NCBI GenBank assembly: GCA_900318645.1 | Contig: ONLH01000028.1 | Span: forward strand, 97,724 to 161,723 | Direction of reading: 5' to 3' | DNA from: an uncultured Prevotellaceae bacterium | GTDB taxonomy: Bacteria > Bacteroidota > Bacteroidia > Bacteroidales > Muribaculaceae | Length of the DNA stretch: 64,000 nt | Shown: positions 1 through 64,000 of the stretch, in pieces | Numbering within the stretch: the first letter of the stretch is position 1 | How the letters are laid out: each line of letters begins with the position of its first letter | Notes under the pieces: generated by a model | The model's database searches: none | What the model was told of the DNA's origin: nothing | What the model saw: the letters and a program-made list of their open reading frames with translations, nothing else | Position numbers and translations under genes: made by a program

Positions 1-1
1 T

Positions 2-1588
2 GGGGCGGCAGCGGTATTTGGCATTGCCACGTTCATTATTTCCAAAATTACCGACCAGAACTTTATGGTCATGGCCACACGGCTGTTGAGCGAGTATGCC
101 TGGCTCATTGTGGTCATCATGTTGTCAATTATCATCCGCATAAACGGTGACACTGTCAAGAGTGGCATCAAGCTCTATGTGCCGGTGCTGCTGCTGGGCT
201 TTGTGGTTTTCTTCTTCCGCATTGTGTTCCTGCCCAGTACCGTGGTCAATATGATCTTCCCTGTCCTGCTGCTGGTATTTACCATCTGGCAACTGATTGT
301 CAACCGTCGTCACAACGCTGCTGTGCCGCGTAGCGACGTCTTTTACTCGTGGATCTCGTTCATTGTCATGGCGGTGTCCACTGTCATGGCGTGGATGGGC
401 TACACCTTGATGAGTGTACAGGTGCTCATCTGGTGGATCATGCAGTTGACCCTCATCCAGACCATTACTGTCATCTATGACTTGTTGCACAGTTACGAGA
501 ACAAGTACATCCCCAAGGATGCCGACGTGAGGAGGACGTGGTTCTATGACGCAGTCTATAAGATGGTTGTCCCAATTGCCGCCACCATCAGCGTCGCCCT
601 CTCAATCTACTGGGCTGCCAAGGTATTTGACCTCACGCAATGGTGTGAGTACATCTTCCGCTATAAGTTTGTCAATCAGCCTGGAATCATTGTGCTCTCG
701 TTGGACAGGATACTGGCCTGTGTGGCATTTGCCTTTATTTTCAATTACATTATCTACCTGTTTATCCAGGGCTATCAGTTGTGGAAGCAAAACCGTGCCG
801 AGTCGCTTGCCATTTCACAGTATGAACAGGAGAATGATGTAGCGGTTGACGAAGAGATTGATATCGAAACCGTCATTCAGGACGATCCCAATGCCAAGGA
901 TCAGGTCAAGGCGGCAGCCAAGGCTGTCACGCTGTCGATGAATATTATCAAGTATATCGGCTGGGGTATCTACGTCTACATTGTGCTGGTGACCCTGCAT
1001 GTCAACCGCACGGGTATCACGTTTATCCTCACTGGCCTCTCGACTGGTATCGGTTTCGCTATGAAGGATACCCTCGAGAACCTCTTCTATGGCCTGTCGC
1101 TGATGAATGGTCGTGTCAAGATTGGTGACGTTATCGAGTGTGACGGTGTGCGTGGCAAGGTCAAGAACATCAACTACCAGAGTACACTGGTTGAGACCAA
1201 TGACGGCTCGGTCATCGCCTTCCTGAACAGTCAGCTCTTCACCAAGAATTTCAAGAACATGACCCGCAATCATGGCTACGAGATGGCAAAGATTACCGTT
1301 GGCGTGGCCTATGGCAGTGAGATTGATAAGGTGCGTAAGATGATCATTGAACGCATCAGCAAGTTGAATTGCTATGATCCCAATAAGGGAGTCCAGGTGC
1401 TGTTCCAGAACTTCGGTGAGAGCAGTGTGGACTTGCTGGTTGTTGTGTGGGTGCGTGTATTCTCACAAGTGGCTGACATCGCCCTCGTCAAGGAAAACAT
1501 CTATGCTGTCCTGAACGAGAACGGCATTGAGATTCCTTTCCCGCAGACCGACCTGCACATCCGCACTTCCGTCGTCCCCACCCCTTAA
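2..1588 (+). CDS. MscS-family mechanosensitive channel (5' partial)
   Basis: Small-conductance mechanosensitive channel of the inner membrane, expected to open under hypo-osmotic stress. The reading frame is open to the first base of the window, so the true start lies upstream; the first in-frame Met at 65 is inside the protein. Several hydrophobic segments fill the N-terminal half, followed by an acidic cytoplasmic loop (around residues 250-275 counted from Met 65), one more helix, and the MscS pore and beta domain (GLSTGIGFAMKDTLENLF, then KIGDVIECDGVRGKVKNI). The extra N-terminal helices make it one of the larger MscS-like proteins. It ends in a strong hairpin terminator. Family assignment is firm; ion selectivity cannot be read. 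Confidence 0.9.
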   Translation, partial: GAAAVFGIATFIISKITDQNFMVMATRLLSEYAWLIVVIMLSIIIRINGDTVKSGIKLYVPVLLLGFVVFFFRIVFLPSTVVNMIFPVLLLVFTIWQLIVNRRHNAAVPRSDVFYSWISFIVMAVSTVMAWMGYTLMSVQVLIWWIMQLTLIQTITVIYDLLHSYENKYIPKDADVRRTWFYDAVYKMVVPIAATISVALSIYWAAKVFDLTQWCEYIFRYKFVNQPGIIVLSLDRILACVAFAFIFNYIIYLFIQGYQLWKQNRAESLAISQYEQENDVAVDEEIDIETVIQDDPNAKDQVKAAAKAVTLSMNIIKYIGWGIYVYIVLVTLHVNRTGITFILTGLSTGIGFAMKDTLENLFYGLSLMNGRVKIGDVIECDGVRGKVKNINYQSTLVETNDGSVIAFLNSQLFTKNFKNMTRNHGYEMAKITVGVAYGSEIDKVRKMIIERISKLNCYDPNKGVQVLFQNFGESSVDLLVVVWVRVFSQVADIALVKENIYAVLNENGIEIPFPQTDLHIRTSVVPTP

Positions 1589-1623
1589 GACAACCCACTA
1601 AAAAAGGGAAAACAATAAGTACA

Positions 1624-1662
1624 AAAATACAATGCTACGCTCTGGATGGCATTGTATTTTTT
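1624..1662 (+). terminator. Rho-independent terminator after the MscS gene
   Basis: Perfect 12-bp stem (1624-1635 with 1649-1660), 13-nt loop, closing in a T run. The left arm lies inside a dispersed repeat that also occurs near 47225. Confidence 0.8.
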
Positions 1663-1752
1663 GTCGAAAAACTCTTGCATACATCAAAAAATTGACGAAA
1701 TTTGCATATAAGTTATTCATGTGTTGATTTGAATTTAATATTTATTAGATAG

Positions 1753-2763
1753 ATGAAGAAGATTATTATTTTTGCTCTGGTTGCTTTATTGGCTTCCATG
1801 ACGATGAATGCACAGAACCTGGACATGAATCAAAAGAAGGCTGATGATGCGATTACAGTGGTGGGCAGATTTAGCAAGAACGACACGATGACCTACAGGC
1901 TGATGCACTACAAAAACATAATTCATGGGAACGACACGACAGTCAGCGAAGACTACAGGGAGGAGTTCATGATAGTGGTGACCGACTCCACTAGCGAGGG
2001 ATACAAGATGAAGTACATTCCGCTGAGTTTCACCCTCCGTGATACCACCCTCCGTGATACTGGCACGCCTACCAGCCAGATGGCAATAAATGCCATTGCT
2101 CTGCGTCAGTTGATGCAGTCGACCGTGTGCGAGTTCACAACCGATGAGAAGGGATTACTCAAAAGCATCACCAACTGGCGCGAGATAAGCGACCAACTGA
2201 TGAAAGGTGTAAAGGCCACATGCGATAACCTGTACGCGACCATTCAAGACCTGGATACCGCCAATCTTCGACAGCAGTTGGGAGTCATCCTGGCGTTCCG
2301 TTTCGGAAGCGAGCAGGGCGTCCGTGACAGATATATGGAATTGAAGGATCTTTTCGGTCTGCACGGATCCACGTATGCCATCGGCAACAAGGATATTGAA
2401 ACCGAGTACTACGGTTATCCTCAACTCATATCCAGCAGGGTATGCTACACCACCATCGAGGACGAGGGGGACGACTTCGACGAAGGCGATTACAACATCG
2501 CATCGCAATATACATTGGCTATACCTTTCGATGACGTGATGGAAATTGGTTTCGATTCGTTGTCAGTAAAAGTGAGCGAAATGGTCAATGGCAGCCTCGA
2601 AGCGGAGCCCAACAGTGACGAAGTCTTTGTTTCCGATTTTTACGGGTTTTTGTTTTTCAAGAACGGATGGCCTAAAAAATACTATTTCGAGGAATCAATC
2701 GGCGGTGTGGGATCCTGCGAGAGCATCGAGACCCGCTATATCGAGTGTACTTCCCGCAATTGA
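1753..2763 (+). CDS. Secreted protein of unknown function
   Basis: 336-residue protein with a clear Sec signal peptide (KKIIIFALVALLASMTMNAQ, cleavage probably after the AQ near residue 21). The rest is soluble-looking, without membrane helices, and has an acidic patch near residues 235-245. I do not recognise the family. A small in-frame duplication (TLRD TTLRD near residue 95) shows recent slippage. The gene stands alone after the MscS terminator and converges on the lipoprotein gene at 2840. Likely periplasmic or surface located; no catalytic motif is visible. Confidence 0.7.
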   Translation: MKKIIIFALVALLASMTMNAQNLDMNQKKADDAITVVGRFSKNDTMTYRLMHYKNIIHGNDTTVSEDYREEFMIVVTDSTSEGYKMKYIPLSFTLRDTTLRDTGTPTSQMAINAIALRQLMQSTVCEFTTDEKGLLKSITNWREISDQLMKGVKATCDNLYATIQDLDTANLRQQLGVILAFRFGSEQGVRDRYMELKDLFGLHGSTYAIGNKDIETEYYGYPQLISSRVCYTTIEDEGDDFDEGDYNIASQYTLAIPFDDVMEIGFDSLSVKVSEMVNGSLEAEPNSDEVFVSDFYGFLFFKNGWPKKYYFEESIGGVGSCESIETRYIECTSRN

Positions 2764-2839
2764 GACATCGTCCTCGACGATAAATCAACCGAGAACAAAG
2801 GCAAATAAAATTGTTTTCCTTTGATTACCTGTTGTCGTT

Positions 2840-3586
2840 TTACTTGTAGAAGGTAATCCAGTTGGTGCAGTAACGAGATTTCTCGGCCACGGGGTGGATC
2901 TCGTGGACCTTGCCGACGGAATCGCGCCACCAGGAGTGGTTCCACCCTGCCCCCATGTCCATGTAGAGGGCATGACGTGGGTCAAATTTTTCAAGCATTG
3001 CGACAAATTGCTCGTAGCTCACCTCGTCACGGCTGTCCACGATGCACAGGCGTCCGTCCTTCTCACATAGGGCACGGTACTGGTTAACACCATCGCGCCA
3101 CAACGGGCGGATACTCTCCCCCTCATGGATGATGAGAGCTTGGCCGAAGCCCATGCCGCCGGCAGCAGCTACGCTGTCAAGCAATTCGCCATACTCACCG
3201 TTAACAAACTCCCACGTCGTATCGTCAAACCAGGCAAACGCACCGCTATTGTCTTTGCACTTGGCACCCTTGTAGCGCTTGCCACCGCTGACGTGGTCTC
3301 CATCGATGTTGCTGTGGGCAAATTCGTCCAGCAGTTCGTGGGTAAAGGCAGCCTCGGCACAGAAGACAATACTGTCGTTCTGCTTGCTGGGCATCTTTTC
3401 ACACACGAGGTCGATGCGGCTGAACTGCGGGTAATACACGATGAGTCCGTTGACGGTAGAGTCGTCAACCATCACCCCTTGTACAGCATTGTTTTTTTCC
3501 ATAATCTCGGTGGGTTTGGATTTGTTGCAGCAGCACAAGAGCAATGCCGCCAGAACGGGTAACAGATAGTGGAGAGCTATTCTCAT
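2840..3586 (-). CDS. Lipoprotein, phosphodiester glycosidase (NAGPA/DUF2233)-like
   Basis: 248 residues with a lipoprotein signal (LLPVLAALLLCCC), so membrane anchored outside the cytoplasm. The C-terminal half matches the pattern of the NAGPA/DUF2233 phosphodiester glycosidase fold as I know it: a stretch like GQALIIHEGESIRP, then RALCEKDGRLCIVDS, a helix (YEQFVAMLEKF) and ALYMDMGAGWNHSWWRD, where the family usually has a LDGGGSS-type loop. That loop is altered here (MDMGAGWNHS), so substrate and activity are uncertain. The gene lies 69 bp after lgt on the same strand and may be co-transcribed with it. Confidence 0.5.
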   Translation of the reverse strand: MRIALHYLLPVLAALLLCCCNKSKPTEIMEKNNAVQGVMVDDSTVNGLIVYYPQFSRIDLVCEKMPSKQNDSIVFCAEAAFTHELLDEFAHSNIDGDHVSGGKRYKGAKCKDNSGAFAWFDDTTWEFVNGEYGELLDSVAAAGGMGFGQALIIHEGESIRPLWRDGVNQYRALCEKDGRLCIVDSRDEVSYEQFVAMLEKFDPRHALYMDMGAGWNHSWWRDSVGKVHEIHPVAEKSRYCTNWITFYK

Positions 3587-3655
3587 GATTCAATTGTATT
3601 GGATGATAAAAAATGAATGCGGATGCTTACTTTAAAAACTTAGTGTCTTTGCAAC

Positions 3656-4537
3656 TTAGCGTGAGGCTTTCTCGTCGGCAAAGCGGTCAGGATATTCCAG
3701 CGGCACACGCGGGCGACGCATGGCCCTGACGATGAGCCAGATGCCTAACAAGATGAACGGGATACTCAACAGCTGGCCCTGGTCCAGACCGATGTTGGCA
3801 CGCATGGCAACCTCCCACGGTTCTTGCACGTTCTTGATAAACTCGATGAAGAACCTCGGCACAAAGATGCCCAGCATGAATACGCCGAAGATGAGTCCTT
3901 CCCGTTCCTGGCAGCGCCATCGCCAGTACATCAGCATACAGATGACGAATACTAACAGATAACAGGCTGCCTCATAGATCTGTGTAGGGTGGCTCGGGGC
4001 CGAGAAGATAGGCTCAGCACCCTGCATCCATTGTCCCACATTCTCAATGAAATGGAAACCCCAGGGCAGCGATGTTTCACTGCCGTAGATCTCGTGGTTC
4101 ATCAGGTTGCCGATGCGTATGAGGGCAGCAACAAAGCCCACGGGAACGACCAGGCGGTCAAACGTCCATAACATCGGCTTGTGTGTCACAAAACGACTGT
4201 AGAGCCAGATGGCAATCATGATGCCCAAGGTGCCGCCATGGCTTGCCAGACCGCCCTCCCATATCTTGGGGATGTCGCCCAAGTGTTGGCTGTAATAACC
4301 CCAGTCATAGAAGAATACATGGCCCAATCTGGCGCCTAGGATAGTCGCCACCACGACATAGATGAATAGGCTGCCTACCCAACTCTCTTTTGCGCCCTCG
4401 TGACGGAAGATGCGGTTGACAATCTCATAGCCCACCAGAAAGCCGATGGCAAACATCAGCCCGTACCACCGCACGGCAATCTTGCCGGCGCTAAACAGTT
4501 CAGGACTCGCGGTCCAAGTGATAGAATCCAGTATCAT
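3656..4537 (-). CDS. lgt: Prolipoprotein diacylglyceryl transferase
   Basis: Transfers diacylglycerol from phosphatidylglycerol to the lipobox cysteine of prolipoproteins, the first step of lipoprotein maturation, in the inner membrane. The 293-residue protein has about seven hydrophobic helices and the family hallmarks: GLASHGGTLG (conserved His-Gly-Gly loop), RIGNLMNHEIYG (essential Arg/Asn segment), HPTQIYEA, and a late RFFIEFIK arginine. Length is normal. It sits between the YhcG-like gene (35 bp upstream) and a lipoprotein gene downstream, all on the minus strand. The many SusD-type and other lipoproteins in this window would be its substrates. Confidence 0.96.
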   Translation of the reverse strand: MILDSITWTASPELFSAGKIAVRWYGLMFAIGFLVGYEIVNRIFRHEGAKESWVGSLFIYVVVATILGARLGHVFFYDWGYYSQHLGDIPKIWEGGLASHGGTLGIMIAIWLYSRFVTHKPMLWTFDRLVVPVGFVAALIRIGNLMNHEIYGSETSLPWGFHFIENVGQWMQGAEPIFSAPSHPTQIYEAACYLLVFVICMLMYWRWRCQEREGLIFGVFMLGIFVPRFFIEFIKNVQEPWEVAMRANIGLDQGQLLSIPFILLGIWLIVRAMRRPRVPLEYPDRFADEKASR

Positions 4538-4572
4538 AGTTTCAGTTTTTTCAAAAAATCAATAAAATATTA

Positions 4573-5691
4573 TCATTGGATTTGTTCGTTAAACTCATTA
4601 ATCCATTGTTGTAGTTTGGCTTGAAGCAGTTTTTTATCAGGCAGATAAAGCTGGTACTGTGATGCATAAATGTTGGCATTTGCGGGTAACGTCAATTCTA
4701 CTAATGCATCACTTTTCTCCTGGCATAGCAAGATTCCAACAGTGGGTCTCTCAAATTCTTGTTTGACATACTTATCATAGTAATTGACATACATTTGCAT
4801 TTGTCCCAAATCCTGATGCGTTAAGTCACCTGTTTTTAAATCGATGAGCACATAACATTGTAATAGACGGTTGTAAAAGACTAAATCCACATAGAAATGC
4901 CGTTCATCAAAGGTAAAACGCCTTTGTCGTGCTTCAAAAAGAAACCCTTTGCCCAACTCAAGAAGAAATTGTTGCATCTTGCTGATGATAGCATTCTCTA
5001 GCCTTGATTCACTAAAAGATACATCAGGCTTCAACCCCAGGAATTCAAGAGTAATAGGGTCTTTAATGATATCGGTAGGCTTTTCTACAGTTTGTCCTTC
5101 TAGAGCTAAACGCATGACCTCATCTTTATCACGACTTAATGCTAATCGTTCATAAAGGCTGCTTCCAACCTGACGTTTCAATTGCCTTACACTCCAGTCC
5201 TGCCGATCGCACTCAATCTCATAAAAACTGCGAGCATCGGGATTATCCACTCTCATCAGCACCAAGTAGTGTGACCAGGATAGTTTGAATTGAGGATAAT
5301 GAACAGATTCATAATCAAGAAGATCCTTATTCTTTATAGGGTGATTTAAGGTATCGTCCTGATTATTATTCTTAATATCGTGAACAGTGTTTACGATTTT
5401 GGAATAGACAATGAAAAATTTGCGGCAGGCAGTAAGTGTTTCAACAGACCATCCATCTCCATAATTTTGAGTGAGTAACTGAGACAGTTCTTTCAATGTC
5501 GCCTTACCATAGGCAGCACGTTCTACACCTCCTTGTTCGTCCTCAACAATATATTTGCCAATCTCATATTTGGCATACACCTCTGTTGTCTTGACAGTTC
5601 TCGCGATTGCAAATCGTGATTGCTCAATCAGTGTTGAAATTTTCTCAAACAGTTGCTCTATCCTGGCTGATGGTATTTTGTTGTCTGCCAT
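4573..5691 (-). CDS. YhcG/DUF1016-type PD-(D/E)XK nuclease-domain protein
   Basis: 372 residues if started at MADNKIPS (ATG at 5691); the frame stays open 27 codons further upstream, but that part overlaps the promoter. The N-terminal half has the DUF1016 helical region ([21 protein letters not shown]) and the C-terminal half a PD-(D/E)XK nuclease fold: [21 protein letters not shown] has the Asp and the xxK signature, with the Glu supplied earlier in the fold. YhcG proteins are accessory and have been linked to restriction and DNA repair, but the role is unsettled. The gene is visibly AT-richer than lgt and obgE around it, which suggests acquisition by transfer. A minus-strand -7 box lies at 5718-5725. 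Confidence 0.85.
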
Positions 5692-5717
5692 AATCCACCA
5701 TATATCTAAAGATAATG

Positions 5718-5725
5718 CAAAGGTA
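5718..5725 (-). promoter_or_regulatory. -7 promoter box for the YhcG-like gene
   Basis: TACCTTTG on the minus strand matches the Bacteroidota -7 consensus TAnnTTTG. It lies 26 bp upstream of the ATG at 5691 and supports that start over the longer frame. It is back to back with an identical box for obgE on the plus strand. Confidence 0.6.
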
Positions 5726-5756
5726 GCAAGAATTTTCCAATCACATGAAAAAATAC

Positions 5757-5764
5757 TACCTTTG
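5757..5764 (+). promoter_or_regulatory. -7 promoter box for obgE
   Basis: TACCTTTG matches TAnnTTTG and lies 21 bp before the obgE ATG at 5786. It rules out the longer in-frame extension as the natural start. Confidence 0.65.
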
Positions 5765-5785
5765 CATATCAAAAAAGATACAGTT

Positions 5786-7009
5786 ATGGCTGAGAGTAAT
5801 TTTATCGACTATGTGAAGATATTGTGCCGCAGTGGTAAGGGCGGTGCAGGTTCGGCACACTTGCATCGTGCCAAGTATGTCCCCAAGGGCGGTCCTGACG
5901 GCGGCGACGGCGGTCGTGGTGGCCATATCTTCCTCAAGGGGAACCGCAACCTGTGGACACTCATCCACTTGAAGTACCAACGTCATGTGTTCGCTACCGA
6001 CGGCCAGTCGGGTGGTGAGAACCAGATGACGGGCAAGGATGGCGAGGACCGCACCATTGAGGTGCCCTGCGGAACAGCGGTCTATGATGCCGAGACAGGA
6101 CAGTTCCTGTGTGACGTGACCGAGGACGGGCAGGTGGTGAGCCTACTGCGCGGTGGCCGCGGTGGCCGTGGCAACCAGCACTTCAAGACGGCAACGCGCC
6201 AGACGCCGCGTTTTGCACAACCGGGTGAGCCTGGTGTGGAAAAGGCGGTCATCCTGGAACTTAAACTGCTCGCCGACGTCGGTCTTGTAGGTTTCCCCAA
6301 TGCGGGCAAATCCACTCTGCTGAGCGTCATCAGTGCTGCCAAGCCCAAGATTGCCAACTATCCTTTCACCACGCTGGAACCCAACTTGGGCATCGTGTCT
6401 TATCGCGGGCAGCAGTCGTTTGTCATGGCCGATATCCCCGGTATCATCGAGGGAGCCAGCGAAGGCCGTGGCTTGGGTCTGCGCTTCCTCCGTCACATCG
6501 AGCGCAATGCCGTGCTGCTGTTCATGGTGCCAGCCGACAGTGATGACATCCGCAAGGAGTATGGTATCCTGTGCCGTGAATTGGAGACTTTTAACCCCGA
6601 TTTGGTAGAGAAACCCCGTGTGTTGGCTATCACCAAGTGTGACATGCTGGACGAGGAATTGATTGAGCAGATGCGACCTGAGTTGCCTGACGATGTGCCC
6701 AGTGTCTTCATCTCGAGTGTTGCTCAGATGGGACTGACCGAGTTGAAGGACCTGCTGTGGCGCACCATCAACGATGAGCGCAACCGCATCCCCGAGACGT
6801 TGACTCACCGCGACCTGGACGAGCGGCATCGCGAGCTAGCTGAGGACAGCTTCATCTTTGGTGCTGAGGACTTTGAGGAAGAGGCTCCCGATGCTGGCGG
6901 CAAGATGGTGGACTCTGGAGCCAAGCAGTGGAGTGACGAGTACTGGGAGAGCGACTACGAGGACGAGAACAAGGACTTCCAAGTAGTCAGCGACCCCGAC
7001 GACGAATAA
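5786..7009 (+). CDS. obgE: Obg family GTPase
   Basis: Essential GTPase that binds the 50S ribosomal subunit and takes part in ribosome assembly and stress control. 407 residues. The glycine-rich Obg fold occupies about residues 1-158 ([14 protein letters not shown]); the G domain follows, with P-loop GFPNAGKS near residue 169, DIPGIIEGA (G3) and TKCDML (G4). An acidic C-terminal tail closes the protein. The start is [20 protein letters not shown], the usual Obg N-terminus, and agrees with the promoter box 21 bp upstream. Monocistronic, ending in a 17-bp stem terminator. Confidence 0.96.
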
Positions 7010-7067
7010 CAAGAATACAGCAGCATCCGCCATCATGGTATAACATGAATGTCCATAAATAATCCAT

Positions 7068-7118
7068 GAATGGTCACAAATAATTCATTAATGATTATTC
7101 GTGGCCATTCGTGTTTTT
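7068..7118 (+). terminator. Terminator after obgE
   Basis: Imperfect 17-bp stem (7068-7084 with 7094-7110, two G-U type changes), 9-nt loop, followed by GTGTTTTTA. Confidence 0.7.
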
Positions 7119-7167
7119 ATTGATAGATATGTGGTAACTATCAGAGTTTCAGAATATTCAATACTCT

Positions 7168-8232
7168 TTATTTTCCCTCGTTGCTGAGGAGGAAGCGCCG
7201 CTTGGGAGCAATGGCGGCGAAATCTTCTTGGGACAACGGGGCGATGCGGTCAAGGATGCGCGATAAGCGTTGGGCAATCTTGTATTCTACAGGCTCGCTC
7301 TCAGGGACTTCCTGCAGGAGCTGTGAAACGCGTGACTTGATCGCTGACAGTTCAAATACCATTGATGTGTTGAACCATCCGTCGGCATGACTGGCGAACG
7401 GCAGGATCCACAGGTTCTCGCCACGCAGTACGCCAGGCCACCACTGTAGTGTCTGTAACGCACTGGCTCCACGGCTGTTAAAGTCACGGTAGATGCGGCG
7501 CAGCAGACGGTTGTCATGCTCCTCTAGACCAGCTTTCTCGCCGTAGTAGATGGTGGCTTGGGCTGTGACGAACAGGCGGTATTTCTTATCATCATCGATG
7601 TTGGGAATCAACAGGGGATTGAGCGCGTGCAAACCCTCGAGGAATAGCAGGCTGTTGCTGTCGAGCTGCAAGGTGTTGCCGTGGTAGGTACGTTTTCCTT
7701 CGACGTAGTCGTAGGTGGGCATCGGTACGCGGTTACCCTCAAGCAGGCTGTTCACGTCGCGTTCAAGCTGCTTCAGGTCCAGCCCATAGAATGACTCATA
7801 ATCAATGTTGCCGTTAGGATCCAGCGGGCGCTGGTCCAGATTGAGGAAGTAATTGTCAAGCGAGACGACACAGGGCTGGATACCGTTGTCGCGCAACATG
7901 TGTGTCAGGAAACGTGATGTGGTCGTTTTTCCAGAGCATGAGGGACCGGCGACAAGTACCATGCGCAATCCTTCCTGGCGGAAACGTCGTGTGATTTCGC
8001 TGGTGATGCGCTCCAAGCGGCGGCTATGCTGCACCTCGTCCTCGGCGATGAAGTCGGGAGCCAGTCCCTGAGATATCACGTTGTTGAAGAGCGAGATGCC
8101 GTCAAGCCCTTGGGACTCCATGCGACGGATGTTTCCGCAGAATTCCTCTAACGACATCTGGGTGTACTGCCGTATAAAGTTTTGCTCTCGGTGTGTCTGC
8201 TGCTGCTCGGCGCTAGCTGTTAATTCAATCAT
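7168..8232 (-). CDS. Uridine kinase-like P-loop protein (short paralogue)
   Basis: 354-residue nucleoside kinase of the phosphoribulokinase/uridine kinase family; the expected reaction is ATP-dependent phosphorylation of a nucleoside such as uridine. P-loop GPSCSGKTTTS near residue 95, then VVSLDNYFLNLDQRPLD, GLDLKQLERDV, LFLEGLHALNP and RLLRRIYRDFNSRGASA, all matching the larger neighbour at 8322. It lacks that neighbour's N-terminal TGS-like and ThrRS-like parts; its first 70 residues are a short helical leader with only partial similarity. The adjacent paralogues lie on the same strand, separated by a terminator. Substrate cannot be read from sequence. Confidence 0.8.
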   Translation of the reverse strand: MIELTASAEQQQTHREQNFIRQYTQMSLEEFCGNIRRMESQGLDGISLFNNVISQGLAPDFIAEDEVQHSRRLERITSEITRRFRQEGLRMVLVAGPSCSGKTTTSRFLTHMLRDNGIQPCVVSLDNYFLNLDQRPLDPNGNIDYESFYGLDLKQLERDVNSLLEGNRVPMPTYDYVEGKRTYHGNTLQLDSNSLLFLEGLHALNPLLIPNIDDDKKYRLFVTAQATIYYGEKAGLEEHDNRLLRRIYRDFNSRGASALQTLQWWPGVLRGENLWILPFASHADGWFNTSMVFELSAIKSRVSQLLQEVPESEPVEYKIAQRLSRILDRIAPLSQEDFAAIAPKRRFLLSNEGK

Positions 8233-8270
8233 TGGGTTTATCGTGTTTATGTTATAATCGGCTCATTTAT

Positions 8271-8312
8271 AAAAGATTGTGGGCCCTATCGCACATCGCA
8301 ATAGGGCCCACA
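8271..8312 (-). terminator. Terminator after the long uridine-kinase-like gene
   Basis: Perfect 12-bp stem (8278-8289 with 8301-8312) with an 11-nt loop. Read on the minus strand it runs into a short U-rich stretch, directly after the stop of the gene at 8322 and before the start of the gene at 8232. Confidence 0.75.
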
Positions 8313-8321
8313 GTTAGTCCG

Positions 8322-10007
8322 TTAGTAGTGGAAGCTGCTGCCTCCCAGAAATTCGCGCAGCAAGCTCGTGCTGGGAATATCTTTCTCGTCCAGAGGCTCA
8401 AAGTAGCTCAGGAATTTTATCAGTCGCGAAGCCTCGGCATACTCGGGCGTGCTGCTGGGCACTTGCTGCAGGATGGGAAGCGCGTAGTTTTTCATCACTG
8501 ACAGTTCAAACAGCAAAGATGAGTTGAACATGGCGTCGGCATTCTCGTGGAATGGCATAATCCATTTTTCCTCACCACGGCGTACGCTGGCCCATCGCTT
8601 GATGGTGTCCAGGGCGCTGGCTCCGCGATATTGGTGGTCGCGGATGATGCGGCGCAGCAGGCGGTTATCGTAGGTGCCAATCCAGTTGTGGTCATCGATG
8701 TTCAGCGTGGTGAGGGCTGATACGAAGATGCGGAATTTCTGCTCCTCGGGGATGAGGCGCGTCAACTCGGGATTCAGGCCATGGATACCTTCCATGAGCA
8801 AGATGTCGCCTTGTTCCAGCTTGAGCGTTTTGCCTAAGTATTCACGCTCGCCCTTCACGAAGTTATAGGTGGGCATTGCCACTTCCTCTCCGGCGAGCAA
8901 GGCGGTCACGTCCTTGTTGAACTGTTCCAGGTCAAGGGCATAGAGCGACTCGTAGTCATAGTCGCCATCCTTGTCACGTGGCGTGCGGTCGCGGTTGACG
9001 AAGTAGTTGTCCAACTCGATGACCTTGGGCACGATACAGTTGGTAAGCAGTTGGATGGCCAGTCGCTTGGAGGACGTGGTCTTGCCGCTTGATGACGGAC
9101 CGGCTATCAGTACCACGCGTGCTCCACCCTCCTTGTAACGGCGGGTGATTTCATCGGCAATCTGGATGAAGTGTTTGTTGTGGAGCGCTTCTACGACATT
9201 GATAAGCAGGGGAGCATATCCAGCGGTGATGGCGTGGTTGAGCTCGCCTACATCGCCCAGATGGATAATCTCGTTGAAGTTGATATAGTCGGTAAAGGCT
9301 TGGAACAACTTGGGTTGAGGCTCCCATTTGACCACTTGGCTGATGTCCTTGCGGTCAGGTCCCAGTAGCAGCATGCCCTGCTCGTAGGGTATCAGGTCAA
9401 ACACCTTCAACATTCCAGTCGAGGGTACCAGCGGTCCGAAGAAGCTATCGATAATGTCATCGAGCTTGTAGTAAACGGTATAGAGCTGGTTGATACCTTC
9501 TAACAGGCGCACTTTATCCTTCAGGCCTTGTTTGCGGAACATTTCGACGACGTCGGTCGTGAGGCGCTCGCGGCGCACGAATTTGATATCGGCGTCGATA
9601 ATCTCGGTCATGCGCTGCTTGAGGCGTGTGATGGCTTCGGGGGTCAGAAAATGTTCCTCATGCTTGATTTGGCAATAGTGGCCATTGCTGATACTGTGCT
9701 GAATGCACAACCGCTTGCCAGGATAGAGGTCGTTTACGGCCTTATAGAGCACCATGCACAGTGAACGCGTCATCACGCGGTAACCTGTGTTGGAAGTCAT
9801 GTCGATGAACTCGACGTGTTTAGGAGAATAGACGGGATAATGCAGGTCTTCGACTTTGTTGTTGACAAGCACGCACACAGCATCGCCCTGCAGGTCCAAG
9901 CGGCCCTTGATGGTTTCATAGAGGTCTAATAGCGTGTCACCGCCATCAATGTCTATGTACTCACCCGTGTTCTTGCAGAACACCTTGAGTTCATCATTCC
10001 TTTTCAT
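8322..10007 (-). CDS. TGS/ThrRS-like nucleoside (uridine) kinase
   Basis: 561 residues. The first 60 form a TGS-like domain (ubiquitin-like fold shared with threonyl-tRNA synthetase), followed by a ThrRS second-additional-domain-like region with HSISNGHYCQIKHEEH, and from about residue 285 a uridine-kinase-type P-loop domain (GPSSSGKTTSSKRLA, VIELDNYFVNRDRTPRD, LLMEGIHGLNP, RLLRRIIRDHQYRGASA). This domain order is typical of the nucleoside kinases annotated across Bacteroidota and Firmicutes. Expected product is cytosolic UMP or CMP through salvage. A -7 box lies at 10096-10103, leaving a leader of roughly 80 nt. Confidence 0.88.
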   Translation of the reverse strand: MKRNDELKVFCKNTGEYIDIDGGDTLLDLYETIKGRLDLQGDAVCVLVNNKVEDLHYPVYSPKHVEFIDMTSNTGYRVMTRSLCMVLYKAVNDLYPGKRLCIQHSISNGHYCQIKHEEHFLTPEAITRLKQRMTEIIDADIKFVRRERLTTDVVEMFRKQGLKDKVRLLEGINQLYTVYYKLDDIIDSFFGPLVPSTGMLKVFDLIPYEQGMLLLGPDRKDISQVVKWEPQPKLFQAFTDYINFNEIIHLGDVGELNHAITAGYAPLLINVVEALHNKHFIQIADEITRRYKEGGARVVLIAGPSSSGKTTSSKRLAIQLLTNCIVPKVIELDNYFVNRDRTPRDKDGDYDYESLYALDLEQFNKDVTALLAGEEVAMPTYNFVKGEREYLGKTLKLEQGDILLMEGIHGLNPELTRLIPEEQKFRIFVSALTTLNIDDHNWIGTYDNRLLRRIIRDHQYRGASALDTIKRWASVRRGEEKWIMPFHENADAMFNSSLLFELSVMKNYALPILQQVPSSTPEYAEASRLIKFLSYFEPLDEKDIPSTSLLREFLGGSSFHY

Positions 10008-10095
10008 AGCTGCTCTGTAGTTTTTGATGAAAAATTGGTCGTGTCATGGCAAATCAACTGCTGTGTTTTGCGCTTGTCGCGCCCAATTTTGGGCG

Positions 10096-10103
10096 CAAAG
10101 GTA
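10096..10103 (-). promoter_or_regulatory. -7 promoter box for the long nucleoside kinase gene
   Basis: Minus-strand TACCTTTG, 88 bp before the ATG at 10007. A 7-bp stem hairpin (GCGCCCA / TGGGCGC, 10078-10095) lies at the start of the predicted leader. Confidence 0.5.
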
Positions 10104-10208
10104 CAAATTTTTCCCGAAAAAGGTGAACTTTAAGTAACAAATGGTTCATAAATGGCAGAAAATTGTCTTTTTTTTTGTGTTCATACATAAAAAATGAATT
10201 GGATTCTT

Positions 10209-10216
10209 TACCTTTG
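10209..10216 (+). promoter_or_regulatory. -7 promoter box for the MBL-fold gene
   Basis: TACCTTTG, 36 bp before the ATG at 10253. Confidence 0.55.
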
Positions 10217-10252
10217 ACGTGCAAGAAATAATTGTAACACCAATAAAATCCA

Positions 10253-11014
10253 ATGATGAAAATAAAGTTTTTTGTTATGGCTATGATGATTGTTGGCGCC
10301 ATGGGCAGTTGCACGGCGCAGAGTGGAGAGAATGTGGAGCCCGGTTGTGACGTTTTCAAGACTGAGCAGGGCACGACAGTGAAAATGTACTGCATCAAAC
10401 ACGGCAGCGTCAGGATGCAGCTGGGAGAGAAATGGGTTTATGTGGACCCGGTGACGACGGCCGTAAAGCCTGTGACCGACTACTCTACCCTACCCCAGGC
10501 CGACTATATCCTGGTGACACACGAGCACTTTGACCACCTGGACTCGGTGGCTATCAACCAGTTGAGCAAGCCGGGTACCGTGCTCATCACCAATGCCCGC
10601 TGCCATGAAATCCTGGGCGGCAAGGGTGACGTGATGGCCAATGGCGACAGCCGCACATTGCCAGAAGGCTGGACCGTGGATGCTGTTCCCGCCTACAACA
10701 ACTCGCCCGAAAAGCTCCAGTTCCACCCCAAGGGCCGTGACAACGGCTTCGTGCTGACCATTGAGGGTATGCGTATCTACATCGCCGGCGACACCGAGGA
10801 CATCCCCGAGATGGCCGACATCAAGGGCATCGACGTGGCTTTCCTGCCCTGCAACCTGCCCTACACGATGACGCCCGAGCAATGCGCCCACGCGGCCCAG
10901 ATGATCAAGCCCACCGTGCTATTCCCCTACCACTACGGCCAGACTGACATCCAACAGGTAGTCAAGCTCCTTGACGGCAGTGGCATTGACGTGAGAATCA
11001 GGGATTACCAGTAA
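10253..11014 (+). CDS. MBL-fold metal-dependent hydrolase lipoprotein (UlaG-like)
   Basis: 253 residues. The lipoprotein signal ends in GAMGSC near residue 19, so the enzyme is exported and lipid anchored. The metallo-beta-lactamase fold shows THEHFDHLD (the H-x-H-x-D-H zinc motif), AGDTED (bridging Asp) and a late His in LFPYHYGQTD. The order and the short length resemble the UlaG/YfiT-type group rather than true beta-lactamases. Substrate unknown. Its own promoter and a bidirectional terminator flank it. Confidence 0.85.
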   Translation: MMKIKFFVMAMMIVGAMGSCTAQSGENVEPGCDVFKTEQGTTVKMYCIKHGSVRMQLGEKWVYVDPVTTAVKPVTDYSTLPQADYILVTHEHFDHLDSVAINQLSKPGTVLITNARCHEILGGKGDVMANGDSRTLPEGWTVDAVPAYNNSPEKLQFHPKGRDNGFVLTIEGMRIYIAGDTEDIPEMADIKGIDVAFLPCNLPYTMTPEQCAHAAQMIKPTVLFPYHYGQTDIQQVVKLLDGSGIDVRIRDYQ

Positions 11015-11064
11015 AGGACGTCACGTCCCTATAGTGACTAGTTGCTATAGCCCATTAATAAACG

Positions 11065-11108
11065 GCTGCCGCCGCGACCTTCATCAGGTGCGACGGCAGC
11101 TTTTCTTA
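11065..11108. terminator. Bidirectional terminator between the MBL gene and susD-1
   Basis: Stem GCTGCCGCCGC with GCGACGGCAGC (one mismatch), followed by TTTTCTTA on the plus strand. It sits between convergent genes. Confidence 0.65.
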
Positions 11109-11142
11109 TGGTGACCCGCAACGGGGTCAAGCGTTCATCCAA

Positions 11143-12858
11143 TTACCAACCGGGGTTCTGGCCAATCTCGGGATTCAGGTTGCGCTGATCGTCGGGAATG
11201 GGGAACAGGTTGTACTTGGGATCCCACTTGCGGGGAGCACCGTTGTTCGAGCAGTTGATGTAGCCATCGGGGTCAACATTGATTTCATCAAGGCTGATGG
11301 GGCTAAATCCGAGAACGTATGCACCACGGCACAGGTTGGGATTGTTGTCGGTGTCGAGCAACGAGAGCTGGTTCCAACGCAGCAGCGAGAAGTAGCGGTC
11401 GTTCATGCAGTACATCATCTCGACGCGGCGCTCACGGCGAACCTCCCAAATGATGGGGCTCACGCCCATGTTGTTAGCGGGATCGGCCTCAACGCTGGTA
11501 TAGAGGTGAGGCATGCTCACGCGGTCACGCAGCAGGTTGATGGACTTGTCGAGGTCGTTCTGGGTGATGGTACCCAGCTCGGCGCAAGCCTCGGCATAGT
11601 TCAACAGGATCTCGGCATACCAGAAGATGGGAGCGTCGGTCCAGTTACCATAGGTGCTCTGACGGTTGGTGTTGTCGATCAGGTTGGTATCGAACAGGAA
11701 TACACCATAACCCGTCGATGCGGTGGACTGAGCACCGCCGAAGCGGGCGTAACCACTACCGGGGAATTGGAGGATCTTGTCCACCTGAGCGCTCAGGCGC
11801 GGGTCGCGGTTAGCGAGCACGTTGCTGATGTCGATGTGGGGAGCCTCACCCAGACCCGAGTTGTCGTCGAGGACAACTACGGTACCGTGGTCGGTCTTGT
11901 TCAGAGCGGTGGTAGCCAAGGGCTTGCCATCCTTGAACAGGTAGCTGTCGAAGGCATCCTTGGTCATACCCTTAACCTGTGTTGAACCGCAGGTGTAGTC
12001 GATGGTACCGTGTGCAAGTGTACCCAAAATGTAGTGCTTGTACAGGATCATCTCCTTGTTACCAGCCAGATCAAGCGAGTTGAAGTTAGCCTGGTAGTTG
12101 CTGTTCAGGCTGAAGTTGCCCGAGTTCATGATTTGCTCACAAGCGTTCTTGGCCTCGGTGAGGAACTTGTTGGCACGGTCATTGTTCTTGGTCACATACT
12201 TGCTGTAGTCGCCCTCATAGAGGCAAACCTCGGCCTTCATGGCCAGAGCAACCCACTTGTTGAAAGCGGTGCGTGAGCCAGCATTGTCGGTGATGTTGGT
12301 GCAAGCGAAGTTCAGGTCCTCAAGCACCTTGTCCATCACGTTGTTGCGGGGCTGACGGGGACCGTACAGGATATCCTCGTCATCGGGGTCAAGCACCTCG
12401 TCCACCCAATAGCAGTCACCATAGGCGCGAACGAGTTTATAGTGTTGCCATGCGCGGTACAAGCGACCGATACCCAGCCAATTGGCCTTCCTGGCATCGC
12501 TCATCGACTCAACGCCGGGAATAGCGTCAATGAGAATATTGGCACGACGGATCTCAGTATAGGGCGTGCTCCAAGCAGCAGCGCTACCGGGAACACTCAG
12601 ATAGGACCAGTTGGTGATACCAGTAGAGGCCTGGTCGTCGTTCAGCGTGTTGAAATAGTAGTCACCACTGCCGCTTCCATAACCCGTAAAGGTGTTATAG
12701 AAATAGTTGGCGAACAGCTGGACGTTGTTCTCACTGGTAAAATAGTTGTCCTTGGTAAACTGATCATAGGGATCAGTGTCGAGCACATCTGAGCAAGATA
12801 CCAGCGACAGCAAGGCAACACCCAGTCCACACAGAATAATTGATTTCAATGATTTCAT
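11143..12858 (-). CDS. SusD/RagB-type nutrient-binding lipoprotein (pair 1)
   Basis: 571 residues from MKSLKSIILCG (ATG at 12858); the frame extends nine codons upstream, but the lipoprotein signal begins at this Met. Lipobox LLSLVSC, then the SusD pattern: DTDPYDQFTKDNYFTSENNV, WLGIGRLYRAWQHYKLVRAYGDC, IFWYAEILLNYAEACAELG and WEVRRERRVEMMY near the C-terminus. SusD proteins cap the outside of a SusC transporter and hold its glycan or peptide ligand. Located 33 bp after susC-1 on the same strand. The first 12 residues are almost the same as in the SusD of pairs 2 and 3. Confidence 0.93.
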   Translation of the reverse strand: MKSLKSIILCGLGVALLSLVSCSDVLDTDPYDQFTKDNYFTSENNVQLFANYFYNTFTGYGSGSGDYYFNTLNDDQASTGITNWSYLSVPGSAAAWSTPYTEIRRANILIDAIPGVESMSDARKANWLGIGRLYRAWQHYKLVRAYGDCYWVDEVLDPDDEDILYGPRQPRNNVMDKVLEDLNFACTNITDNAGSRTAFNKWVALAMKAEVCLYEGDYSKYVTKNNDRANKFLTEAKNACEQIMNSGNFSLNSNYQANFNSLDLAGNKEMILYKHYILGTLAHGTIDYTCGSTQVKGMTKDAFDSYLFKDGKPLATTALNKTDHGTVVVLDDNSGLGEAPHIDISNVLANRDPRLSAQVDKILQFPGSGYARFGGAQSTASTGYGVFLFDTNLIDNTNRQSTYGNWTDAPIFWYAEILLNYAEACAELGTITQNDLDKSINLLRDRVSMPHLYTSVEADPANNMGVSPIIWEVRRERRVEMMYCMNDRYFSLLRWNQLSLLDTDNNPNLCRGAYVLGFSPISLDEINVDPDGYINCSNNGAPRKWDPKYNLFPIPDDQRNLNPEIGQNPGW

Positions 12859-12891
12859 AATTATATCTGTTTTAATTGAGTTCATTACTAA

Positions 12892-15800
12892 TTACTTCAC
12901 GATAATTTCGCAGATGGAAACACGGTTCCAGCTCAGTTCATCAAACATGTTGCTGATGCCCTGACCCTGGGCGTTGATGCGCTTGGCATCAATACCATAC
13001 TTCTTGACGAGCATATCCTTCACGCTGGCGGCACGGCCGTTGGCGAGGGTAATGTTACGCTCGAGGGGACCGTCCTTGGAGGCATAACCGTTGATGGTGC
13101 AGGTAGCCTCGGGGTGGCTCTTCATGTAAGCGGCGATGCGCTCAACATTGGGCTGCTGGTCGGCATATACTGCCATCGAGTTGATGGGGAAGTGAACCAG
13201 GATGGTCATGTACTGCAGCGACCTGTCAATCATGCCGCTCTTGCTCTTCTGGCAAGCATCGAGATCCCTCTGGAGCTGGGTGTTGCGGCTGTTGGCAGCG
13301 TTGAGCTGGTTCTGCAGGTCAGCGAGGCGAGCATTGTAGCTGTTCTCGGCATCGGCGAGCTGTGCGCGCAGGTCATTGATCTGAGCGTTCAGGGCGCTGT
13401 TGTCGCCAGGAACGACGACGCCAGAGCGGCTGTTGCTGCCGAAGGTCAGTTGCAGACCACAAGAGTAGGTACGCATGATAGGATCGGTACGACCCCAAAC
13501 TGCGTTACCATAGGAACCCACACCGGTGTTGATCTCGGGATCGAGACCGGTACCGTTGCTGTGGTTGATGATGTCGAACAGGTTGTCGGTCGAAGCATAG
13601 ATGCGCAGCTTCTCGATGAGGACTTTGCGGGTCAAGTGCTGCGGCAGGGTGTAACCCACGGTGATGTTCTTCATGCGCAGGTAAGCCATGTTCACCAGAT
13701 ACTTGGTCTGGGGATAGAAGTTGAACTTACCCAGATCGAGGATGTCGCTTGAAGCGTTACCACGGCCAGCGCCACCAGCCCACATGCGGGGGAATTTGGC
13801 ATTCTGGTCAATCCTCTGTGCGGCATAGTCAGCCTCGGTCACATAGCTGGTCTGGTTGGTATAGATAGCATCGGCACCACGCATGAACGGCATCACGAAT
13901 GCAGACTGGGTCCACATGTCGCGCTTGCCCACGCCCTGCAGGTAGAAGTCAACGTCGAAGCCCTTCCAGGCAGCACCCAGACGCAGCGAGTACTGATAGC
14001 GCGGGGTGAAGTTACCGATGCGCTTCAAGTCACCGTGATCCTCGGGAGTACCCTTACCCCAATCGATGACGCCGTCACCATTCAGGTCCTTGAACTTGAT
14101 ATCACCAGGGCCGTAAACAAAGCCATTGGACTCCAGCTTGGTCTGGCTGGCAACGCCAGCGGCATAAGTACCATCAGCGTTGAAGTCGCTGAAGTTGAAG
14201 TAGCGGTCGGTCTCAAAGCCCCAGATTTCGCCATACTCCTTACCAGAGTATTTGGTGTTGATCATGTTGTTGCTGTCCCACTTGGTGATCTTGGTCTTAT
14301 AGTCACTTACGATGGCGGTAGCATAGAAATCAACATTGCCGATGCGGTTGCGGTAGTCAACACTGACTTCCCAACCACGGGTGCGCATATCACCAGCATT
14401 CTCCCATGCGGCACTTGCACCGATGACAGCGGGCAAAGCCTTACCGGGAGCGAGCATGTTCTTGTTTTCACGCTGGAACCAGTCGGCGACTACATTCAGG
14501 TGGCCGTTAAAGAAGGCGAGGTCAACACCCACGTTGGTGGTTGCGATCTTCTCCCAAGTCAGGGATTCAGAAACCATCTTGGGAACACCAAAGAAATCTG
14601 TGAGCAAATTATTTGTGCCTAACCAATTAACCTTAGTGCTGCTCTTACCATAGTCCCTGTTCTTCTCCATGGTCTCGAGGAACATGTAATCACCCACCTC
14701 CTGGTTACCGATCATACCATAAGATGCACGGATCTTGGCATTGCTGATGGTATTCTTGATGGGAGCCCAGAAGGCTTCCTCGCTGATGCGATAACCGATA
14801 GATGCCGAGGGGAAGAACGCCCACTGATCCTTCTTGGGGAACTTGCTCGAACCATCATAGCGGCCGTTCAACTCGAGCAGGTAGATGCCCTTGTAGTCAT
14901 AGTTGATGCGGCCGAAGAAGCCTGCCGAACCCCAGTGGTTGTGGTGGTGCTCATAGCTGTAGAAGTCATTGGTAAGCGCCAGTTCAGGCATGTTGAGGTC
15001 TTGAAGACCGTGCTGCTCGAAGTAGAGGTACTCCCAATCAGTCTTGTCAACATTGGCACCCACCTTCAGGTTGAAGTTGTGAGCGTCCTTGATTGAACGG
15101 CGCCAGTCGAAGTAACCGTTGGCCACATGGTTCTCAGTGAAGGCGCGTGAGGTCTCGATGAAGGTCGAGCTCGTGATGTCCACGGGACCTTGAGGATTCA
15201 GACCCCAAGTGTTATAGACTACCGAGGGAAGACCTACGCCTTTATACCTATTGGTCCTCTTGATGAAGGTGTAGTCGGCATTGAAGCTCAGACCGTAGCC
15301 GAAGTCAATCTTGCCAAATACGCCCAGACTCATGTTGTTCATCTTGTAGTAGCAGTCACCACCGGTGTTGCGGCCACCAATCATCGTGCGGGCGTCATAC
15401 TGCTTGCCGTCGTTAGGATCTACAAAGTAGCCGTAGGGGCCGAAGAACGAACCCCAGCGCCACAGGTACTGATAGGTACCGGCACCACGCTTGTAGGGGG
15501 TGTTATAGGTCCTGTCCACATAGCTGACGCGGGTACCCAGCTCCAACCAGTCGGTAGCGCGTACCGAAACGTTGGCGGTAGCGTTGTACTTGCGGAACTT
15601 GTCGGGGTTGAAGTTCATCAACGACTGCTTCTGGTTGTAACCTACCGAGGTGTAGAAGTTGATGCGGCCCGAGTTACCGGTTACACTCAGGTTGTGGCTC
15701 TGTGAGGGAGCGGCGTTGTTGAACATGATGCCGGGCACATCCCAGTTGGCATAGTAGCCATATTCATCATAGTCGTCACCATAGACCATCTGACGATATT

Positions 15801-16746
15801 TATCCTTGATGTCGCCATGCTTACTTATCCAGTTGTTCATACCACGAGTGAATTCCTCGCTGTCCAGATACATACCGAAGAGCTCGGATGCAACACCCAT
15901 GCGTTTGTTCACATCATTGAGGGCGCCCACCTGGGTGGGAACGTTGGGATAGTCGGGCAAGGTGGTAGCTTGGCTCCAAGCGAAGTTGTTGTTGTAGCTC
16001 ACCCTGACGTTGTCCTTGACGTGAGCGGTCCTGGTAGTGATCAAAACAACACCGAAGGCTGCACGTGTACCGTAGATCGAGGTCGAAGCAGCATCCTTCA
16101 GGACACTGATGTTCTCGATATCGGCGGGGTTCAGGTCACCCAGACTTTCTACGGGAACACCGTCAACGATGTACAACGGGTTAGAAATACCGTCGTTGGA
16201 CAGCGTACCGATACCACGGATAACAATCGAAGGATCGGCACTGATGTCACCGTTGGCATTCAAGATCGTCAAGCCGGGAACGGTACCCTGCAGGGACTTA
16301 CGGACGTCGGTCTCGGACTTGGAACCGAGCACCTTGTCAACGTCCACGGTGCTCACAGCACCGGTCAGGTTGGCCTTGCGCTGTGTACCGTAACCAACGA
16401 CTACGATCTCATCGAGATGGGCGTTGTCCTCGGCGAGAACGACGCGCATGCCACTGGTGCCACGCAGGGTCTGCGTCTTGTAGCCGATAAACGAAACTTG
16501 AAGCTTAGCATTAGGGCTAGCTTTGAGCGAGAAGTTACCGTCCACATCGGTCGATGTGCCACGGGTCGTTCCAACCTCGACAATGCTGGCGCCGATGACG
16601 GGTTCTCCCTGCTCATCGACAACACGGCCTGTCACAATGCTGGTGGCGGAACTAGCCGTCACCTGGGGCGCGGGTGCTGCCTGTGCCTGGTAGCCAGTAC
16701 CGCACAGCATCAACAATGCGCCCAAAAGAGCTAAATGTCTTTTCAT
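12892..16746 (-). CDS. SusC/RagA TonB-dependent transporter fused to OmpA-like domain (pair 1, intact)
   Basis: 1284 residues from the ATG at 16746; a GTG two codons upstream is less likely. Signal peptide about 1-25; CarboxypepD_reg-like domain about 38-115 (VTGRVVDEQGEPVIGASI, VDGNFSL); the SusC motif DEIVVVGYGTQ and TonB plug to about 235; outer-membrane barrel to about 1120 with last strand YSCGLQLTFGSN. Then, unlike an ordinary SusC, a coiled coil (NAQINDLRAQLADAENSYNA and on to about 1175) and a 105-residue OmpA-like domain (GYASKDG, NGRAASVKDMLV, NRVSICEI). In typical OmpA domains a HTD-type Asp and a RA-type Arg hold peptidoglycan; here the Arg is kept and the Asp position reads Ser. 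Imports a ligand delivered by SusD, powered by TonB. Confidence 0.93.
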   Translation of the reverse strand: MKRHLALLGALLMLCGTGYQAQAAPAPQVTASSATSIVTGRVVDEQGEPVIGASIVEVGTTRGTSTDVDGNFSLKASPNAKLQVSFIGYKTQTLRGTSGMRVVLAEDNAHLDEIVVVGYGTQRKANLTGAVSTVDVDKVLGSKSETDVRKSLQGTVPGLTILNANGDISADPSIVIRGIGTLSNDGISNPLYIVDGVPVESLGDLNPADIENISVLKDAASTSIYGTRAAFGVVLITTRTAHVKDNVRVSYNNNFAWSQATTLPDYPNVPTQVGALNDVNKRMGVASELFGMYLDSEEFTRGMNNWISKHGDIKDKYRQMVYGDDYDEYGYYANWDVPGIMFNNAAPSQSHNLSVTGNSGRINFYTSVGYNQKQSLMNFNPDKFRKYNATANVSVRATDWLELGTRVSYVDRTYNTPYKRGAGTYQYLWRWGSFFGPYGYFVDPNDGKQYDARTMIGGRNTGGDCYYKMNNMSLGVFGKIDFGYGLSFNADYTFIKRTNRYKGVGLPSVVYNTWGLNPQGPVDITSSTFIETSRAFTENHVANGYFDWRRSIKDAHNFNLKVGANVDKTDWEYLYFEQHGLQDLNMPELALTNDFYSYEHHHNHWGSAGFFGRINYDYKGIYLLELNGRYDGSSKFPKKDQWAFFPSASIGYRISEEAFWAPIKNTISNAKIRASYGMIGNQEVGDYMFLETMEKNRDYGKSSTKVNWLGTNNLLTDFFGVPKMVSESLTWEKIATTNVGVDLAFFNGHLNVVADWFQRENKNMLAPGKALPAVIGASAAWENAGDMRTRGWEVSVDYRNRIGNVDFYATAIVSDYKTKITKWDSNNMINTKYSGKEYGEIWGFETDRYFNFSDFNADGTYAAGVASQTKLESNGFVYGPGDIKFKDLNGDGVIDWGKGTPEDHGDLKRIGNFTPRYQYSLRLGAAWKGFDVDFYLQGVGKRDMWTQSAFVMPFMRGADAIYTNQTSYVTEADYAAQRIDQNAKFPRMWAGGAGRGNASSDILDLGKFNFYPQTKYLVNMAYLRMKNITVGYTLPQHLTRKVLIEKLRIYASTDNLFDIINHSNGTGLDPEINTGVGSYGNAVWGRTDPIMRTYSCGLQLTFGSNSRSGVVVPGDNSALNAQINDLRAQLADAENSYNARLADLQNQLNAANSRNTQLQRDLDACQKSKSGMIDRSLQYMTILVHFPINSMAVYADQQPNVERIAAYMKSHPEATCTINGYASKDGPLERNITLANGRAASVKDMLVKKYGIDAKRINAQGQGISNMFDELSWNRVSICEIIVK

Positions 16747-16752
16747 AAGCAC

Positions 16753-17191
16753 GTTTTAATTTGTTAATATTTAGTGAGTTAATTCAATAAGTTTGCTATC
16801 GTAAACTGCCGCTTCACGCACGTGAGCGCATTTGAGTTCAGTTAATCGCTTTTTAGTAAGGTGCAAAATTCATTAATTTTTTTGAAATAGCCAAAAAAAG
16901 GGGGCTGATTTTACAAATACAAACGTTAAATATCATAAAAAAATGTACAAGACACATAAATTAACACCCAAAAACTACCATTTTTAATAGGAGTTGTTTT
17001 ATTTTTTCGCTCAAAGATTTGGTCATGTTAATTTTTGTTTGCAAATTTGCCTACTTAAAACCCGCTATAGCCATTAGGCAATAGCTAAAAGCTATTAGTT
17101 GGCCTCCGCTAAAATTGAGTATTGCGACAAAAGATAAGAGATAATAAAGTCAGTAAATTTCAATTTTTTATAAATTTTAAACTAAGTGCGT
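16753..17191. promoter_or_regulatory. Divergent control region between susC-1 and susC-2
   Basis: About 440 bp of AT-rich DNA without a gene, between two divergent susC genes, so both promoters should lie here. I could not place a convincing -33/-7 pair. A small hairpin (AATAGCT, AAA, AGCTATT; 17080-17096) could be an operator or structure. No sigma, anti-sigma or hybrid two-component gene is next to it. Confidence 0.4.
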
Positions 17192-20100
17192 ATGAAAAAA
17201 CAATTAGCACTGTTGGCCGCCCTGGCAATCGCCTGCGGAGCACCGGCTGGGATGACATCGCTTCCCAGTACGGGTTTCACAGCCGAGGCCCAGGCCAACA
17301 AAGTCTCTGGCGTCATACGTGACGCCCAAGGTGAGCCTCTCATCGGCGCGACCGTCAAGGTCAAGGGTACCAACCGCGGTACCGCCACCGATGTGGACGG
17401 CAAGTATTCAATCAACGCCAATCGAGGTGACGTGCTCGTCATTTCCTACGTGGGCAGTAAGCCCATGGAGGTTACCGTGGGCAGCGGTGTCATGGACATT
17501 GACATGGCAGCCAATGACCAGGTCCTCGACGAGGTTGTTGTAACCGCACTCGGTATCCGCAAGGACAAGAAGTCGCTGGGTTATGCAGTTGACGACTTGA
17601 AGGCCGAGGAACTGATGCGCAACAAGAGCGCAAACGCCATCAACTCCCTGTCGGGTAAGATTGCTGGTGTTAACATCACCCAGTCGTCTGGTGCTGCCGG
17701 TTCGGGTGCACACATCGTGCTACGTGGCGGTACTTCGGTCAGCGAGAATTACGACAATCAGCCGCTGTTCGTTGTCGATGGTGTCATCTACGACAACTCG
17801 GCAGGTGTTGTAGGTAACTCAGCATTCGATGGTATGATGAACAGTGCCACCACCTCTTCTAACCGTGTGATGGATATCAACCCCGAGGATATCGACAATA
17901 TGTCGGTACTGAAAGGCCCGGCCGCATCGGCCCTCTATGGCTCGCGTGCTGCCAATGGTGTTGTAATCATTACCACCAAGAAAGGTAAGGAAGGCCACTC
18001 TGAGGTGAACTTCTCAGGTAAGATGATCCTTTCGACCGTGGCTAGTCTGCCCAAGTACCAGAATGAGTACGTTCGCGGTTATATGACCGATATGTACGAG
18101 AAAGGTGCTGACGGCAAGAGTGTTTGGACTGGTATGGACATCAAGGACGACAGCTACAATTCATGGGGTCCCAAGAATACTTCTGTTCCCTTCTATGACA
18201 ACCTGAAGAACTTCTTTGAGACCGGTGTCATTTGGGATACCAACCTGAGCGTTAGCGGTGGTACCAAGAACAACAACTTCTTCCTGAGCGGTTCATTCTA
18301 CGATCAGGACGGTATCGTTCCCACCACGGGCTACACCAAGACGACCTTCCGCTTCAACGGCTCCCAGCGATGACATGCGTCACTACCTGAACGAGGACGG
18401 AACGCGCTATCGCATGTTCGGTGACCAGTTCCAGCCCTGGGACGAGCGTGACAACCCCTACTGGATTGTTAACAAGAACAAGATGACCGATGATACCGAG
18501 CGTTTCACCGGCAACTTCAACGTGAAGTGGGATCTGTTCGACTGGTGGTGGCTGAGCTACCGCATGGGTGTCGATAGCTATACGACCCAGAGCCACAATA
18601 CAATCGCTCCCGGTGGCGCAATCAAGCAGATCTGGCAGAAGGGTATGTTGAGTGACAACATGTACAAGTATCGCTACCTGAGCAACAACCTGATGTCGAA
18701 CTGGGGCAAACAGTTCGGTGACTTCAACGTCAACTTGATGTTGGGTGGTGCTACCGAGTACACCAAGACCCGCCGTGACTATGAGTCGGCTTGGAACTTC
18801 GCCGTGCCTGAATTCTATAGCTACAACAATGCCAGCGATGCTGACAAGAAGTTTAGCCACAGTACGAGTCGCAAGCGTCTGGCTTCACTCTTCGGTGAGT
18901 TCCGCATCGACTGGCGCAACGCCATCTTCCTGACCGTTACTGGCCGTAACGATTGGGATTCGACCCTTCCCAAGGAGCACTGGAGCTACTTCTATCCCAG
19001 TGTGAGTGGCGCTATCGCCTTTACCGAACTCTTCCGTGAGAGCCTGCCCGACTGGTTCTCCTTCGGTAAGATCCGTGCCAGCTGGGCTGAGGTAGGTAAG
19101 GGTACCAGTCCCTATGAGACAGGTACAACCTTGTGGCCAGTAAGCACTTTCCTGGATGGTCTGATGGGTCTGGGTAACAGCTGGACTCGCGGTAACCCCT
19201 ATTTGAAGCCTGAGACCACCCGTTCAACCGAGGTTGGTCTTGAGTTGCGCTTCATCCAGAACCGCTTGAAATTTGACATTGCTTACTATACCAACAACTC
19301 ATACGACCTGATTCTGTCACCGCGTGGCCCGCAGTCAACCGGTTACATCTTTACCTCCTACAATGCAGGTAACGTTTACAACAAGGGTCTTGAGATCAGC
19401 CTGAGTGGTACCCCCATCCAGCATGAGAACTTCATCTGGGAAACCGGTATCAACGTCTATGGCAACCGTGGCACAATCGACAATCTGTATGCTGGTATGG
19501 ACATTATGTACGTGACCGATGTACAGTATGCTGGTGCTAAGGCTGCAACCTTCAACGGTAGCAACTTCATGGGTATCTCTGGCACCAAGTGGAACCGTAA
19601 TGCCGATGGCAAGTTGATTCTTGACGCTAACGGCTTCCCCACCGAGGATAAGAAGCAAGATGCATTTGAAGTCGGTGACCGTGAGCCCAAGTTCCAGGGT
19701 GGTTGGAACAACACCTTCACCTTCTTCAAGAACTGGACCTTCAACATGTTGTGGGAGTTCCGTTATGGCGGTGACGTCTTCAACGGTACCAAGTATGCCA
19801 TGTCGATGAGCGGTGTAAGCGCACTCTCTGGCGACTGGCGCAACGATCCCCTCACCATCGAGGGTGTATTCCAGACGGGTACAGATGATAGTGGCAAGCC
19901 CATCTATGAGGCTGTATCCAACACTTGGAAAGCTGATCAGAACTACATCTTTAATGGTGTCGAGACTAGTGGTTCTACCATTATCCAGAACTACTACACT
20001 GGTGCTTATAATTATGAGACCCGCAACTGGATCACTAACGTGAAGAGCCTGCGTCTGCGCACCATCTCTTTGACCTATGATGTTCCCCGTAGCTTCCTGG

Positions 20101-20843
20101 CCCGCACCAAGTACATCAAGCGCGCTTCAATCACCGCATCTGCCAACAACCTGTTGCTGTTCACCAACTATGACGGTGATCCCGAGGTGGCTGCTGCAGG
20201 TGCTGGTGTCGGTGGTTCGTCATCGGTAGGCTTCGACTACTGCGGCGTTCCCGCTACCCGCTCTTATGCTGTGGGTATCAACCTGGTATTCGGTACCGAT
20301 GATGTTGCTCCCGCTCGTGTGAACAACGTTGAACTCGACCTCTTGAATGGTCAGATCAACGATCTGCGCACCCAGCTGGCTAACTCTCAGAACGCAAGCA
20401 ATGCACGCATCGCACAGCTCGAGAACGACTTGGCTGCTGCTAACCGCGCTCTGACCAACTGCAAGAACGACCTGAATGCTGCCAAGAATGTTGCTCCCAA
20501 GGTGGTTGACAACAGCAAGCAGTACATGAACATCCTGGTTCACTATCCCAAGTCAGGTACCAGCATTACCGCTGACCAGCGTGCCAACGTTGAGCGTATT
20601 GCCACGTACATGAAGAGCCATCCCGAGGCCACCTGCGTTATCAAGGGTTATGCTTCGCCCGAGGGCAAGGAGGATGTTAACGTCAAGCTCGCTAACGGCC
20701 GTGCCGCCAGCGTGAAGGATATGCTCGTCAAGAAGTATGGTATCGCTGCCAACCGCATCAAAGCCGAGGGTCAGGGTATCAGCAACATGTTTGACGAATT
20801 GAGCTGGAACCGTGTTTCCATCTGTGAGATCATCGTGAAGTAA
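17192..20843 (+). pseudogene. SusC/RagA-OmpA fusion, broken by internal deletion and frameshift (pair 2)
   Basis: The first part (17192-18373) has a signal peptide, CarboxypepD_reg-like domain (VSGVIRDAQGEPLIGATV), DEVVVTALGIRKDKKSLGYA and the plug, and stops at TTFRFNGSQR. The second part continues in another frame from about 18363 (PSDDMRHYLNEDGTRYRMF) to 20843. In related transporters the FRFNG strand is normally followed by several dozen residues before such a DM-HYLNEDGTRY segment, so sequence has been lost at about 18360-18366 along with the frame. The C-terminus has the coiled coil (NGQINDLRTQLANSQNASNA) and OmpA-like domain (about 20526-20843). As it stands only a 393-residue truncated protein is made from the natural start. 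Real decay or assembly error cannot be told apart here. Confidence 0.85.
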
Positions 20844-20854
20844 GTATAAATTGA

Positions 20855-20930
20855 GTCGTCAGTTGTCAGTCGTCAGTTGTCAGCGGCATCCGCAATCAAC
20901 TGAAAACTGAAAACTGAAAACTGAAAACTA
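20855..20930. repeat. Short tandem repeat tracts between susC-2 and susD-2
   Basis: Two tracts: GTCGTCAGTTGTCAG written twice over 20855-20883, and CTGAAAA-type 8-bp units repeated four times at 20898-20930. They fill the space between two genes that should be co-transcribed. A degenerate relative (GGACTGAAAACTAAAAACTT) stands in the same place before susD-3 at about 25142. Confidence 0.75.
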
Positions 20931-20942
20931 AAAGAAAATAAT

Positions 20943-22836
20943 ATGAAATCATTGAAATCAATTATACTGTGCGGTCTGGGTGTTGCGATGTTATCACTCA
21001 CCTCTTGCAACGACTGGTTGGATGTGAACGTGGATCCCAATAACCCCACGGACAAAATCACAAGTTATGACCAGCGTCTGGCGCACATTGAGTTCTATAC
21101 CAATAGCGGTTTGCAGTTCGGTGCTTGGCGTACCACCATGGCCATGGGTGACTGGACCCGTAACAACGGTGGCGGTAACTACTGGCACGTTTCCTATTGG
21201 TATCCCGTTGAGGGCCAGGTAACCACTGTTTATCAGTGGTGGTTCGTTGGTGCATACGCCAACGTGCCTGACATGATTACTAAGGCCGAGGCCGCCGAGA
21301 ACTGGCAGTTTGCCGGTGCCGGCTACCTGATCAAGGCTTACGGCTTTATGGCCATGACCGACCTCTATGGCGAAATGCCATATGAAGAGGCTGCCGCTGA
21401 CAGCCCTGCTCCCCACTACAATACGGGTAAGGAAATTTATTTAGGTTGCTTGGAGACCATCGACAAGGCCATCGAGTACCTTGAGAAGGGTCAGAGCCAG
21501 GATCCCAGCCTGCCCACTCTCGCTGCTGGTGACTTCTGGAACCATGGCGATCTGAACAAGTGGATCAAGCTCGCCTACATGCTGAAGGCCCGCTGGATCA
21601 ACAAGTTGAACAAGAAAGGTGCCGGTAGCTACAAGGATGGTAAGTATGACGCTGATGAGATCCTGCGCTGTCTTGACAAGGCCATGCAGAGCAATGCCGA
21701 CAACACCATCGTGAACCACACCGACGACAACGGCCCCACGCACGACGTGCTGGGTTGGGATGAGCCCGTTGACTACTCGCCCCTGTTCTCGGTTAGCGGT
21801 ATGAACTCCGGTTACATGGCTACCAAGATGCTCTATGACAACCTGACCAACTTCGCTGGTAAGGGTGTCGAGGATCCCCGTGCCGACCACATCCTGCCTT
21901 GGGCTTACAGTCCCAATAGGAGCGAAGTTGGTGTTGATGCTGCCGGCATCAAGTGGAATGGTCACTGGCGCCGTACGCTGGGCGTTGACATGGCCAGCGA
22001 AATCAATAGCCAAGGTGGTCCCCTGCGCGCCATGTTCAACACGACGACCAACAGCTGGTACATCAACAGTTCCAACGAGGCCCGCAAGGGTGATACTGTC
22101 TATATCGAGGGTACCAGTGACTGCAAGGGTTACTTCGCTAATCCTAGCATCCTGTACTGCCGCGCCGGTAGTGGCAAGTTTGAGTCGGCTGAGTCTGGTA
22201 CGTTCTATACCCGCGTAAGCTCGCCCACCTACATCGGTACCTATGCTGAGTGCTGCTTCATCAAGGCTGAGACCCTCTTCAAGAAGGGTGACAAGGCTGG
22301 CGCTTACGAGGCCTACAAGAAGGGTGTCAAGGCTAGCTGCGAGCTGATGAATGAAAAACTTGAAGCATGGATTGCCGAGGATGCAAGCCTCGCTGACTGC
22401 CCGTCGTTTACCCCGATGACCGATGAGGCTATCGACAACTTCGTGAACAACGGTATCGGTACACAGGCTGAGTTGACCATTGGTCACATCCTGATGCAGA
22501 AGCGCATCGCCCTCATGTTCTCCTATGAGATCTGGAACGATATGCGCCGCTATGACTTCGATCCCAACATCTTCTTCGGTTGGTCGATTCCCGCTGTCGA
22601 TTCCCGCTTACCACTATAAGGTGGTTGCCGCAACCAATGCTATCCCCGAGGGCAAGCAGTATCGCCGCTGGCGCCAGTGCTCACATGAGTACAAGTACAA
22701 CAGTGTGAACTTGCAGGCCATTGGCGAAAAGGTTCCCGGCGCCCGCATGACTGACAGCGAGGGCAACAAAGTGATTTGGAACACTCAGGATGATGCTTGG
22801 ACCATCCCCGTATGGTGGGACAGCAACCAAGAGTAA
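20943..22836 (+). pseudogene. SusD/RagB lipoprotein broken by a 13-bp tandem duplication (pair 2)
   Basis: SusD-type lipoprotein: signal MKSLKSIILCGLGV, lipobox LSLTSC, then DWLDVNVDPNNP, LIKAYGFMAMTDLYGEMPY and, near the end, LMQKRIALMFSYEIWNDMRRYDFDP. The frame runs into a stop at 22619 (558 residues). The cause is visible: GTCGATTCCCGCT occurs twice in tandem at 22583-22595 and 22596-22608. Removing one copy gives FGWSIPAYHYKVVAATN and an open frame to TAA at 22836, a 626-residue protein with a usual SusD C-terminus. The duplication is therefore the only visible lesion. It sits 99 bp after susC-2. Confidence 0.9.
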
Positions 22837-22854
22837 TCCCCCACTCCATCTGAA

Positions 22855-22898
22855 AACAACGTCCGCCGAGGCAAAAACGCCCCGGCGGCGTTTTTTTT
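22855..22898 (+). terminator. Terminator after pair 2 (copy A of a repeated terminator)
   Basis: Stem CGCCGAGGC with GCCCCGGCG, then eight T. The same hairpin and T run recur at 28001-28042 and 29634-29676. Confidence 0.85.
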
Positions 22899-22963
22899 CA
22901 GTTAGGAGTGAGGAGTTAGAAGTGAGGAGTTTTGGCGTAAGGAACGGTGAGCTTGAGGTTGGC

Positions 22964-23110
22964 GATGCAGACGCCCGGAAGGCAGCCCTCTGCGTATCCC
23001 GCGTGGAGTCAGGTATGAGTGATGTAGACGCCCGAAGGGCGGCCCTCTGCGTATCCCGCGTGGAGTCAGGTTTGGGCGATGTAGACGCCTGAAAGGCGGC
23101 CCTCTGAGTA
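22964..23110. repeat. 57-bp direct repeats, 2.5 copies, REP-like
   Basis: Units start at 22964, 23021 and 23078, an exact 57-bp period. Each opens with GATGYAGACGCCYGRARGGC, which carries a small GCCC-GAA-GGGC type hairpin, then SCCCTCTG. The first two run on to CGTGGAGTCAGGT; the third diverges after CCCTCTGAGTAAC and enters a long hairpin. Together they form the left flank of a RAYT element. Confidence 0.8.
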
Positions 23111-23243
23111 ACCCGTGGTACCTGCCACCGTAACGAGCGTAGCGAGTGCAGGGGCAGGCACCACGGGAGAAGCGATACAAAATAAATGTCGCTGGAGGCG
23201 ACCCCACTGCCAGGCATGTCTTGTGTAGTTGCAGCATTCTGTG

Positions 23244-23251
23244 TACCTTTG
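23244..23251 (+). promoter_or_regulatory. -7 promoter box for the RAYT gene
   Basis: TACCTTTG only 7 bp before the ATG at 23259, so the transcript would be nearly or fully leaderless. It argues against the TTG start further upstream. Confidence 0.5.
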
Positions 23252-23258
23252 CTCCATC

Positions 23259-23708
23259 ATGAGTTATACCCATCTTGTCTATCATATCGTCTTTCGTACT
23301 CATCGCAGCATCCCTGCTATTGATGAGCAGCATGAGCGGGATTTGTATGCCTATATTCACGGCTACATTATGAAACATAAGGCGAAACTATATCGCATTG
23401 GCGGTATGCCTGATCATATCCACATGCTTGTATCAATACCCCCTGATATAGCGGTTTCAGAGTTCATACGAGGACTGAAATATGCTACAAGCAATTGGTT
23501 AAAACATAACCCTTTATTTCCTTTGTTTTCAGGCTGGGGTGAAGGATATGCCGCTTTCACCTACTCCAAGGAGCAGATTCCAGTGGTAAAACAATACATC
23601 ATCAATCAGAAAGAACATCACCACAAGACCACTTTTGCCGAGGAGTATAGGCAGTTTATCCTAGAAAATGGCGGTGAGATTAATGAGGCTTATTTCCTGA
23701 AGGACTGA
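23259..23708 (+). CDS. IS200/RAYT-type Y1 transposase
   Basis: 149-residue HUH-type single-strand transposase. The HUH motif is HIH in GMPDHIHMLVSIP; the catalytic tyrosine is most likely in VVKQYIINQKEHH. Such enzymes nick and rejoin single-stranded DNA at hairpins; RAYT members act on REP-type hairpins and usually stay at one locus. All motifs are intact, so the protein may be active. It is AT-richer than the flanking sus genes, and REP-like hairpins surround it. The start at 23259 (MSYTHLVYHIVF) is the usual family N-terminus. Confidence 0.88.
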   Translation: MSYTHLVYHIVFRTHRSIPAIDEQHERDLYAYIHGYIMKHKAKLYRIGGMPDHIHMLVSIPPDIAVSEFIRGLKYATSNWLKHNPLFPLFSGWGEGYAAFTYSKEQIPVVKQYIINQKEHHHKTTFAEEYRQFILENGGEINEAYFLKD

Positions 23709-23940
23709 CACTGATGGGGTCGCCAGTTATATTAGGCATGTAACCGGTGGTGCCTGCCACTCACTCGCTTCGCTCGTTGCGCTGGCAGGTACCACCGGTT
23801 ACTCAGAGTGCCGCCCTTCGGGCGTCTTTTCCGCATGGCATGATGTCTCGGTGCAGTCGTAGCGTATTACGCTCATCCATCGGTTGTTACTCACGCATAA
23901 TTCCTGTCATTGTTCTCGCCCAGCGGGCGAGCCTCTGAGT

Positions 23941-25071
23941 AACCGTGAGCCTAAGCTGCGCTTCGGTTTCACCACCGCCCTGAGCGTGAAGAACTGGCGC
24001 CTGAGCGCTATGTTCCAGGGCCGCTACCATGCCGACGTTGTCAACGCTACTATGCGTGACATGTTGGGCACCGGTCTTAACTGGCTGTCGGTTGACATGC
24101 GTGAGAAGGGTTTCGTAGTGTTTGACGGCGTGCTCTACGACGGCAAGCAGGAGAGCGACAATCCCACCAAGAACACCATCGCCGTTAACCTGGGTGAGTA
24201 TGGTTCATATACCTACACCGGTGGTGATGAGGACTGGATCCAGCACAAGATCAACTACATCCGTTGCCAGGAGCTGCGTTTAGCCTATGTGTTCCCGCAC
24301 AACTGGCTGAACCGCGTGACCAAGGGTACGGTACAGAACGCCAGCATCTATGCTTCGGCCAACGACTTGTTCACCATCACCAACTACACGGGTACCGACG
24401 TTGCCGGTAACACCCTGTCGGCTGCTGCCGGTGGTACCGGTGGTGAGGGCTACGACTGCTGGTCGCTGCCCACCCCGCGTAGCTACTCTGTCGGTCTGAG
24501 TGTGACCTTCGGTTCCAACGACGAGGCTTCCAAGCCCGTTTACACCAACACCAACGTCCTCAATGACCAGATCAACGACCTGCGTGCACAGCTCGCCAAC
24601 GCCGAGAACAACTTCAACGGCCGTCTGGCTCAGCTGCAGAACGACCTCGACGCCGCTAACCGCGCGTTGAACAACTGCAAGAGTGACCTGATCGCTGCTA
24701 AGAACGCACCTAAGGATATTGCCACCAAGGTGGTTGACAACAGCAAGCAGTACATGAACATCCTGGTTCACTATCCCAAGGCTGGTACCAGCATCACCGC
24801 CGACCAGCGTGCCAACGTTGAGCGTATCGCTGCCTACCTGAAGAGCCATCCCAATGCTACCTGCGAAATCAAGGGTTACGCTTCACCCGAGGGCAACCAG
24901 GAGAATAACATCAAGCTCGCTAACGGCCGTGCCGCCAGCGTGAAGGACATGCTCGTCAAGAAGTATGGTATCGCTGCCAACCGCATCAAAGCCGAGGGCC
25001 AGGGTATCAGCAACATGTTTGACGAATTGAGCTGGAACCGTGTTTCCATCTGTGAAATCATCGTGAAGTAA
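23941..25071 (+). pseudogene. SusC-OmpA remnant: C-terminal part only (pair 3)
   Basis: The coding similarity begins abruptly at NREPKLRFGFTTALSVKNWR, which aligns with GDREPKFQGGWNNTFTFF in the SusC of pair 2. Signal peptide, plug and most of the barrel are missing and I see no trace of them upstream, where the RAYT element stands. What remains is the last barrel strands (YSVGLSVTFGSND), a coiled coil (NDQINDLRAQLANAENNFNG) and the OmpA-like domain (about 24754-25071). The OmpA part is close to that of pair 2 at DNA level. Without a signal peptide it should be non-functional, unless the missing part was lost in assembly. Confidence 0.88.
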
Positions 25072-25169
25072 GTATAAATAAAGTTTAAAGTTTAGGGTTT
25101 AGAGTTTAAAGTGATTTAAGCCACTGTAAACTAATGACTAAGGACTGAAAACTAAAAACTTAAAAATAT

Positions 25170-27056
25170 ATGAAATCATTCAAATCAATTATACTGTGTG
25201 CGCTGGCTTGCATGACGTTGGGCTTGGCATCCTGTGACGATTATCTGGATGTGAACAAAAATACCGACGCTCCCGACTATGTGGAGGGCTACCTCTACCT
25301 GGCCGGCATTCAGCAGGCCTATCAGGGCATCTACTGGGACCTGCGTGCCATCGCCCCGCTCACCCAGATGATGGGTACTTCGAGCTACACCAATTTTGCC
25401 AACCACTACTACACCAAGGCCAGCGATGCCGGTGGTGAGGCTTGGCGTATGGTTTACTGGAACCAGGGTATGAACCTGGAGAACATGATCAACCAGAGTG
25501 TCGAGGCCGAGAACTGGACATTGGCAGGTATCGGCCTGGCCATGAAGGCTTTCTCTTGGGACCTGTTGACCAAGGTCAATGGCGAGGCTCCCATGAAGCA
25601 GGCCTATGAGGCTGGACGTCTCTCCCACGAGTATGACTATCAGTACGATATCTATCCCCAGGTGCGCGAGTGGGCTTATCAGGCCATCGAGTATTTGCAG
25701 ATGGAGGACAATTCGGCCTATGGTAACCGTATCAAGAACAACGACTACATCTATGGTGGCGACAAGGAAAAGTGGATTAAATTCGCCTACGCCGTTATTG
25801 TCCGCAACCTGGCCTCGTTGAGCAACAAGAAGGACTTCTCTGAGAAATATCTTAGTGAGTTCATGGACGCTTTCCACAAGTCTTTTGCCAGCAACGATGA
25901 CAATGCTACCTTGAAGATTGCCGGTGGTGGCGCCGATGCTGCCGAGAGCGGCTATAACAACTTCTGGGGTACTTACCGTGGCAACCTGGTTTACAGCTAC
26001 TTCCAGCACGACTATGCCGTGCAGTTGTTCACGGGTACCATCCGCAAGTATGACGAGCAGGGCAACTACATCCAGACCGAGGATACCCTGCCCCTGAACA
26101 AGCAGCACTATCCCTATCAGCTGCTCGACAAACAGATTACTAGCGACACGCTGCCCGATGCCGGTCACTTCGATCCGCGTCGCCTCGTGAAGCTGGCTAC
26201 GACCGACAGCAGCAATTATGCCACTATCGCCGACCGCGAGGTGCTCCGCAGCCTCTACTACGTGGGTTCGGGCTTCACTGGCGCTACTGGCCCCATCGGC
26301 ACTGCTCCCTCGTTCTGGGGCCGCAATGCTACCAGCAACACCACCTATGACGGTGCTGGCCACTGGCTCTACTACGACAATGCTCCCTACATCATGACCA
26401 CCTATGCCGAGCTGTTGTTTGACGTTGCCGAGGTGCTGTTCAAGTATGGCAGCAAGGCCGATGCCTTTGAGGTTTGGAAGCAGGCTTTGCAGGCCGATAT
26501 GGACTTCACTGCCAGCTATATCGTTCCCGGTACCTTGAACGGCAACTACCGTCAGGGCGACCGTGTGACCAAGGCTACCTTCAACACCCTGGCTCAGGAA
26601 TACCTGAATGGTCCCTACGTGGCAGGTCTGCCGCAGAGCGAATTCTCACTTTCGCACATTATGATGCAGAAGTATCTGGCCATGTATCCTTGGGGCGCTA
26701 TCGAGACTTGGGTTGACCTGCGCAAGTACTTCTATGATATCAAGTACACTGGCGATTATCCCAAGTATGGTAACGGTTGGGACAGGACGACCCTCGACCA
26801 GAAGTTGGATACCGATCCCACCAAGGTTTACAAGGGATTCTGGCTGCAGCCTGCACAGGTACAGGGCCGCAAGAGCGCCTTCAATACCGACAACAACGGT
26901 TCGCCTTGCTTCCGCCTGCGCCCGCGCTACAACTCAGAGTACATGTGGAACAAGACCAACCTGGATGCTCTCAAGCCCATCGGAGGTCAAGAGCTTGATT
27001 ACCAGTGCTCTATCATGTGGTTCTGCTATCCTGGTGATATGCCTACTACAAGATGA
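25170..27056 (+). CDS. SusD/RagB-type lipoprotein (pair 3)
   Basis: 628 residues, complete. Lipoprotein signal MKSFKSIILCALACMTLGL with Cys at LASCDD, then YLDVNKNTDAPD, YQGIYWDLRAIAPLTQMMG, a TPR-like helical region (ENWTLAGIGLAMKAFSWDLL), YAELLFDVAEVLFKYG and, near the end, LSHIMMQKYLAMYPWGAIETWVDLR. It should cap the SusC of its own pair, which is now only a remnant, so its partner is lost or elsewhere. Followed 27 bp later by a small lipoprotein gene, probably in one operon. Confidence 0.93.
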   Translation: MKSFKSIILCALACMTLGLASCDDYLDVNKNTDAPDYVEGYLYLAGIQQAYQGIYWDLRAIAPLTQMMGTSSYTNFANHYYTKASDAGGEAWRMVYWNQGMNLENMINQSVEAENWTLAGIGLAMKAFSWDLLTKVNGEAPMKQAYEAGRLSHEYDYQYDIYPQVREWAYQAIEYLQMEDNSAYGNRIKNNDYIYGGDKEKWIKFAYAVIVRNLASLSNKKDFSEKYLSEFMDAFHKSFASNDDNATLKIAGGGADAAESGYNNFWGTYRGNLVYSYFQHDYAVQLFTGTIRKYDEQGNYIQTEDTLPLNKQHYPYQLLDKQITSDTLPDAGHFDPRRLVKLATTDSSNYATIADREVLRSLYYVGSGFTGATGPIGTAPSFWGRNATSNTTYDGAGHWLYYDNAPYIMTTYAELLFDVAEVLFKYGSKADAFEVWKQALQADMDFTASYIVPGTLNGNYRQGDRVTKATFNTLAQEYLNGPYVAGLPQSEFSLSHIMMQKYLAMYPWGAIETWVDLRKYFYDIKYTGDYPKYGNGWDRTTLDQKLDTDPTKVYKGFWLQPAQVQGRKSAFNTDNNGSPCFRLRPRYNSEYMWNKTNLDALKPIGGQELDYQCSIMWFCYPGDMPTTR

Positions 27057-27083
27057 TGTTTTATTAATTGATCTAAAAATTCA

Positions 27084-27962
27084 ATGACTATGAAATTTTT
27101 CAAATATATAGCATTATTGCTGCTGGTAGCAGTGACGATGGGCTCCTGTGAAAAGAAGGATGTCTCCTATATGGCAGAGCCCGTTGACGAGTCGGCAAAG
27201 GCATACATCCAGGTCGGCTACTATGAGCCTGTGACCGCCGGTGCAGCCAATTATATGTACTATATCGACATCAATGGTGTCGAGTATGGCAATGATGGTG
27301 CCACCTTCCTGGCTACCTTCAATACGGTTCCTTCGGGCGGTACCAATCGCTACTATGCTGTCGATGCCGGCAATGTCAACCTCAAGTTGCACAAGCGCGT
27401 GAGCGATGGCAATGGCGGTTATACTTATCCTGTGGTTTATGATCAGAACGTGTCCGTCGAGGCGGGCAAGCGCTATTGCTTGTATGTACATGACTTGAAC
27501 AAGGCGCCTATCCCCATTGAGATGACTCCTGCTCCCGAATTTAGCAAGGCCCTCGATACCGACTCGCTGTGCCGCGTTCACTTCGTTAACCTGCTCTATG
27601 AGGCTGACGGAACGCCCTACACCGGCAAGGTACAGTATGGTGTCCAGAATCTGGATACCAAGGAGTATGAGCCTGTGGGCGAGCCTATTGGCTTCGGAGA
27701 GAGCACCGATTGGTTCACGGTTAAGATCCGCAAGACCGTTTACAACAGCTCTGGTTCACAGCGTCGTGAGGTTTGTCTCTTTGCCGTGGATAACGCTGGT
27801 AAGGTAACTGGCAAGCTCCCCTACACCTTGTCTAACGGCAATCAGGGTGAGTTTACCGACTACTGGACCTGGTACATCGGTCGTGCCTATCGCCAGATTG
27901 CCGCCGGTAACTGCGGCAGCAAGACCATCCGTTGCACCCTCTACCAGTTCGTGATCGAGTAA
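27084..27962 (+). CDS. SusCD-associated lipoprotein of unknown function
   Basis: 292 residues from ATG 27084; a second Met two codons on (27090) is equally plausible. Lipobox VTMGSC near residue 23. Beta-rich, with two similar segments (IQVGYYEPVTAGAANYMYYI and VHFVNLLYEADGTPYTGKVQ) resembling the repeats of DUF4397-type proteins, though I would not insist on that family. Position right after susD-3 suggests a surface accessory binding protein of that uptake system. It is followed by copy B of the repeated terminator. Confidence 0.7.
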   Translation: MTMKFFKYIALLLLVAVTMGSCEKKDVSYMAEPVDESAKAYIQVGYYEPVTAGAANYMYYIDINGVEYGNDGATFLATFNTVPSGGTNRYYAVDAGNVNLKLHKRVSDGNGGYTYPVVYDQNVSVEAGKRYCLYVHDLNKAPIPIEMTPAPEFSKALDTDSLCRVHFVNLLYEADGTPYTGKVQYGVQNLDTKEYEPVGEPIGFGESTDWFTVKIRKTVYNSSGSQRREVCLFAVDNAGKVTGKLPYTLSNGNQGEFTDYWTWYIGRAYRQIAAGNCGSKTIRCTLYQFVIE

Positions 27963-28000
27963 TGACAGAGTAGGGCACTACCCTACCCTATTATCCATTA

Positions 28001-28042
28001 AAAACGTCCGCCGAGGCATTCAGCCCCGGCGGCGTTTTTTTC
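28001..28042 (+). terminator. Terminator (copy B)
   Basis: CCGCCGAGGC, ATTCA, GCCCCGGCGG, then seven T. Nearly identical to copies at 22855 and 29634. Confidence 0.85.
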
Positions 28043-28105
28043 AGCCATAAACAAGGTCAAAACCTCAACGGATTATGATTTTCTCACAGTTTCGCTAAAA
28101 AATTG

Positions 28106-28113
28106 TATCTTTG
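28106..28113 (+). promoter_or_regulatory. -7 promoter box for the AlbA_2-type gene
   Basis: TATCTTTG, 22 bp before the ATG at 28136. It overlaps the region of an upstream TTG at 28103 and so decides for the ATG. Confidence 0.6.
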
Positions 28114-28135
28114 CTTTCAAGAAATAGACCTTTTT

Positions 28136-29590
28136 ATGAAAGACTTGGACTTTAATACAATTAAGAGCCTGATTTCCAATAAGGAAGGTAATCAATTGGA
28201 ATTCAAGAAAACCACAGGCCAAATTGACCGTGGCATGGAAACTATATGTGCATTTTTGAATTATAGTGGCGGCTTGGTATTGTTTGGCGTATTGGATGAT
28301 GGAACAATAATCGGACAGGATGTTACAGATTCAACTAAGCGTAGTATTGCGGAACACATCAGAGAGATTGAACCTGCAGCAGACGTTACAGTATCATATA
28401 TTCCTATTCCAGCAACCAACAAACAATTAATTGCGCTTCATGTTGAAGAATCAAAAGCTAAACGTCCATTTTCATATAAAGGACGACCTTATATGCGTGT
28501 GGAAAGTACAACGGTAACAATGCCCCAATCCATATATGATGATATGTTATCACAGAGGGATATTGCAAGAAATCGTTGGGAAGTCCAGTTAAATCCGGAT
28601 ATGACCATTAATGACTTGGATGAAAATGAAATTTTAAAAACAGTTCGTCTTGGTATTGAAAGTGGTCGTTTACCAGAAAATACGAGTAATAATGATGTTG
28701 TAGATATTTTAAAGCGATTTGAATTAATTAGAAATGGATATCTCAAGAATGCAGCGGCTGTCCTATTTGCCAACAAATCCTTAGAGGATTATCCTCAATG
28801 TGTGTTACGATTAGCTCGTTTTAATGGAATAACTAAATCAGAATTTATTGATAATAAGATAGTACAAGGAAACTTATTTGTTCTTCTTGACGCAGCGATG
28901 TCGTTTTTATTCAAACACCTTTCTCTGTCTGGTGTCATAGAAGGTATTGAGCGCAAAGAGCAACTTGCTGTTCCGTACATAGCGTTGCGAGAAGCTGTCG
29001 TTAATGCACTTTGCCACCGCCAGTATCGTACAGTCGGAGCTTCGGTTGGTATCGCAATCTATGATGATAGGGTTGAGATTGAGAACCCAGGAAATTTCCC
29101 ATATGATTGGAACTTGGATGATGTTAAATCTGAGCAACGTTCCAATCCAAGGAATCCACTAATTGCCAATGTGTTATACAAACGAAAACTGTTAGAAAAC
29201 TGGGGACGTGGTATTGGATTAATGGTCAGTACGTGCTTGAAACAAGGATTACCAGAACCACAATTCAAATTAATCAACAATTTTGTTGTTGTTACTTTTA
29301 GATATGCCAATTACACTAATAATGGAGTAGGTCAGCAGGGAGCTGGCAAGGAGTCAGCAGGGAGTTGGCAAGGAGTCAGCAAGGAGTTAGGCATAGAGCC
29401 AGAGATTCTCAAAAGAATTCATGATTTCTGTATTGAGCCCAAGTCTTTGATGGAAATAGCAGAGTTATTAAACCTGCATGATAGATATAAAATGAAGAAA
29501 AAATATATTGATCCACTATTGGGGAAATACATAAAAATGACAATTCCCGATAAGCCGAATAGTAGAAATCAAAAATATGTATCCATCTAA
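28136..29590 (+). CDS. AlbA_2 (Schlafen-like) and ATPase-domain putative regulator
   Basis: 484 residues. N-terminal AlbA_2 domain about 1-130 (EGNQLEFKKT, ETICAFLNYSGGLVLFGVLDDG, RPFSYKGRPYMRVESTT), then a GHKL-type ATPase-like region (ALREAVVNALCHRQY, VEIENPGNFP, GRGIGLMVSTCLKQGLPEP), and a C-terminal winged-helix-like end. These proteins are annotated as putative transcriptional regulators; the function here is unproven. The gene is clearly AT-richer than its neighbours, a sign of transfer. A 22-bp tandem repeat (29334-29377) lies in the linker before the C-terminal domain. Flanked on both sides by copies of the same terminator. Confidence 0.82.
   Translation: MKDLDFNTIKSLISNKEGNQLEFKKTTGQIDRGMETICAFLNYSGGLVLFGVLDDGTIIGQDVTDSTKRSIAEHIREIEPAADVTVSYIPIPATNKQLIALHVEESKAKRPFSYKGRPYMRVESTTVTMPQSIYDDMLSQRDIARNRWEVQLNPDMTINDLDENEILKTVRLGIESGRLPENTSNNDVVDILKRFELIRNGYLKNAAAVLFANKSLEDYPQCVLRLARFNGITKSEFIDNKIVQGNLFVLLDAAMSFLFKHLSLSGVIEGIERKEQLAVPYIALREAVVNALCHRQYRTVGASVGIAIYDDRVEIENPGNFPYDWNLDDVKSEQRSNPRNPLIANVLYKRKLLENWGRGIGLMVSTCLKQGLPEPQFKLINNFVVVTFRYANYTNNGVGQQGAGKESAGSWQGVSKELGIEPEILKRIHDFCIEPKSLMEIAELLNLHDRYKMKKKYIDPLLGKYIKMTIPDKPNSRNQKYVSI
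29334..29392 (+). repeat. 22-bp tandem repeat inside the AlbA_2-type gene
   Basis: AGCAGGGAGYTGGCAAGGAG TC is written twice (29334-29355, 29356-29377), with a degenerate third copy after. 22 is not a multiple of 3, so gain or loss of one unit would shift the frame and cut off the C-terminal domain. Confidence 0.8.
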
Positions 29591-29633
29591 TGGTAGGGTA
29601 TCGACCAGGAATAACCCCCATTCCATCCACCAT

Positions 29634-29676
29634 TAAAAACGACCGCCGAGGCATTCAGCCCCGGCGGCGTTTTTTT
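29634..29676 (+). terminator. Terminator (copy C)
   Basis: Same stem, loop and T run as copy B. The preceding AATAACCCCCATTCCATC resembles the text before copy A (AATCCCCCACTCCATC), so the repeat includes some 3' flank. Confidence 0.85.
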
Positions 29677-29735
29677 CAGTTAGAAATTAGGAGTGAGGAG
29701 TGAGAAAGGGACGATACACCATTGGATTTGTGATC

Positions 29736-30875
29736 TCACTCTTCTGGTTGTGGAGTGTCGATATCGACGACTGGGGCGGTCTCAAGCAGCGAACGGTACA
29801 GGTCGGTCATCTTCTTGTAGAAGGCCGGGTAGTCAAGGTGGTCCTCAAAGTCCTTCTGTGCCTGGGTGCCCATGCGGGAACGACTGGCGGTGTCGTTGAT
29901 GAGTTGGTTGATGGCATCGGTGAGCGCTTGTTCGTCGCCTGGAGGAACGAGCAGGCCGTTCACGCCGTCATGAACATACTCGGGCTGGGCACCATTGTTG
30001 CTGCAGATGTGTGCCTTGCCCGCCATCATGTATTCCAAGTTGCTGATACCCAGTGCTTCAGGCTGTATTGACGGCAGGATGCCGAAGTCGGCTTGGCGCA
30101 GGTACTCCAAGATGTTGTCCCTGAAGCCCAACAGCGATACGTTATGAACAAGTCCGTTGGCAACGATGAAACCCTTGATTTTTGCCTTGTATTTGGGCTG
30201 TCCTTCGCCGATAATAGCCAGGTGGTACTTTGCCTTATCCACGTGGGTTAACGCGCTTAGGAGGGCATCTATGCCTTTTTCAGGGGCAAGTTTGCCATGG
30301 TACATAATGAGTGCCTGGTGGCTGTCGAGGTTCAAATCGCGTCGCAGGTCGGGCACGCTGGTGCCAATCTGGCTGTCGCACACGCTGTCGCGTAGCACAA
30401 CAGTGCGGTCGGCATATTGTTTCTTGGCCTTACCCAAGAAGGCTTCTCGTGCCATCTCAGAGGAGAAGACAAAGCAGTCAATAGACTTGTACAGCTTGGT
30501 GTACATATAGTTCTTCTTGGGCTTATAGACGCCATGCACGCTCACCACTACTCGCGTGTTGCGGTTTTCACTGATGCGGCGTGCCATTACGGCCATAAAA
30601 GCGTCCCTGAAGCTATGCACGTGGATGATGTTTTGACCCTTGCGCAACAGCCTTGCAAACCTAACGGGGCTATCAATGTCGGTGACGCCCTTCAAGGGAA
30701 GAATGGAAATGGGAATCTCTAGGCGGCGGTATTGTTTAAGCACGTTAGGGTGCTTACGGCACACTACCTCGACATAGAAGTCAGGGTCGTTGCGCAGGCG
30801 GTCCACCATGTCGTAGGTGTATTGCTCAGCACCGGTCCAGTGCTTGTTGGAAACGATATGAAATATATTAATCAT
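29736..30875 (-). CDS. Glycosyltransferase family 4
   Basis: 379 residues, cytoplasmic, GT-B fold. The N-terminal acceptor domain opens with HIVSNKHWTGAEQYTYDMVD; the C-terminal donor domain has MYHGKLAPEKGIDALLSAL and the E-x7-E region QPEALGISNLEYMMAGKAHI, followed by GVNGLLVPPGDEQALTDAI. It would transfer a sugar from a nucleotide donor to a glycan or lipid acceptor; neither can be read. It stands alone, not in a polysaccharide cluster. A -7 box lies 57 bp upstream. Confidence 0.88.
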   Translation of the reverse strand: MINIFHIVSNKHWTGAEQYTYDMVDRLRNDPDFYVEVVCRKHPNVLKQYRRLEIPISILPLKGVTDIDSPVRFARLLRKGQNIIHVHSFRDAFMAVMARRISENRNTRVVVSVHGVYKPKKNYMYTKLYKSIDCFVFSSEMAREAFLGKAKKQYADRTVVLRDSVCDSQIGTSVPDLRRDLNLDSHQALIMYHGKLAPEKGIDALLSALTHVDKAKYHLAIIGEGQPKYKAKIKGFIVANGLVHNVSLLGFRDNILEYLRQADFGILPSIQPEALGISNLEYMMAGKAHICSNNGAQPEYVHDGVNGLLVPPGDEQALTDAINQLINDTASRSRMGTQAQKDFEDHLDYPAFYKKMTDLYRSLLETAPVVDIDTPQPEE

Positions 30876-30932
30876 CTGTTGTTCAGGTTTTTATAGATGA
30901 TTGAACTTGTGGGTCAAATTGGTTTTTCGCTA

Positions 30933-30940
30933 CAAAGATA
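30933..30940 (-). promoter_or_regulatory. -7 promoter box for the GT4 gene
   Basis: Minus-strand TATCTTTG, 57 bp upstream of the ATG at 30875. Confidence 0.55.
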
Positions 30941-31001
30941 CAAATTAATCTGTTATACTACCCCACCCTGATGCACTTAATTTCTCTAATCGTGGCTAAA
31001 C

Positions 31002-31034
31002 AGCAAACGCGGCAACCGATGTGCCGCGCTTGCT
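31002..31034 (-). terminator. Probable terminator after the SPFH gene
   Basis: 13-bp stem AGCAAACGCGGCA with TGCCGCGCTTGCT (one G-U), 7-nt loop, weak U stretch on the minus strand. Confidence 0.5.
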
Positions 31035-31073
31035 ATTTGATAAAAGCCTGATGAGGTTTTCTCCCCTACCCGA

Positions 31074-32039
31074 CTACTCTTTCTTGTCGTCGTGGCCGAA
31101 GAGCTCCTTGATGCCGCCGATAGAACCTAACAGGTTGGTGGCCTCATAGGGCAGGTAAACCGTCTTGGTCTTGTCACCGCTGGCAACGGTATCGAGCATC
31201 TGGATGTACTTCTGGGCCAGCAGGTAGTTAGCAGGATTTGTGCTCTGCCCCACTGCCTGGGTAATCTTGTCTATGGCAATGGCTTCGGCCTCGGCCTTGC
31301 GGATGCGAGCCTGGGCTTCACCTTCGGCGCGCAGAATCTCGGTCTGCTTGTCGGCCTCGGCCTGGTTGATGCGGGCGGTCTTCTGACCCTCGGACTGGAG
31401 GATGGCGGCCTGTTTCTGACCCTCACTGGTCAAAATGGTAGCACGCTTGTTACGCTCAGCCTGCATCTGCTTCTCCATGGCCTGGAGCACGGTTTGAGGC
31501 GGCTGAATGTCCTGTAACTCAACGCGATTGACCTTGATACCCCACTTGTTGGTGGCGTCATCGAGGACGGCGCGCAGCTTGGAGTTGATGGTGTCACGCG
31601 AGGTCAATGTCTGGTCCAGCTCGAGCTCACCGATGATGTTACGCAAGGTGGTCTGAGTCAGTTTCTCGATAGCGTTGGGCAGGTTGTTGATCTCGTACAC
31701 GGCCTTGAACGGATCCATAATCTGGAAATATAGCAAGGCGTTGATTTGAGTCATAACGTTATCCTTGGTAATCACGTTCTGCTTGTCAAAGTCATAGACT
31801 TGTTCGCGCAGGTCGATGGAATTGGTCGTGCGGTAGCGTCCGTGTTCGTAGGCGACAATGCTCTTGGCGCGGTCAATAAACGGGATGATGATATTGATAC
31901 CGGGCTTGAGCGTAGCATAGTATTTACCCAGGCGCTCAATGATCTTTGTTTCACTCTGCGGGATGATGACGAGGCTGTTCTTGACAAGAATCAGAGCCAG
32001 CAGGATGACAACGACGAGAAAAATTGATAAAGCTGTCAT
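31074..32039 (-). CDS. SPFH/band-7 (stomatin-like) membrane protein
   Basis: 321 residues. One N-terminal membrane helix (LSIFLVVVILLALILV), then the SPFH domain (GKYYATLKPGINIIIPFIDR, TKDNVMTQINALLYFQI, LRNIIGELELDQTLTSRD) and a long helical part rich in Ala/Glu/Gln (EGQKQAAILQSEGQKTARIN), typical of the QmcA/slipin group. Such proteins form large ring or cage assemblies in membranes. It follows an NfeD gene by 47 bp, the standard pairing in bacteria, which supports joint work in membrane quality control. Confidence 0.9.
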   Translation of the reverse strand: MTALSIFLVVVILLALILVKNSLVIIPQSETKIIERLGKYYATLKPGINIIIPFIDRAKSIVAYEHGRYRTTNSIDLREQVYDFDKQNVITKDNVMTQINALLYFQIMDPFKAVYEINNLPNAIEKLTQTTLRNIIGELELDQTLTSRDTINSKLRAVLDDATNKWGIKVNRVELQDIQPPQTVLQAMEKQMQAERNKRATILTSEGQKQAAILQSEGQKTARINQAEADKQTEILRAEGEAQARIRKAEAEAIAIDKITQAVGQSTNPANYLLAQKYIQMLDTVASGDKTKTVYLPYEATNLLGSIGGIKELFGHDDKKE

Positions 32040-32086
32040 ATCGTTTTGTTTTTAGTGATTATTTGTTATTGATAGATATTTTTAAA

Positions 32087-32536
32087 TCATACTGGTTTGA
32101 CGATGGCAATGATACTGTCCATCTTGACGACGCGCACTCTAACGCCCTTCTCGATGGCACTCTCGTCATCGCTGCGGGCTTTCCAGTCGTCACCATCGAT
32201 GGCGACACGGCCATAGCCACCTTCGTCGATACGCTCACTCACCCTACCCTCTTGACCAACCATGGCCTCGGCATTGCTCAACCTGACGCGGTTTGGTTTG
32301 TGTAGTTTCTTGATGAGCTTTGGACGTACCAGTAGCAGGCTCAGAGCCGAAACGACGGCAAAAATGATGATTTGCCATGTGAGATTCGCTCCACAACCGG
32401 CGATGATGGCAGTGACAGCGGCTCCGATAGCAAAGCAAAGCAGGAAGAAATCGCCCGAAGACAATTCAAGGATCAGGCACACGATAGAAATGATAACCCA
32501 AATCAGCCAGAGGTTAGATGTGAAAAACTCAATCAT
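32087..32536 (-). CDS. NfeD-family membrane protein
   Basis: 149 residues. Short NfeD type without the protease domain: three or so membrane helices (WLIWVIISIVCLILELSS, FLLCFAIGAAVTAIIAG, IIIFAVVSALSLLLV) then a small OB-fold C-terminus (VGQEGRVSERIDEGGYGRVAIDGDDW). NfeD proteins partner SPFH proteins, here the gene directly downstream. Confidence 0.88.
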   Translation of the reverse strand: MIEFFTSNLWLIWVIISIVCLILELSSGDFFLLCFAIGAAVTAIIAGCGANLTWQIIIFAVVSALSLLLVRPKLIKKLHKPNRVRLSNAEAMVGQEGRVSERIDEGGYGRVAIDGDDWKARSDDESAIEKGVRVRVVKMDSIIAIVKPV

Positions 32537-33044
32537 AGTCGTATTCTTTTATTGGTTGTTATTCTTTCTTTCCTTTTTTCTCTTTTTTCGTCTTATATCT
32601 ATTAGACGCATCATGCCATCAAAAAACTACACTCGTTGGCGAATTTTTTTCTTGTCTCTTGTCGCAAGAAAAATGTCTCTTGATCATCATGTGAAGGTCT
32701 CAAGTCTAGTGATTGTTTTTACAATCTCCAAAGGTAAGATTTTTCTTTCTGATATGCAAATTTTATGCCAAAATGAATAAAAAAATACCCTGCCGATTAT
32801 CCGCAATGCCAGAATTTTCAATTCTCAGAGGGTTAAAATGCGTTTTTGGGCTGTATTTCAGTGTGTTTAGCGCTTTTTGGCTTTTTGTCAGAAAAATCGA
32901 GTAGGGGAGTGATATGGGCTTTTTCCGTTAGATTTGCCCTAAAATGAATACAAAGTGGGATTCGGTCATCAAAACTTGCCATTTTATGCTTGTTTCTCAA
33001 AATAATGTGTTATCTTTGCCTCCCGTTTTTCAAGAGATAGTGAA
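32537..33044. promoter_or_regulatory. Divergent intergenic region, nfeD and ybeY
   Basis: About 500 bp, AT- and pyrimidine-rich. I see a minus-strand -7 box TACCTTTG at 32729-32736, a candidate for the nfeD/SPFH operon with a leader near 190 nt, and a plus-strand TATCTTTG at 33011-33018, 26 bp before ybeY. A 63-codon open frame at 32713-32904 has no support. Nothing else found. Confidence 0.45.
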
Positions 33045-33488
33045 ATGACCGAAATTGTTTACATGACCCAGGGTAATGTCACGATGCCGCGACTCAATGA
33101 GTCGGCGGTGCGTGATTGGATTGTCGCTGTGGCTGCCACGTTGAATCAGAAGGTGGGTTGCCTGACCTACGTCTTCTGTGACGATGACTACATCCTGCAG
33201 ACCAACCGCGAGTTTCTGGGACATGATTACTATACCGACATCATTACATTTGATTACACCAATTCGCGTCACATCGCTGGCGACATGGTCATCTCGCTCG
33301 ATACCGTACGCTCCAATGCCGAGGGCCTCCAGGTGCCTTATGAGACAGAGCTGATGCGCGTCATCATTCATGGCGTGCTCCACCTGTGCGGTATCAATGA
33401 CAAAGGTCCTGGCGAGCGTGAAATCATGGAAAAACTTGAAAATGATGCGCTGTCATTGTTGCCCGAGAACGTATTGCTGAAAGATTGA
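33045..33488 (+). CDS. ybeY: Endoribonuclease YbeY
   Basis: Metal-dependent endoribonuclease for rRNA 3'-end maturation and ribosome quality control. 147 residues, normal length. N-terminal half has QTNREFLGHDYYTDIITFDY, and the metal site is HGVLHLCGINDK. The classical motif is H-G-x-L-H-L-x-G-Y-D-H; here the third His position reads Asp-Lys, a variant I know as usual for Bacteroidota. Followed 16 bp later by mnmG, probably in one operon, with a -7 box at 33011-33018. Confidence 0.93.
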   Translation: MTEIVYMTQGNVTMPRLNESAVRDWIVAVAATLNQKVGCLTYVFCDDDYILQTNREFLGHDYYTDIITFDYTNSRHIAGDMVISLDTVRSNAEGLQVPYETELMRVIIHGVLHLCGINDKGPGEREIMEKLENDALSLLPENVLLKD

Positions 33489-33504
33489 TTTCTTGATTGA
33501 CAAG

Positions 33505-35382
33505 ATGAGAAGCGACTATGATGTAATAGTGGTAGGCGCCGGCCATGCCGGTTGCGAGGCTGCCTCAGCGGCAGCCCGCTTGGGCTCTCAAACCTTACTC
33601 ATTACAATCGACATGAACAAGATTGCACAGATGAGTTGCAATCCTGCAGTCGGTGGCATCGCCAAGGGGCAGATCGTTCGCGAAATTGATGCCCTGGGTG
33701 GTCAGATGAGTATTGTGACAGACCGTAGCAGCATCCAGTTCCGTATGCTCAACCGCAGTAAGGGTCCGGCCATGTGGAGCCCGCGTTCTCAGAGTGACCG
33801 CCAGCAGTTCATCCTGCAGTGGAGAGAAGTGCTCGAGAACACTCCCAATCTCTATATGTGGCAGGATTCAGTCGATGAATTCGTCATCGAGGGTGGGGTA
33901 GTGAAGGGTGTGAAAACCGTCTTGGGCATGACTTTTTCAGCTCATGCTGTCATCCTCACTGCTGGAACTTTCCTCAATGGTCTGATGCACGTGGGTCGTG
34001 TACAGACTCCTGGAGGCCGTGTTTCGGAACCTCCTGCTACTGGAATCACCGAGCAATTGGCTTCGTTGGGCTTTACCGTTGGACGTATGAAAACGGGTAC
34101 GCCGCCCCGACTTGACGAGCGCACGATCGACTTCTCACAATGCATCCGTCAGGACGGTGAGCAGGATTTTCACCATTTTTCCTATCTGCCCGGTATCACG
34201 TCAACGCTGCAACAGCGCCCTTGCTGGATTGTGCATACCAACGAGCGCGTGCATGAAATCCTGCGCGAAGGGTTGTCGCAGTCACCGTTGTATAATGGTC
34301 AAATCAGTAGCATTGGGCCTCGTTATTGCCCAAGCATAGAGACCAAGATTGTTACCTTTGCCGACAAGACTTCACATCAGCTCTTCATTGAGCCCGAGGG
34401 CGCATCAACCCATGAGATGTACCTCAATGGTTTCTCTTCATCAATGCCATGGGATATCCAGATCGAAGCCCTGCGCCATATCCCTGCGTTGCGTGATGTG
34501 CATGCTTTCCGACCTGGCTATGCCATCGAGTATGATTTCTTTGACCCGACACAATTGAGTCACACATTGGAGTCAAAACTGGTGAAGAACCTGTTTCTTG
34601 CCGGTCAGGTCAATGGCACGACGGGCTATGAAGAGGCGGCAGGGCAGGGACTCATTGCCGGAATCAATGCCCATCAGAACACCATCGGAGGTGAGCCGTT
34701 CACCTTGGCCCGCAACGAGGCATATATTGGGGTATTGATTGATGACTTGGTGACTTGTGGTGTTGACGAGCCTTATCGCATGTTCACCTCACGTGCCGAG
34801 CACCGCATCCTGCTGCGCCAGGATGATGCCGACATGCGTCTCACTGAGAAGAGCTACCAGCTGGGACTTGCAACCCGTGAGCGCTATGACCTCATGTGCT
34901 CCAAGCGCGAGCAGATTCAGAATTTGACGGCATTTTGCTGCGATTATACGGTGAAAATTGCAGCCATCAATCCCATGCTTGAGGCTCATGGTATGCAGCC
35001 CTTGACCCAGGGTCAGCGCTTGCATGACCTGTTGTTGAGACCACAGTTGAATATGAAGATGCTTGCCGAAGCGTTGCCTGATCTTCAAGAAAAGATTGAC
35101 TCGCTTGAGGCAGCGCGTCGCGAAGAAATTGTTGAGGCAGCCGAAATCGCCATCAAATATCGTGGCTATATTGAACGCGAGACACTCATCGCCGAGCGTG
35201 TCGCTCGACTTGATAATGTCACCCTCAAGGGCAAGTTTGACTATTCCCAGATTCACCAGATTTCTACCGAGGCACGACAGAAACTTGCGGCTATTGACCC
35301 TGAGACGGTGGGGCAGGCCGCTCGCATCCCTGGTGTCTCGCCCAGTGATATCAACATCCTGCTTGTTTTATTGGGCAGATGA
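33505..35382 (+). CDS. mnmG: tRNA U34 carboxymethylaminomethyl enzyme MnmG
   Basis: FAD protein that, with MnmE, modifies the wobble uridine of several tRNAs. 625 residues from ATG 33505; a TTG four codons upstream is less likely. FAD-binding VVGAGHAGCEAASAAARLG at the N-terminus, then GGIAKGQIVREIDALGGQM, PARLDE-type loop (GTPPRLDERTIDFS), LAGQVNGTTGYEEAAGQGL and a helical C-terminus (GYIERE) for tRNA. All family marks are intact. A parS-like site lies two bases after the stop. mnmG (gidA) is a classical origin-proximal gene. Confidence 0.97.
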   Translation: MRSDYDVIVVGAGHAGCEAASAAARLGSQTLLITIDMNKIAQMSCNPAVGGIAKGQIVREIDALGGQMSIVTDRSSIQFRMLNRSKGPAMWSPRSQSDRQQFILQWREVLENTPNLYMWQDSVDEFVIEGGVVKGVKTVLGMTFSAHAVILTAGTFLNGLMHVGRVQTPGGRVSEPPATGITEQLASLGFTVGRMKTGTPPRLDERTIDFSQCIRQDGEQDFHHFSYLPGITSTLQQRPCWIVHTNERVHEILREGLSQSPLYNGQISSIGPRYCPSIETKIVTFADKTSHQLFIEPEGASTHEMYLNGFSSSMPWDIQIEALRHIPALRDVHAFRPGYAIEYDFFDPTQLSHTLESKLVKNLFLAGQVNGTTGYEEAAGQGLIAGINAHQNTIGGEPFTLARNEAYIGVLIDDLVTCGVDEPYRMFTSRAEHRILLRQDDADMRLTEKSYQLGLATRERYDLMCSKREQIQNLTAFCCDYTVKIAAINPMLEAHGMQPLTQGQRLHDLLLRPQLNMKMLAEALPDLQEKIDSLEAARREEIVEAAEIAIKYRGYIERETLIAERVARLDNVTLKGKFDYSQIHQISTEARQKLAAIDPETVGQAARIPGVSPSDINILLVLLGR

Positions 35383-35384
35383 TT

Positions 35385-35400
35385 TGTTCCACGTGAAACA
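35385..35400. promoter_or_regulatory. parS-like centromere site (one mismatch)
   Basis: TGTTCCACGTGAAACA differs in one base from the parS palindrome TGTTTCACGTGAAACA bound by ParB during chromosome segregation. Located between mnmG and apt. Confidence 0.8.
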
Positions 35401-35427
35401 TTTATAACATAATATACTGATTACCAA

Positions 35428-35961
35428 ATGGATAACAAACAATTAGAGAAAGTAAAAAGTGTGGTACGCAATATACCCGATTTTCCTGTTCCGGGTATCC
35501 AGTTCAAAGATTTAACCACAGCATTTAAGGATCCTGAGGCCTTGCAAATCATGACTGATGCCATGACCGACCTCTACCGCGATAAGGGCGTGACCAAAGT
35601 CGTGGGCATTGAGGCACGCGGCTTTATCGGCGGTGCAATCCTTGCCACTCGTCTGGGCGCTGGTTTCGTGCCCTTGCGTAAACCCGGCAAGCTGCCCGCT
35701 GAGGTCATCCAGAAATCCTATTCCAAGGAGTATGGCACCGACACCATTGAGATTCACAAGGATGCCATCACCCCCGACGACGTGGTTGTCATCCATGATG
35801 ACCTGCTCGCAACCGGAGGCACGATGTTGGCAGCCTATGAGCTGGTGAAATCGATGAATCCCAAGAAGGTTTACATCAACTTCATCTGTGACCTTGAGGT
35901 GCTGAAGGGCCGTGACGTCTTCCCCAAGGACGTGGAGATTACGTCACTGTTCACCTTCTAA
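35428..35961 (+). CDS. apt: Adenine phosphoribosyltransferase
   Basis: Makes AMP from adenine and PRPP in purine salvage, in the cytosol. 177 residues, usual length. Typical start region (IPDFPVPGIQFKDLT), GIEARGFIGGAILATRLGAGF, KPGKLP and the PRPP-binding VVVIHDDLLATGGTM. Lies 45 bp after mnmG and may be transcribed with it. It fits with the purine permease and nucleotide-salvage genes elsewhere in the window. Confidence 0.96.
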   Translation: MDNKQLEKVKSVVRNIPDFPVPGIQFKDLTTAFKDPEALQIMTDAMTDLYRDKGVTKVVGIEARGFIGGAILATRLGAGFVPLRKPGKLPAEVIQKSYSKEYGTDTIEIHKDAITPDDVVVIHDDLLATGGTMLAAYELVKSMNPKKVYINFICDLEVLKGRDVFPKDVEITSLFTF

Positions 35962-35976
35962 AGGACGCTGGATGTT

Positions 35977-36015
35977 CTAGATAATCTAGAAGTTCTAGAT
36001 AGACTAGATCCTATA
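35977..36015. repeat. CTAG-rich short repeat between apt and uvrC
   Basis: Four CTAG tetramers in about 30 bp (from 35977, 35986, 35995 and 36004), in repeats of GTTCTAGATA and palindromic TCTAGATAATCTAGA. CTAG is generally scarce in bacterial DNA, so the cluster stands out. Confidence 0.6.
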
Positions 36016-36042
36016 GATATTTCTTGGCTTTACTCACTGTGA

Positions 36043-37854
36043 ATGATGACCGACGACCTCAAACTCAAGTTGTCGCTGCTCCCCGAGGAACCGGGCGTTT
36101 ACCGCTACCGTAACCGCGAGGGAACGATTATCTATGTGGGTAAGGCCAAGAACCTGAAACGTCGCGTCAACTCTTACTTCAACCGTGAGCATCCGTCGGT
36201 GCGCACAACGATGCTTGTACGCAACATTGCCGACCTGGAATACACGGTCGTCAATACCGAGGAGGAGGCGCTCGACCTCGAGAATGCCCTCATCAAGGAA
36301 TATCAGCCGCGCTACAACGTGTTGCTCAAGGATGATAAGAGTTATCCCTGGATCTGCATCTCGGGTGGCCTATATCCACGCGTGTATATCACCCGTGAGG
36401 CTAGAGCCAAGGGTGACCGTTTCTATGGGCCATATCCGAGAGCCGAGGTAGCCAAAGTGCTCATTGATACCATCCGACAGATTTACCCGTTACGCACCTG
36501 CCGCTTGAATGTTTCACGTGAAACAATTGATGCTGACAAGCATCGCCTATGCCTGCAATACCACATCCATCGCTGTGAAGGATGTTGTAAAGGCCTGGTC
36601 TCTCCAGAACACTATGGGCAGTACATCAGTGAGATACGTCAGATTTTGAATGGCGACACCCATGTGCTGATGGATGTTCTCATGGAGCAGATGCAGCAGT
36701 TGGCCAGTGAATTGCGCTTTGAGGAAGCCGAGATCATCAAGCGGCGTTATAAGTTGCTGGAGCACGTCAGGCGCCGCTCGGTTATTGTCAGCCCCTCGAT
36801 TCACAACATTGACGTCTTCGGCCTGTTGCGTGACGATGATGCAGCGTGGGTCAATTTCATGCATGTGCGGGGTGGGGCAGTGGTGCAGTCCTATACACTC
36901 GAGTACCGGTTATCGACAAAAGACGAGACCGATGCCGAGATGATGTCGATGGCGATTGCCGAGGTGCATCAGCGCTTTGCCGAGACCTATAGCCGCGACC
37001 ATGTTACCGAAGTGATGGTCAACGTCCTGCCCGATGTTGAGTTTGCAGGTTTGACATTCACCATCCCTCAGCGGGGTGACAAAAAGAAACTGCTTGACAT
37101 CGCGGTAAAAAATGCGACACAGCGCCGCACCGACCGCCTAAAGATGATGGAGAAACTCAACCCAGAGCAGCGTGTCACCCGCACGCTCACCACCATGCAA
37201 CGTGATCTGCGGCTAGAGGTGATGCCTCGTCACGTGGAGTGCTTTGACAACAGTAACATCAGCGGCTCAAGCCCTGTTGCATCTTGTGTGGTGTTCCGCA
37301 ATGCCAAGCCCGCCAAGAAAGAATATCGTCATTTTAACATCAAGACGGTTGAGGGAGCCGATGACTTCGCCTCGATGCGAGAGGTCATCCAGCGTCGCTA
37401 CAGCCGCTTGGTGCAGGAAGGCCAGGACCTGCCGCAACTGCTCATCGTTGATGGCGGCAAGGGGCAGGTTACATCAGCCATTGAGGCTCTGACCGACATC
37501 GGCCTGCAAGGCCAGATTGCTGTCGTGGGCATTGCCAAACGGTTGAACGAGGTCTATTTCCCAGGTGACAGTGTGCCCCTCTACATTGACAAGAACAGCG
37601 AGACACTGCATGTCATCCAGCGGTTGCGCGACGAGGCCCACCGCTTTGCCATCACCTTCCACCGCAAGCAGCGTAGCAAGGGACAGGTACACAGCGCCCT
37701 TGACGATGTCCCAGGCATTGGCCCCAAGACCCGTACCCTGCTGCTCAAGCAGTTCAAGTCGCTTAAACGCATCAAGGAAGCCAGTGAAGAAGAACTGGCT
37801 GCCGTTGTCGGGCCAAGTCGTGCTCGTACGCTCATCGCCTCTCTTAATCAGTAA
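36043..37854 (+). CDS. uvrC: UvrABC excinuclease subunit C
   Basis: Makes both incisions in nucleotide excision repair. 603 residues. N-terminal GIY-YIG nuclease (GVYRYRNREGTIIYVGKAKN, residues about 18-40), UVR/UvrB-binding motif (ELRFEEAEIIKRRY), RNase H-like C-terminal nuclease (HVECFDNSNISGSSPVASCV, LLIVDGGKGQV) and a helix-hairpin-helix end (LDDVPGIGPKTRTLLLKQF). Start at MMTDDLKLK; the second Met is an alternative. A perfect parS site lies inside the coding region, where it encodes VSRET. Confidence 0.97.
   Translation: MMTDDLKLKLSLLPEEPGVYRYRNREGTIIYVGKAKNLKRRVNSYFNREHPSVRTTMLVRNIADLEYTVVNTEEEALDLENALIKEYQPRYNVLLKDDKSYPWICISGGLYPRVYITREARAKGDRFYGPYPRAEVAKVLIDTIRQIYPLRTCRLNVSRETIDADKHRLCLQYHIHRCEGCCKGLVSPEHYGQYISEIRQILNGDTHVLMDVLMEQMQQLASELRFEEAEIIKRRYKLLEHVRRRSVIVSPSIHNIDVFGLLRDDDAAWVNFMHVRGGAVVQSYTLEYRLSTKDETDAEMMSMAIAEVHQRFAETYSRDHVTEVMVNVLPDVEFAGLTFTIPQRGDKKKLLDIAVKNATQRRTDRLKMMEKLNPEQRVTRTLTTMQRDLRLEVMPRHVECFDNSNISGSSPVASCVVFRNAKPAKKEYRHFNIKTVEGADDFASMREVIQRRYSRLVQEGQDLPQLLIVDGGKGQVTSAIEALTDIGLQGQIAVVGIAKRLNEVYFPGDSVPLYIDKNSETLHVIQRLRDEAHRFAITFHRKQRSKGQVHSALDDVPGIGPKTRTLLLKQFKSLKRIKEASEEELAAVVGPSRARTLIASLNQ
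36510..36525. promoter_or_regulatory. parS centromere site (perfect consensus) inside uvrC
   Basis: TGTTTCACGTGAAACA, the exact 16-bp ParB-binding palindrome, about 1.1 kb from the near-match at 35385. ParB sites inside coding regions near the origin are well known. Confidence 0.9.
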
Positions 37855-37902
37855 TTAGGCCGATTTTTAATGGTTTTTATTGTGGGGACAGCAGATTTGC
37901 TA

Positions 37903-37910
37903 TAATTTTG
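37903..37910 (+). promoter_or_regulatory. -7 promoter box for M6 protease gene 1
   Basis: TAATTTTG, 46 bp before the ATG at 37957. The later copies of the gene family use the same box sequence. Confidence 0.5.
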
Positions 37911-37956
37911 CTGCCAATTAATCAAATTAGTAAAAACCATTAATTTTTGTGTCCAA

Positions 37957-40764
37957 ATGAGTAAAAGATTCCTTATTTCATTTTTTGTGCTCGTTTGCTG
38001 CGCTATTGCAGTTGTAGCGAAACCTGCAAAACCAGGTTGGCATTTCATGCCCCAAAGTGACGGCACGACCTTGAAGGTGCAAGCCGTAGGCAATGCCTTT
38101 AATCATGCAATCCTCACCACCGACGGGCTGACTGTCGCCCAAGGTAGCGATGGCGATTTTTATTACACCTCGTCGCTGACTGGCCTGACAGCTGTGCGTG
38201 CCCATAACGAGGGTCAACGCACACCCAGCGAAATAGCATTTGTTAAAGCTCAGCGAACCAACTTGACGATGGTCCACAAGTCTTACAATATGCCTAACGG
38301 GAAAGGAACGTTTGGTGCTGGTGGCAGCAATGCCGATGCAAGTGTGCCCGCCAACGGCAACCGTAAAATCCCCATTATCCTGGTGGAATATCAGGACAAG
38401 AAGTTCAGCAACACCCGCGAGGACATCATTAATGCCATGCTCATTGGTGACCAGAGCGTGGGTCAGTACTTCCATGACCAGTCCAATGGGTTGTATGAGC
38501 CTGAATTTGATGTCTATGGTATCTATACGCTGTCACAGAACCGCCAGTACTACGGAGGTAACAACTCGAGCGGCGATGACAAGAACCTGGGCGCGATGGT
38601 AACCGAGGCTGTCCAGCTGGCGGCTGCCGATGGCGTGTCGTTCAAGCCTTATGATACCAACAGCGACAATTACTGCGATGTGGTCATCATTATCTATGCC
38701 GGCGTGGGCGAAGCAGATGCTTCTACAACGTATCCCCAGTCGATCTGGCCCTGCAACTGGTATCTTAGTTCTGCTTCCTATTATGGCCAGGGCGGTAATG
38801 GTGCCTTCAGTCCCTCTCCTGGCGATCCAATCGTTGACATGTTTGCGGTGTTCAACGAGTTGCACGGTGGTAATGACACGGGTACGACCATTGACGGTAT
38901 CGGTACCTTTACCCATGAGTTTGGCCATTGTTTGGGCCTGCCCGACTTCTATGATACGGGCAACGGCAACCATTACGGTCTTGGCGACTGGGACATCATG
39001 GACTCGGGCTGTTTCAACAATAACGGTTTCACACCGCCGGGCTATTCTGCCTACGAAAAGGTATTTATGGGTTGGATAGACTATGTCACCCCGCAGCCGG
39101 GCACATACTATACTTTGCCTGTGTTTAACCAGAAGAATGCCACGACCGACAAGGCTCTATGTATCAAAAGCGATTTGAATGAAAATGAGTTCTTCGTCAT
39201 TGAGAACCGCAGGAAGCAGGGTTGGGACCGTTATGCTCCTGGCGAAGGCATCATGATTACCCATGTCACCTACGATGCAAGCCGCTGGTCTCGCAACACG
39301 CCCAATAACCAGGACATACAGCTGATGACCCTGATGAATGCCGATAACACGTGGTCTTTTTATAATGAGAGTACTGACCTGTGGCCTCAGGGCAACAAGA
39401 GGGAGTTTACCGATAGTTCTACCCCAGCCGCGAAACTTAACATGAAGGCTAATGGCTCTATAACAGGTAATGCTGGCTATCTGGGCAAGCCGGTGACCGA
39501 GATGGTGATAAATCCGGACGGAACAGCCAGCTTCTGGTATATGAAGGGTGCCGCGGTCAATCCTGTGATTTCGGTTACCTCCGATAACATTGACTTCGGT
39601 GGCGTGATCATGAACGGAAACAAGGAGCTCTCGTTCAATTTGATAGGTCAGGCATTGACGGGCGATGTTACGTTAACCTTGAACGACCCTGCTGGCGTAT
39701 TCAGTGTCAATCCCACTGTCGTCAGCGCTACCGATGCCGCCAATGTTATGCCAGTGACCTTGACGTTCGCCCCGACAGCCATGGGCAACTATAACGCAAC
39801 GCTGACACTGCGCAGTGATGGCGCACAGGACGTTGTGGTCAACATCACCGGACGCGGCCTCATCGAGGGCTATGTTCCCGTCATGTTGCCTGCCGATGAG
39901 AATGGCATTAATCTGACACAATTCCGTGCCGACTGGACCGATGCTACTCCTGCCGCTAATGTTGCCAGCTACACGCTTGAGGTGGCTCTCAAGCCTACTA
40001 TTGAGTTGCTGGGCACGCTTGAGGGCTATGCAGGTAACTATGATTATATCACACCTCCGGCACCCTGGGGCGGTACTTATGTCGCAGGAGGTAATAATGC
40101 CATCTATGTCGCTGAGGGTGGCAATCTGACCTTTACCATTCCCGAGGGCTATGTTAATGATACCTTCACGGTGAAGATAACGACAAGTAATAATGATTAC
40201 GGATTGGGTAATTTGACGGTTTCCGCACCTCAGACCCCTGCTGTAGGTCATGACTTCATGCCAGGTGAAACCTATTCGTGGCTCGTCACTGCTAGCTCAG
40301 GTGATCGCATTGCCATCACCTCGACCGATGCCAGCTACTCACCCGACATGGCTTTGATTCAGGTCTATTTAGGCGATGCTACAGCAGCTACATTCCGTGC
40401 CAATGAGCAAGGCAATGACGTCTATCGTCTTATTACAGGCATTACCGAAAAGTTCTACACGGTAAAGAACCTCCAGGCCGAGGGAACGTTTATGTATAAA
40501 GTGAAGACGGTCTTCGCTGACGGCACCGAGAGTGATTGGAGCAATCTTGAGAAGGTGACCTTGTTCGAGAACGGCCACGGCTATGTTACGGGCGATGTGA
40601 ACCATGACGAAAAGGTGAACATTGCCGATGTCACTGAGCTGATCAACATGCTCTTGGGTAGTAACAGTATCGGATGTCCCATCTGCGCCGATGTCAATGG
40701 CGATTCTAAAATCTCTATTGCCGACGTGACAGAACTGATCAACATCCTGCTGGCAAGCAATTGA
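37957..40764 (+). CDS. Secreted M6-type metalloprotease with dockerin end (1)
   Basis: 935 residues. Signal peptide 1-22 (FFVLVCCAIAVVA). A propeptide-like region follows, then the M6/immune-inhibitor-A-like peptidase with PIILVEYQDKKFSNTR and the zinc motif HEFGHCLGLPDFYDTG near residue 320 (HExxHxxGxxD), and DWDIMDSGC downstream with the Met-turn. Two beta domains come next: an Ig-like domain (ISVTSDNIDFGGVIMNGNK) and a FN3/CUB-like region. The C-terminus is a dockerin-type pair with calcium loops DVNHDEKVNIADV and DVNGDSKISIADV. Dockerins bind cohesins; none is in this window. First of three tandem paralogues. Confidence 0.9.
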   Translation: MSKRFLISFFVLVCCAIAVVAKPAKPGWHFMPQSDGTTLKVQAVGNAFNHAILTTDGLTVAQGSDGDFYYTSSLTGLTAVRAHNEGQRTPSEIAFVKAQRTNLTMVHKSYNMPNGKGTFGAGGSNADASVPANGNRKIPIILVEYQDKKFSNTREDIINAMLIGDQSVGQYFHDQSNGLYEPEFDVYGIYTLSQNRQYYGGNNSSGDDKNLGAMVTEAVQLAAADGVSFKPYDTNSDNYCDVVIIIYAGVGEADASTTYPQSIWPCNWYLSSASYYGQGGNGAFSPSPGDPIVDMFAVFNELHGGNDTGTTIDGIGTFTHEFGHCLGLPDFYDTGNGNHYGLGDWDIMDSGCFNNNGFTPPGYSAYEKVFMGWIDYVTPQPGTYYTLPVFNQKNATTDKALCIKSDLNENEFFVIENRRKQGWDRYAPGEGIMITHVTYDASRWSRNTPNNQDIQLMTLMNADNTWSFYNESTDLWPQGNKREFTDSSTPAAKLNMKANGSITGNAGYLGKPVTEMVINPDGTASFWYMKGAAVNPVISVTSDNIDFGGVIMNGNKELSFNLIGQALTGDVTLTLNDPAGVFSVNPTVVSATDAANVMPVTLTFAPTAMGNYNATLTLRSDGAQDVVVNITGRGLIEGYVPVMLPADENGINLTQFRADWTDATPAANVASYTLEVALKPTIELLGTLEGYAGNYDYITPPAPWGGTYVAGGNNAIYVAEGGNLTFTIPEGYVNDTFTVKITTSNNDYGLGNLTVSAPQTPAVGHDFMPGETYSWLVTASSGDRIAITSTDASYSPDMALIQVYLGDATAATFRANEQGNDVYRLITGITEKFYTVKNLQAEGTFMYKVKTVFADGTESDWSNLEKVTLFENGHGYVTGDVNHDEKVNIADVTELINMLLGSNSIGCPICADVNGDSKISIADVTELINILLASN

Positions 40765-40798
40765 TAAACTGATAACAGAGTTTATCGTAATAGGTAAA

Positions 40799-40842
40799 AG
40801 ATGTGACGGGACGATATAAATGTTCCGTCACATCTGTTTTTT
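40799..40842 (+). terminator. Terminator after M6 protease gene 1
   Basis: 12-bp stem (AGATGTGACGG with CCGTCACATCT core), then TGTTTTTT. Confidence 0.8.
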
Positions 40843-40900
40843 CCCTTCTTGATACCACCCGCCCAGATGAGGTGACTGCCCAAAGAAATAGGGTAGATGT

Positions 40901-40980
40901 TTTGTTTAATCAATTAATATACTTAATTTTGCGGTGTATTTGAAGTAGAGCCACTATCCTGCATCTATTGGATAAGTGGC
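40901..40980 (+). promoter_or_regulatory. Promoter and 5' UTR hairpin of M6 protease gene 2
   Basis: TTTG at 40901-40904, 19 nt, TAATTTTG at 40924-40931: a full Bacteroidota -33/-7 promoter. The leader carries a hairpin GCCACTATCC / GGATAAGTGGC (40950-40980). The arrangement is repeated before gene 3. Confidence 0.75.
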
Positions 40981-41027
40981 AATTATCATGTCTAGACAGA
41001 TATTATCAACACATAATACCATTAACG

Positions 41028-43838
41028 ATGATGAAAAAGTTTTTTATTCTAGCCGTCTTGCTGTGCTGCATTGTTTCAGCCGTCGCTATGCCCGCCAAGC
41101 CTAGTTTGCGGACCATCAAGCAGAGTGATGGTACCACCCTGACTGTACAGGCTGTGGGCAATGCCTTTAACCATGCGATTCTCACCACCGATGGCTTGAC
41201 CGTCGCCCGTGGTGCTGATGGTGACTTTTACTACACCTCGTCGCTATCAGGCTTGACCACTGTGCGCGCCCACGATGAGAACCTGCGCAGTGCGTCCGAG
41301 GCTGCTTTTGTTGCAACCCAGCGTGCTAACCTGGTGATGTCAAACAGACCGCTCAAGCTCCAGCCCAAGAAGGGGCGTTCAAAGTTTGGTGTCGGTGGCA
41401 GCAATGCCGATGCCGATGTGCCTTCAATCGGTCAGCGCCATATTCCCATTATTTTGGTGGAGTTTCAGGATAAGAAGTTTAGCAATACCCGTGAAGACAT
41501 CATTGACGCCATGCTTACAGGCGACGAGAGCGTAGGCCAATACTTCCGTGACCAGTCCAATGGATTATATGAGCCCGATTTTGATGTGTTCGGTATCTAC
41601 ACCTTGTCGCAGAACCGCCAGTATTACGGTGGCAACAATGCGGTTGGCAATGACAAGAACCTGGGCGCCATGGTGACCGAGGCTTGCCAGATGGCAGCAG
41701 CCGACAATGTCTCATTCAAGTCCTATGACACCAATAATGACAACTACTGTGACGTGGTCATCATTATCTTTGCCGGTGTGGGCGAGGCGCAGGCTACTTA
41801 TACCCATCCCGAGTCGATATGGCCTTGCTACTGGGACCTTAATACCACAGCCTCCAATGGCCAGGGCGGTAATGGCGCCTTTATCCCTTCGGACGGAGAC
41901 CCGCTGGTCAACAATTTTGCCGTATTCAATGAACTGAACGGCGAAGATGACAACGTGAGCACCATCGACGGCATCGGCACCTTTGTCCATGAGTTCAGCC
42001 ACTCTTTGGGGCTTCCCGACTTCTATGACACGGGCAATGGCGGACACTACGGTATGGGTTTCTGGGATCTCATGGACATGGGCTGCTACAACAATGATGG
42101 TTTCACTCCGATAGGCTACTCAGCCTATGAGAAGGTGTTTATGGGATGGATAGAGTATGTTACTCCCATGCCTGGCACCCATTATACTTTGCCTGTATTT
42201 AACCAGAAGAATGCCGCTACCGACAAGGCGCTGTGCATCGTCAGTGACTTGAACGAGAATGAATACTTCATCGTGGAGAACCGCAGGAAGCAGGGCTGGG
42301 ACCGTTATATCCCTGGTGAAGGCATCATGATTACCCATGTGACCTATAAACAAGACCGATGGTTGGACAACACGCCCAACAACGAGAATATCCAGCTGAT
42401 GACTATGATGAACGCCGATAATACCTGGTCCCATGATAATGAGGGCACCGACTTGTGGCCTCAGGGCAACAAGAGGGAGTTTACCGACAGTTCCATACCA
42501 GCCGCCATACTTAACATGAAGTCCAACGGCGCCATTACCGGGACCGCCGGCTATCTGGGCAAGCCTGTGACCGAGATGGTCATCAATCAGGACGGCACCG
42601 CCAACTTCTGGTATATGAAGGATGCTGAGGTCAACCCTGCTATCTTGGTTCCCAGCGACAATATAGACTTTGGCGGCGTGAATATGACTAGTGCTAAGGA
42701 GTTTACGTTCAAATTGATAGGTCAGGCATTGACGGATGATGTAACGTTGACCCTGAGTGATCCAAATGGCGTTTTCAGTGTCAATCCCACTGTAGTCAGT
42801 GCTACCGATGCCGCCAATGTCATGCCGATAACCCTGACGTTCACCCCAACGGCCATAACCGACTATAACGCAACGCTGACATTGCACAGTGTTGGTGCCG
42901 AGGATGTAGTAATCAACATCACTGGCCACGGCCTCATTGAGGGTTATACGCCCGTGATGTTGCCAGCCAATGAGAATGCCGTTAATCTGACGCAGTTCCG
43001 GGCCGACTGGACCGATGTTACCCCCGAGGCTAATGTAGCCAGCTACACGCTTGAGGTGGATCTCAAGCCTACTGTTGAGCTGCTGGGCTCGCTTGAGGGG
43101 AAAGATGGCAGCTATACCAGAATTGATCCTCCGGCACCCTGGGGTGGTAATAATGTCTGGAGCGGCAATCATGCGCTATTTCTCGCTAAAGGCGGCAGTC
43201 TGACCTTTACCATTCCCAGTGGCTATAGTAATGGTACTTTCACTGTGAAGATAACGACCGTGAATAGTAATTCAGGAATCGGTAACTTTACGGTTGCCAC
43301 TCCTCAAACGCCTGCTGCAAGCCATAGCTTCTCGGCAGGTGAGACCTATTCGTGGTTGGTTACTGCCAGTTCGGGTGAGCGCATCACCATCACCTCGACA
43401 GATGCCAATTATTCGTGCGACATGGCCCTGGTAGAGGTCTATTCAGGCGATGCCACGGCCGTTGCGCTGCGTGCCACCGAGCAGGGCAATGATATCTACC
43501 GTCTTATCACGGGAATTACCGAAAAGTTCTATACGGTGAAGGATCTCAAAGCCGAGGGCACGTTTATGTATAAAGTGAAGACTGTCTTCACCGATGGCAC
43601 CGAGAGCGAGTGGAGTAATGTTGAGGAGGTGACTCTGTTTGAAAACGGCCACGGCTATGTACCTGGCGACGTGAACCATGACGGCAAACGGAGCATTGTC
43701 GATGTCACAGAGCTGATAAACATGCTATTGGGTGGCAGCAGTAATGGGTGTCCCGTCTGTGCCGATGTCAATGGCGATTCTAAAATCTCTATTGTTGATG
43801 TGACGGAATTGATCAACTTGCTGCTGACAAATAATTGA
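41028..43838 (+). CDS. Secreted M6-type metalloprotease with dockerin end (2)
   Basis: 936 residues from ATG 41028 (41031 is as likely); the frame runs 20 codons further up, through the 5' UTR hairpin, which is not coding. Same architecture as gene 1: signal peptide (FFILAVLLCCIVSAVA), peptidase with HEFSHSLGLPDFYDTG, Ig-like domain (DNIDFGGVNMTSAKEF), FN3/CUB-like region, and dockerin pair (DVNHDGKRSIVDV, DVNGDSKISIVDV). Long near-identical segments show recent duplication of gene 1. Expected extracellular endoprotease. Confidence 0.9.
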   Translation: MMKKFFILAVLLCCIVSAVAMPAKPSLRTIKQSDGTTLTVQAVGNAFNHAILTTDGLTVARGADGDFYYTSSLSGLTTVRAHDENLRSASEAAFVATQRANLVMSNRPLKLQPKKGRSKFGVGGSNADADVPSIGQRHIPIILVEFQDKKFSNTREDIIDAMLTGDESVGQYFRDQSNGLYEPDFDVFGIYTLSQNRQYYGGNNAVGNDKNLGAMVTEACQMAAADNVSFKSYDTNNDNYCDVVIIIFAGVGEAQATYTHPESIWPCYWDLNTTASNGQGGNGAFIPSDGDPLVNNFAVFNELNGEDDNVSTIDGIGTFVHEFSHSLGLPDFYDTGNGGHYGMGFWDLMDMGCYNNDGFTPIGYSAYEKVFMGWIEYVTPMPGTHYTLPVFNQKNAATDKALCIVSDLNENEYFIVENRRKQGWDRYIPGEGIMITHVTYKQDRWLDNTPNNENIQLMTMMNADNTWSHDNEGTDLWPQGNKREFTDSSIPAAILNMKSNGAITGTAGYLGKPVTEMVINQDGTANFWYMKDAEVNPAILVPSDNIDFGGVNMTSAKEFTFKLIGQALTDDVTLTLSDPNGVFSVNPTVVSATDAANVMPITLTFTPTAITDYNATLTLHSVGAEDVVINITGHGLIEGYTPVMLPANENAVNLTQFRADWTDVTPEANVASYTLEVDLKPTVELLGSLEGKDGSYTRIDPPAPWGGNNVWSGNHALFLAKGGSLTFTIPSGYSNGTFTVKITTVNSNSGIGNFTVATPQTPAASHSFSAGETYSWLVTASSGERITITSTDANYSCDMALVEVYSGDATAVALRATEQGNDIYRLITGITEKFYTVKDLKAEGTFMYKVKTVFTDGTESEWSNVEEVTLFENGHGYVPGDVNHDGKRSIVDVTELINMLLGGSSNGCPVCADVNGDSKISIVDVTELINLLLTNN

Positions 43839-43872
43839 TTTGTCGACAGAGGGCCTATTGTAATCAGTAAAG

Positions 43873-43916
43873 GGTGTGGCGGGGTATTGTTATTGCGCTC
43901 CGTCACATCTGTTTTT
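43873..43916 (+). terminator. Terminator after M6 protease gene 2
   Basis: Degenerate copy of the terminator after gene 1; the right arm CCGTCACATCTG and T run are kept, the left arm has drifted with G-U pairs. Confidence 0.6.
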
Positions 43917-43953
43917 ATTAGGAGCTGTCAGGATAAAAGAAACAGCGTAATAT

Positions 43954-44034
43954 TTTGTATAATCAATTAATATACTTAATTTTGCGCCGTTTTTTGGAGG
44001 CGTGCCACTATCTAGCGAATACTGGATAAGTGGC
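43954..44034 (+). promoter_or_regulatory. Promoter and 5' UTR hairpin of M6 protease gene 3
   Basis: TTTG 43954-43957, 19 nt, TAATTTTG 43977-43984, and hairpin GCCACTATC / GGATAAGTGGC (44004-44034). Close copy of the region before gene 2. Confidence 0.75.
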
Positions 44035-44088
44035 AATATCATTATAAGTAGAGACATTTTTATATTAACATCATACCATTAATTTACA

Positions 44089-45867
44089 ATGAAGAAAAAG
44101 TTTTTTATTCTGTCTGTATTGCTGTGCTGCGCTATTGTGGCTGTCGCTATTCCCGCCAAGCCAGGCTGGCAAACGATCACTCAGAGTGACGGTACGACCC
44201 TGAAGGTTAAAACCGTGGGGAATGCCTTTAACAATGCCTTATTGACTGCCGATGGTTTGACAGTTGACCGTGGCCGTGACGGGGACTTTTACTATACCTC
44301 GTCGCTGACGGGATTGACTGCCATGCGTGCCCATGAAGCGGGACAGCGCACTGCGGCCGAGAAAGCATTCATCCAGGCACAGCGTGGAGCCTTGCAGATG
44401 CAGTTCCAACCCTACAGGTTGCCGGCGAATAAGGGCAAGCTGAATGCAGTAGGTAGTAATGCCTCTGCCGATGTGCCTGCTATGGGCGAGCGCCATATCC
44501 CCATCATTCTGGTGGAGTTTCAGGATAAAAAGTTCAATAATACGCGAGAGAGGATTATCGAAGCCATGCTCACAGGTGATGAGAGCGTTGGCCAGTATTT
44601 CCATGACCAATCCAATGGTATGTACCATCCCGTGTTTGACGTGTATGGTATCTATTGCCTGTCACAGGACCGCGAGTATTACGGCGGCCACAATGGGACA
44701 ACCAAGGATAAAGGCATCGGTTGGCTGGTGACCGAGGCTTGCCAGCTGGCAGCTGACGACGGCGTGTCTTTTCAGCCTTATGATACCAACGGCGACCGTT
44801 TTTGTGATGTGGTCATTGTCATCTTTGCCGGGGTAGGAGAGGCTCAGGCCAAGGTTTATCACCCTGAGGCCATCTGGCCCTGTAACTGGACGCTGGATGC
44901 CGCTAAATATTATAATCGAGGCGGTCATGGCGCTTTCAGTCCCAATCCGGGAGAACCTTACGTCAACCATTTTGCCGTTTTCAACGAGCTGTACGGCAGC
45001 AATGACAACGGCAGGACCATTGATGGCATCGGCACCTTCGTCCATGAGTTTGGACACTGCCTGGGCTTGCCAGATCTCTATGATACGGCTGGCAACGACA
45101 ATTACGGTATGGGCAACTGGGACGTCATGTGCCTGGGATGCTATTGCAACGATGGATACACCCCAGTGGGCTATTCAGCCTATGAGAAGGTGTTTATGGG
45201 ATGGGTAGATTTTATCAAGCCCGTAGCCAACACCTATTATACCTTGACCCCGTGGAACCAGGGAAATAAGGATACCGACCAGGCGGTGTGCATCACCAGT
45301 GACGTGAACAAGAACGAGTATTTCATCCTTGAGAACCGCAAGCGGGTGAATTGGGACCGTTATCTGTCTGGAGAGGGCATCTTGGTAACCCACATTACCT
45401 ATAGCGCCAGTCAGTGGACCAACAATAAGCCCAACAATGAAAAAATCCAGTTGGTGACTATCTTGCCCGCCGACAACAAGTTAAGCCAGTATTCCGAGAG
45501 TGGCGATACCTGGCCTTACGGCAGCAAGCGCGCTCTGACCGATGAAAGTACACCTGCCACTGTGCTCTATATGAACTCCTATGGTGAAGTTACCGGTAAT
45601 GCCGGATACCTGGGCAAACCCGTGACCGAAATGACCATCAATCGTGACGGTACAGCCAGTTTCTGGTATATGAAGGAGACCCACAACTATCCGTTGGGTG
45701 ACGTGAACCACAGTGGATCGGTAACCATCAGCGATGTAACAGCATTGATTAACCATTTGCTGAACAAGCACGATTTGGCTTGCTGTACCATTTGTGCTGA
45801 TGTGAAAGAAGATAAAGTCATCAATATCAGCGATGTGTCAGCACTGATTGACTTGCTGTTACATTGA
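44089..45867 (+). CDS. Secreted M6-type metalloprotease with dockerin end (3, short form)
   Basis: 592 residues. Signal peptide (FFILSVLLCCAIVAVA), peptidase with HEFGHCLGLPDLYDTA and NWDVMCLGC, then directly the dockerin pair (DVNHSGSVTISDV, DVKEDKVINISDV). The Ig-like and FN3/CUB-like domains of genes 1 and 2 are absent, and the join is clean (SFWYMKETHNYPLGDV), so the frame is intact. A shorter protease of the same family, probably with different reach or partner binding. Converges on the MATE gene. Confidence 0.9.
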   Translation: MKKKFFILSVLLCCAIVAVAIPAKPGWQTITQSDGTTLKVKTVGNAFNNALLTADGLTVDRGRDGDFYYTSSLTGLTAMRAHEAGQRTAAEKAFIQAQRGALQMQFQPYRLPANKGKLNAVGSNASADVPAMGERHIPIILVEFQDKKFNNTRERIIEAMLTGDESVGQYFHDQSNGMYHPVFDVYGIYCLSQDREYYGGHNGTTKDKGIGWLVTEACQLAADDGVSFQPYDTNGDRFCDVVIVIFAGVGEAQAKVYHPEAIWPCNWTLDAAKYYNRGGHGAFSPNPGEPYVNHFAVFNELYGSNDNGRTIDGIGTFVHEFGHCLGLPDLYDTAGNDNYGMGNWDVMCLGCYCNDGYTPVGYSAYEKVFMGWVDFIKPVANTYYTLTPWNQGNKDTDQAVCITSDVNKNEYFILENRKRVNWDRYLSGEGILVTHITYSASQWTNNKPNNEKIQLVTILPADNKLSQYSESGDTWPYGSKRALTDESTPATVLYMNSYGEVTGNAGYLGKPVTEMTINRDGTASFWYMKETHNYPLGDVNHSGSVTISDVTALINHLLNKHDLACCTICADVKEDKVINISDVSALIDLLLH

Positions 45868-45895
45868 TGTAAGTCATTTCTTAAAACTAGCTGTT

Positions 45896-47209
45896 TTACA
45901 CTTCCAGAACGCCGCGCTTGAGGTAGCCGCGGTACAGGATGGTCTGGATCAGTCCGCGCAGGGCGAGAAAACTGAGGTAGGCAATCCATAGCCGGTTGTT
46001 GCCCCAAGCCTCAGGTGTTATCCAGTAGATGATAAAGAACATAGACCAGGCGATGCCTGCGCTGATGAGCATACCCATCGAGCGCGTCAGGCTGATGAAC
46101 ACGCCGTCCCACACAAAGGCCGCCATGCCTGCCGCAGGTATCAATGCACACCACACGCGGTAGTCCATGGCGGCTTCTATGACGCTCAGTTGGTCAGTCA
46201 GTAGCCAAAAGGCTACGCGCGGGAAGGAGTAAATCAGCGTGAATACGGCAGCGACCGCTGTTCCCCAGAGGAACAGCAGCCTGATGCAACGCCTCATGCG
46301 CTCCATGTCGCCCATGCCGTAGTACTTGCCCACGACGGCTTCACCGGCAAAGGCGATGCCGTCCATGAAGTGACTGTAGAGGGTAAATAGTTGTAGAATC
46401 AGGGCATTGACAGCAAGGATGAGGTCACCGCTACGGGCTCCGATGGAAACGAATGCCAGGCTGACGGTCATCAGCAGGAAACTGCGGATGAAGATGTCGC
46501 GGCTCACCCTGAAGTAGCGCCCTGCGCCCTTGAAGCGCCACACGCGGCGCCAGTCTAGCACACCGTTGAGTTTCGGGAACTTGTGCTGCACCGTCAAGGC
46601 GGCATAGAGCAGTCCCAACCATTCACCCGCCAGCGTGCCCACGGCGATACCCACAAAACCCATTTTCAAAAGATAGACACAGATGAGGCTGGCACCGATA
46701 TTGAAGACGTTGGTCATAATGGAAATCCACATTGCGCTTTGTGAATCCTGCATGCCCAGTAGCCACCCCTTGAACGCCATCATCACCAGCACGGGTGGCA
46801 CACCCCAGATACAGATGGTGAAATAGGTGATGGCCAGCGAGGTCACTTCGGGCGATGGGCCGATAATCCAAAGCAACAACAGCCTGATGGGCCATTGCAG
46901 CACGATGATGATGGCCGAGATAAGCAGTGCCAATGCCGTGGATTCACCCAGTAGCTTGGCACTCTCCTGGAAGTCGCCGCTGCCATAGGTCTGTGCCGTC
47001 ATGCCCGATGTGCTCATGCGCAGGAACCCGAAGTTCCAGTACACCAGATTGAACATCATCGCGCCCACGGCCACAGCACCGATAAACACCTTGTCGCCAA
47101 GGTGTCCGGCGATGGCGGTATCCACCAGTCCCAGCAGCGGCACCGTGATGTTGGCCACAATCGCCGGCAACGCAATCTTCAATATCTCCCGATTCATGCC
47201 CTCCTTCAT
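45896..47209 (-). CDS. MATE-family efflux transporter
   Basis: 437 residues from ATG 47209 (alternative 47197). About twelve hydrophobic helices, with the MATE start pattern ILKIALPAIVANITVPLLGLVDTAIAGHLG and the internal repeat (GRYFRVSRDIFIRSFLLMTV). Multidrug and toxic-compound exporters use proton or sodium gradients in the inner membrane; this one resembles the DinF/eukaryote-like branch. Substrate unknown. An inverted repeat lies just upstream. Confidence 0.9.
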   Translation of the reverse strand: MKEGMNREILKIALPAIVANITVPLLGLVDTAIAGHLGDKVFIGAVAVGAMMFNLVYWNFGFLRMSTSGMTAQTYGSGDFQESAKLLGESTALALLISAIIIVLQWPIRLLLLWIIGPSPEVTSLAITYFTICIWGVPPVLVMMAFKGWLLGMQDSQSAMWISIMTNVFNIGASLICVYLLKMGFVGIAVGTLAGEWLGLLYAALTVQHKFPKLNGVLDWRRVWRFKGAGRYFRVSRDIFIRSFLLMTVSLAFVSIGARSGDLILAVNALILQLFTLYSHFMDGIAFAGEAVVGKYYGMGDMERMRRCIRLLFLWGTAVAAVFTLIYSFPRVAFWLLTDQLSVIEAAMDYRVWCALIPAAGMAAFVWDGVFISLTRSMGMLISAGIAWSMFFIIYWITPEAWGNNRLWIAYLSFLALRGLIQTILYRGYLKRGVLEV

Positions 47210-47224
47210 GCCTGTATCATAAAT

Positions 47225-47297
47225 GGAAAACAATAAGTACAACAAATACAAATTATTGGATATCAATAGCTTGTACTTATTGTATTTATTGTTTTCC
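47225..47297. repeat. Inverted repeat built on a dispersed intergenic repeat
   Basis: GGAAAACAATAAGTACAA (47225 onwards) faces TTGTACTTATTGTATTTATTGTTTTCC (47271-47297); outer arms GGAAAACAATA/TATTGTTTTCC pair perfectly. The left arm repeats almost exactly at 1606-1632. It may serve as terminator for deoC on the minus strand. Confidence 0.7.
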
Positions 47298-47326
47298 TTT
47301 GTATTTCAGTTAGCTTTTTTCTTGTT

Positions 47327-48274
47327 TTAGAAAGGCTTGTTGTCGCTGCCAGTGAAGGACTGGAACAGCGAGTTGGCCAGGCTAGAGGCACCGATACGGA
47401 AGTACTGGTTGTTCAGCCATTTCTCGCCCAGGACTTCCTTGACGATGGTGTAGTACTTCACGGCGTCCTCGGTCGTGCGGATGCCACCAGATGCCTTGAA
47501 ACCGATCATGCGGCCATGCTGCACGAAGTATTCCTTAATGCATTGGCACATCACATAGGCGGCCTCGAGTGAAGCGCCTGGGTAAATCTTGCCTGTTGAG
47601 GTCTTGATGAAGTCGCAGCCTGAGTACATTGACAGGATGCTGGCACGGCGGATGGCCTCGGCAGTTTTCAGATATCCAGTCTCGAGGATGACCTTCAGGG
47701 GACGGTCGCCCACCACGTGCTTGATTTCGGCGATTTCGTCACACAGCTCCTCATAGGCCTCGTCCTTGAAATAGCCAATGTTCAACACGATGTCTACCTC
47801 GTCGGCACCGTCGGCAATAGCCAGGGCGGTCTCGGCAATCTTGGTTTCGATATGGGCTTGGCTGGAGGGGAAGCAGGCGCTGCAGACTGCTACGTCAACA
47901 CCGCTTACCTCAAGCGTGCCGCGTACGACAGAGGCAAAGTTGCTATAGACGCAGATGGCGGCCACGTTCTTGTACTGGGGATAGTTGGTCTCGAAATCGT
48001 TGACCTTCTGTACAAACTGGGCCACGCTACGCTCGCTGTCCTCGGTGGCGAGGGTAGTCAGGTCCACACAGTTCAGCAGGAACTCCTGCACTTCTTGGGT
48101 ATTGTTCTCGGCGGCGTGTTTGTCGATAATCTCCTGCACAGCAGCTGTCACTGCAGCATCATCAGTAGTGACGTTACTCTGGTTGATGGCAGTCATGTAC
48201 TTGTCCATCGGCTTGTGGTCATGATCGTGATGCTCGCATCCGCATCCGCAATGTTCGTGTTCGTGATTGCTCAT
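47327..48274 (-). CDS. deoC: Deoxyribose-phosphate aldolase with His/Cys-rich leader
   Basis: Cleaves 2-deoxyribose 5-phosphate to glyceraldehyde 3-phosphate and acetaldehyde in deoxynucleoside breakdown. 315 residues. Catalytic barrel with VDLTTL, LKVILETGYLK, DFIKTSTGK (Schiff-base Lys) and GFKASGGIRT (second Lys). The first 20 residues are unusual: HEHEHCGCGCEHHDHDHK, a stretch of His and Cys that looks like a metal-binding tail and is not part of the aldolase fold. MazG-like gene ends 13 bp upstream on the same strand, so the two form an operon. Confidence 0.93.
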   Translation of the reverse strand: MSNHEHEHCGCGCEHHDHDHKPMDKYMTAINQSNVTTDDAAVTAAVQEIIDKHAAENNTQEVQEFLLNCVDLTTLATEDSERSVAQFVQKVNDFETNYPQYKNVAAICVYSNFASVVRGTLEVSGVDVAVCSACFPSSQAHIETKIAETALAIADGADEVDIVLNIGYFKDEAYEELCDEIAEIKHVVGDRPLKVILETGYLKTAEAIRRASILSMYSGCDFIKTSTGKIYPGASLEAAYVMCQCIKEYFVQHGRMIGFKASGGIRTTEDAVKYYTIVKEVLGEKWLNNQYFRIGASSLANSLFQSFTGSDNKPF

Positions 48275-48287
48275 AATAGTCTCATAT

Positions 48288-48617
48288 TTATTGGTTAGTA
48301 AGTTTTTTATTATCTAGGTGTCGATGACTGTCACGGCTCGTCTTTTTGGCGAAGTTTCGTTCCAGCGCAGCATCAAGGTCAATGCCCGTCTGGTTGGCCA
48401 GGCACATCACCACCCACAGCACGTCGGCCAATTCGTCGGCCAGGTCCAGGTCATCGCCTGGTTTGCTCGACTGGTCGCCGTAGCGGCGTGCGATGACACG
48501 CGCCACTTCGCCCACTTCCTCGGTAAGCACTGCCATATTGGTCAGTTCGCTGAAGTAGCGCACTCCGTATTGCTTGATCCAAGCGTCAACACGCTCTTGA
48601 GCCTCTTGTATCGTCAT
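48288..48617 (-). CDS. MazG-like nucleotide pyrophosphohydrolase
   Basis: 109 residues, all-alpha NTP pyrophosphohydrolase. Metal-binding pattern LTEEVGEVARVIARRYGD and LADELADVLWVVMCLANQ. Expected to hydrolyse (d)NTPs to monophosphate and pyrophosphate, a house-cleaning role. It leads an operon with deoC. The -7 box at 48626-48633 is so close that the mRNA may be leaderless. Confidence 0.87.
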   Translation of the reverse strand: MTIQEAQERVDAWIKQYGVRYFSELTNMAVLTEEVGEVARVIARRYGDQSSKPGDDLDLADELADVLWVVMCLANQTGIDLDAALERNFAKKTSRDSHRHLDNKKLTNQ

Positions 48618-48625
48618 AGTGATGG

Positions 48626-48633
48626 CAAAGATA
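48626..48633 (-). promoter_or_regulatory. -7 promoter box for the mazG-like/deoC operon
   Basis: Minus-strand TATCTTTG only 8 bp upstream of the ATG at 48617. Confidence 0.5.
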
Positions 48634-48856
48634 ATACTTTTTAGTGAATAGTGAATACTTGACAGAGAATAGTTGGACTGCCTGAGTGTGCTATTGATAC
48701 TTTTGGGTGGTCTTGCAGCGATAACACTGCTAAATCATCAGTTTTGTTGTTGTTTAAATTTTTCTTTCCTTTATTGAAAATAATAGGGAAAAAGCTTTGT
48801 CATATCTGTATTTTTGGCTTATTTTGCATTTTTTTTTATTATTAACCAAAACCTTC

Positions 48857-50170
48857 ATGAAAAATTTATTGTATTTATTAGGCTTTGACAAAGCAAAACA
48901 CAGCGTGAGGACTGAACTTATGGCAGGCCTCACGACGTTTTTAACGATGAGCTACATCCTTGCTGTCAACCCCCTTATCTTGGGTGATGCCGGCATGGAT
49001 AAAGGCGCTGTATTCTCAGCAACGGTGGTAGCTGCGGCCATTGCGACTTTGGTGATGGCCTTCTATGCAAGGCTTCCATTTGCCCTGGCATCGGGCATGG
49101 GATTGAATGCCTTTTTTGCCTACACGCTAGTAATCGTTATGGGTTTCACATGGCAGCAGGCTCTGGCTGCCGTTTTTATTGAGGGTATTGTATTCATTTT
49201 GCTAACGGCCTTCCGAGTCCGTGAAGCCATCGTGAATGCCATTCCCCTCAACCTGCGTTATGCTATCTCGGTCGGTATCGGCTTGTTCATTGCCTTTATT
49301 GGATTGAAGAATGGAGGTATTATCATAACAAGTGACGCCACAGTGACAACTCTTGCTCCCTGGACCGCAACATCACTCCTTGCAATTGGGGGTGTAGTCC
49401 TGGGTTGTGTGTTGATGGCGCTGAAGGTGCGTGGTGCTTTGTTTTACACCATTATTGTGATGACATTGATCGGCATACCCATCGGAGTGACAAAGATACC
49501 CGAAGGGTTCTCGCTGCTCAGTCTGCCGGCTTCATTAGAGCCCGTTGCCTTCCAATTAGATTTCTCTCGTTTTTTGAGTTTTGACATTGAGTATTATATC
49601 ATTGTGTTCACGCTGGTGTTCATGGATCTCTTTGACACCCTGGGAACACTCATCGGTACATCAACGAGTGCCGGAATGGTCGATAAGAACGGTCGCATCC
49701 GTGGACTGAACCGTGCACTCATGGCCGATGCCGTGGGTACGACGCTGGGTGCCCTCGCTGGTACATCTACAGTGACCACTTATGTGGAAAGCACCACTGG
49801 CATCGCCTCGGGTGGCCGCACTGGTCTCACCTCGTTCACGGTGGCTATACTGTTTCTCGTGGCATTGTTCTTCTCACCCTTCTTCCTGATGATTCCTGCT
49901 GCCGCCACAACGAGTGCGTTGGTACTGGTGGGCGTGCTGATGATCCGCACCATAACCAAGGTCGATCTCACTGACATTACCGAGGCATTCCCCTGCTTCG
50001 TCACCATCCTCATGATGCCCTTCACGGCAAGCATTGCCGAAGGAATCGTGCTGGGTATGCTCAGTTACGTGTTGGTGAAGCTCTTGAGCGGACGTCATCG
50101 CGAAGTGTCGATTGCCATGTATATCCTGGCTGTGTTCTTTGTGCTCAAGTATGTAGCACCGTTATTGTAA
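48857..50170 (+). CDS. NCS2-family purine permease (guanine/hypoxanthine type)
   Basis: 437 residues from MKNLLYLLGF (ATG 48857). About twelve hydrophobic segments, with the AzgA/PbuG pattern ELMAGLTTFLTMSYILAVNP, GMGLNAFFAYTLV, GLFIAFIGLKNGG and FMDLFDTLGTLIGTS. Proton-coupled uptake of purine bases at the inner membrane. Followed 51 bp later by an outer-membrane Tsx-like gene, which suggests a shared route for nucleosides or bases. I looked for a purine riboswitch upstream and saw none. Confidence 0.92.
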   Translation: MKNLLYLLGFDKAKHSVRTELMAGLTTFLTMSYILAVNPLILGDAGMDKGAVFSATVVAAAIATLVMAFYARLPFALASGMGLNAFFAYTLVIVMGFTWQQALAAVFIEGIVFILLTAFRVREAIVNAIPLNLRYAISVGIGLFIAFIGLKNGGIIITSDATVTTLAPWTATSLLAIGGVVLGCVLMALKVRGALFYTIIVMTLIGIPIGVTKIPEGFSLLSLPASLEPVAFQLDFSRFLSFDIEYYIIVFTLVFMDLFDTLGTLIGTSTSAGMVDKNGRIRGLNRALMADAVGTTLGALAGTSTVTTYVESTTGIASGGRTGLTSFTVAILFLVALFFSPFFLMIPAAATTSALVLVGVLMIRTITKVDLTDITEAFPCFVTILMMPFTASIAEGIVLGMLSYVLVKLLSGRHREVSIAMYILAVFFVLKYVAPLL

Positions 50171-50221
50171 ATCACTCCCTTAAACCAATAAATGTCATTT
50201 ATTATCAACCAAATCAACACA

Positions 50222-50926
50222 ATGAAAAAGCAGATTCTCTTTGCCATGCTGATGCTTATGGGCATGGCTGTGCAAGCACAGAATGTGCAGCTGCACTACG
50301 ACTTTGGCCGCAACATCTATTCCAACGAAGAGGCTGGGCGCCAAAAGGTTACCATGACTCTTGAACAGTTCAAGGCCGACAAGTGGGGCTCGTGGTTCTA
50401 CTTTGTTGACGTTGACTTTAGCCGCAAGTTCACTGAAAGTGCCTACACCGAGATTTCTCGCGAAATCAACCTCAGCAAGAAGGTTCCTATTGCCGCTCAC
50501 GTGGAGTATAACGGCGGACTGAACCGTTTCGGTAGTTTCCAGCAGGCAGCACTGGTGGGCGCTGCATGGAATGGCCATTCTGCAGACTTTTCCAAGACCT
50601 ACTCTGTGCAACTCATGTACAAGCGCTACTTCAAGAGCTATGAGACGACGCGTGCTTACCATAGTTTCCAGGTGACTGGCGTTTGGGGACTGAACTTTGC
50701 TAAGGGTAAAGGCACGTTTTCGGGATTTATTGATTTATGGCGTGGCGAGAAGGCTAATGGCCATGGCCAGCTTGTGGTACTGACTGAACCGCAGCTGTGG
50801 TATAACGTGACATCACATCTGAGCTTTGGTTCTGAGATTGAGGTGAGCAACTGTTTTATCTTTAATACATACAACGACAAGACCTTCTTTGTCAATCCGA
50901 CCTTGGCTGCCAAATGGAATTTCTAA
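50222..50926 (+). CDS. DUF5020 (Tsx-like) outer-membrane protein
   Basis: 234 residues from MKKQILFAML (ATG 50222). Signal peptide ends at VQAQ near residue 19. The rest is alternating beta-strand sequence (LHYDFGRN, WFYFVDVDFSRKF, AYTEISREI, GSEIEVSNCFIF) ending in AAKWNF, a C-terminal Phe as in outer-membrane barrels. The pattern fits DUF5020, related to the nucleoside channel Tsx. Position after a purine permease agrees with nucleoside passage, but this is inference. Confidence 0.78.
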   Translation: MKKQILFAMLMLMGMAVQAQNVQLHYDFGRNIYSNEEAGRQKVTMTLEQFKADKWGSWFYFVDVDFSRKFTESAYTEISREINLSKKVPIAAHVEYNGGLNRFGSFQQAALVGAAWNGHSADFSKTYSVQLMYKRYFKSYETTRAYHSFQVTGVWGLNFAKGKGTFSGFIDLWRGEKANGHGQLVVLTEPQLWYNVTSHLSFGSEIEVSNCFIFNTYNDKTFFVNPTLAAKWNF

Positions 50927-50960
50927 ATCGTTGAACAGCAAGATAAAAACACCATTAACT

Positions 50961-51008
50961 GAATTGAGCTCCAAAAGTCGTTTTGTCCCGACTTTTGGGG
51001 CTCAATTC
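50961..51008. other. Long hairpin, 20-bp stem
   Basis: GAATTGAGCTCCAAAAGTCG pairs with 50989-51008 with one mismatch; 8-nt loop. No T run follows on the plus strand, so it is a poor classical terminator there, though it stands right after the DUF5020 gene. Confidence 0.75.
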
Positions 51009-51178
51009 ATCGTGACAATGCCACTTAATCATTATCGGTCAAAATCATACGATTCATCATTAATCAATGATGGTTTAAGAGTAAAAATGGTGTAAAATTG
51101 CACTTTTTTGTTATTTTTCTTTGCAGTTTCACTGAAAATGAGTAATATTGCTACCTGAAACCATAACCTCTCACTACA

Positions 51179-51553
51179 ATGATGGATAAGAAGTATAATC
51201 CCAAAGCTATTGCCAAGACCATTGATGTCGAGGAGCTCTATGACCTTGACGTGACCATTGCCCGTTTTATTCTGCCGCGTTTGATGGTGTTCAAGAAGCA
51301 TTGTGAGCGCACACCGCGCCTGAATATGACTCCCGAGGAGTGGAACAAGGTGCTGGACAAGATGATTTACGCCTTTGAGCGCATCGCTTGTCAGACCGAG
51401 GAAGATACGCCTGAATACAAGGCTTACATTAAAGCCATCTGGAACAACGAGGAAGACCTCGTTGACCTCAAGCGTGCTGCCAAAGCTTCTCTCAAGCCCA
51501 TTACCGAAGGCCTCTCGCTCTACCACAAGTATTACCGCAGCCTGTGGTGGTAA
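51179..51553 (+). CDS. Hypothetical small protein
   Basis: 124 residues from MMDKKYNPKA. Soluble, helical, with aromatic end KYYRSLWW. No motif I recognise. Clean codon structure, its own upstream gap and composition like that of neighbours argue for a real gene. Confidence 0.65.
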   Translation: MMDKKYNPKAIAKTIDVEELYDLDVTIARFILPRLMVFKKHCERTPRLNMTPEEWNKVLDKMIYAFERIACQTEEDTPEYKAYIKAIWNNEEDLVDLKRAAKASLKPITEGLSLYHKYYRSLWW

Positions 51554-51641
51554 TGTGTAAGTTAGGAGTGAAAAGGCTACAGATGTCAATAAACAATTTA
51601 TTGGCTTGATGTCCGTTATTATTGTAAACTTAATGAGTAAG

Positions 51642-52358
51642 ATGATGAAGCGGACGATTTTGATACTGTTGACGATATTGACTTTGTCTCCTGCAATCTC
51701 GAGGGCGCAGGAGAATATTCCGTCGTGGGGTTTCGGCTTTCACGTTGGCGTAGGCGGCATGATGCCTACGGCCTCACTCGCTGATGACCTCAAGGGCTGC
51801 GCCATGTTTATCAGCGGCTTAGATTTGGGTTATAATCGCCTGCGGCTCAAGCTTGATGCTTCCTATGCCCAGCCCTCGTTCAAGAACGAGAACCCTTATG
51901 CCGTCTATGATGAGCAGGGACGCAACAAGCAACTCAACGCCACAGCCAATCCCACCTTGTTGGGCTTTTCAGCACAGCTTGGCTACACCGTGTGGCAGCA
52001 GGGTAGGGTATCGGTGACACCAATGGTGGGCTTCACGGCGAGCTGGCTGTCGTGGGACATCAACCACATCAAGTACGAGAAGGACGATGAGGGCATTGAG
52101 CGCCCGTCGATCGAGGATGTGACTGGCGCCCATGAGAACAGCTTCGGCTGGACGGCAAGCGTGGATGTGGACGTTAAGTTGCACGGAACGCTTGTGGATT
52201 TCCCCGCTGGCCCTGACGGCCAGGCCCATTACACCTCATCGCTGCGCATATCCCCCTTCGTGACCTATGCCAAGCTCAGCAACCTCAATCCTTCGGTCAA
52301 GGGCTGCTGCGTGGGCCTCACAGTGTCCTATGCTGGCTTCCTTCGTGTCCTTAAGTAA
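51642..52358 (+). CDS. Predicted outer-membrane beta-barrel protein
   Basis: About 238 residues from ATG 51642 (51645 equal). Signal peptide MKRTILILLTILTLSPAISRAQ. Then glycine- and aromatic-rich alternating strands (WGFGFHVGVGGMMPTAS, LRLKLDASYAQPSF, GFSAQLGYTVWQQGRVSVTP, CVGLTVSYAGFLRV) typical of a small porin-like barrel of the OMP_b-brl kind. Role unknown. The frame continues upstream to a TTG at 51606, but the signal peptide fixes the start. Confidence 0.7.
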   Translation: MMKRTILILLTILTLSPAISRAQENIPSWGFGFHVGVGGMMPTASLADDLKGCAMFISGLDLGYNRLRLKLDASYAQPSFKNENPYAVYDEQGRNKQLNATANPTLLGFSAQLGYTVWQQGRVSVTPMVGFTASWLSWDINHIKYEKDDEGIERPSIEDVTGAHENSFGWTASVDVDVKLHGTLVDFPAGPDGQAHYTSSLRISPFVTYAKLSNLNPSVKGCCVGLTVSYAGFLRVLK

Positions 52359-52399
52359 CGTGTGAAGTCGAATATCTAAAGACTATTTAACACCTATTT

Positions 52400-52432
52400 T
52401 TTGTTAGGATTCATTTCTTTGTTCTACTTTTG
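52400..52432 (+). promoter_or_regulatory. Promoter of the DUF4294 gene
   Basis: TTTG at 52400-52403, 21 nt, TACTTTTG at 52425-52432; ATG at 52443. Confidence 0.65.
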
Positions 52433-52442
52433 CCGCCAAGAA

Positions 52443-53099
52443 ATGAAACGATTATTCCTCATATTGGCTATTGCCGTGACTTTCACGGCTTTGACGGGCG
52501 CCAAGGCGCACGCCGCCCCCGCTGTGGATGATCCGCTCGATAATATCGAGCTGCCCTCGGTGCTGCAGAAGACCTTTGCAGGCTACTACCATTTCATTGA
52601 GCCTGCGACAGGCGACACGCTGGCGATGATTGTCTTCAATCCCATCATCATCTATCCGCGTGAGAAATTCCGCAACAAGGCCGAGGAGAAATACTATTGG
52701 AAGACTGTGCGCGACGTCAAGAAGACGTTGCCCTATGCCAAACTCATCAGCTCCACGTTGCTGGAGACCTATGAGTATATTGATACTTACCAGAACGAGA
52801 AGCAGAAACAGGCTTATCTCAAGCGCTTTGAGAAGGAGCTGTTCAAGCAATACAAGCCTCAGATGAACAAGATGACCAAGAACCAGGGCAAATTGCTCAT
52901 CAAGCTCATCAACCGCGAGACCAACCAGACGAGTTATAGCATCCTGAAAGCCTTTTTGGGCACTTTCAGGGCCGGTTTCTGGCAAACGTTCAGCAAGTTC
53001 TTCGGCGCCAGTCTCAAGTCAGGTTACCATCCCAACAAGGACAAGCGGGACGCCATGATTGAGCGCATCTGCGTCCGCGTGGAGCAAGGCGCATTATAG
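52443..53099 (+). CDS. DUF4294-family secreted protein
   Basis: 218 residues from MKRLFLILAI (ATG 52443). Signal peptide to about residue 24. Body has YYWKTVRDVKKTLPYAKLIS, a Lys-rich helix region and FGASLKSGYHPNKDKRDAMIE at the end, the pattern I associate with DUF4294 in Bacteroidota. Function unknown; periplasmic or envelope associated. Stands alone behind a good promoter. Confidence 0.8.
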   Translation: MKRLFLILAIAVTFTALTGAKAHAAPAVDDPLDNIELPSVLQKTFAGYYHFIEPATGDTLAMIVFNPIIIYPREKFRNKAEEKYYWKTVRDVKKTLPYAKLISSTLLETYEYIDTYQNEKQKQAYLKRFEKELFKQYKPQMNKMTKNQGKLLIKLINRETNQTSYSILKAFLGTFRAGFWQTFSKFFGASLKSGYHPNKDKRDAMIERICVRVEQGAL

Positions 53100-53418
53100 C
53101 CGCTGAACATATCACCATCAATAAACGACTGCTCAACGAGTTAGCCCTCTGAGACATGTGGAGACGCAAAATTTTGCGTCTCAAGGGTATCTTTTTGGTA
53201 ATGCCTAACGGTTGGAGGCTGTGACATCATTCGCCTCAAATGTATAATCGGCCTAGCGCGATTCAATTTGCAATGAATGAAATATAACACAGTCTCTACA
53301 AAGCGGATGAAATGAACATCAACTCTTTTTATAACTCACATTCTCAATAAATTAAGGCGTGCCCATCGGTGGACACGCCTTAATTGTTATAGTGTAGGGA
53401 ACTAATTGTTCTGTAGGC
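53100..53418. other. Intergenic region with palindrome and terminator
   Basis: About 320 bp without a gene. Holds a perfect 22-bp palindrome (GAGACGCAAAA and its complement, 53160-53181) and the hairpin at 53350-53385. No coding frame of note. Confidence 0.6.
53350..53385. terminator. Bidirectional terminator between convergent genes
   Basis: AATTAAGGCGTG pairs with CACGCCTTAATT (12 bp, 12-nt loop). Located 34 bp beyond the stop of the giant secreted protein gene. Confidence 0.65.
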
Positions 53419-56400
53419 TTATCTTACGCTGATCTTGTAGGCCTGCTTGCCCACGGTCACGATGTAGATACCGGGAGCCATCGACAGGTTGCTGTTACCA
53501 TTGGCAACGAAGTTCTGAACTTGGCGGCCGTCAACGGTGAATACACGTACCTGCTGACCCTCAAAGCCCTCAATGCTGATGCCGCCCTTGACTGCAACAA
53601 CCTGCTGCTTAGCAGCCAGTTCGTTTACACCGCTGGGCTTCTCCTCGGCAGTGATGCGGACGTTGTCCAGCCAGATGCGCTCGCTCATCGTGCTCATGTA
53701 GCCACGGAAGCAAACCTTAGCAAAGTTGGCAACCTCGGTTCCCGTCAAGGGGATTTCAAACAGCTGCCAGCCAGCCTCACCCTCGGTGACATCAATCGTG
53801 ATGAGTTCCTCGAAGGGATCATCGTTGAGGCTCTGTGATACTACCAGGGTGGGCAGGATAGCCGAGCTGGAGGGATAACCCATGTAAACATAGAATGACA
53901 GCATGTACTGCATGTTGGGATCAAGCTTCACCTTGGGTGATACCAGGTCGGCCCAGTGATACTGGCTGTAGTAATTGCCGTTGTAGCACAGTGCGTAGCC
54001 GTTATCGCCATCTTGTGAGGTCATCTCGTCGTTGTCGGTGAGGATGTTCCAGACGGTGCCATAGCTGGCCACATCGCCCTCGGTCATCCAGCCGGTGGTG
54101 GAAAGAATGGCGTTCTCAAACGACTCAATGAACGGAACGGGCTTCAACTGACCCAGGATGATGTCATCAATAACAGCCTGGCCGATGCCTGCCGAAGTGG
54201 AAGGAATGACAGCATAGTAATGCATCTCCATCTCCTCGGTCGGCTCACGGTCAATCGTGAAGGTGGTCTCGGTAGTAGTGCCGATGATGGTCATCTGCTC
54301 CTCGGGAGTAGTTCCATCGGGGAAGAACTCAACGATAGTGTACTGCAGTGAACCGTCAAGTACGCCGCCATTCACAGCCTCGGAGGGTGCATCCCACGTC
54401 AGGATGGCCTTCTGGTTGTCCTCGTTACCGCGGATCCAGAAGTTTTCAACTGCCATCGGTACGTCAACACCGGCAAAGACGGTGGCCTTGCTCACCTTGC
54501 CGCGGCCATACTCGTTCTCGGCCACGATGATGTAGGAGTTGTTGCCGTTCAAGGGCTGCTCATCTACCCACTCAATGGCTTGACCAGGTTCAACGTTCTC
54601 AAATGTCATCAAGGGGATAGCCGATCCAGCACGGTAGATATAGACTGTCAGGGAACCCTCCAGCGGACGCTGTGCGTAGTCAACCGCGGGTGCATTGAAG
54701 GCGAAGTTAACCTTCAGCAGACCAGTCATGTCGTGTTCAACAACCAGGTTCTCAACGCTGTAGGGCGCAAATGCCGATCCCACGAGCGTAATCGAGATGT
54801 CGTCGATGCTGGGCGAGATGTAGCTACCGGATACATCGGCAAGCATGAGGATTGAGGGATAGTATTTGCCTGTCTCGGTGGCAATCACCTCATTCTCAAT
54901 CAGCACTTTCTCTCCATAGTTAGTGAAGGGCAACTGCTCGGGATAGATGGTCTGAGCCGTTGAGTCGGGCGCCATGCCGATACCGGCAAAGCCCGGGCAT
55001 ACTTGGTTATAGGAACTGTAGGTCCAGTTGAAGGCATAGGTGTAAACCATGTCCTTCTCAAGCTTGATAGCGGGCATGTAGAGCCAGATGTTCTCTACGG
55101 GATGCTGAACGAAGTAGCCATAGCCACCCAGTGCCAGATTCTGGTTGTAGTTGCTCCAGATCCAGCGGTACTCGTTGGTGCTGTAAACCGACGAGTCATT
55201 GACGGTGACGAAGAAGCGTGCGTCATCCTCGGTGTCAAATGTGTTGGTGTAGGGGGCGGTGTAAACGCCGATAAAGGCCTCGGCACTCACGCGCTTGCCC
55301 TCACCAGCCTCGTTGGTGATGCCAACGGTGTAGGTGTGGACACCAACGCCCTCAACGGTGTTGTCGGTCCAGCTGGCATTGCCGCCGACCTCAACAGGGA
55401 ATTGGGCAACGGTCTCTTCACTGCCGTCGCGGTAGATGTTGGCGGTCAGCGGGCCAGCCAATTCGTTGCCGTCGAGTTGAGTGGAGGGAACGGTGAAGGT
55501 TACGTCGGCAATCATCTCGCCGTCCTCGTCAGGAGTGATGGTGAGGTTGGTCACCTCGGCGGGAGCATTGTTCTTGCCCAACTGGTTCACTGCCATTGAG
55601 TAAACAAAGACACCCGAGGCATTGTCCTCTTTCAACGTATAAACGCGCACGGCAAAGTAGTAGGTGCCGCTCTCTTCGGTCAGGAAGTCAACCTCCCAGT
55701 CGGCGAGGTTGCCGTCCACGTCATAGGCCTCGTTGGCATCCAGTACCTTGAAGGTCGACAGATCGTTGGGGTCGGTGCCAATCATCAGGCTTACACGCTC
55801 CTTGTAGCCGGCAAACGTGTTACGCATGTTCACGATGAGCGCATAGGAGATGCCCTGTTCAATAGCGATACCCGGAGAAATCAGGTAGTCGTCGGCACCT
55901 TCTTGGTCATCACCCATGTTGTAAGGACCGGTGTAGATACCCCAGCACTGGTTGTAGTCGTTGAACTGCCAGGTATAGACGCTGCCCCACTGGCTCTCGT
56001 CATTGTTGGCGTTAACGATGGTCCACAGGTCGCGGGTTGACGCGTCGCTGAAGTCGTCAAAGTAGGGAGGCATAAAGGCCGAGCCGGTGAGAATGGCATT
56101 GGAAACAGCCTCTTCGCCCTGCTTGCCGTCGGCATTAAACGGGGTGACGATGTAATAGTAGCGCTCCATCTTGGTGGGCAGCGTCTCGCTGAACTCGCAA
56201 GCGCTCTGGTGCTCGGCGACGAGGACGTTGCCAGGCATACGCACAACGTTGTAGGTCACGTTCTCGAGATAACCGCCATTGACGCCTGTTGTGGGGGCGT
56301 CCCACGTCAGGTGGCTCACACCATCCTCAACGGTAAACGTCAGGTTGCTCACGGGCAGCGGGGTGTCATAGCCAGCAAATACATACAGGCTGTTGACGGG

Positions 56401-57612
56401 CGAGAAGCCTGCCTCGTTCTGGAACAGTACATATACATAGTGGTTGTCGTTGGTTACATGGCTGCTGATGCTCTGGCTGCTGCCAGGAGCCACGGTGGCA
56501 AAGTTGACAATAACCTCACCATCGAGCCATACCGTCATCGTCAGGTTGCCGTTCAACGGAGTGCCATTGTAGGTCGTGCTGGGAACGGTAAAGGTGATGG
56601 TACCGTCGGTAGAACTGCCATCGAAGGTAAAGGCCAGGTCGGACGTGCCGGCAGGAGCCATAGCAGGAGCTGCATTGTCCATGAAGAAGACAGTGGGAGC
56701 CTGCTCGTTATTGGTGAGTTCCTCGACTAGTGTCGTGCTGGCATCATAGGGGTTGATGGCATAAAGGCCTGAACCCTGCTGTGTCACGGCCATCCACAGG
56801 AAGCAACCGCTGACGGGCTCATAACCCATACCCTGCACATACATCGTGGGGGTAACAGCGAGTGTACCCACAGCGCGTGCATCACCAGTGAATTTGTCAA
56901 CCGAGTACAAGTCTCCGTCATTACCCACACAGAACATCTCGCCGTCAGGGGTGAAGCCCATTGTCAACGGCTGAAAGTTGTTGGGCCAAGGGCAGATGGT
57001 CTCAAACAGGCGTGTCTCGGGATTCCACATGGCCATGTTCAAGCCTGTCAGGTCGCTGTTGTACTGAATTGAGTAGATGATGTCGCTGGTCACATCATAG
57101 GCCATCACCGAGGGGATGAAGCTGAAATCAACGCTTTCATAGATTTGTGACCATAATTCGTTAAAACCATTGCGGCTCAAACCATTGTACTCAACGCCGT
57201 TGAGGTTGCCGAAAATCTCCATCGGCCTTGCACCCACAAGCTGGTCGCGCCCCATGGCACTGGCCATGAAGTTATAGCGCAGGTCGGTGGCCAATGCTTG
57301 GAAACCGCTGTTGTCGCCGATGGCGTGGCTGTAGATACCATAGGGGACCGAGCCGATGCCATAACCACTCCATTCATCGGAGTTGGTCAGGTTGACGTAC
57401 ATCGTCATGCCCTGGAACATGTCGGCACTTGGGGCCTTTTTTCTCGACGGGGTCTGAGTGTTTGATAACATCTTGGCCCTGTTTTGTGTCTTAACGACCT
57501 GCTTGACTGCCTTCGGGGTCGATGTGTAGGTCGTCGTGGACTGTTGCCCGCCAGCCGACGCCATCAGGGCGACGAGCGCGAGCATCGCGAGTAAGGTTTT
57601 GGGTCTTCTCAT
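53419..57612 (-). CDS. Giant multidomain secreted protein with T9SS-type sorting domain
   Basis: 1397 residues. Signal peptide 1-22 (LLAMLALVALMASAGG). N-terminal part looks like a beta-propeller (FTPDGEMFCVGNDGDLYSVD). Then several FN3-like repeats (PVSNLTFTVEDGVSHLTWDA and alike) alternating with choice-of-anchor-J/cleaved-adhesin-like domains (PPYFDDFSDASTRDLWTIVN; PFIESFENAILSTTGWM). C-terminal end GQQVRVFTVDGRQVQNF to GIYIVTVGKQAYKISVR is a type A sorting domain of the type IX secretion system, so it should be exported to the cell surface. Binding target unknown; an adhesin or surface-layer role is possible. The AraC regulator gene lies directly upstream. Confidence 0.88.
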   Translation of the reverse strand: MRRPKTLLAMLALVALMASAGGQQSTTTYTSTPKAVKQVVKTQNRAKMLSNTQTPSRKKAPSADMFQGMTMYVNLTNSDEWSGYGIGSVPYGIYSHAIGDNSGFQALATDLRYNFMASAMGRDQLVGARPMEIFGNLNGVEYNGLSRNGFNELWSQIYESVDFSFIPSVMAYDVTSDIIYSIQYNSDLTGLNMAMWNPETRLFETICPWPNNFQPLTMGFTPDGEMFCVGNDGDLYSVDKFTGDARAVGTLAVTPTMYVQGMGYEPVSGCFLWMAVTQQGSGLYAINPYDASTTLVEELTNNEQAPTVFFMDNAAPAMAPAGTSDLAFTFDGSSTDGTITFTVPSTTYNGTPLNGNLTMTVWLDGEVIVNFATVAPGSSQSISSHVTNDNHYVYVLFQNEAGFSPVNSLYVFAGYDTPLPVSNLTFTVEDGVSHLTWDAPTTGVNGGYLENVTYNVVRMPGNVLVAEHQSACEFSETLPTKMERYYYIVTPFNADGKQGEEAVSNAILTGSAFMPPYFDDFSDASTRDLWTIVNANNDESQWGSVYTWQFNDYNQCWGIYTGPYNMGDDQEGADDYLISPGIAIEQGISYALIVNMRNTFAGYKERVSLMIGTDPNDLSTFKVLDANEAYDVDGNLADWEVDFLTEESGTYYFAVRVYTLKEDNASGVFVYSMAVNQLGKNNAPAEVTNLTITPDEDGEMIADVTFTVPSTQLDGNELAGPLTANIYRDGSEETVAQFPVEVGGNASWTDNTVEGVGVHTYTVGITNEAGEGKRVSAEAFIGVYTAPYTNTFDTEDDARFFVTVNDSSVYSTNEYRWIWSNYNQNLALGGYGYFVQHPVENIWLYMPAIKLEKDMVYTYAFNWTYSSYNQVCPGFAGIGMAPDSTAQTIYPEQLPFTNYGEKVLIENEVIATETGKYYPSILMLADVSGSYISPSIDDISITLVGSAFAPYSVENLVVEHDMTGLLKVNFAFNAPAVDYAQRPLEGSLTVYIYRAGSAIPLMTFENVEPGQAIEWVDEQPLNGNNSYIIVAENEYGRGKVSKATVFAGVDVPMAVENFWIRGNEDNQKAILTWDAPSEAVNGGVLDGSLQYTIVEFFPDGTTPEEQMTIIGTTTETTFTIDREPTEEMEMHYYAVIPSTSAGIGQAVIDDIILGQLKPVPFIESFENAILSTTGWMTEGDVASYGTVWNILTDNDEMTSQDGDNGYALCYNGNYYSQYHWADLVSPKVKLDPNMQYMLSFYVYMGYPSSSAILPTLVVSQSLNDDPFEELITIDVTEGEAGWQLFEIPLTGTEVANFAKVCFRGYMSTMSERIWLDNVRITAEEKPSGVNELAAKQQVVAVKGGISIEGFEGQQVRVFTVDGRQVQNFVANGNSNLSMAPGIYIVTVGKQAYKISVR

Positions 57613-57693
57613 TATCCAAAAAGTTTTAATGGTGATTAATTACAACCGTGCCATCTTGAAGATTCTGCACGGCATCAGTTACTTTACACGACG

Positions 57694-57701
57694 CAAAAAT
57701 A
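57694..57701 (-). promoter_or_regulatory. Candidate -7 box for the giant secreted protein gene
   Basis: Minus-strand TATTTTTG, 81 bp upstream of the start at 57612; no clear -33 element. Confidence 0.35.
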
Positions 57702-57767
57702 ATCATTAGTGATGGAAAAATTAATGGAAAAACGGTGTCCAGATGTACAAATTTCGGCAATTCACAC

Positions 57768-57796
57768 AAAAAAAACCACAAAAAGGCCTTTTGTGG
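57768..57796 (-). terminator. Terminator after the TPR/AraC regulator gene
   Basis: Minus-strand stem CCACAAAAGG with CCTTTTTGTGG, followed by eight T. Confidence 0.85.
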
Positions 57797-57825
57797 AACG
57801 ACAAATTTAAAGAAATTGGCGCTGA

Positions 57826-59493
57826 TTACTGTTGCGCCTCTTTTCGTGCCATGCGCTGATATTGTGACGGTGTCAGACCGGTGATGCGCTTGAACGAGGT
57901 GACAAATGTTGAGCGGGACTTGAAACCGACACTCTCGCTGATGGCTTCGATGGTGTAGTTGCCATAGTTGTCCAGATCGCCCATGCGTTTGCAGGCTTCC
58001 TTGATGCGGAAGGAATTCAGGAAATTGTTGAAGTTTTGTTCGTAGTACTCGTTGATGACCTGGGACACATATTTGGACTTGGAATCTGAGAGCATGGCAA
58101 GACGCTCCAGCGAGAACTCGGGCGAGAAGATTTCATCAGTATTTTCCATCACCTCCTGAATGCGCGACAACAGTTGTTCCTTGTCCTCATCGCTCAGGTG
58201 GCTGCTCTTGTACTTGACATCATTGTCGGTATGGGTGACGGGTGCTTCCTTGTCCTGCAGTTGCCGTCGCATGCGGCGCTCTTCTTCCTCGGCACGCAAC
58301 ATCTCCACGTTCTTCTGGTACAGCGACTGGTTGGAACGCGTCAGTTCACCGTTCTTGCGGTATACGAGATAGAGCAGCACGGCCAGTGCCAGCAGGAAGC
58401 CCAGTGACGTCAGAGCGACGACGCTCATCACCTCGCGATGTTGTCTCATCTCGCTCATTTCCTGCTCCATACCTTTCAGCTCATTGCGGAATTCCATTTC
58501 GCTCACGCTGGCCAGTTGCTGGTAGTTGGTTAGTGTGTCCTTGAGCTGGGTATATTGGTTATAATAATGTTCGCGTGAGCCATGGTCACCCAGCTGCTGG
58601 TAGAATTGAGCCAGCATTTTGTACACTTCCAGCTTGCAGTCTTTCATTTCCAGATCAACGGCAATGCGCTCCGATTGCTTCAATGCTTCAATGGCCCTGC
58701 GGTAGTCTCCAGTCATGGCATGGACTTTGGCTTTCTCGACATGGGTGAAGTAGATCAGACGCGAGTACTGGGTGGTATCTATCAGTTGTAACTGACTGTC
58801 GTACATCTTGATGGCTTCGTCATAGCGTTTCTGTTCAACGTTGTTGAATGCCTGATAAAGCATCTTGTTGTAACGACGCAATATCCATGTCTCATTATCC
58901 TCGGGTAGCTGCAGGTAGTTCTGCCAGATGTCTTTAATCTGTGACAGGCCACCCTGCACGTGTGCCATCGACAGTACATCGGTTGATGCCATGTCGGTGT
59001 GCTTGTCGTCATGGGTCTTCATGCCTGTTGCCAGTGCCCGTTGATAGTACTTGAAGGCCGTGGTACCCAGGTCATAGTTATTACATTCCTCCGAGATGGT
59101 CTGGTACATGCATCCGAATCCCAGAAAGATGTTGGCGTCCTGGATGTCTGATTCGGTAGCTATCTCGTTAGCTCGTGTCAGGCAATCAAAGCACTTTGGG
59201 TAGTCATAGAAATCATAGAAGTAAATGCTCCACAACCTCATGTTGGCGTCCTTGCATTGCACCTTCTGCTCCTGTGTCATCGAGGGCTCATAGCGGTTGG
59301 CGACAATGGTGTAGCACATCAGTGCGGTGTCCTTGCTGCTTCCGTCGGCAAAGTCTTTGTCTGCCATGTCTAGCAACTGTTCTGCGGGCAGGTTCAGCCA
59401 CTTGCTGTGTTCCCGTGATGGGGCCAGGGCAAGCACTTGCAGTCCCGCTGTCAGGACAAGGAAGCCGATAATGACTCTGATGGCTCGATGCAT
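57826..59493 (-). CDS. Membrane-bound TPR sensor with AraC-type DNA-binding domain
   Basis: 555 residues. N-terminal signal or anchor (VIIGFLVLTAGLQVLAL), a long TPR-like helical region to about residue 340, a membrane helix (VMSVVALTSLGFLLALAVLLYLVY), a coiled coil (RAEEEERRMRRQLQDKE) and a C-terminal AraC HTH pair (SLERLAMLSDSKSKYVSQVI; TIEAISESVGFKSRSTFVTS, then FKRITGLTPSQYQ). The sensor lies outside the inner membrane and the DNA-binding part inside, so it links an envelope signal to transcription in one chain. Downstream neighbour on the same strand is the giant secreted protein, a possible target. Confidence 0.9.
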   Translation of the reverse strand: MHRAIRVIIGFLVLTAGLQVLALAPSREHSKWLNLPAEQLLDMADKDFADGSSKDTALMCYTIVANRYEPSMTQEQKVQCKDANMRLWSIYFYDFYDYPKCFDCLTRANEIATESDIQDANIFLGFGCMYQTISEECNNYDLGTTAFKYYQRALATGMKTHDDKHTDMASTDVLSMAHVQGGLSQIKDIWQNYLQLPEDNETWILRRYNKMLYQAFNNVEQKRYDEAIKMYDSQLQLIDTTQYSRLIYFTHVEKAKVHAMTGDYRRAIEALKQSERIAVDLEMKDCKLEVYKMLAQFYQQLGDHGSREHYYNQYTQLKDTLTNYQQLASVSEMEFRNELKGMEQEMSEMRQHREVMSVVALTSLGFLLALAVLLYLVYRKNGELTRSNQSLYQKNVEMLRAEEEERRMRRQLQDKEAPVTHTDNDVKYKSSHLSDEDKEQLLSRIQEVMENTDEIFSPEFSLERLAMLSDSKSKYVSQVINEYYEQNFNNFLNSFRIKEACKRMGDLDNYGNYTIEAISESVGFKSRSTFVTSFKRITGLTPSQYQRMARKEAQQ

Positions 59494-59513
59494 TGTTGAT
59501 GATTATTGAGCCA

Positions 59514-59521
59514 CAAATGTA
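59514..59521 (-). promoter_or_regulatory. -7 promoter box for the TPR/AraC gene
   Basis: Minus-strand TACATTTG, 20 bp before the ATG at 59493, with a TTTG at 59544-59547 (22-nt spacing). Confidence 0.55.
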
Positions 59522-59557
59522 CTAAAATTAACGCTTTAGTTATCAAAATCCGGACAT

Positions 59558-59591
59558 AAAAAAACAACGGCGAGGAATGTCTCGCCGTTGT
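59558..59591 (-). terminator. Terminator after tryptophanase
   Basis: Minus-strand stem ACAACGGCGAG with CTCGCCGTTGT, followed by TTTTTTTA. Confidence 0.85.
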
Positions 59592-59637
59592 CATCAATAA
59601 AGGTTTTGTTAATGGTATTGAGTTTTGGGGTTGTGGA

Positions 59638-61014
59638 TTAGCCCAGTCGTTTCAGCTTCACGGTGAAGTGGCGCATCAGGGGAGCTTCCCACTCGATGGC
59701 GACACCGCGCGTGATCTCGTTGCGACGGTCATAGACGTTCTTCAGGGCAGCGGCAATCACGTTCATGTGGTTGTCGGTATATACGCGGCGGGCGATGCAC
59801 AGACGCAGCAGGTCAAGGCCACCGAAGCGGTTCTCGCGGGTCACGGGGTCACGGTCGGCCAGGATGTAACCGATCTCGCAGCCACGGATACCTGCCTCGA
59901 GATAAAGCTCGCAGGTCAGGGTCTGAGCGGGGAACTCTTCCTTAGGCACGTTGCACAGCACCTTGTCGGCGTCGATAAACAGGGCGTGACCACCCACGGG
60001 ACGCTGATAGGGGATACCATACTCGTCAAGCTTCTTGGCGAGGTACTGAACCTGGTGGATACGGGTCTCGAGCATCTCAAACTCGGTGTTCTCGTCCAGA
60101 CCTACTGCCAGAGCGTTCAGGTCGCGGCCGTTCATACCACCATAGGTGATAAAGCCCTCAAAGGGGATGCAGAACAACTTGGCGCCCTCATACCAATCCT
60201 GGTTGTTAGTAGCGATGAAACCACCCATGTTTACAAGGCCGTCCTTCTTGGCCGACATCGTCATGGCGTCAACGTAGGAGTACATCTCGCGGGCAATCTC
60301 CTTGATGGTCTTGTCGGCGTAACCCTCCTCACGGGTCTTGATGAAATAGGAGTTCTCAGCAAAGCGGGCGCTGTCCATCACGACGGGCACACCATACTTG
60401 TGGCAGAGTTCGCAGGTCTCCTTGATGTTCTTCATGGAAACGGGCTGACCACCGACGGTGTTGTTGGTGACGGTCAGTACCATGAAGGGAACGTTACCCT
60501 TGTTCTCGCTCAGCACCTTCTCCAGCTTCTCCAGCGATACGTTACCCTTGAAGGGGATCTCGAGCTGGGTGTCCTTGGCCTCGTCGATGGTAACGTCAAT
60601 AGCCTTGGCCTTACGAGCCTCGATGTGACCCTTGGTGGTGTCGAAGTGGGCATTGCCAGGGACCACGTTACCTTCCTTCACCAGATAAGAGAACAGCACG
60701 TTCTCGGCTGCACGGCCCTGGTGGGTGGGGATGACATACTTGAAACCGAAGATGCGTTGTACAACGCTCTCAAACTTGTAGAATGAGGTGGCACCGGCGT
60801 AACTTTCGTCACCCAGCATCATCTCGGCCCACTGGCGGTCGCTCATCGCACCGGTACCAGAGTCGGTCAGACAGTCGATGTAAACCTGCTCAGCCTTGAG
60901 CATAAACACGTTGTTGTGAGCTTCCTTGAGCCACTGCTCACGCTCGGCGCGGGTGCTCTTGTGAAGCGGCTCGATCATCTTGATTTTCCAAGATTCAGCA
61001 AATGGTAATTCCAT
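59638..61014 (-). CDS. tnaA: Tryptophanase
   Basis: PLP enzyme splitting L-tryptophan into indole, pyruvate and ammonia. 458 residues. Fold-type I marks: PTHQGRAAENVLF, VTNNTVGGQPVSM, DSARFAENSYF and the PLP lysine in TMSAKKDGLVNMGG. The close relative tyrosine phenol-lyase differs near the end: it has Phe in LRFFTARF where tryptophanase has His (LRHFTAKL); here the segment reads MRHFTVKLK, which favours tryptophanase. One nearby segment is non-standard (GIRGCEIG). Single gene behind a strong promoter; no tnaC-like leader peptide or tnaB permease is visible. Confidence 0.92.
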   Translation of the reverse strand: MELPFAESWKIKMIEPLHKSTRAEREQWLKEAHNNVFMLKAEQVYIDCLTDSGTGAMSDRQWAEMMLGDESYAGATSFYKFESVVQRIFGFKYVIPTHQGRAAENVLFSYLVKEGNVVPGNAHFDTTKGHIEARKAKAIDVTIDEAKDTQLEIPFKGNVSLEKLEKVLSENKGNVPFMVLTVTNNTVGGQPVSMKNIKETCELCHKYGVPVVMDSARFAENSYFIKTREEGYADKTIKEIAREMYSYVDAMTMSAKKDGLVNMGGFIATNNQDWYEGAKLFCIPFEGFITYGGMNGRDLNALAVGLDENTEFEMLETRIHQVQYLAKKLDEYGIPYQRPVGGHALFIDADKVLCNVPKEEFPAQTLTCELYLEAGIRGCEIGYILADRDPVTRENRFGGLDLLRLCIARRVYTDNHMNVIAAALKNVYDRRNEITRGVAIEWEAPLMRHFTVKLKRLG

Positions 61015-61102
61015 TGATAATCAAATATTTAGGTTAAACTTTTTTAATCGTTGATAGCCAAAATTGAACCCCTTAAAAAGGTAATATTATTCAATTTTTA
61101 TG

Positions 61103-61133
61103 CAAAGTTACGGCTCTTTGCCGAACTGGCAAA
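61103..61133 (-). promoter_or_regulatory. Promoter of tnaA
   Basis: Minus-strand TTTG at 61130-61133, 19 nt, TAACTTTG at 61103-61110; leader of about 80 nt before the ATG at 61014. Confidence 0.75.
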
Positions 61134-61283
61134 ATTATCTTCAATTTTTTTGCCCTATTGATGATTTTTAACAGTTAGCCGATGTACACAAAAACATTCA
61201 GGGACCTATAGGCCCGAAGGCCAATAGTGTCCCTGAGTTATGATGGCTTTTATGGAGTTCCCTTTTTTTCCTTTGGCAGCCTT

Positions 61284-61475
61284 CTAGTAGCGGGTGGGGT
61301 AGGTCGGTTGGTTGATGACTGTCGTCTCATTGTTAAGAATCACCAGTGCGCCAATGACTCCCGGAATCCATCCGGCGATTGTGAGAATCGTTACAATCAA
61401 GAACGAGCCACAGCCTTTGTCCACTACAGCCAGCGGAGGGAAGATAATCGATAGTATAACCCTAAACAGTGACAT
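61284..61475 (-). CDS. Pmp3/YqaE-family small membrane protein
   Basis: 63 residues with two hydrophobic helices. FRVILSIIFPPLAVVDKG and TILTIAGWIPGVIGALVIL match the Pmp3/YqaE (UPF0057) pattern, with the conserved PP-lAV and GWiPG segments. Such peptides influence membrane potential and salt tolerance in other organisms. A plus-strand open frame over the same DNA is a shadow. Confidence 0.85.
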   Translation of the reverse strand: MSLFRVILSIIFPPLAVVDKGCGSFLIVTILTIAGWIPGVIGALVILNNETTVINQPTYPTRY

Positions 61476-61590
61476 TGTTCTACTCCTTTCTTCTTATTAA
61501 CTTAAATCTATTCCCCCATCAATCTGCAAATCCTGTGCCAATTTGTCAGTTGCTCCTCTTTTTCAAGAAAAAACCGCAAAAACTAACTTT

Positions 61591-61630
61591 TTTAGTTTTA
61601 TTAACTAAAATGATTTGTTTAGTAACTAAA
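61591..61630. promoter_or_regulatory. BlaI/MecI-type operator dyads before the blaI-like gene
   Basis: Two dyads: TTTAGTT-5 nt-AACTAAA (61591-61609) and TTTAGT-A-ACTAAA (61618-61630), with a half site TTTAGTT at 61634-61640. The spaced AGT/ACT form is that of BlaI/MecI/CopY operators. They overlap a TTTG (61614-61617) and TAATTTG (61640-61646) promoter, so bound repressor would block it; autoregulation is likely. Confidence 0.7.
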
Positions 61631-61677
61631 ACATTTAGTTAATTTGCGTCATCAAACCCAAAATACTATATATAGAT

Positions 61678-62046
61678 ATGAAACAGTTGACCCAAAAAGA
61701 AGAGGAAATTATGGAGCGGATGTGGGACCATGGCCCCATGCTGGTGCGCGAGTTGCAGGCCTGCTATGGCGAGCCCCGCCCCCATGTGAATACCTTAGCA
61801 ACATTGATGAAGATATTGGAGGAGAAGGGTTTCCTGGGCCACAAGGCTATTACCGCCCGCTGTTTCCAATATTTTGCCCGCATCAGCCGCGAGGAGTATC
61901 GTGGTGGCTCGTTGGCCAATGTGGTCAACAAGTTCTTCGGCAAATCCTACCTGAGCGCTGTCTCGGCTCTTGTCAAGAACGAGAAGGTCAGCGTGGAGGA
62001 ACTGAAAGAACTCATTCGTGAAGTGGAGCAGAACAACCAACAGTAA
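61678..62046 (+). CDS. BlaI/MecI/CopY-family repressor
   Basis: 122 residues: winged helix about 1-75 (LTQKEEEIMERMWDHGPMLV, VNTLATLMKILEEKGFLGHK) and a helical dimer domain. BlaI-type repressors are cleaved when the partner BlaR1-type protease senses a signal. The partner gene starts 14 bp downstream, and two operator dyads stand in front. In Bacteroidota such pairs control varied envelope functions, not only beta-lactam resistance. Confidence 0.92.
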   Translation: MKQLTQKEEEIMERMWDHGPMLVRELQACYGEPRPHVNTLATLMKILEEKGFLGHKAITARCFQYFARISREEYRGGSLANVVNKFFGKSYLSAVSALVKNEKVSVEELKELIREVEQNNQQ

Positions 62047-62060
62047 ATCCGTTTGCCGCT

Positions 62061-63434
62061 ATGTTACTCATTTATCAAATCAAGGTAGGCATTTGCCTCA
62101 TCGCTTTCTACCTGTTGTGGAAACTGTTGCTCAGCCGCGAGACTTTCCACCGCTTTAACCGGGTTGCGCTGCTCACGGTTATGGCACTAGCCTTTGTGCT
62201 GCCGTGGGTGAAGCTCTCGCTGGACGTCTCGACGCCAGTCGCCGGTGGAATGGTCATGCTCGAGGAGATGATTGTTACCCCAGCGGGTGCGGTACAGCCC
62301 CAGCAGGCGGCCCAAACGTGGAATGTAATCAACATTGCCAACGTCCTCTATTTCATTGGGGTGGTGGCGGTACTGGTGTGGTTGCTGCATAGCCAGTGGA
62401 GCCTGCATCGCATGTTGAAGAAGGGTCGCAGGAAACAGATGCCCGATGGCATCACCTTGCATGTGGTCCCGGGTGAACAAACTCCATTCAGCTATTTCAG
62501 GCATATAGTCATCAATGAGCAGGACTATCGCGACAACCCGCGCGAGATTTTAACCCACGAGCATGCACACATCAGTTTGCGACATTCATGGGACGTGTTG
62601 TTCGTGGAACTGGTGAAGTTGTTCCAGTGGTGGAACCCAGCCGCGTGGTTGTTGTGCCGCGAGTTGAAGCAAGTGCATGAATACGAGGCCGATATGGCCG
62701 TACTTAACCAAGGCGTCGATGCAAAGCAGTACCAGTTACTGCTGATACGAAAGTCCGTCGGGGACCAGCTATTCTCGATGGCAAATAACTTCAATTACCA
62801 ATCTCTAAAAAAACGAATCAGTATGATGACTAAGAACAAAAGCAGCCAATGGAATACTTTGCGTGCGCTGGTTGTGGTGCCCGTGATAGCATTGGCACTG
62901 TTGGCCTTTGCCAACACCAAGAGTGTAGCAGCAGTAGCGATCAATCAACAGGCCAAAGTGACCCCGACTTCTGAAGTTGTTAAGGCTAATGCCGAGGCAC
63001 AGGTTACCGATGAATCTGCTCCCCAGTCCAAAAAGATGGTCTATAAATCTGTCGAGCAGATGCCTATGTTCCCTGGAGGCGAGATGGCACTTATGAAATA
63101 CCTCCAGTCACACATCAACTATCCGCCCGAGGCCGCAAAGAACGATATTGGAGGTCGTGTCATTGTTCAGTTTATTATTGACGAGACCGGTCAGGTGGGA
63201 GAAGTCAAGGTCCTCAGGCATGTCAGTGAGGAAATTGATGCCGAGGCAGTCCGTGTGGTCAAAACTTTGCCCAAGTTTGAACCTGGCCGCCAGGACGGTG
63301 AAGCCGTATCAGTGTGGTATACCCTGCCCATCAATTTTAAACTCCAGGGAAATCCCGTTGAGATACAGAACACGCCAGCCGTGCATGGCACCTTCAAACC
63401 CCAGGGAAAGGACGATAAATCCCAGGAGCAGTAA
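62061..63434 (+). CDS. M56 (BlaR1-like) membrane peptidase with TonB C-terminal domain
   Basis: 457 residues. Membrane helices at about 5-22, 35-50 and 95-112; M56 zinc peptidase site LTHEHAHISLRHSWD (HExxH) with HEYEADMAV downstream; another helix near 275-290; then a TonB C-terminal domain from about 340 (MPMFPGGEMALMKYLQSHIN, GRVIVQFIIDETGQVGEVKV). The fusion of a BlaR1-like protease with a periplasmic TonB domain is frequent in Bacteroidota. It should sense a signal outside and trigger loss of the BlaI-type repressor encoded upstream. Confidence 0.9.
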   Translation: MLLIYQIKVGICLIAFYLLWKLLLSRETFHRFNRVALLTVMALAFVLPWVKLSLDVSTPVAGGMVMLEEMIVTPAGAVQPQQAAQTWNVINIANVLYFIGVVAVLVWLLHSQWSLHRMLKKGRRKQMPDGITLHVVPGEQTPFSYFRHIVINEQDYRDNPREILTHEHAHISLRHSWDVLFVELVKLFQWWNPAAWLLCRELKQVHEYEADMAVLNQGVDAKQYQLLLIRKSVGDQLFSMANNFNYQSLKKRISMMTKNKSSQWNTLRALVVVPVIALALLAFANTKSVAAVAINQQAKVTPTSEVVKANAEAQVTDESAPQSKKMVYKSVEQMPMFPGGEMALMKYLQSHINYPPEAAKNDIGGRVIVQFIIDETGQVGEVKVLRHVSEEIDAEAVRVVKTLPKFEPGRQDGEAVSVWYTLPINFKLQGNPVEIQNTPAVHGTFKPQGKDDKSQEQ

Positions 63435-63493
63435 GCCCAGCATCAAGCCGTTTAATTTGTTAATATAAAGTTGATGATCCTATGTGATTACAG

Positions 63494-63534
63494 TAGCGTG
63501 AGTTCTATGATTAGATGTCATTGGACTCACGCTA
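63494..63534 (+). terminator. Hairpin between the M56 and retropepsin-like genes
   Basis: TAGCGTGAGT pairs with ACTCACGCTA (10 bp, 21-nt loop). No T run, so a weak terminator or an RNA structure. Confidence 0.4.
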
Positions 63535-63573
63535 GGTGTGCATGAATTATTGATATCTAATCAATTATCATAG

Positions 63574-64000
63574 ATGATGTTTTTAAAGAATAATCAGCGA
63601 TTGCTTATTATCGTCCTTGCCGTACTTTGGTCATGGGTTGCAGTGGCGTGGGGCAATGATAGCATCCCGTTCCTGTACCGTGGGCATCTCTATCTCCCTG
63701 CTTGTATCAACAATGAACATCAGGCCAACGTTATCTTTGACACGGGAGGCTCTGACCTGTTCGGCATCGACAGTGTCTATCTCTCGGCCTCGGAATGGCA
63801 TCCGCAGAGCCTCGGCCGGGCCAGAACAGGGGGCGCCGCCGGCGGCACCAGTGTGCGCGTCATCATGGACCTTACATCGTTGAGCATCGGGTCGTTAAAG
63901 GGCACTTACCAGATTGTGCCGATTTTCAAGTTGAGGGATGTGGTGGATTGCCATGTCGATGGCATCTGGGGCATCAAGGACATTGAGCAGCATCCGTTGG
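63574..64000 (+). CDS. Retropepsin-like aspartyl protease (3' partial)
   Basis: Starts MMFLKNNQRLLIIVLAVLWS, a signal peptide or anchor, and stays open to the window end (142 codons). The segment VIFDTGGSDLFGIDS carries the DTG active-site triad of retropepsin/pepsin-like proteases, followed by a Gly-rich loop. The C-terminal part and any second motif are outside the window. Likely exported. It lies 139 bp after the M56-TonB gene. Confidence 0.78.
   Translation, partial: MMFLKNNQRLLIIVLAVLWSWVAVAWGNDSIPFLYRGHLYLPACINNEHQANVIFDTGGSDLFGIDSVYLSASEWHPQSLGRARTGGAAGGTSVRVIMDLTSLSIGSLKGTYQIVPIFKLRDVVDCHVDGIWGIKDIEQHPL

Follow-up and report, generated by a model that had tools for sequence, protein, structure and literature searches.

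SusC-type importers with a porin-like OmpA tail in a ruminant-gut Bacteroidales genus: candidate peptidoglycan-tethered nutrient pumps

The 64-kb window (the whole stretch of DNA analysed) contains three SusC copies that end in a coiled coil and an OmpA-like domain, and a gene of the SusD type (PF07980/PF14322 and PF12771/PF12741) lies 3' of all three (Table 1). All three tails exceed the Pfam OmpA cut-off of 27.2 bits, with scores of 44.4, 45.5 and 50.8 bits. Copy 1 is a complete SusC: it scores 804.7 bits against TIGR04056 (NCBIfam cut-off 368.25), covering profile positions 3-981 with residues 38-1102, and a Pfam scan found a plugged SusC barrel and a C-terminal OmpA domain in it, and no SLH domain. 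The SusC signature TIGR04057, the plug PF07715 and the carboxypeptidase-like domain PF13715 are present in copy 1 and in the N-terminal piece of copy 2. Copies 2 and 3 are broken pieces that fall below the TIGR04056 cut-off in the window; copy 2 is interrupted at 18373/18375, and some 50-60 SusC profile positions (331 to 391 or 334 to 382) are unmatched between its two parts. An earlier note on this DNA had described three SusC-OmpA fusions. The tails are indeed real in all three, but within the window copy 1 alone is intact, copy 2 being split and copy 3 a C-terminal remnant. The 12 other SusCs of the same genome that score above the cut-off are all tail-less, and the neighbouring genes scanned name no substrate for the fused SusCs.

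Table 1. Tailed SusC copies and their SusD-type partners in the 64-kb window.
Feature	Position	Strand	Basis or remarks
Copy 1, intact SusC-OmpA fusion, 1284 aa	12892..16746	-	CarbopepD_reg_2, plug, barrel, coiled coil, OmpA domain; orthologs in RUG362 and named loci
Copy 1 tail, coiled-coil helix, 53 residues	13243..13401	-	AlphaFold2 model of 12895-13440, helix 14-66
Copy 1 OmpA-like domain, from just before first strand to C-terminus	12895..13215	-	PF00691 44.4 bits, model, Foldseek
Copy 1 partner, SusD-type lipoprotein (SusD_RagB, SusD-like_3)	11143..12867	-	Pfam
Copy 2 N-terminal piece (CarbopepD_reg_2, plug, first part of barrel); reading frame interrupted at its end	17186..18373	+	Pfam, TIGR04056, reading frames
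Copy 2 C-terminal piece (remaining barrel, coiled coil, OmpA domain)	18375..20843	+	Pfam, TIGR04056, reading frames, RUG362 alignment
Copy 2 partner, SusD-like_2; frame breaks near end, reading continues in another frame	20943..22619	+	Pfam, reading frames
Copy 3 remnant (end of barrel, coiled coil, OmpA domain); assembly lacks the 5' part	23939..25071	+	TIGR04056 positions 816-981 only; RUG362 alignment starts at 23939
Copy 3 partner, SusD-like_2	25170..27056	+	Pfam

Positions 18364-23837 of the window are 76% identical to the sister genome RUG362, whereas the flanks on both sides are about 93% identical. Because identity drops in this way and genes are broken at both edges, a chimeric assembly is likely to lie behind this stretch, and the split of copy 2 and the truncation of copy 3 likely have the same cause. 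In RUG362 all three fusions are intact (frames of 1287, 1285 and 1252 aa) and, as in the window, neighbour one another. The presence of a probably chimeric stretch in the window raises the question of whether SusC and OmpA were themselves wrongly joined by this metagenome assembly. Such an error is extremely improbable, and is in fact refuted by the occurrence of the same fusion at 75 loci in 37 named assemblies and in 26 of the 61 genomes sampled from a single ruminant-gut Bacteroidales genus, two sets that may overlap.

Past the last barrel strand, copy 1 continues for approximately 180 residues. To our knowledge an ordinary SusC ends at that strand, and of the 40 untailed orthologs fetched from the genus 39 stop right after it, the other one being cut by a contig end. 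The AlphaFold2 model of the tail (pLDDT 82) consists of a single helix (tail residues 14-66), corresponding to a stalk of about 53 residues or about 8 nm at 1.5 Å per residue, followed by a domain with the beta-alpha-beta-alpha-beta-beta order of the OmpA fold. The top Foldseek matches of the tail (ranks 1-7, E 7.9e-11 to 1.9e-9) are solved structures of the peptidoglycan-binding domains of OprF and A. baumannii OmpA. Structure prediction of 12892-16746 had been proposed in the earlier note, which named a C-terminal domain without the OmpA fold as a refuting outcome; AlphaFold2 and Foldseek both returned the OmpA fold, and that outcome did not appear. PF00691 was matched by all 33 members of set A4. 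Counted from where the coiled coil begins up to the first strand of the OmpA domain, the stalk measures 60-65 residues in the 70 matched SusC tails (4 were unmatched) and 51-56 residues in 22 matched porins of the fused lineage, so the SusC stalk differs from the porin stalk. A model of the full-length protein was weak (mean pLDDT 58.5) and was used for general fold and order of elements only; its best Foldseek matches are SusC and RagA structures, and at that pLDDT the course that the stalk takes beneath the barrel is unreliable.

The tail is carried by five SusC ortholog groups, each of which is also represented by orthologs without a tail in other species of the genus. Tailed and untailed rows are mixed within type 2 on the barrel tree, and in genome G002 a tailed SusC has an untailed one adjacent to it. 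A search with a chimeric profile (A2) of 247 family, 295 order and 395 phylum genomes (E 1e-60, 1e-50 and 1e-30, respectively) gave no barrel-plus-OmpA match outside the genus among the best 4-7 candidates per genome; 5 other genomes of the phylum set were matched by one part of the profile only, barrel or OmpA. A tail profile (A1, E 1e-14) matched 24 of 149 order genomes, and apart from the window genome the matching frames did not exceed 437 aa. In a plain OmpA search of 19 order genomes there were 12 frames longer than 840 aa among the matches listed, and none of the 12 had a TonB-receptor domain. The earlier note had called for a domain search and had allowed that the fusion might be a widespread class; the searches made here placed it in one genus alone among the family, order and phylum samples. 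No description of a SusC-OmpA fusion was found in the open-access literature (titles and starts of abstracts, open-licence PMC only).

On a tree of the barrels the fused label requires 7 changes, which could be gains or losses and are all forced by starred branches. A single fused clade is rejected (p-AU 1.3e-117; 16 rows against 16), and one fused ancestor for all tailed SusCs is ruled out by this tree. In the tail tree, by contrast, the tails form one clade (100/99.7), whose nearest kin is its sister clade, the OmpA porin of the same lineage; tails and fused-lineage porins group together at 100/99.5, with other porins outside. At the level of sequence, these phylogenies show that the five fused ortholog groups are not one clade and that their tails are kin to the porin of the lineage. 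Barrels of several origins bearing tails of a single clade point to a periplasmic module that was captured once and then spread: the coiled coil and OmpA domain were probably taken from the porin line and distributed over resident SusC genes by recombination. Loss of an ancestral, genus-wide tail is disfavoured, since the tails branch with the fused-lineage porins after the porins of other lineages have split off, although conversion between tail and porin could mimic this pattern. Five of the 54 rows tested have a tail that lies nearer to a different type from the same genome than to its own type in other genomes, and tails of types 1a and 1b are intermixed; as the remaining 49 rows keep their tails by type, such homogenising appears to be occasional. 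Gene conversion could also spread a tail of little benefit.

Among 43 tails there are 65 invariant columns, 54 of which lie in the OmpA part. This part is under purifying selection (median dN/dS 0.10-0.22 per type, highest single pair 0.49, median dS 0.26-0.48), in a comparison that left out the type 2 rows L063, L074 and L078 and the type 1b row L073 and dropped pairs with dS up to 0.05 or undefined. In 74 of the 75 loci the frame remains open as far as the same final residues.

Two motif positions were followed through 118 OmpA domains (77 SusC tails and 41 porins of the genus): the Asp of the HTD/FTD motif, which we take to correspond to Asp271 of A. baumannii OmpA, and the Arg of the RA motif, located by alignment to 3td3 and presumably equivalent to Arg286. 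All 118 have Ser in place of the Asp, an acidic residue (Asp or Glu) two positions after that Ser, and the Arg. The earlier note had read Ser and a retained Arg in the three tails of the window, correctly in each, and had suggested that binding in the fusion may be altered. The latter is unsupported as a trait of the fusion: in the porins compared that Ser also occurs, followed two positions later by Glu or Asp, which rules out a change special to the fusion and indicates one that was inherited. With the canonical Asp replaced in every tail and porin compared, the peptidoglycan affinity of the tails is uncertain. All 77 tails have the Arg within a motif of the form LAx2RAx2Vx3L; the OmpA-family form is given as LSx2RAx2Vx3L in the accessible text of PMC5053529.

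The fusions share with SusC/RagA proteins (TIGR04056; RagA, BT1763) the plug, the barrel, the N-terminal carboxypeptidase-like domain and the adjoining SusD gene, and differ from them in the added tail. By eye, the whole module, coiled coil through C-terminus, is homologous to that of the lineage's OmpA porin (a protein of approximately 420 aa with a small barrel, a coiled coil and an OmpA domain), but that porin has no plug in its small barrel, and has the shorter stalk. According to the available portion of PMC10628300, OmpM of diderm Firmicutes and other Terrabacteria unites tethering and nutrient uptake, one protein comprising a channel for nutrients, a stalk in the periplasm and a domain that binds the wall. 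Unlike the tailed SusCs, which are plugged importers of the TonB-dependent type with a C-terminal OmpA domain, OmpM is a porin and carries an SLH domain at its N-terminus; the two are alike in working at most. In Neisseria, RmpM, which has an OmpA-like domain (the term used in PMC5053529), forms complexes with the TonB-dependent receptors TbpA, LbpA and FrpB, and growth on lactoferrin iron is reduced when RmpM is lost (PMC8497027, in the sections available, with reference to Prinz and Tommassen 2000); in that system the domain is a separate protein acting in trans, whereas the SusC tail is fused in cis. PorE of Bacteroidetes, as presented in the accessible parts of PMC12204202 and PMC5053529, is likewise a multidomain outer-membrane protein with a terminal OmpA-type domain and a proposed outer-membrane tether, but is a lipoprotein tied to the type IX system and lacks a barrel. 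Further OmpA-domain proteins in the genome could also tether the outer membrane; one of them, L003, has a lipoprotein-like start.

The best-supported role for the tails, judging from their fold, the conserved Arg, purifying selection and the OmpM and RmpM precedents, is that they tie SusCD pumps non-covalently to peptidoglycan, which we consider rather likely. The fused SusC/RagA TonB-dependent importers have gained, in cis, an OmpA-porin-like module made up of a helical stalk and a domain of the peptidoglycan-binding type. The tail would leave the last barrel strand into the periplasm and span to the sacculus, where the OmpA-type domain would bind stem peptides. Tethered in this way, the pump might be fixed against the pulling of TonB and held within reach of TonB/ExbD (ExbD contacts peptidoglycan, according to the part of PMC10771500 available), and tailed importers might double as extra outer-membrane tethers. 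Anchoring is dispensable for transport in general, as the untailed orthologs and the other SusCs of the same genome manage without a tail.

The tail might instead work mainly via its helix, pairing the two SusCs of a SusC2D2 dimer or binding the OmpA porin or another periplasmic partner, with wall binding secondary or absent. A helix of 53 residues, predicted confidently over most of its length, and a stalk longer than that of the porin would suit such a function, but conservation is stronger in the OmpA part than in the stalk, the OmpA part is under purifying selection, and a dimerising helix alone would not require it; we regard this explanation as unlikely. The tail could also be a by-product of recombination, in which neighbouring SusCs share 3' ends by gene conversion and a tail with little effect on transport is tolerated, not selected for anchoring. 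The adjacency of the three tailed SusCs in the window and in RUG362, the five rows with tails nearer another type in the same genome, the intermixing of types 1a and 1b and the untailed neighbour in G002 all fit this account. We nevertheless doubt it, given purifying selection at the dS values observed, the near-universal open frame and the retention of tails by type in most rows.

It is also conceivable, but quite improbable in our view, that the tail serves to retain importers on the cell by keeping them from leaving in shed outer-membrane vesicles, and not to align them with TonB. Wall-bound outer-membrane proteins would be expected to be held back from vesicles and the anatomy is the same as for anchoring, but sequence does not separate the two roles.

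If peptidoglycan anchoring is the role of the tail, distantly related SusCD importers may have become wall-tethered when copies of the stalk and the wall-binding domain from the cell's own OmpA were placed on at least five SusC ortholog groups. We put this forward tentatively, as a TonB-dependent counterpart of OmpM that would possibly place TonB, ExbD and SusC on the same peptidoglycan mesh. In the genome set cited in the accessible text of PMC12204202 no pal genes were detected for Bacteroidetes, and PorE was proposed as a tether with others expected; tailed importers are a new candidate for such an outer-membrane tether. They also exemplify the parallel addition of a single domain to several transporters, the closest relative of that domain being encoded in the same genome. 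The fusions bear on how TonB-dependent pumps of the outer membrane reach TonB through the wall, and on whether fixation to peptidoglycan matters. Natural matched pairs exist, in which one SusC at one divergent locus has a tail in some members of the genus and none in others, and the effect of anchoring on mobility, loss to vesicles and uptake is thus directly testable. If the proposed role is true, active nutrient import and tethering of the outer membrane would be joined in one protein.

The tail of a coiled coil followed by an OmpA-like domain ends all three SusC genes of the window, as the earlier note had claimed, but only copy 1 is intact. Copy 2 is split at 18373/18375, where about 50-60 positions of the SusC profile find no match, and copy 3 matches the profile over its last part only. 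In the sister genome RUG362 (ONJS01000008.1) three fused SusCs lie in the same order and all are intact, with frames of 1287, 1285 and 1252 aa. The window genome comprises 3.6 Mb in 75 contigs, the window being on contig C58.

Features of the window (window coordinates; strand where assigned)
Feature	Position	Strand	Remarks
Three SusC/SusD pairs	11143-27056		
Copy 1, intact SusC, 1284 residues	12892-16746	minus	N-terminal carboxypeptidase-like domain, plug, barrel, then OmpA domain
Starts of the three SusD genes	12793-12882, 20919-21008, 25162-25206		DNA in common although the genes otherwise differ
IS200-like Y1 transposase ORF	23316-23705		Within the repeat region 22964-23134 / 23316-23827; flanked on one side by 57-nt direct repeats and on the other by an inverted copy
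ORF with Schlafen AlbA_2, HATPase_c_4 and Fic-like_C domains	28103-29590		Surrounding stretch absent from RUG362
Three proteins in a row	37957-45867		Each with M6 peptidase and type I dockerin domains

Identity between the window and RUG362 is 93.5% at 6873-18372, falls to 76% at 18364-23837 and is 92.6% from 23939, where the alignment resumes about 3 kb further along RUG362, inside copy 3. At its edges the middle stretch disrupts SusC copies 2 and 3; near 22610 the reading frame of the copy 2 SusD changes as well. This stretch is probably a chimeric piece of the assembly; it may instead be a true rearrangement. The DNA common to the three SusD starts may be another trace of local recombination. 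The 57-nt repeats and the Y1 transposase resemble a REP element and its transposase.

Structure prediction of the tail gave a helix at residues 14-66 and an OmpA fold (mean pLDDT 82). Among solved structures the model comes closest to the peptidoglycan-binding domains of OprF and of A. baumannii OmpA, the latter also in its complexes with diaminopimelate and with a stem peptide, and sequence search agrees (3td3, E 9e-15). Against these domains the usual Asp reads Ser and the Arg is retained, as the earlier note had observed. An Asp or Glu stands two residues past the Ser in all 118 OmpA domains (77 SusC tails and 41 porins of the genus) and may, judging from sequence, substitute for the Asp; the motif is also kept in 118/118, with Leu-Ala (Ile-Ala once) instead of Leu-Ser. 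For the OmpA part, median dN/dS values are 0.16, 0.10, 0.19, 0.22 and 0.12 in the five tailed ortholog groups, types 1a, 1b, 2, 3 and 4 (15, 11, 10, 16 and 11 rows; L063, L074, L078 and L073 excluded). The stalk measures 60-65 residues in SusC tails versus 51-56 in the porin, as counted in the 70 and 22 rows that matched the search pattern; 4 SusC rows and the 18 other-lineage porins did not match it. A model of plug, barrel and tail together (1174 residues) was poor, at pLDDT 58.5; Foldseek ranked SusC and RagA structures first for it.

When the copy 1 tail was scanned against genome contigs, 119 relatives were found, the best 80 of which represent 75 distinct loci in 37 assemblies. Among these, 67/75 loci have at least 900 residues in frame before the tail; six of the other eight run off the contig, and L107 and L112 are shorter frames. 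The same conserved block ends 74/75 frames, L073 stopping early. Plug and OmpA were matched in 33/33 members of alignment A4, and the Pfam barrel model additionally in 26. The named relatives are uncultured and are assigned to Prevotellaceae, Muribaculaceae, Porphyromonadaceae or Bacteroidales, with gut samples of roe deer, goat, sheep or water buffalo given as the source of several; the RUG isolates we take to be rumen genomes.

A search for the same domain order beyond the window, which the earlier note had proposed, placed the fusion within one genus only (247 family, 295 order and 395 phylum genomes), with the 4-7 best candidates per genome scored, so that very different fusions could escape. 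Barrel-plus-tail matches occurred in 11 of the 247 family genomes, every one within this genus, and the order and phylum genomes gave none except the window's own. Among the matches listed, the tail belongs to a SusC frame, either SusC-sized or cut by a contig end, in 26/61 genus genomes, own included, and the remaining strong matches fall in frames of the porin, for the most part ~390-470 aa long; the genus set and the named assemblies may overlap. A tail search of 149 order genomes found elsewhere only frames of at most 437 aa.

Barrels of copies 1, 2 and 3 (the latter two from RUG362) and of a fourth type (L111) retrieved both tailed and untailed orthologs within the genus. Tailed orthologs are 81-93% and untailed ones 66-72% identical to copy 1; type 1b, at 49-54%, also exists in both forms. 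The untailed orthologs stop directly after the last barrel strand in 39 of 40 cases, the remaining one being truncated by a contig end, and untailed genomes, G022, G030 and G049 among them, keep the window's divergent pair, in which types 1 and 2 lie on opposite strands. The tails appear to have been added onto resident genes. In the window genome, none of the 12 other SusCs over the cut-off has a tail.

A tree of the barrels (120 rows: 68 fused and 40 unfused orthologs plus 12 further SusCs of the window genome) requires 7 changes of the fused label, each forced by well-supported branches. Fused rows form one clade in groups 1a, 1b, 3 and 4, and group 2 mixes fused and unfused. With 32 chosen rows, a mixture-model tree requires 6 changes, and a single clade of the 16 fused barrels was rejected (p-AU 1.3e-117). 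In the tail tree, 77/77 tails group in a single clade; its sister group consists of 23 fused-lineage porins, and 18 other-lineage porins fall outside. Longer sequences in IQ-TREE (chosen rows: 23 tails, 10 fused-lineage and 13 other porins) gave support of 100/99.7 for the tail clade and 100/99.5 for tails plus fused-lineage porins. By eye, tail-porin homology starts at the coiled-coil start. The simplest reading would be that the porin's periplasmic module was captured once by a SusC and then passed to others, the sister position by itself being no proof of direction. G009 and G055 (57% complete) belong to the fused lineage by porin, and no tailed SusC was found in either. The window genome's own OmpA porin (L041, 2910-4137), nearest kin of the tails, has a frame-broken coiled coil in this assembly.

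Later tail transfer is supported by L074, whose type 2 barrel groups with untailed genes and whose tail is of type 1 kind; L063 likewise joins a type 2 barrel to a type 1 tail. Conversion seems to continue at a low rate, since tails go with type in 49/54 testable rows and with genome in 5 (3 assemblies). Of the 36 named assemblies that have typed rows, 15 carry type 1a and 12 type 1b, and none carries both, although both types are matched in G023, a fragmentary genome. Barrel identity between the two types is about one half, against 86-94% for the tails at the nearest between-type DNA match (15 and 11 rows). At the copy 1 slot (L044, L045 and others), occupied by either type with near-shared tails, it looks as if the transporter was swapped over a common 3' end.

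Published work on other proteins offers precedents: OmpM combines tethering with nutrient uptake (PMC10628300), Neisseria RmpM binds TonB-dependent receptors and influences iron growth (PMC8497027), and ExbD contacts peptidoglycan during the Ton cycle (PMC10771500). PorE has been proposed as a Bacteroidetes tether, pal being undetected in Bacteroidetes within the genome set cited there (PMC12204202). The window genome encodes further proteins with OmpA domains, one of which starts like a lipoprotein, so the SusC tails would not be the sole possible tethers. A classification of 34,893 TonB-dependent transporters was by N-terminal architecture (PMC6434023), and the titles and abstract beginnings listed from searches of open-licence literature mention no SusC with an OmpA tail.

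The C-terminus of a SusC-type barrel faces the periplasm. A stalk of ~8 nm with a wall-binding domain would keep the SusC pump on peptidoglycan, and the tails are most likely peptidoglycan anchors for the pump.
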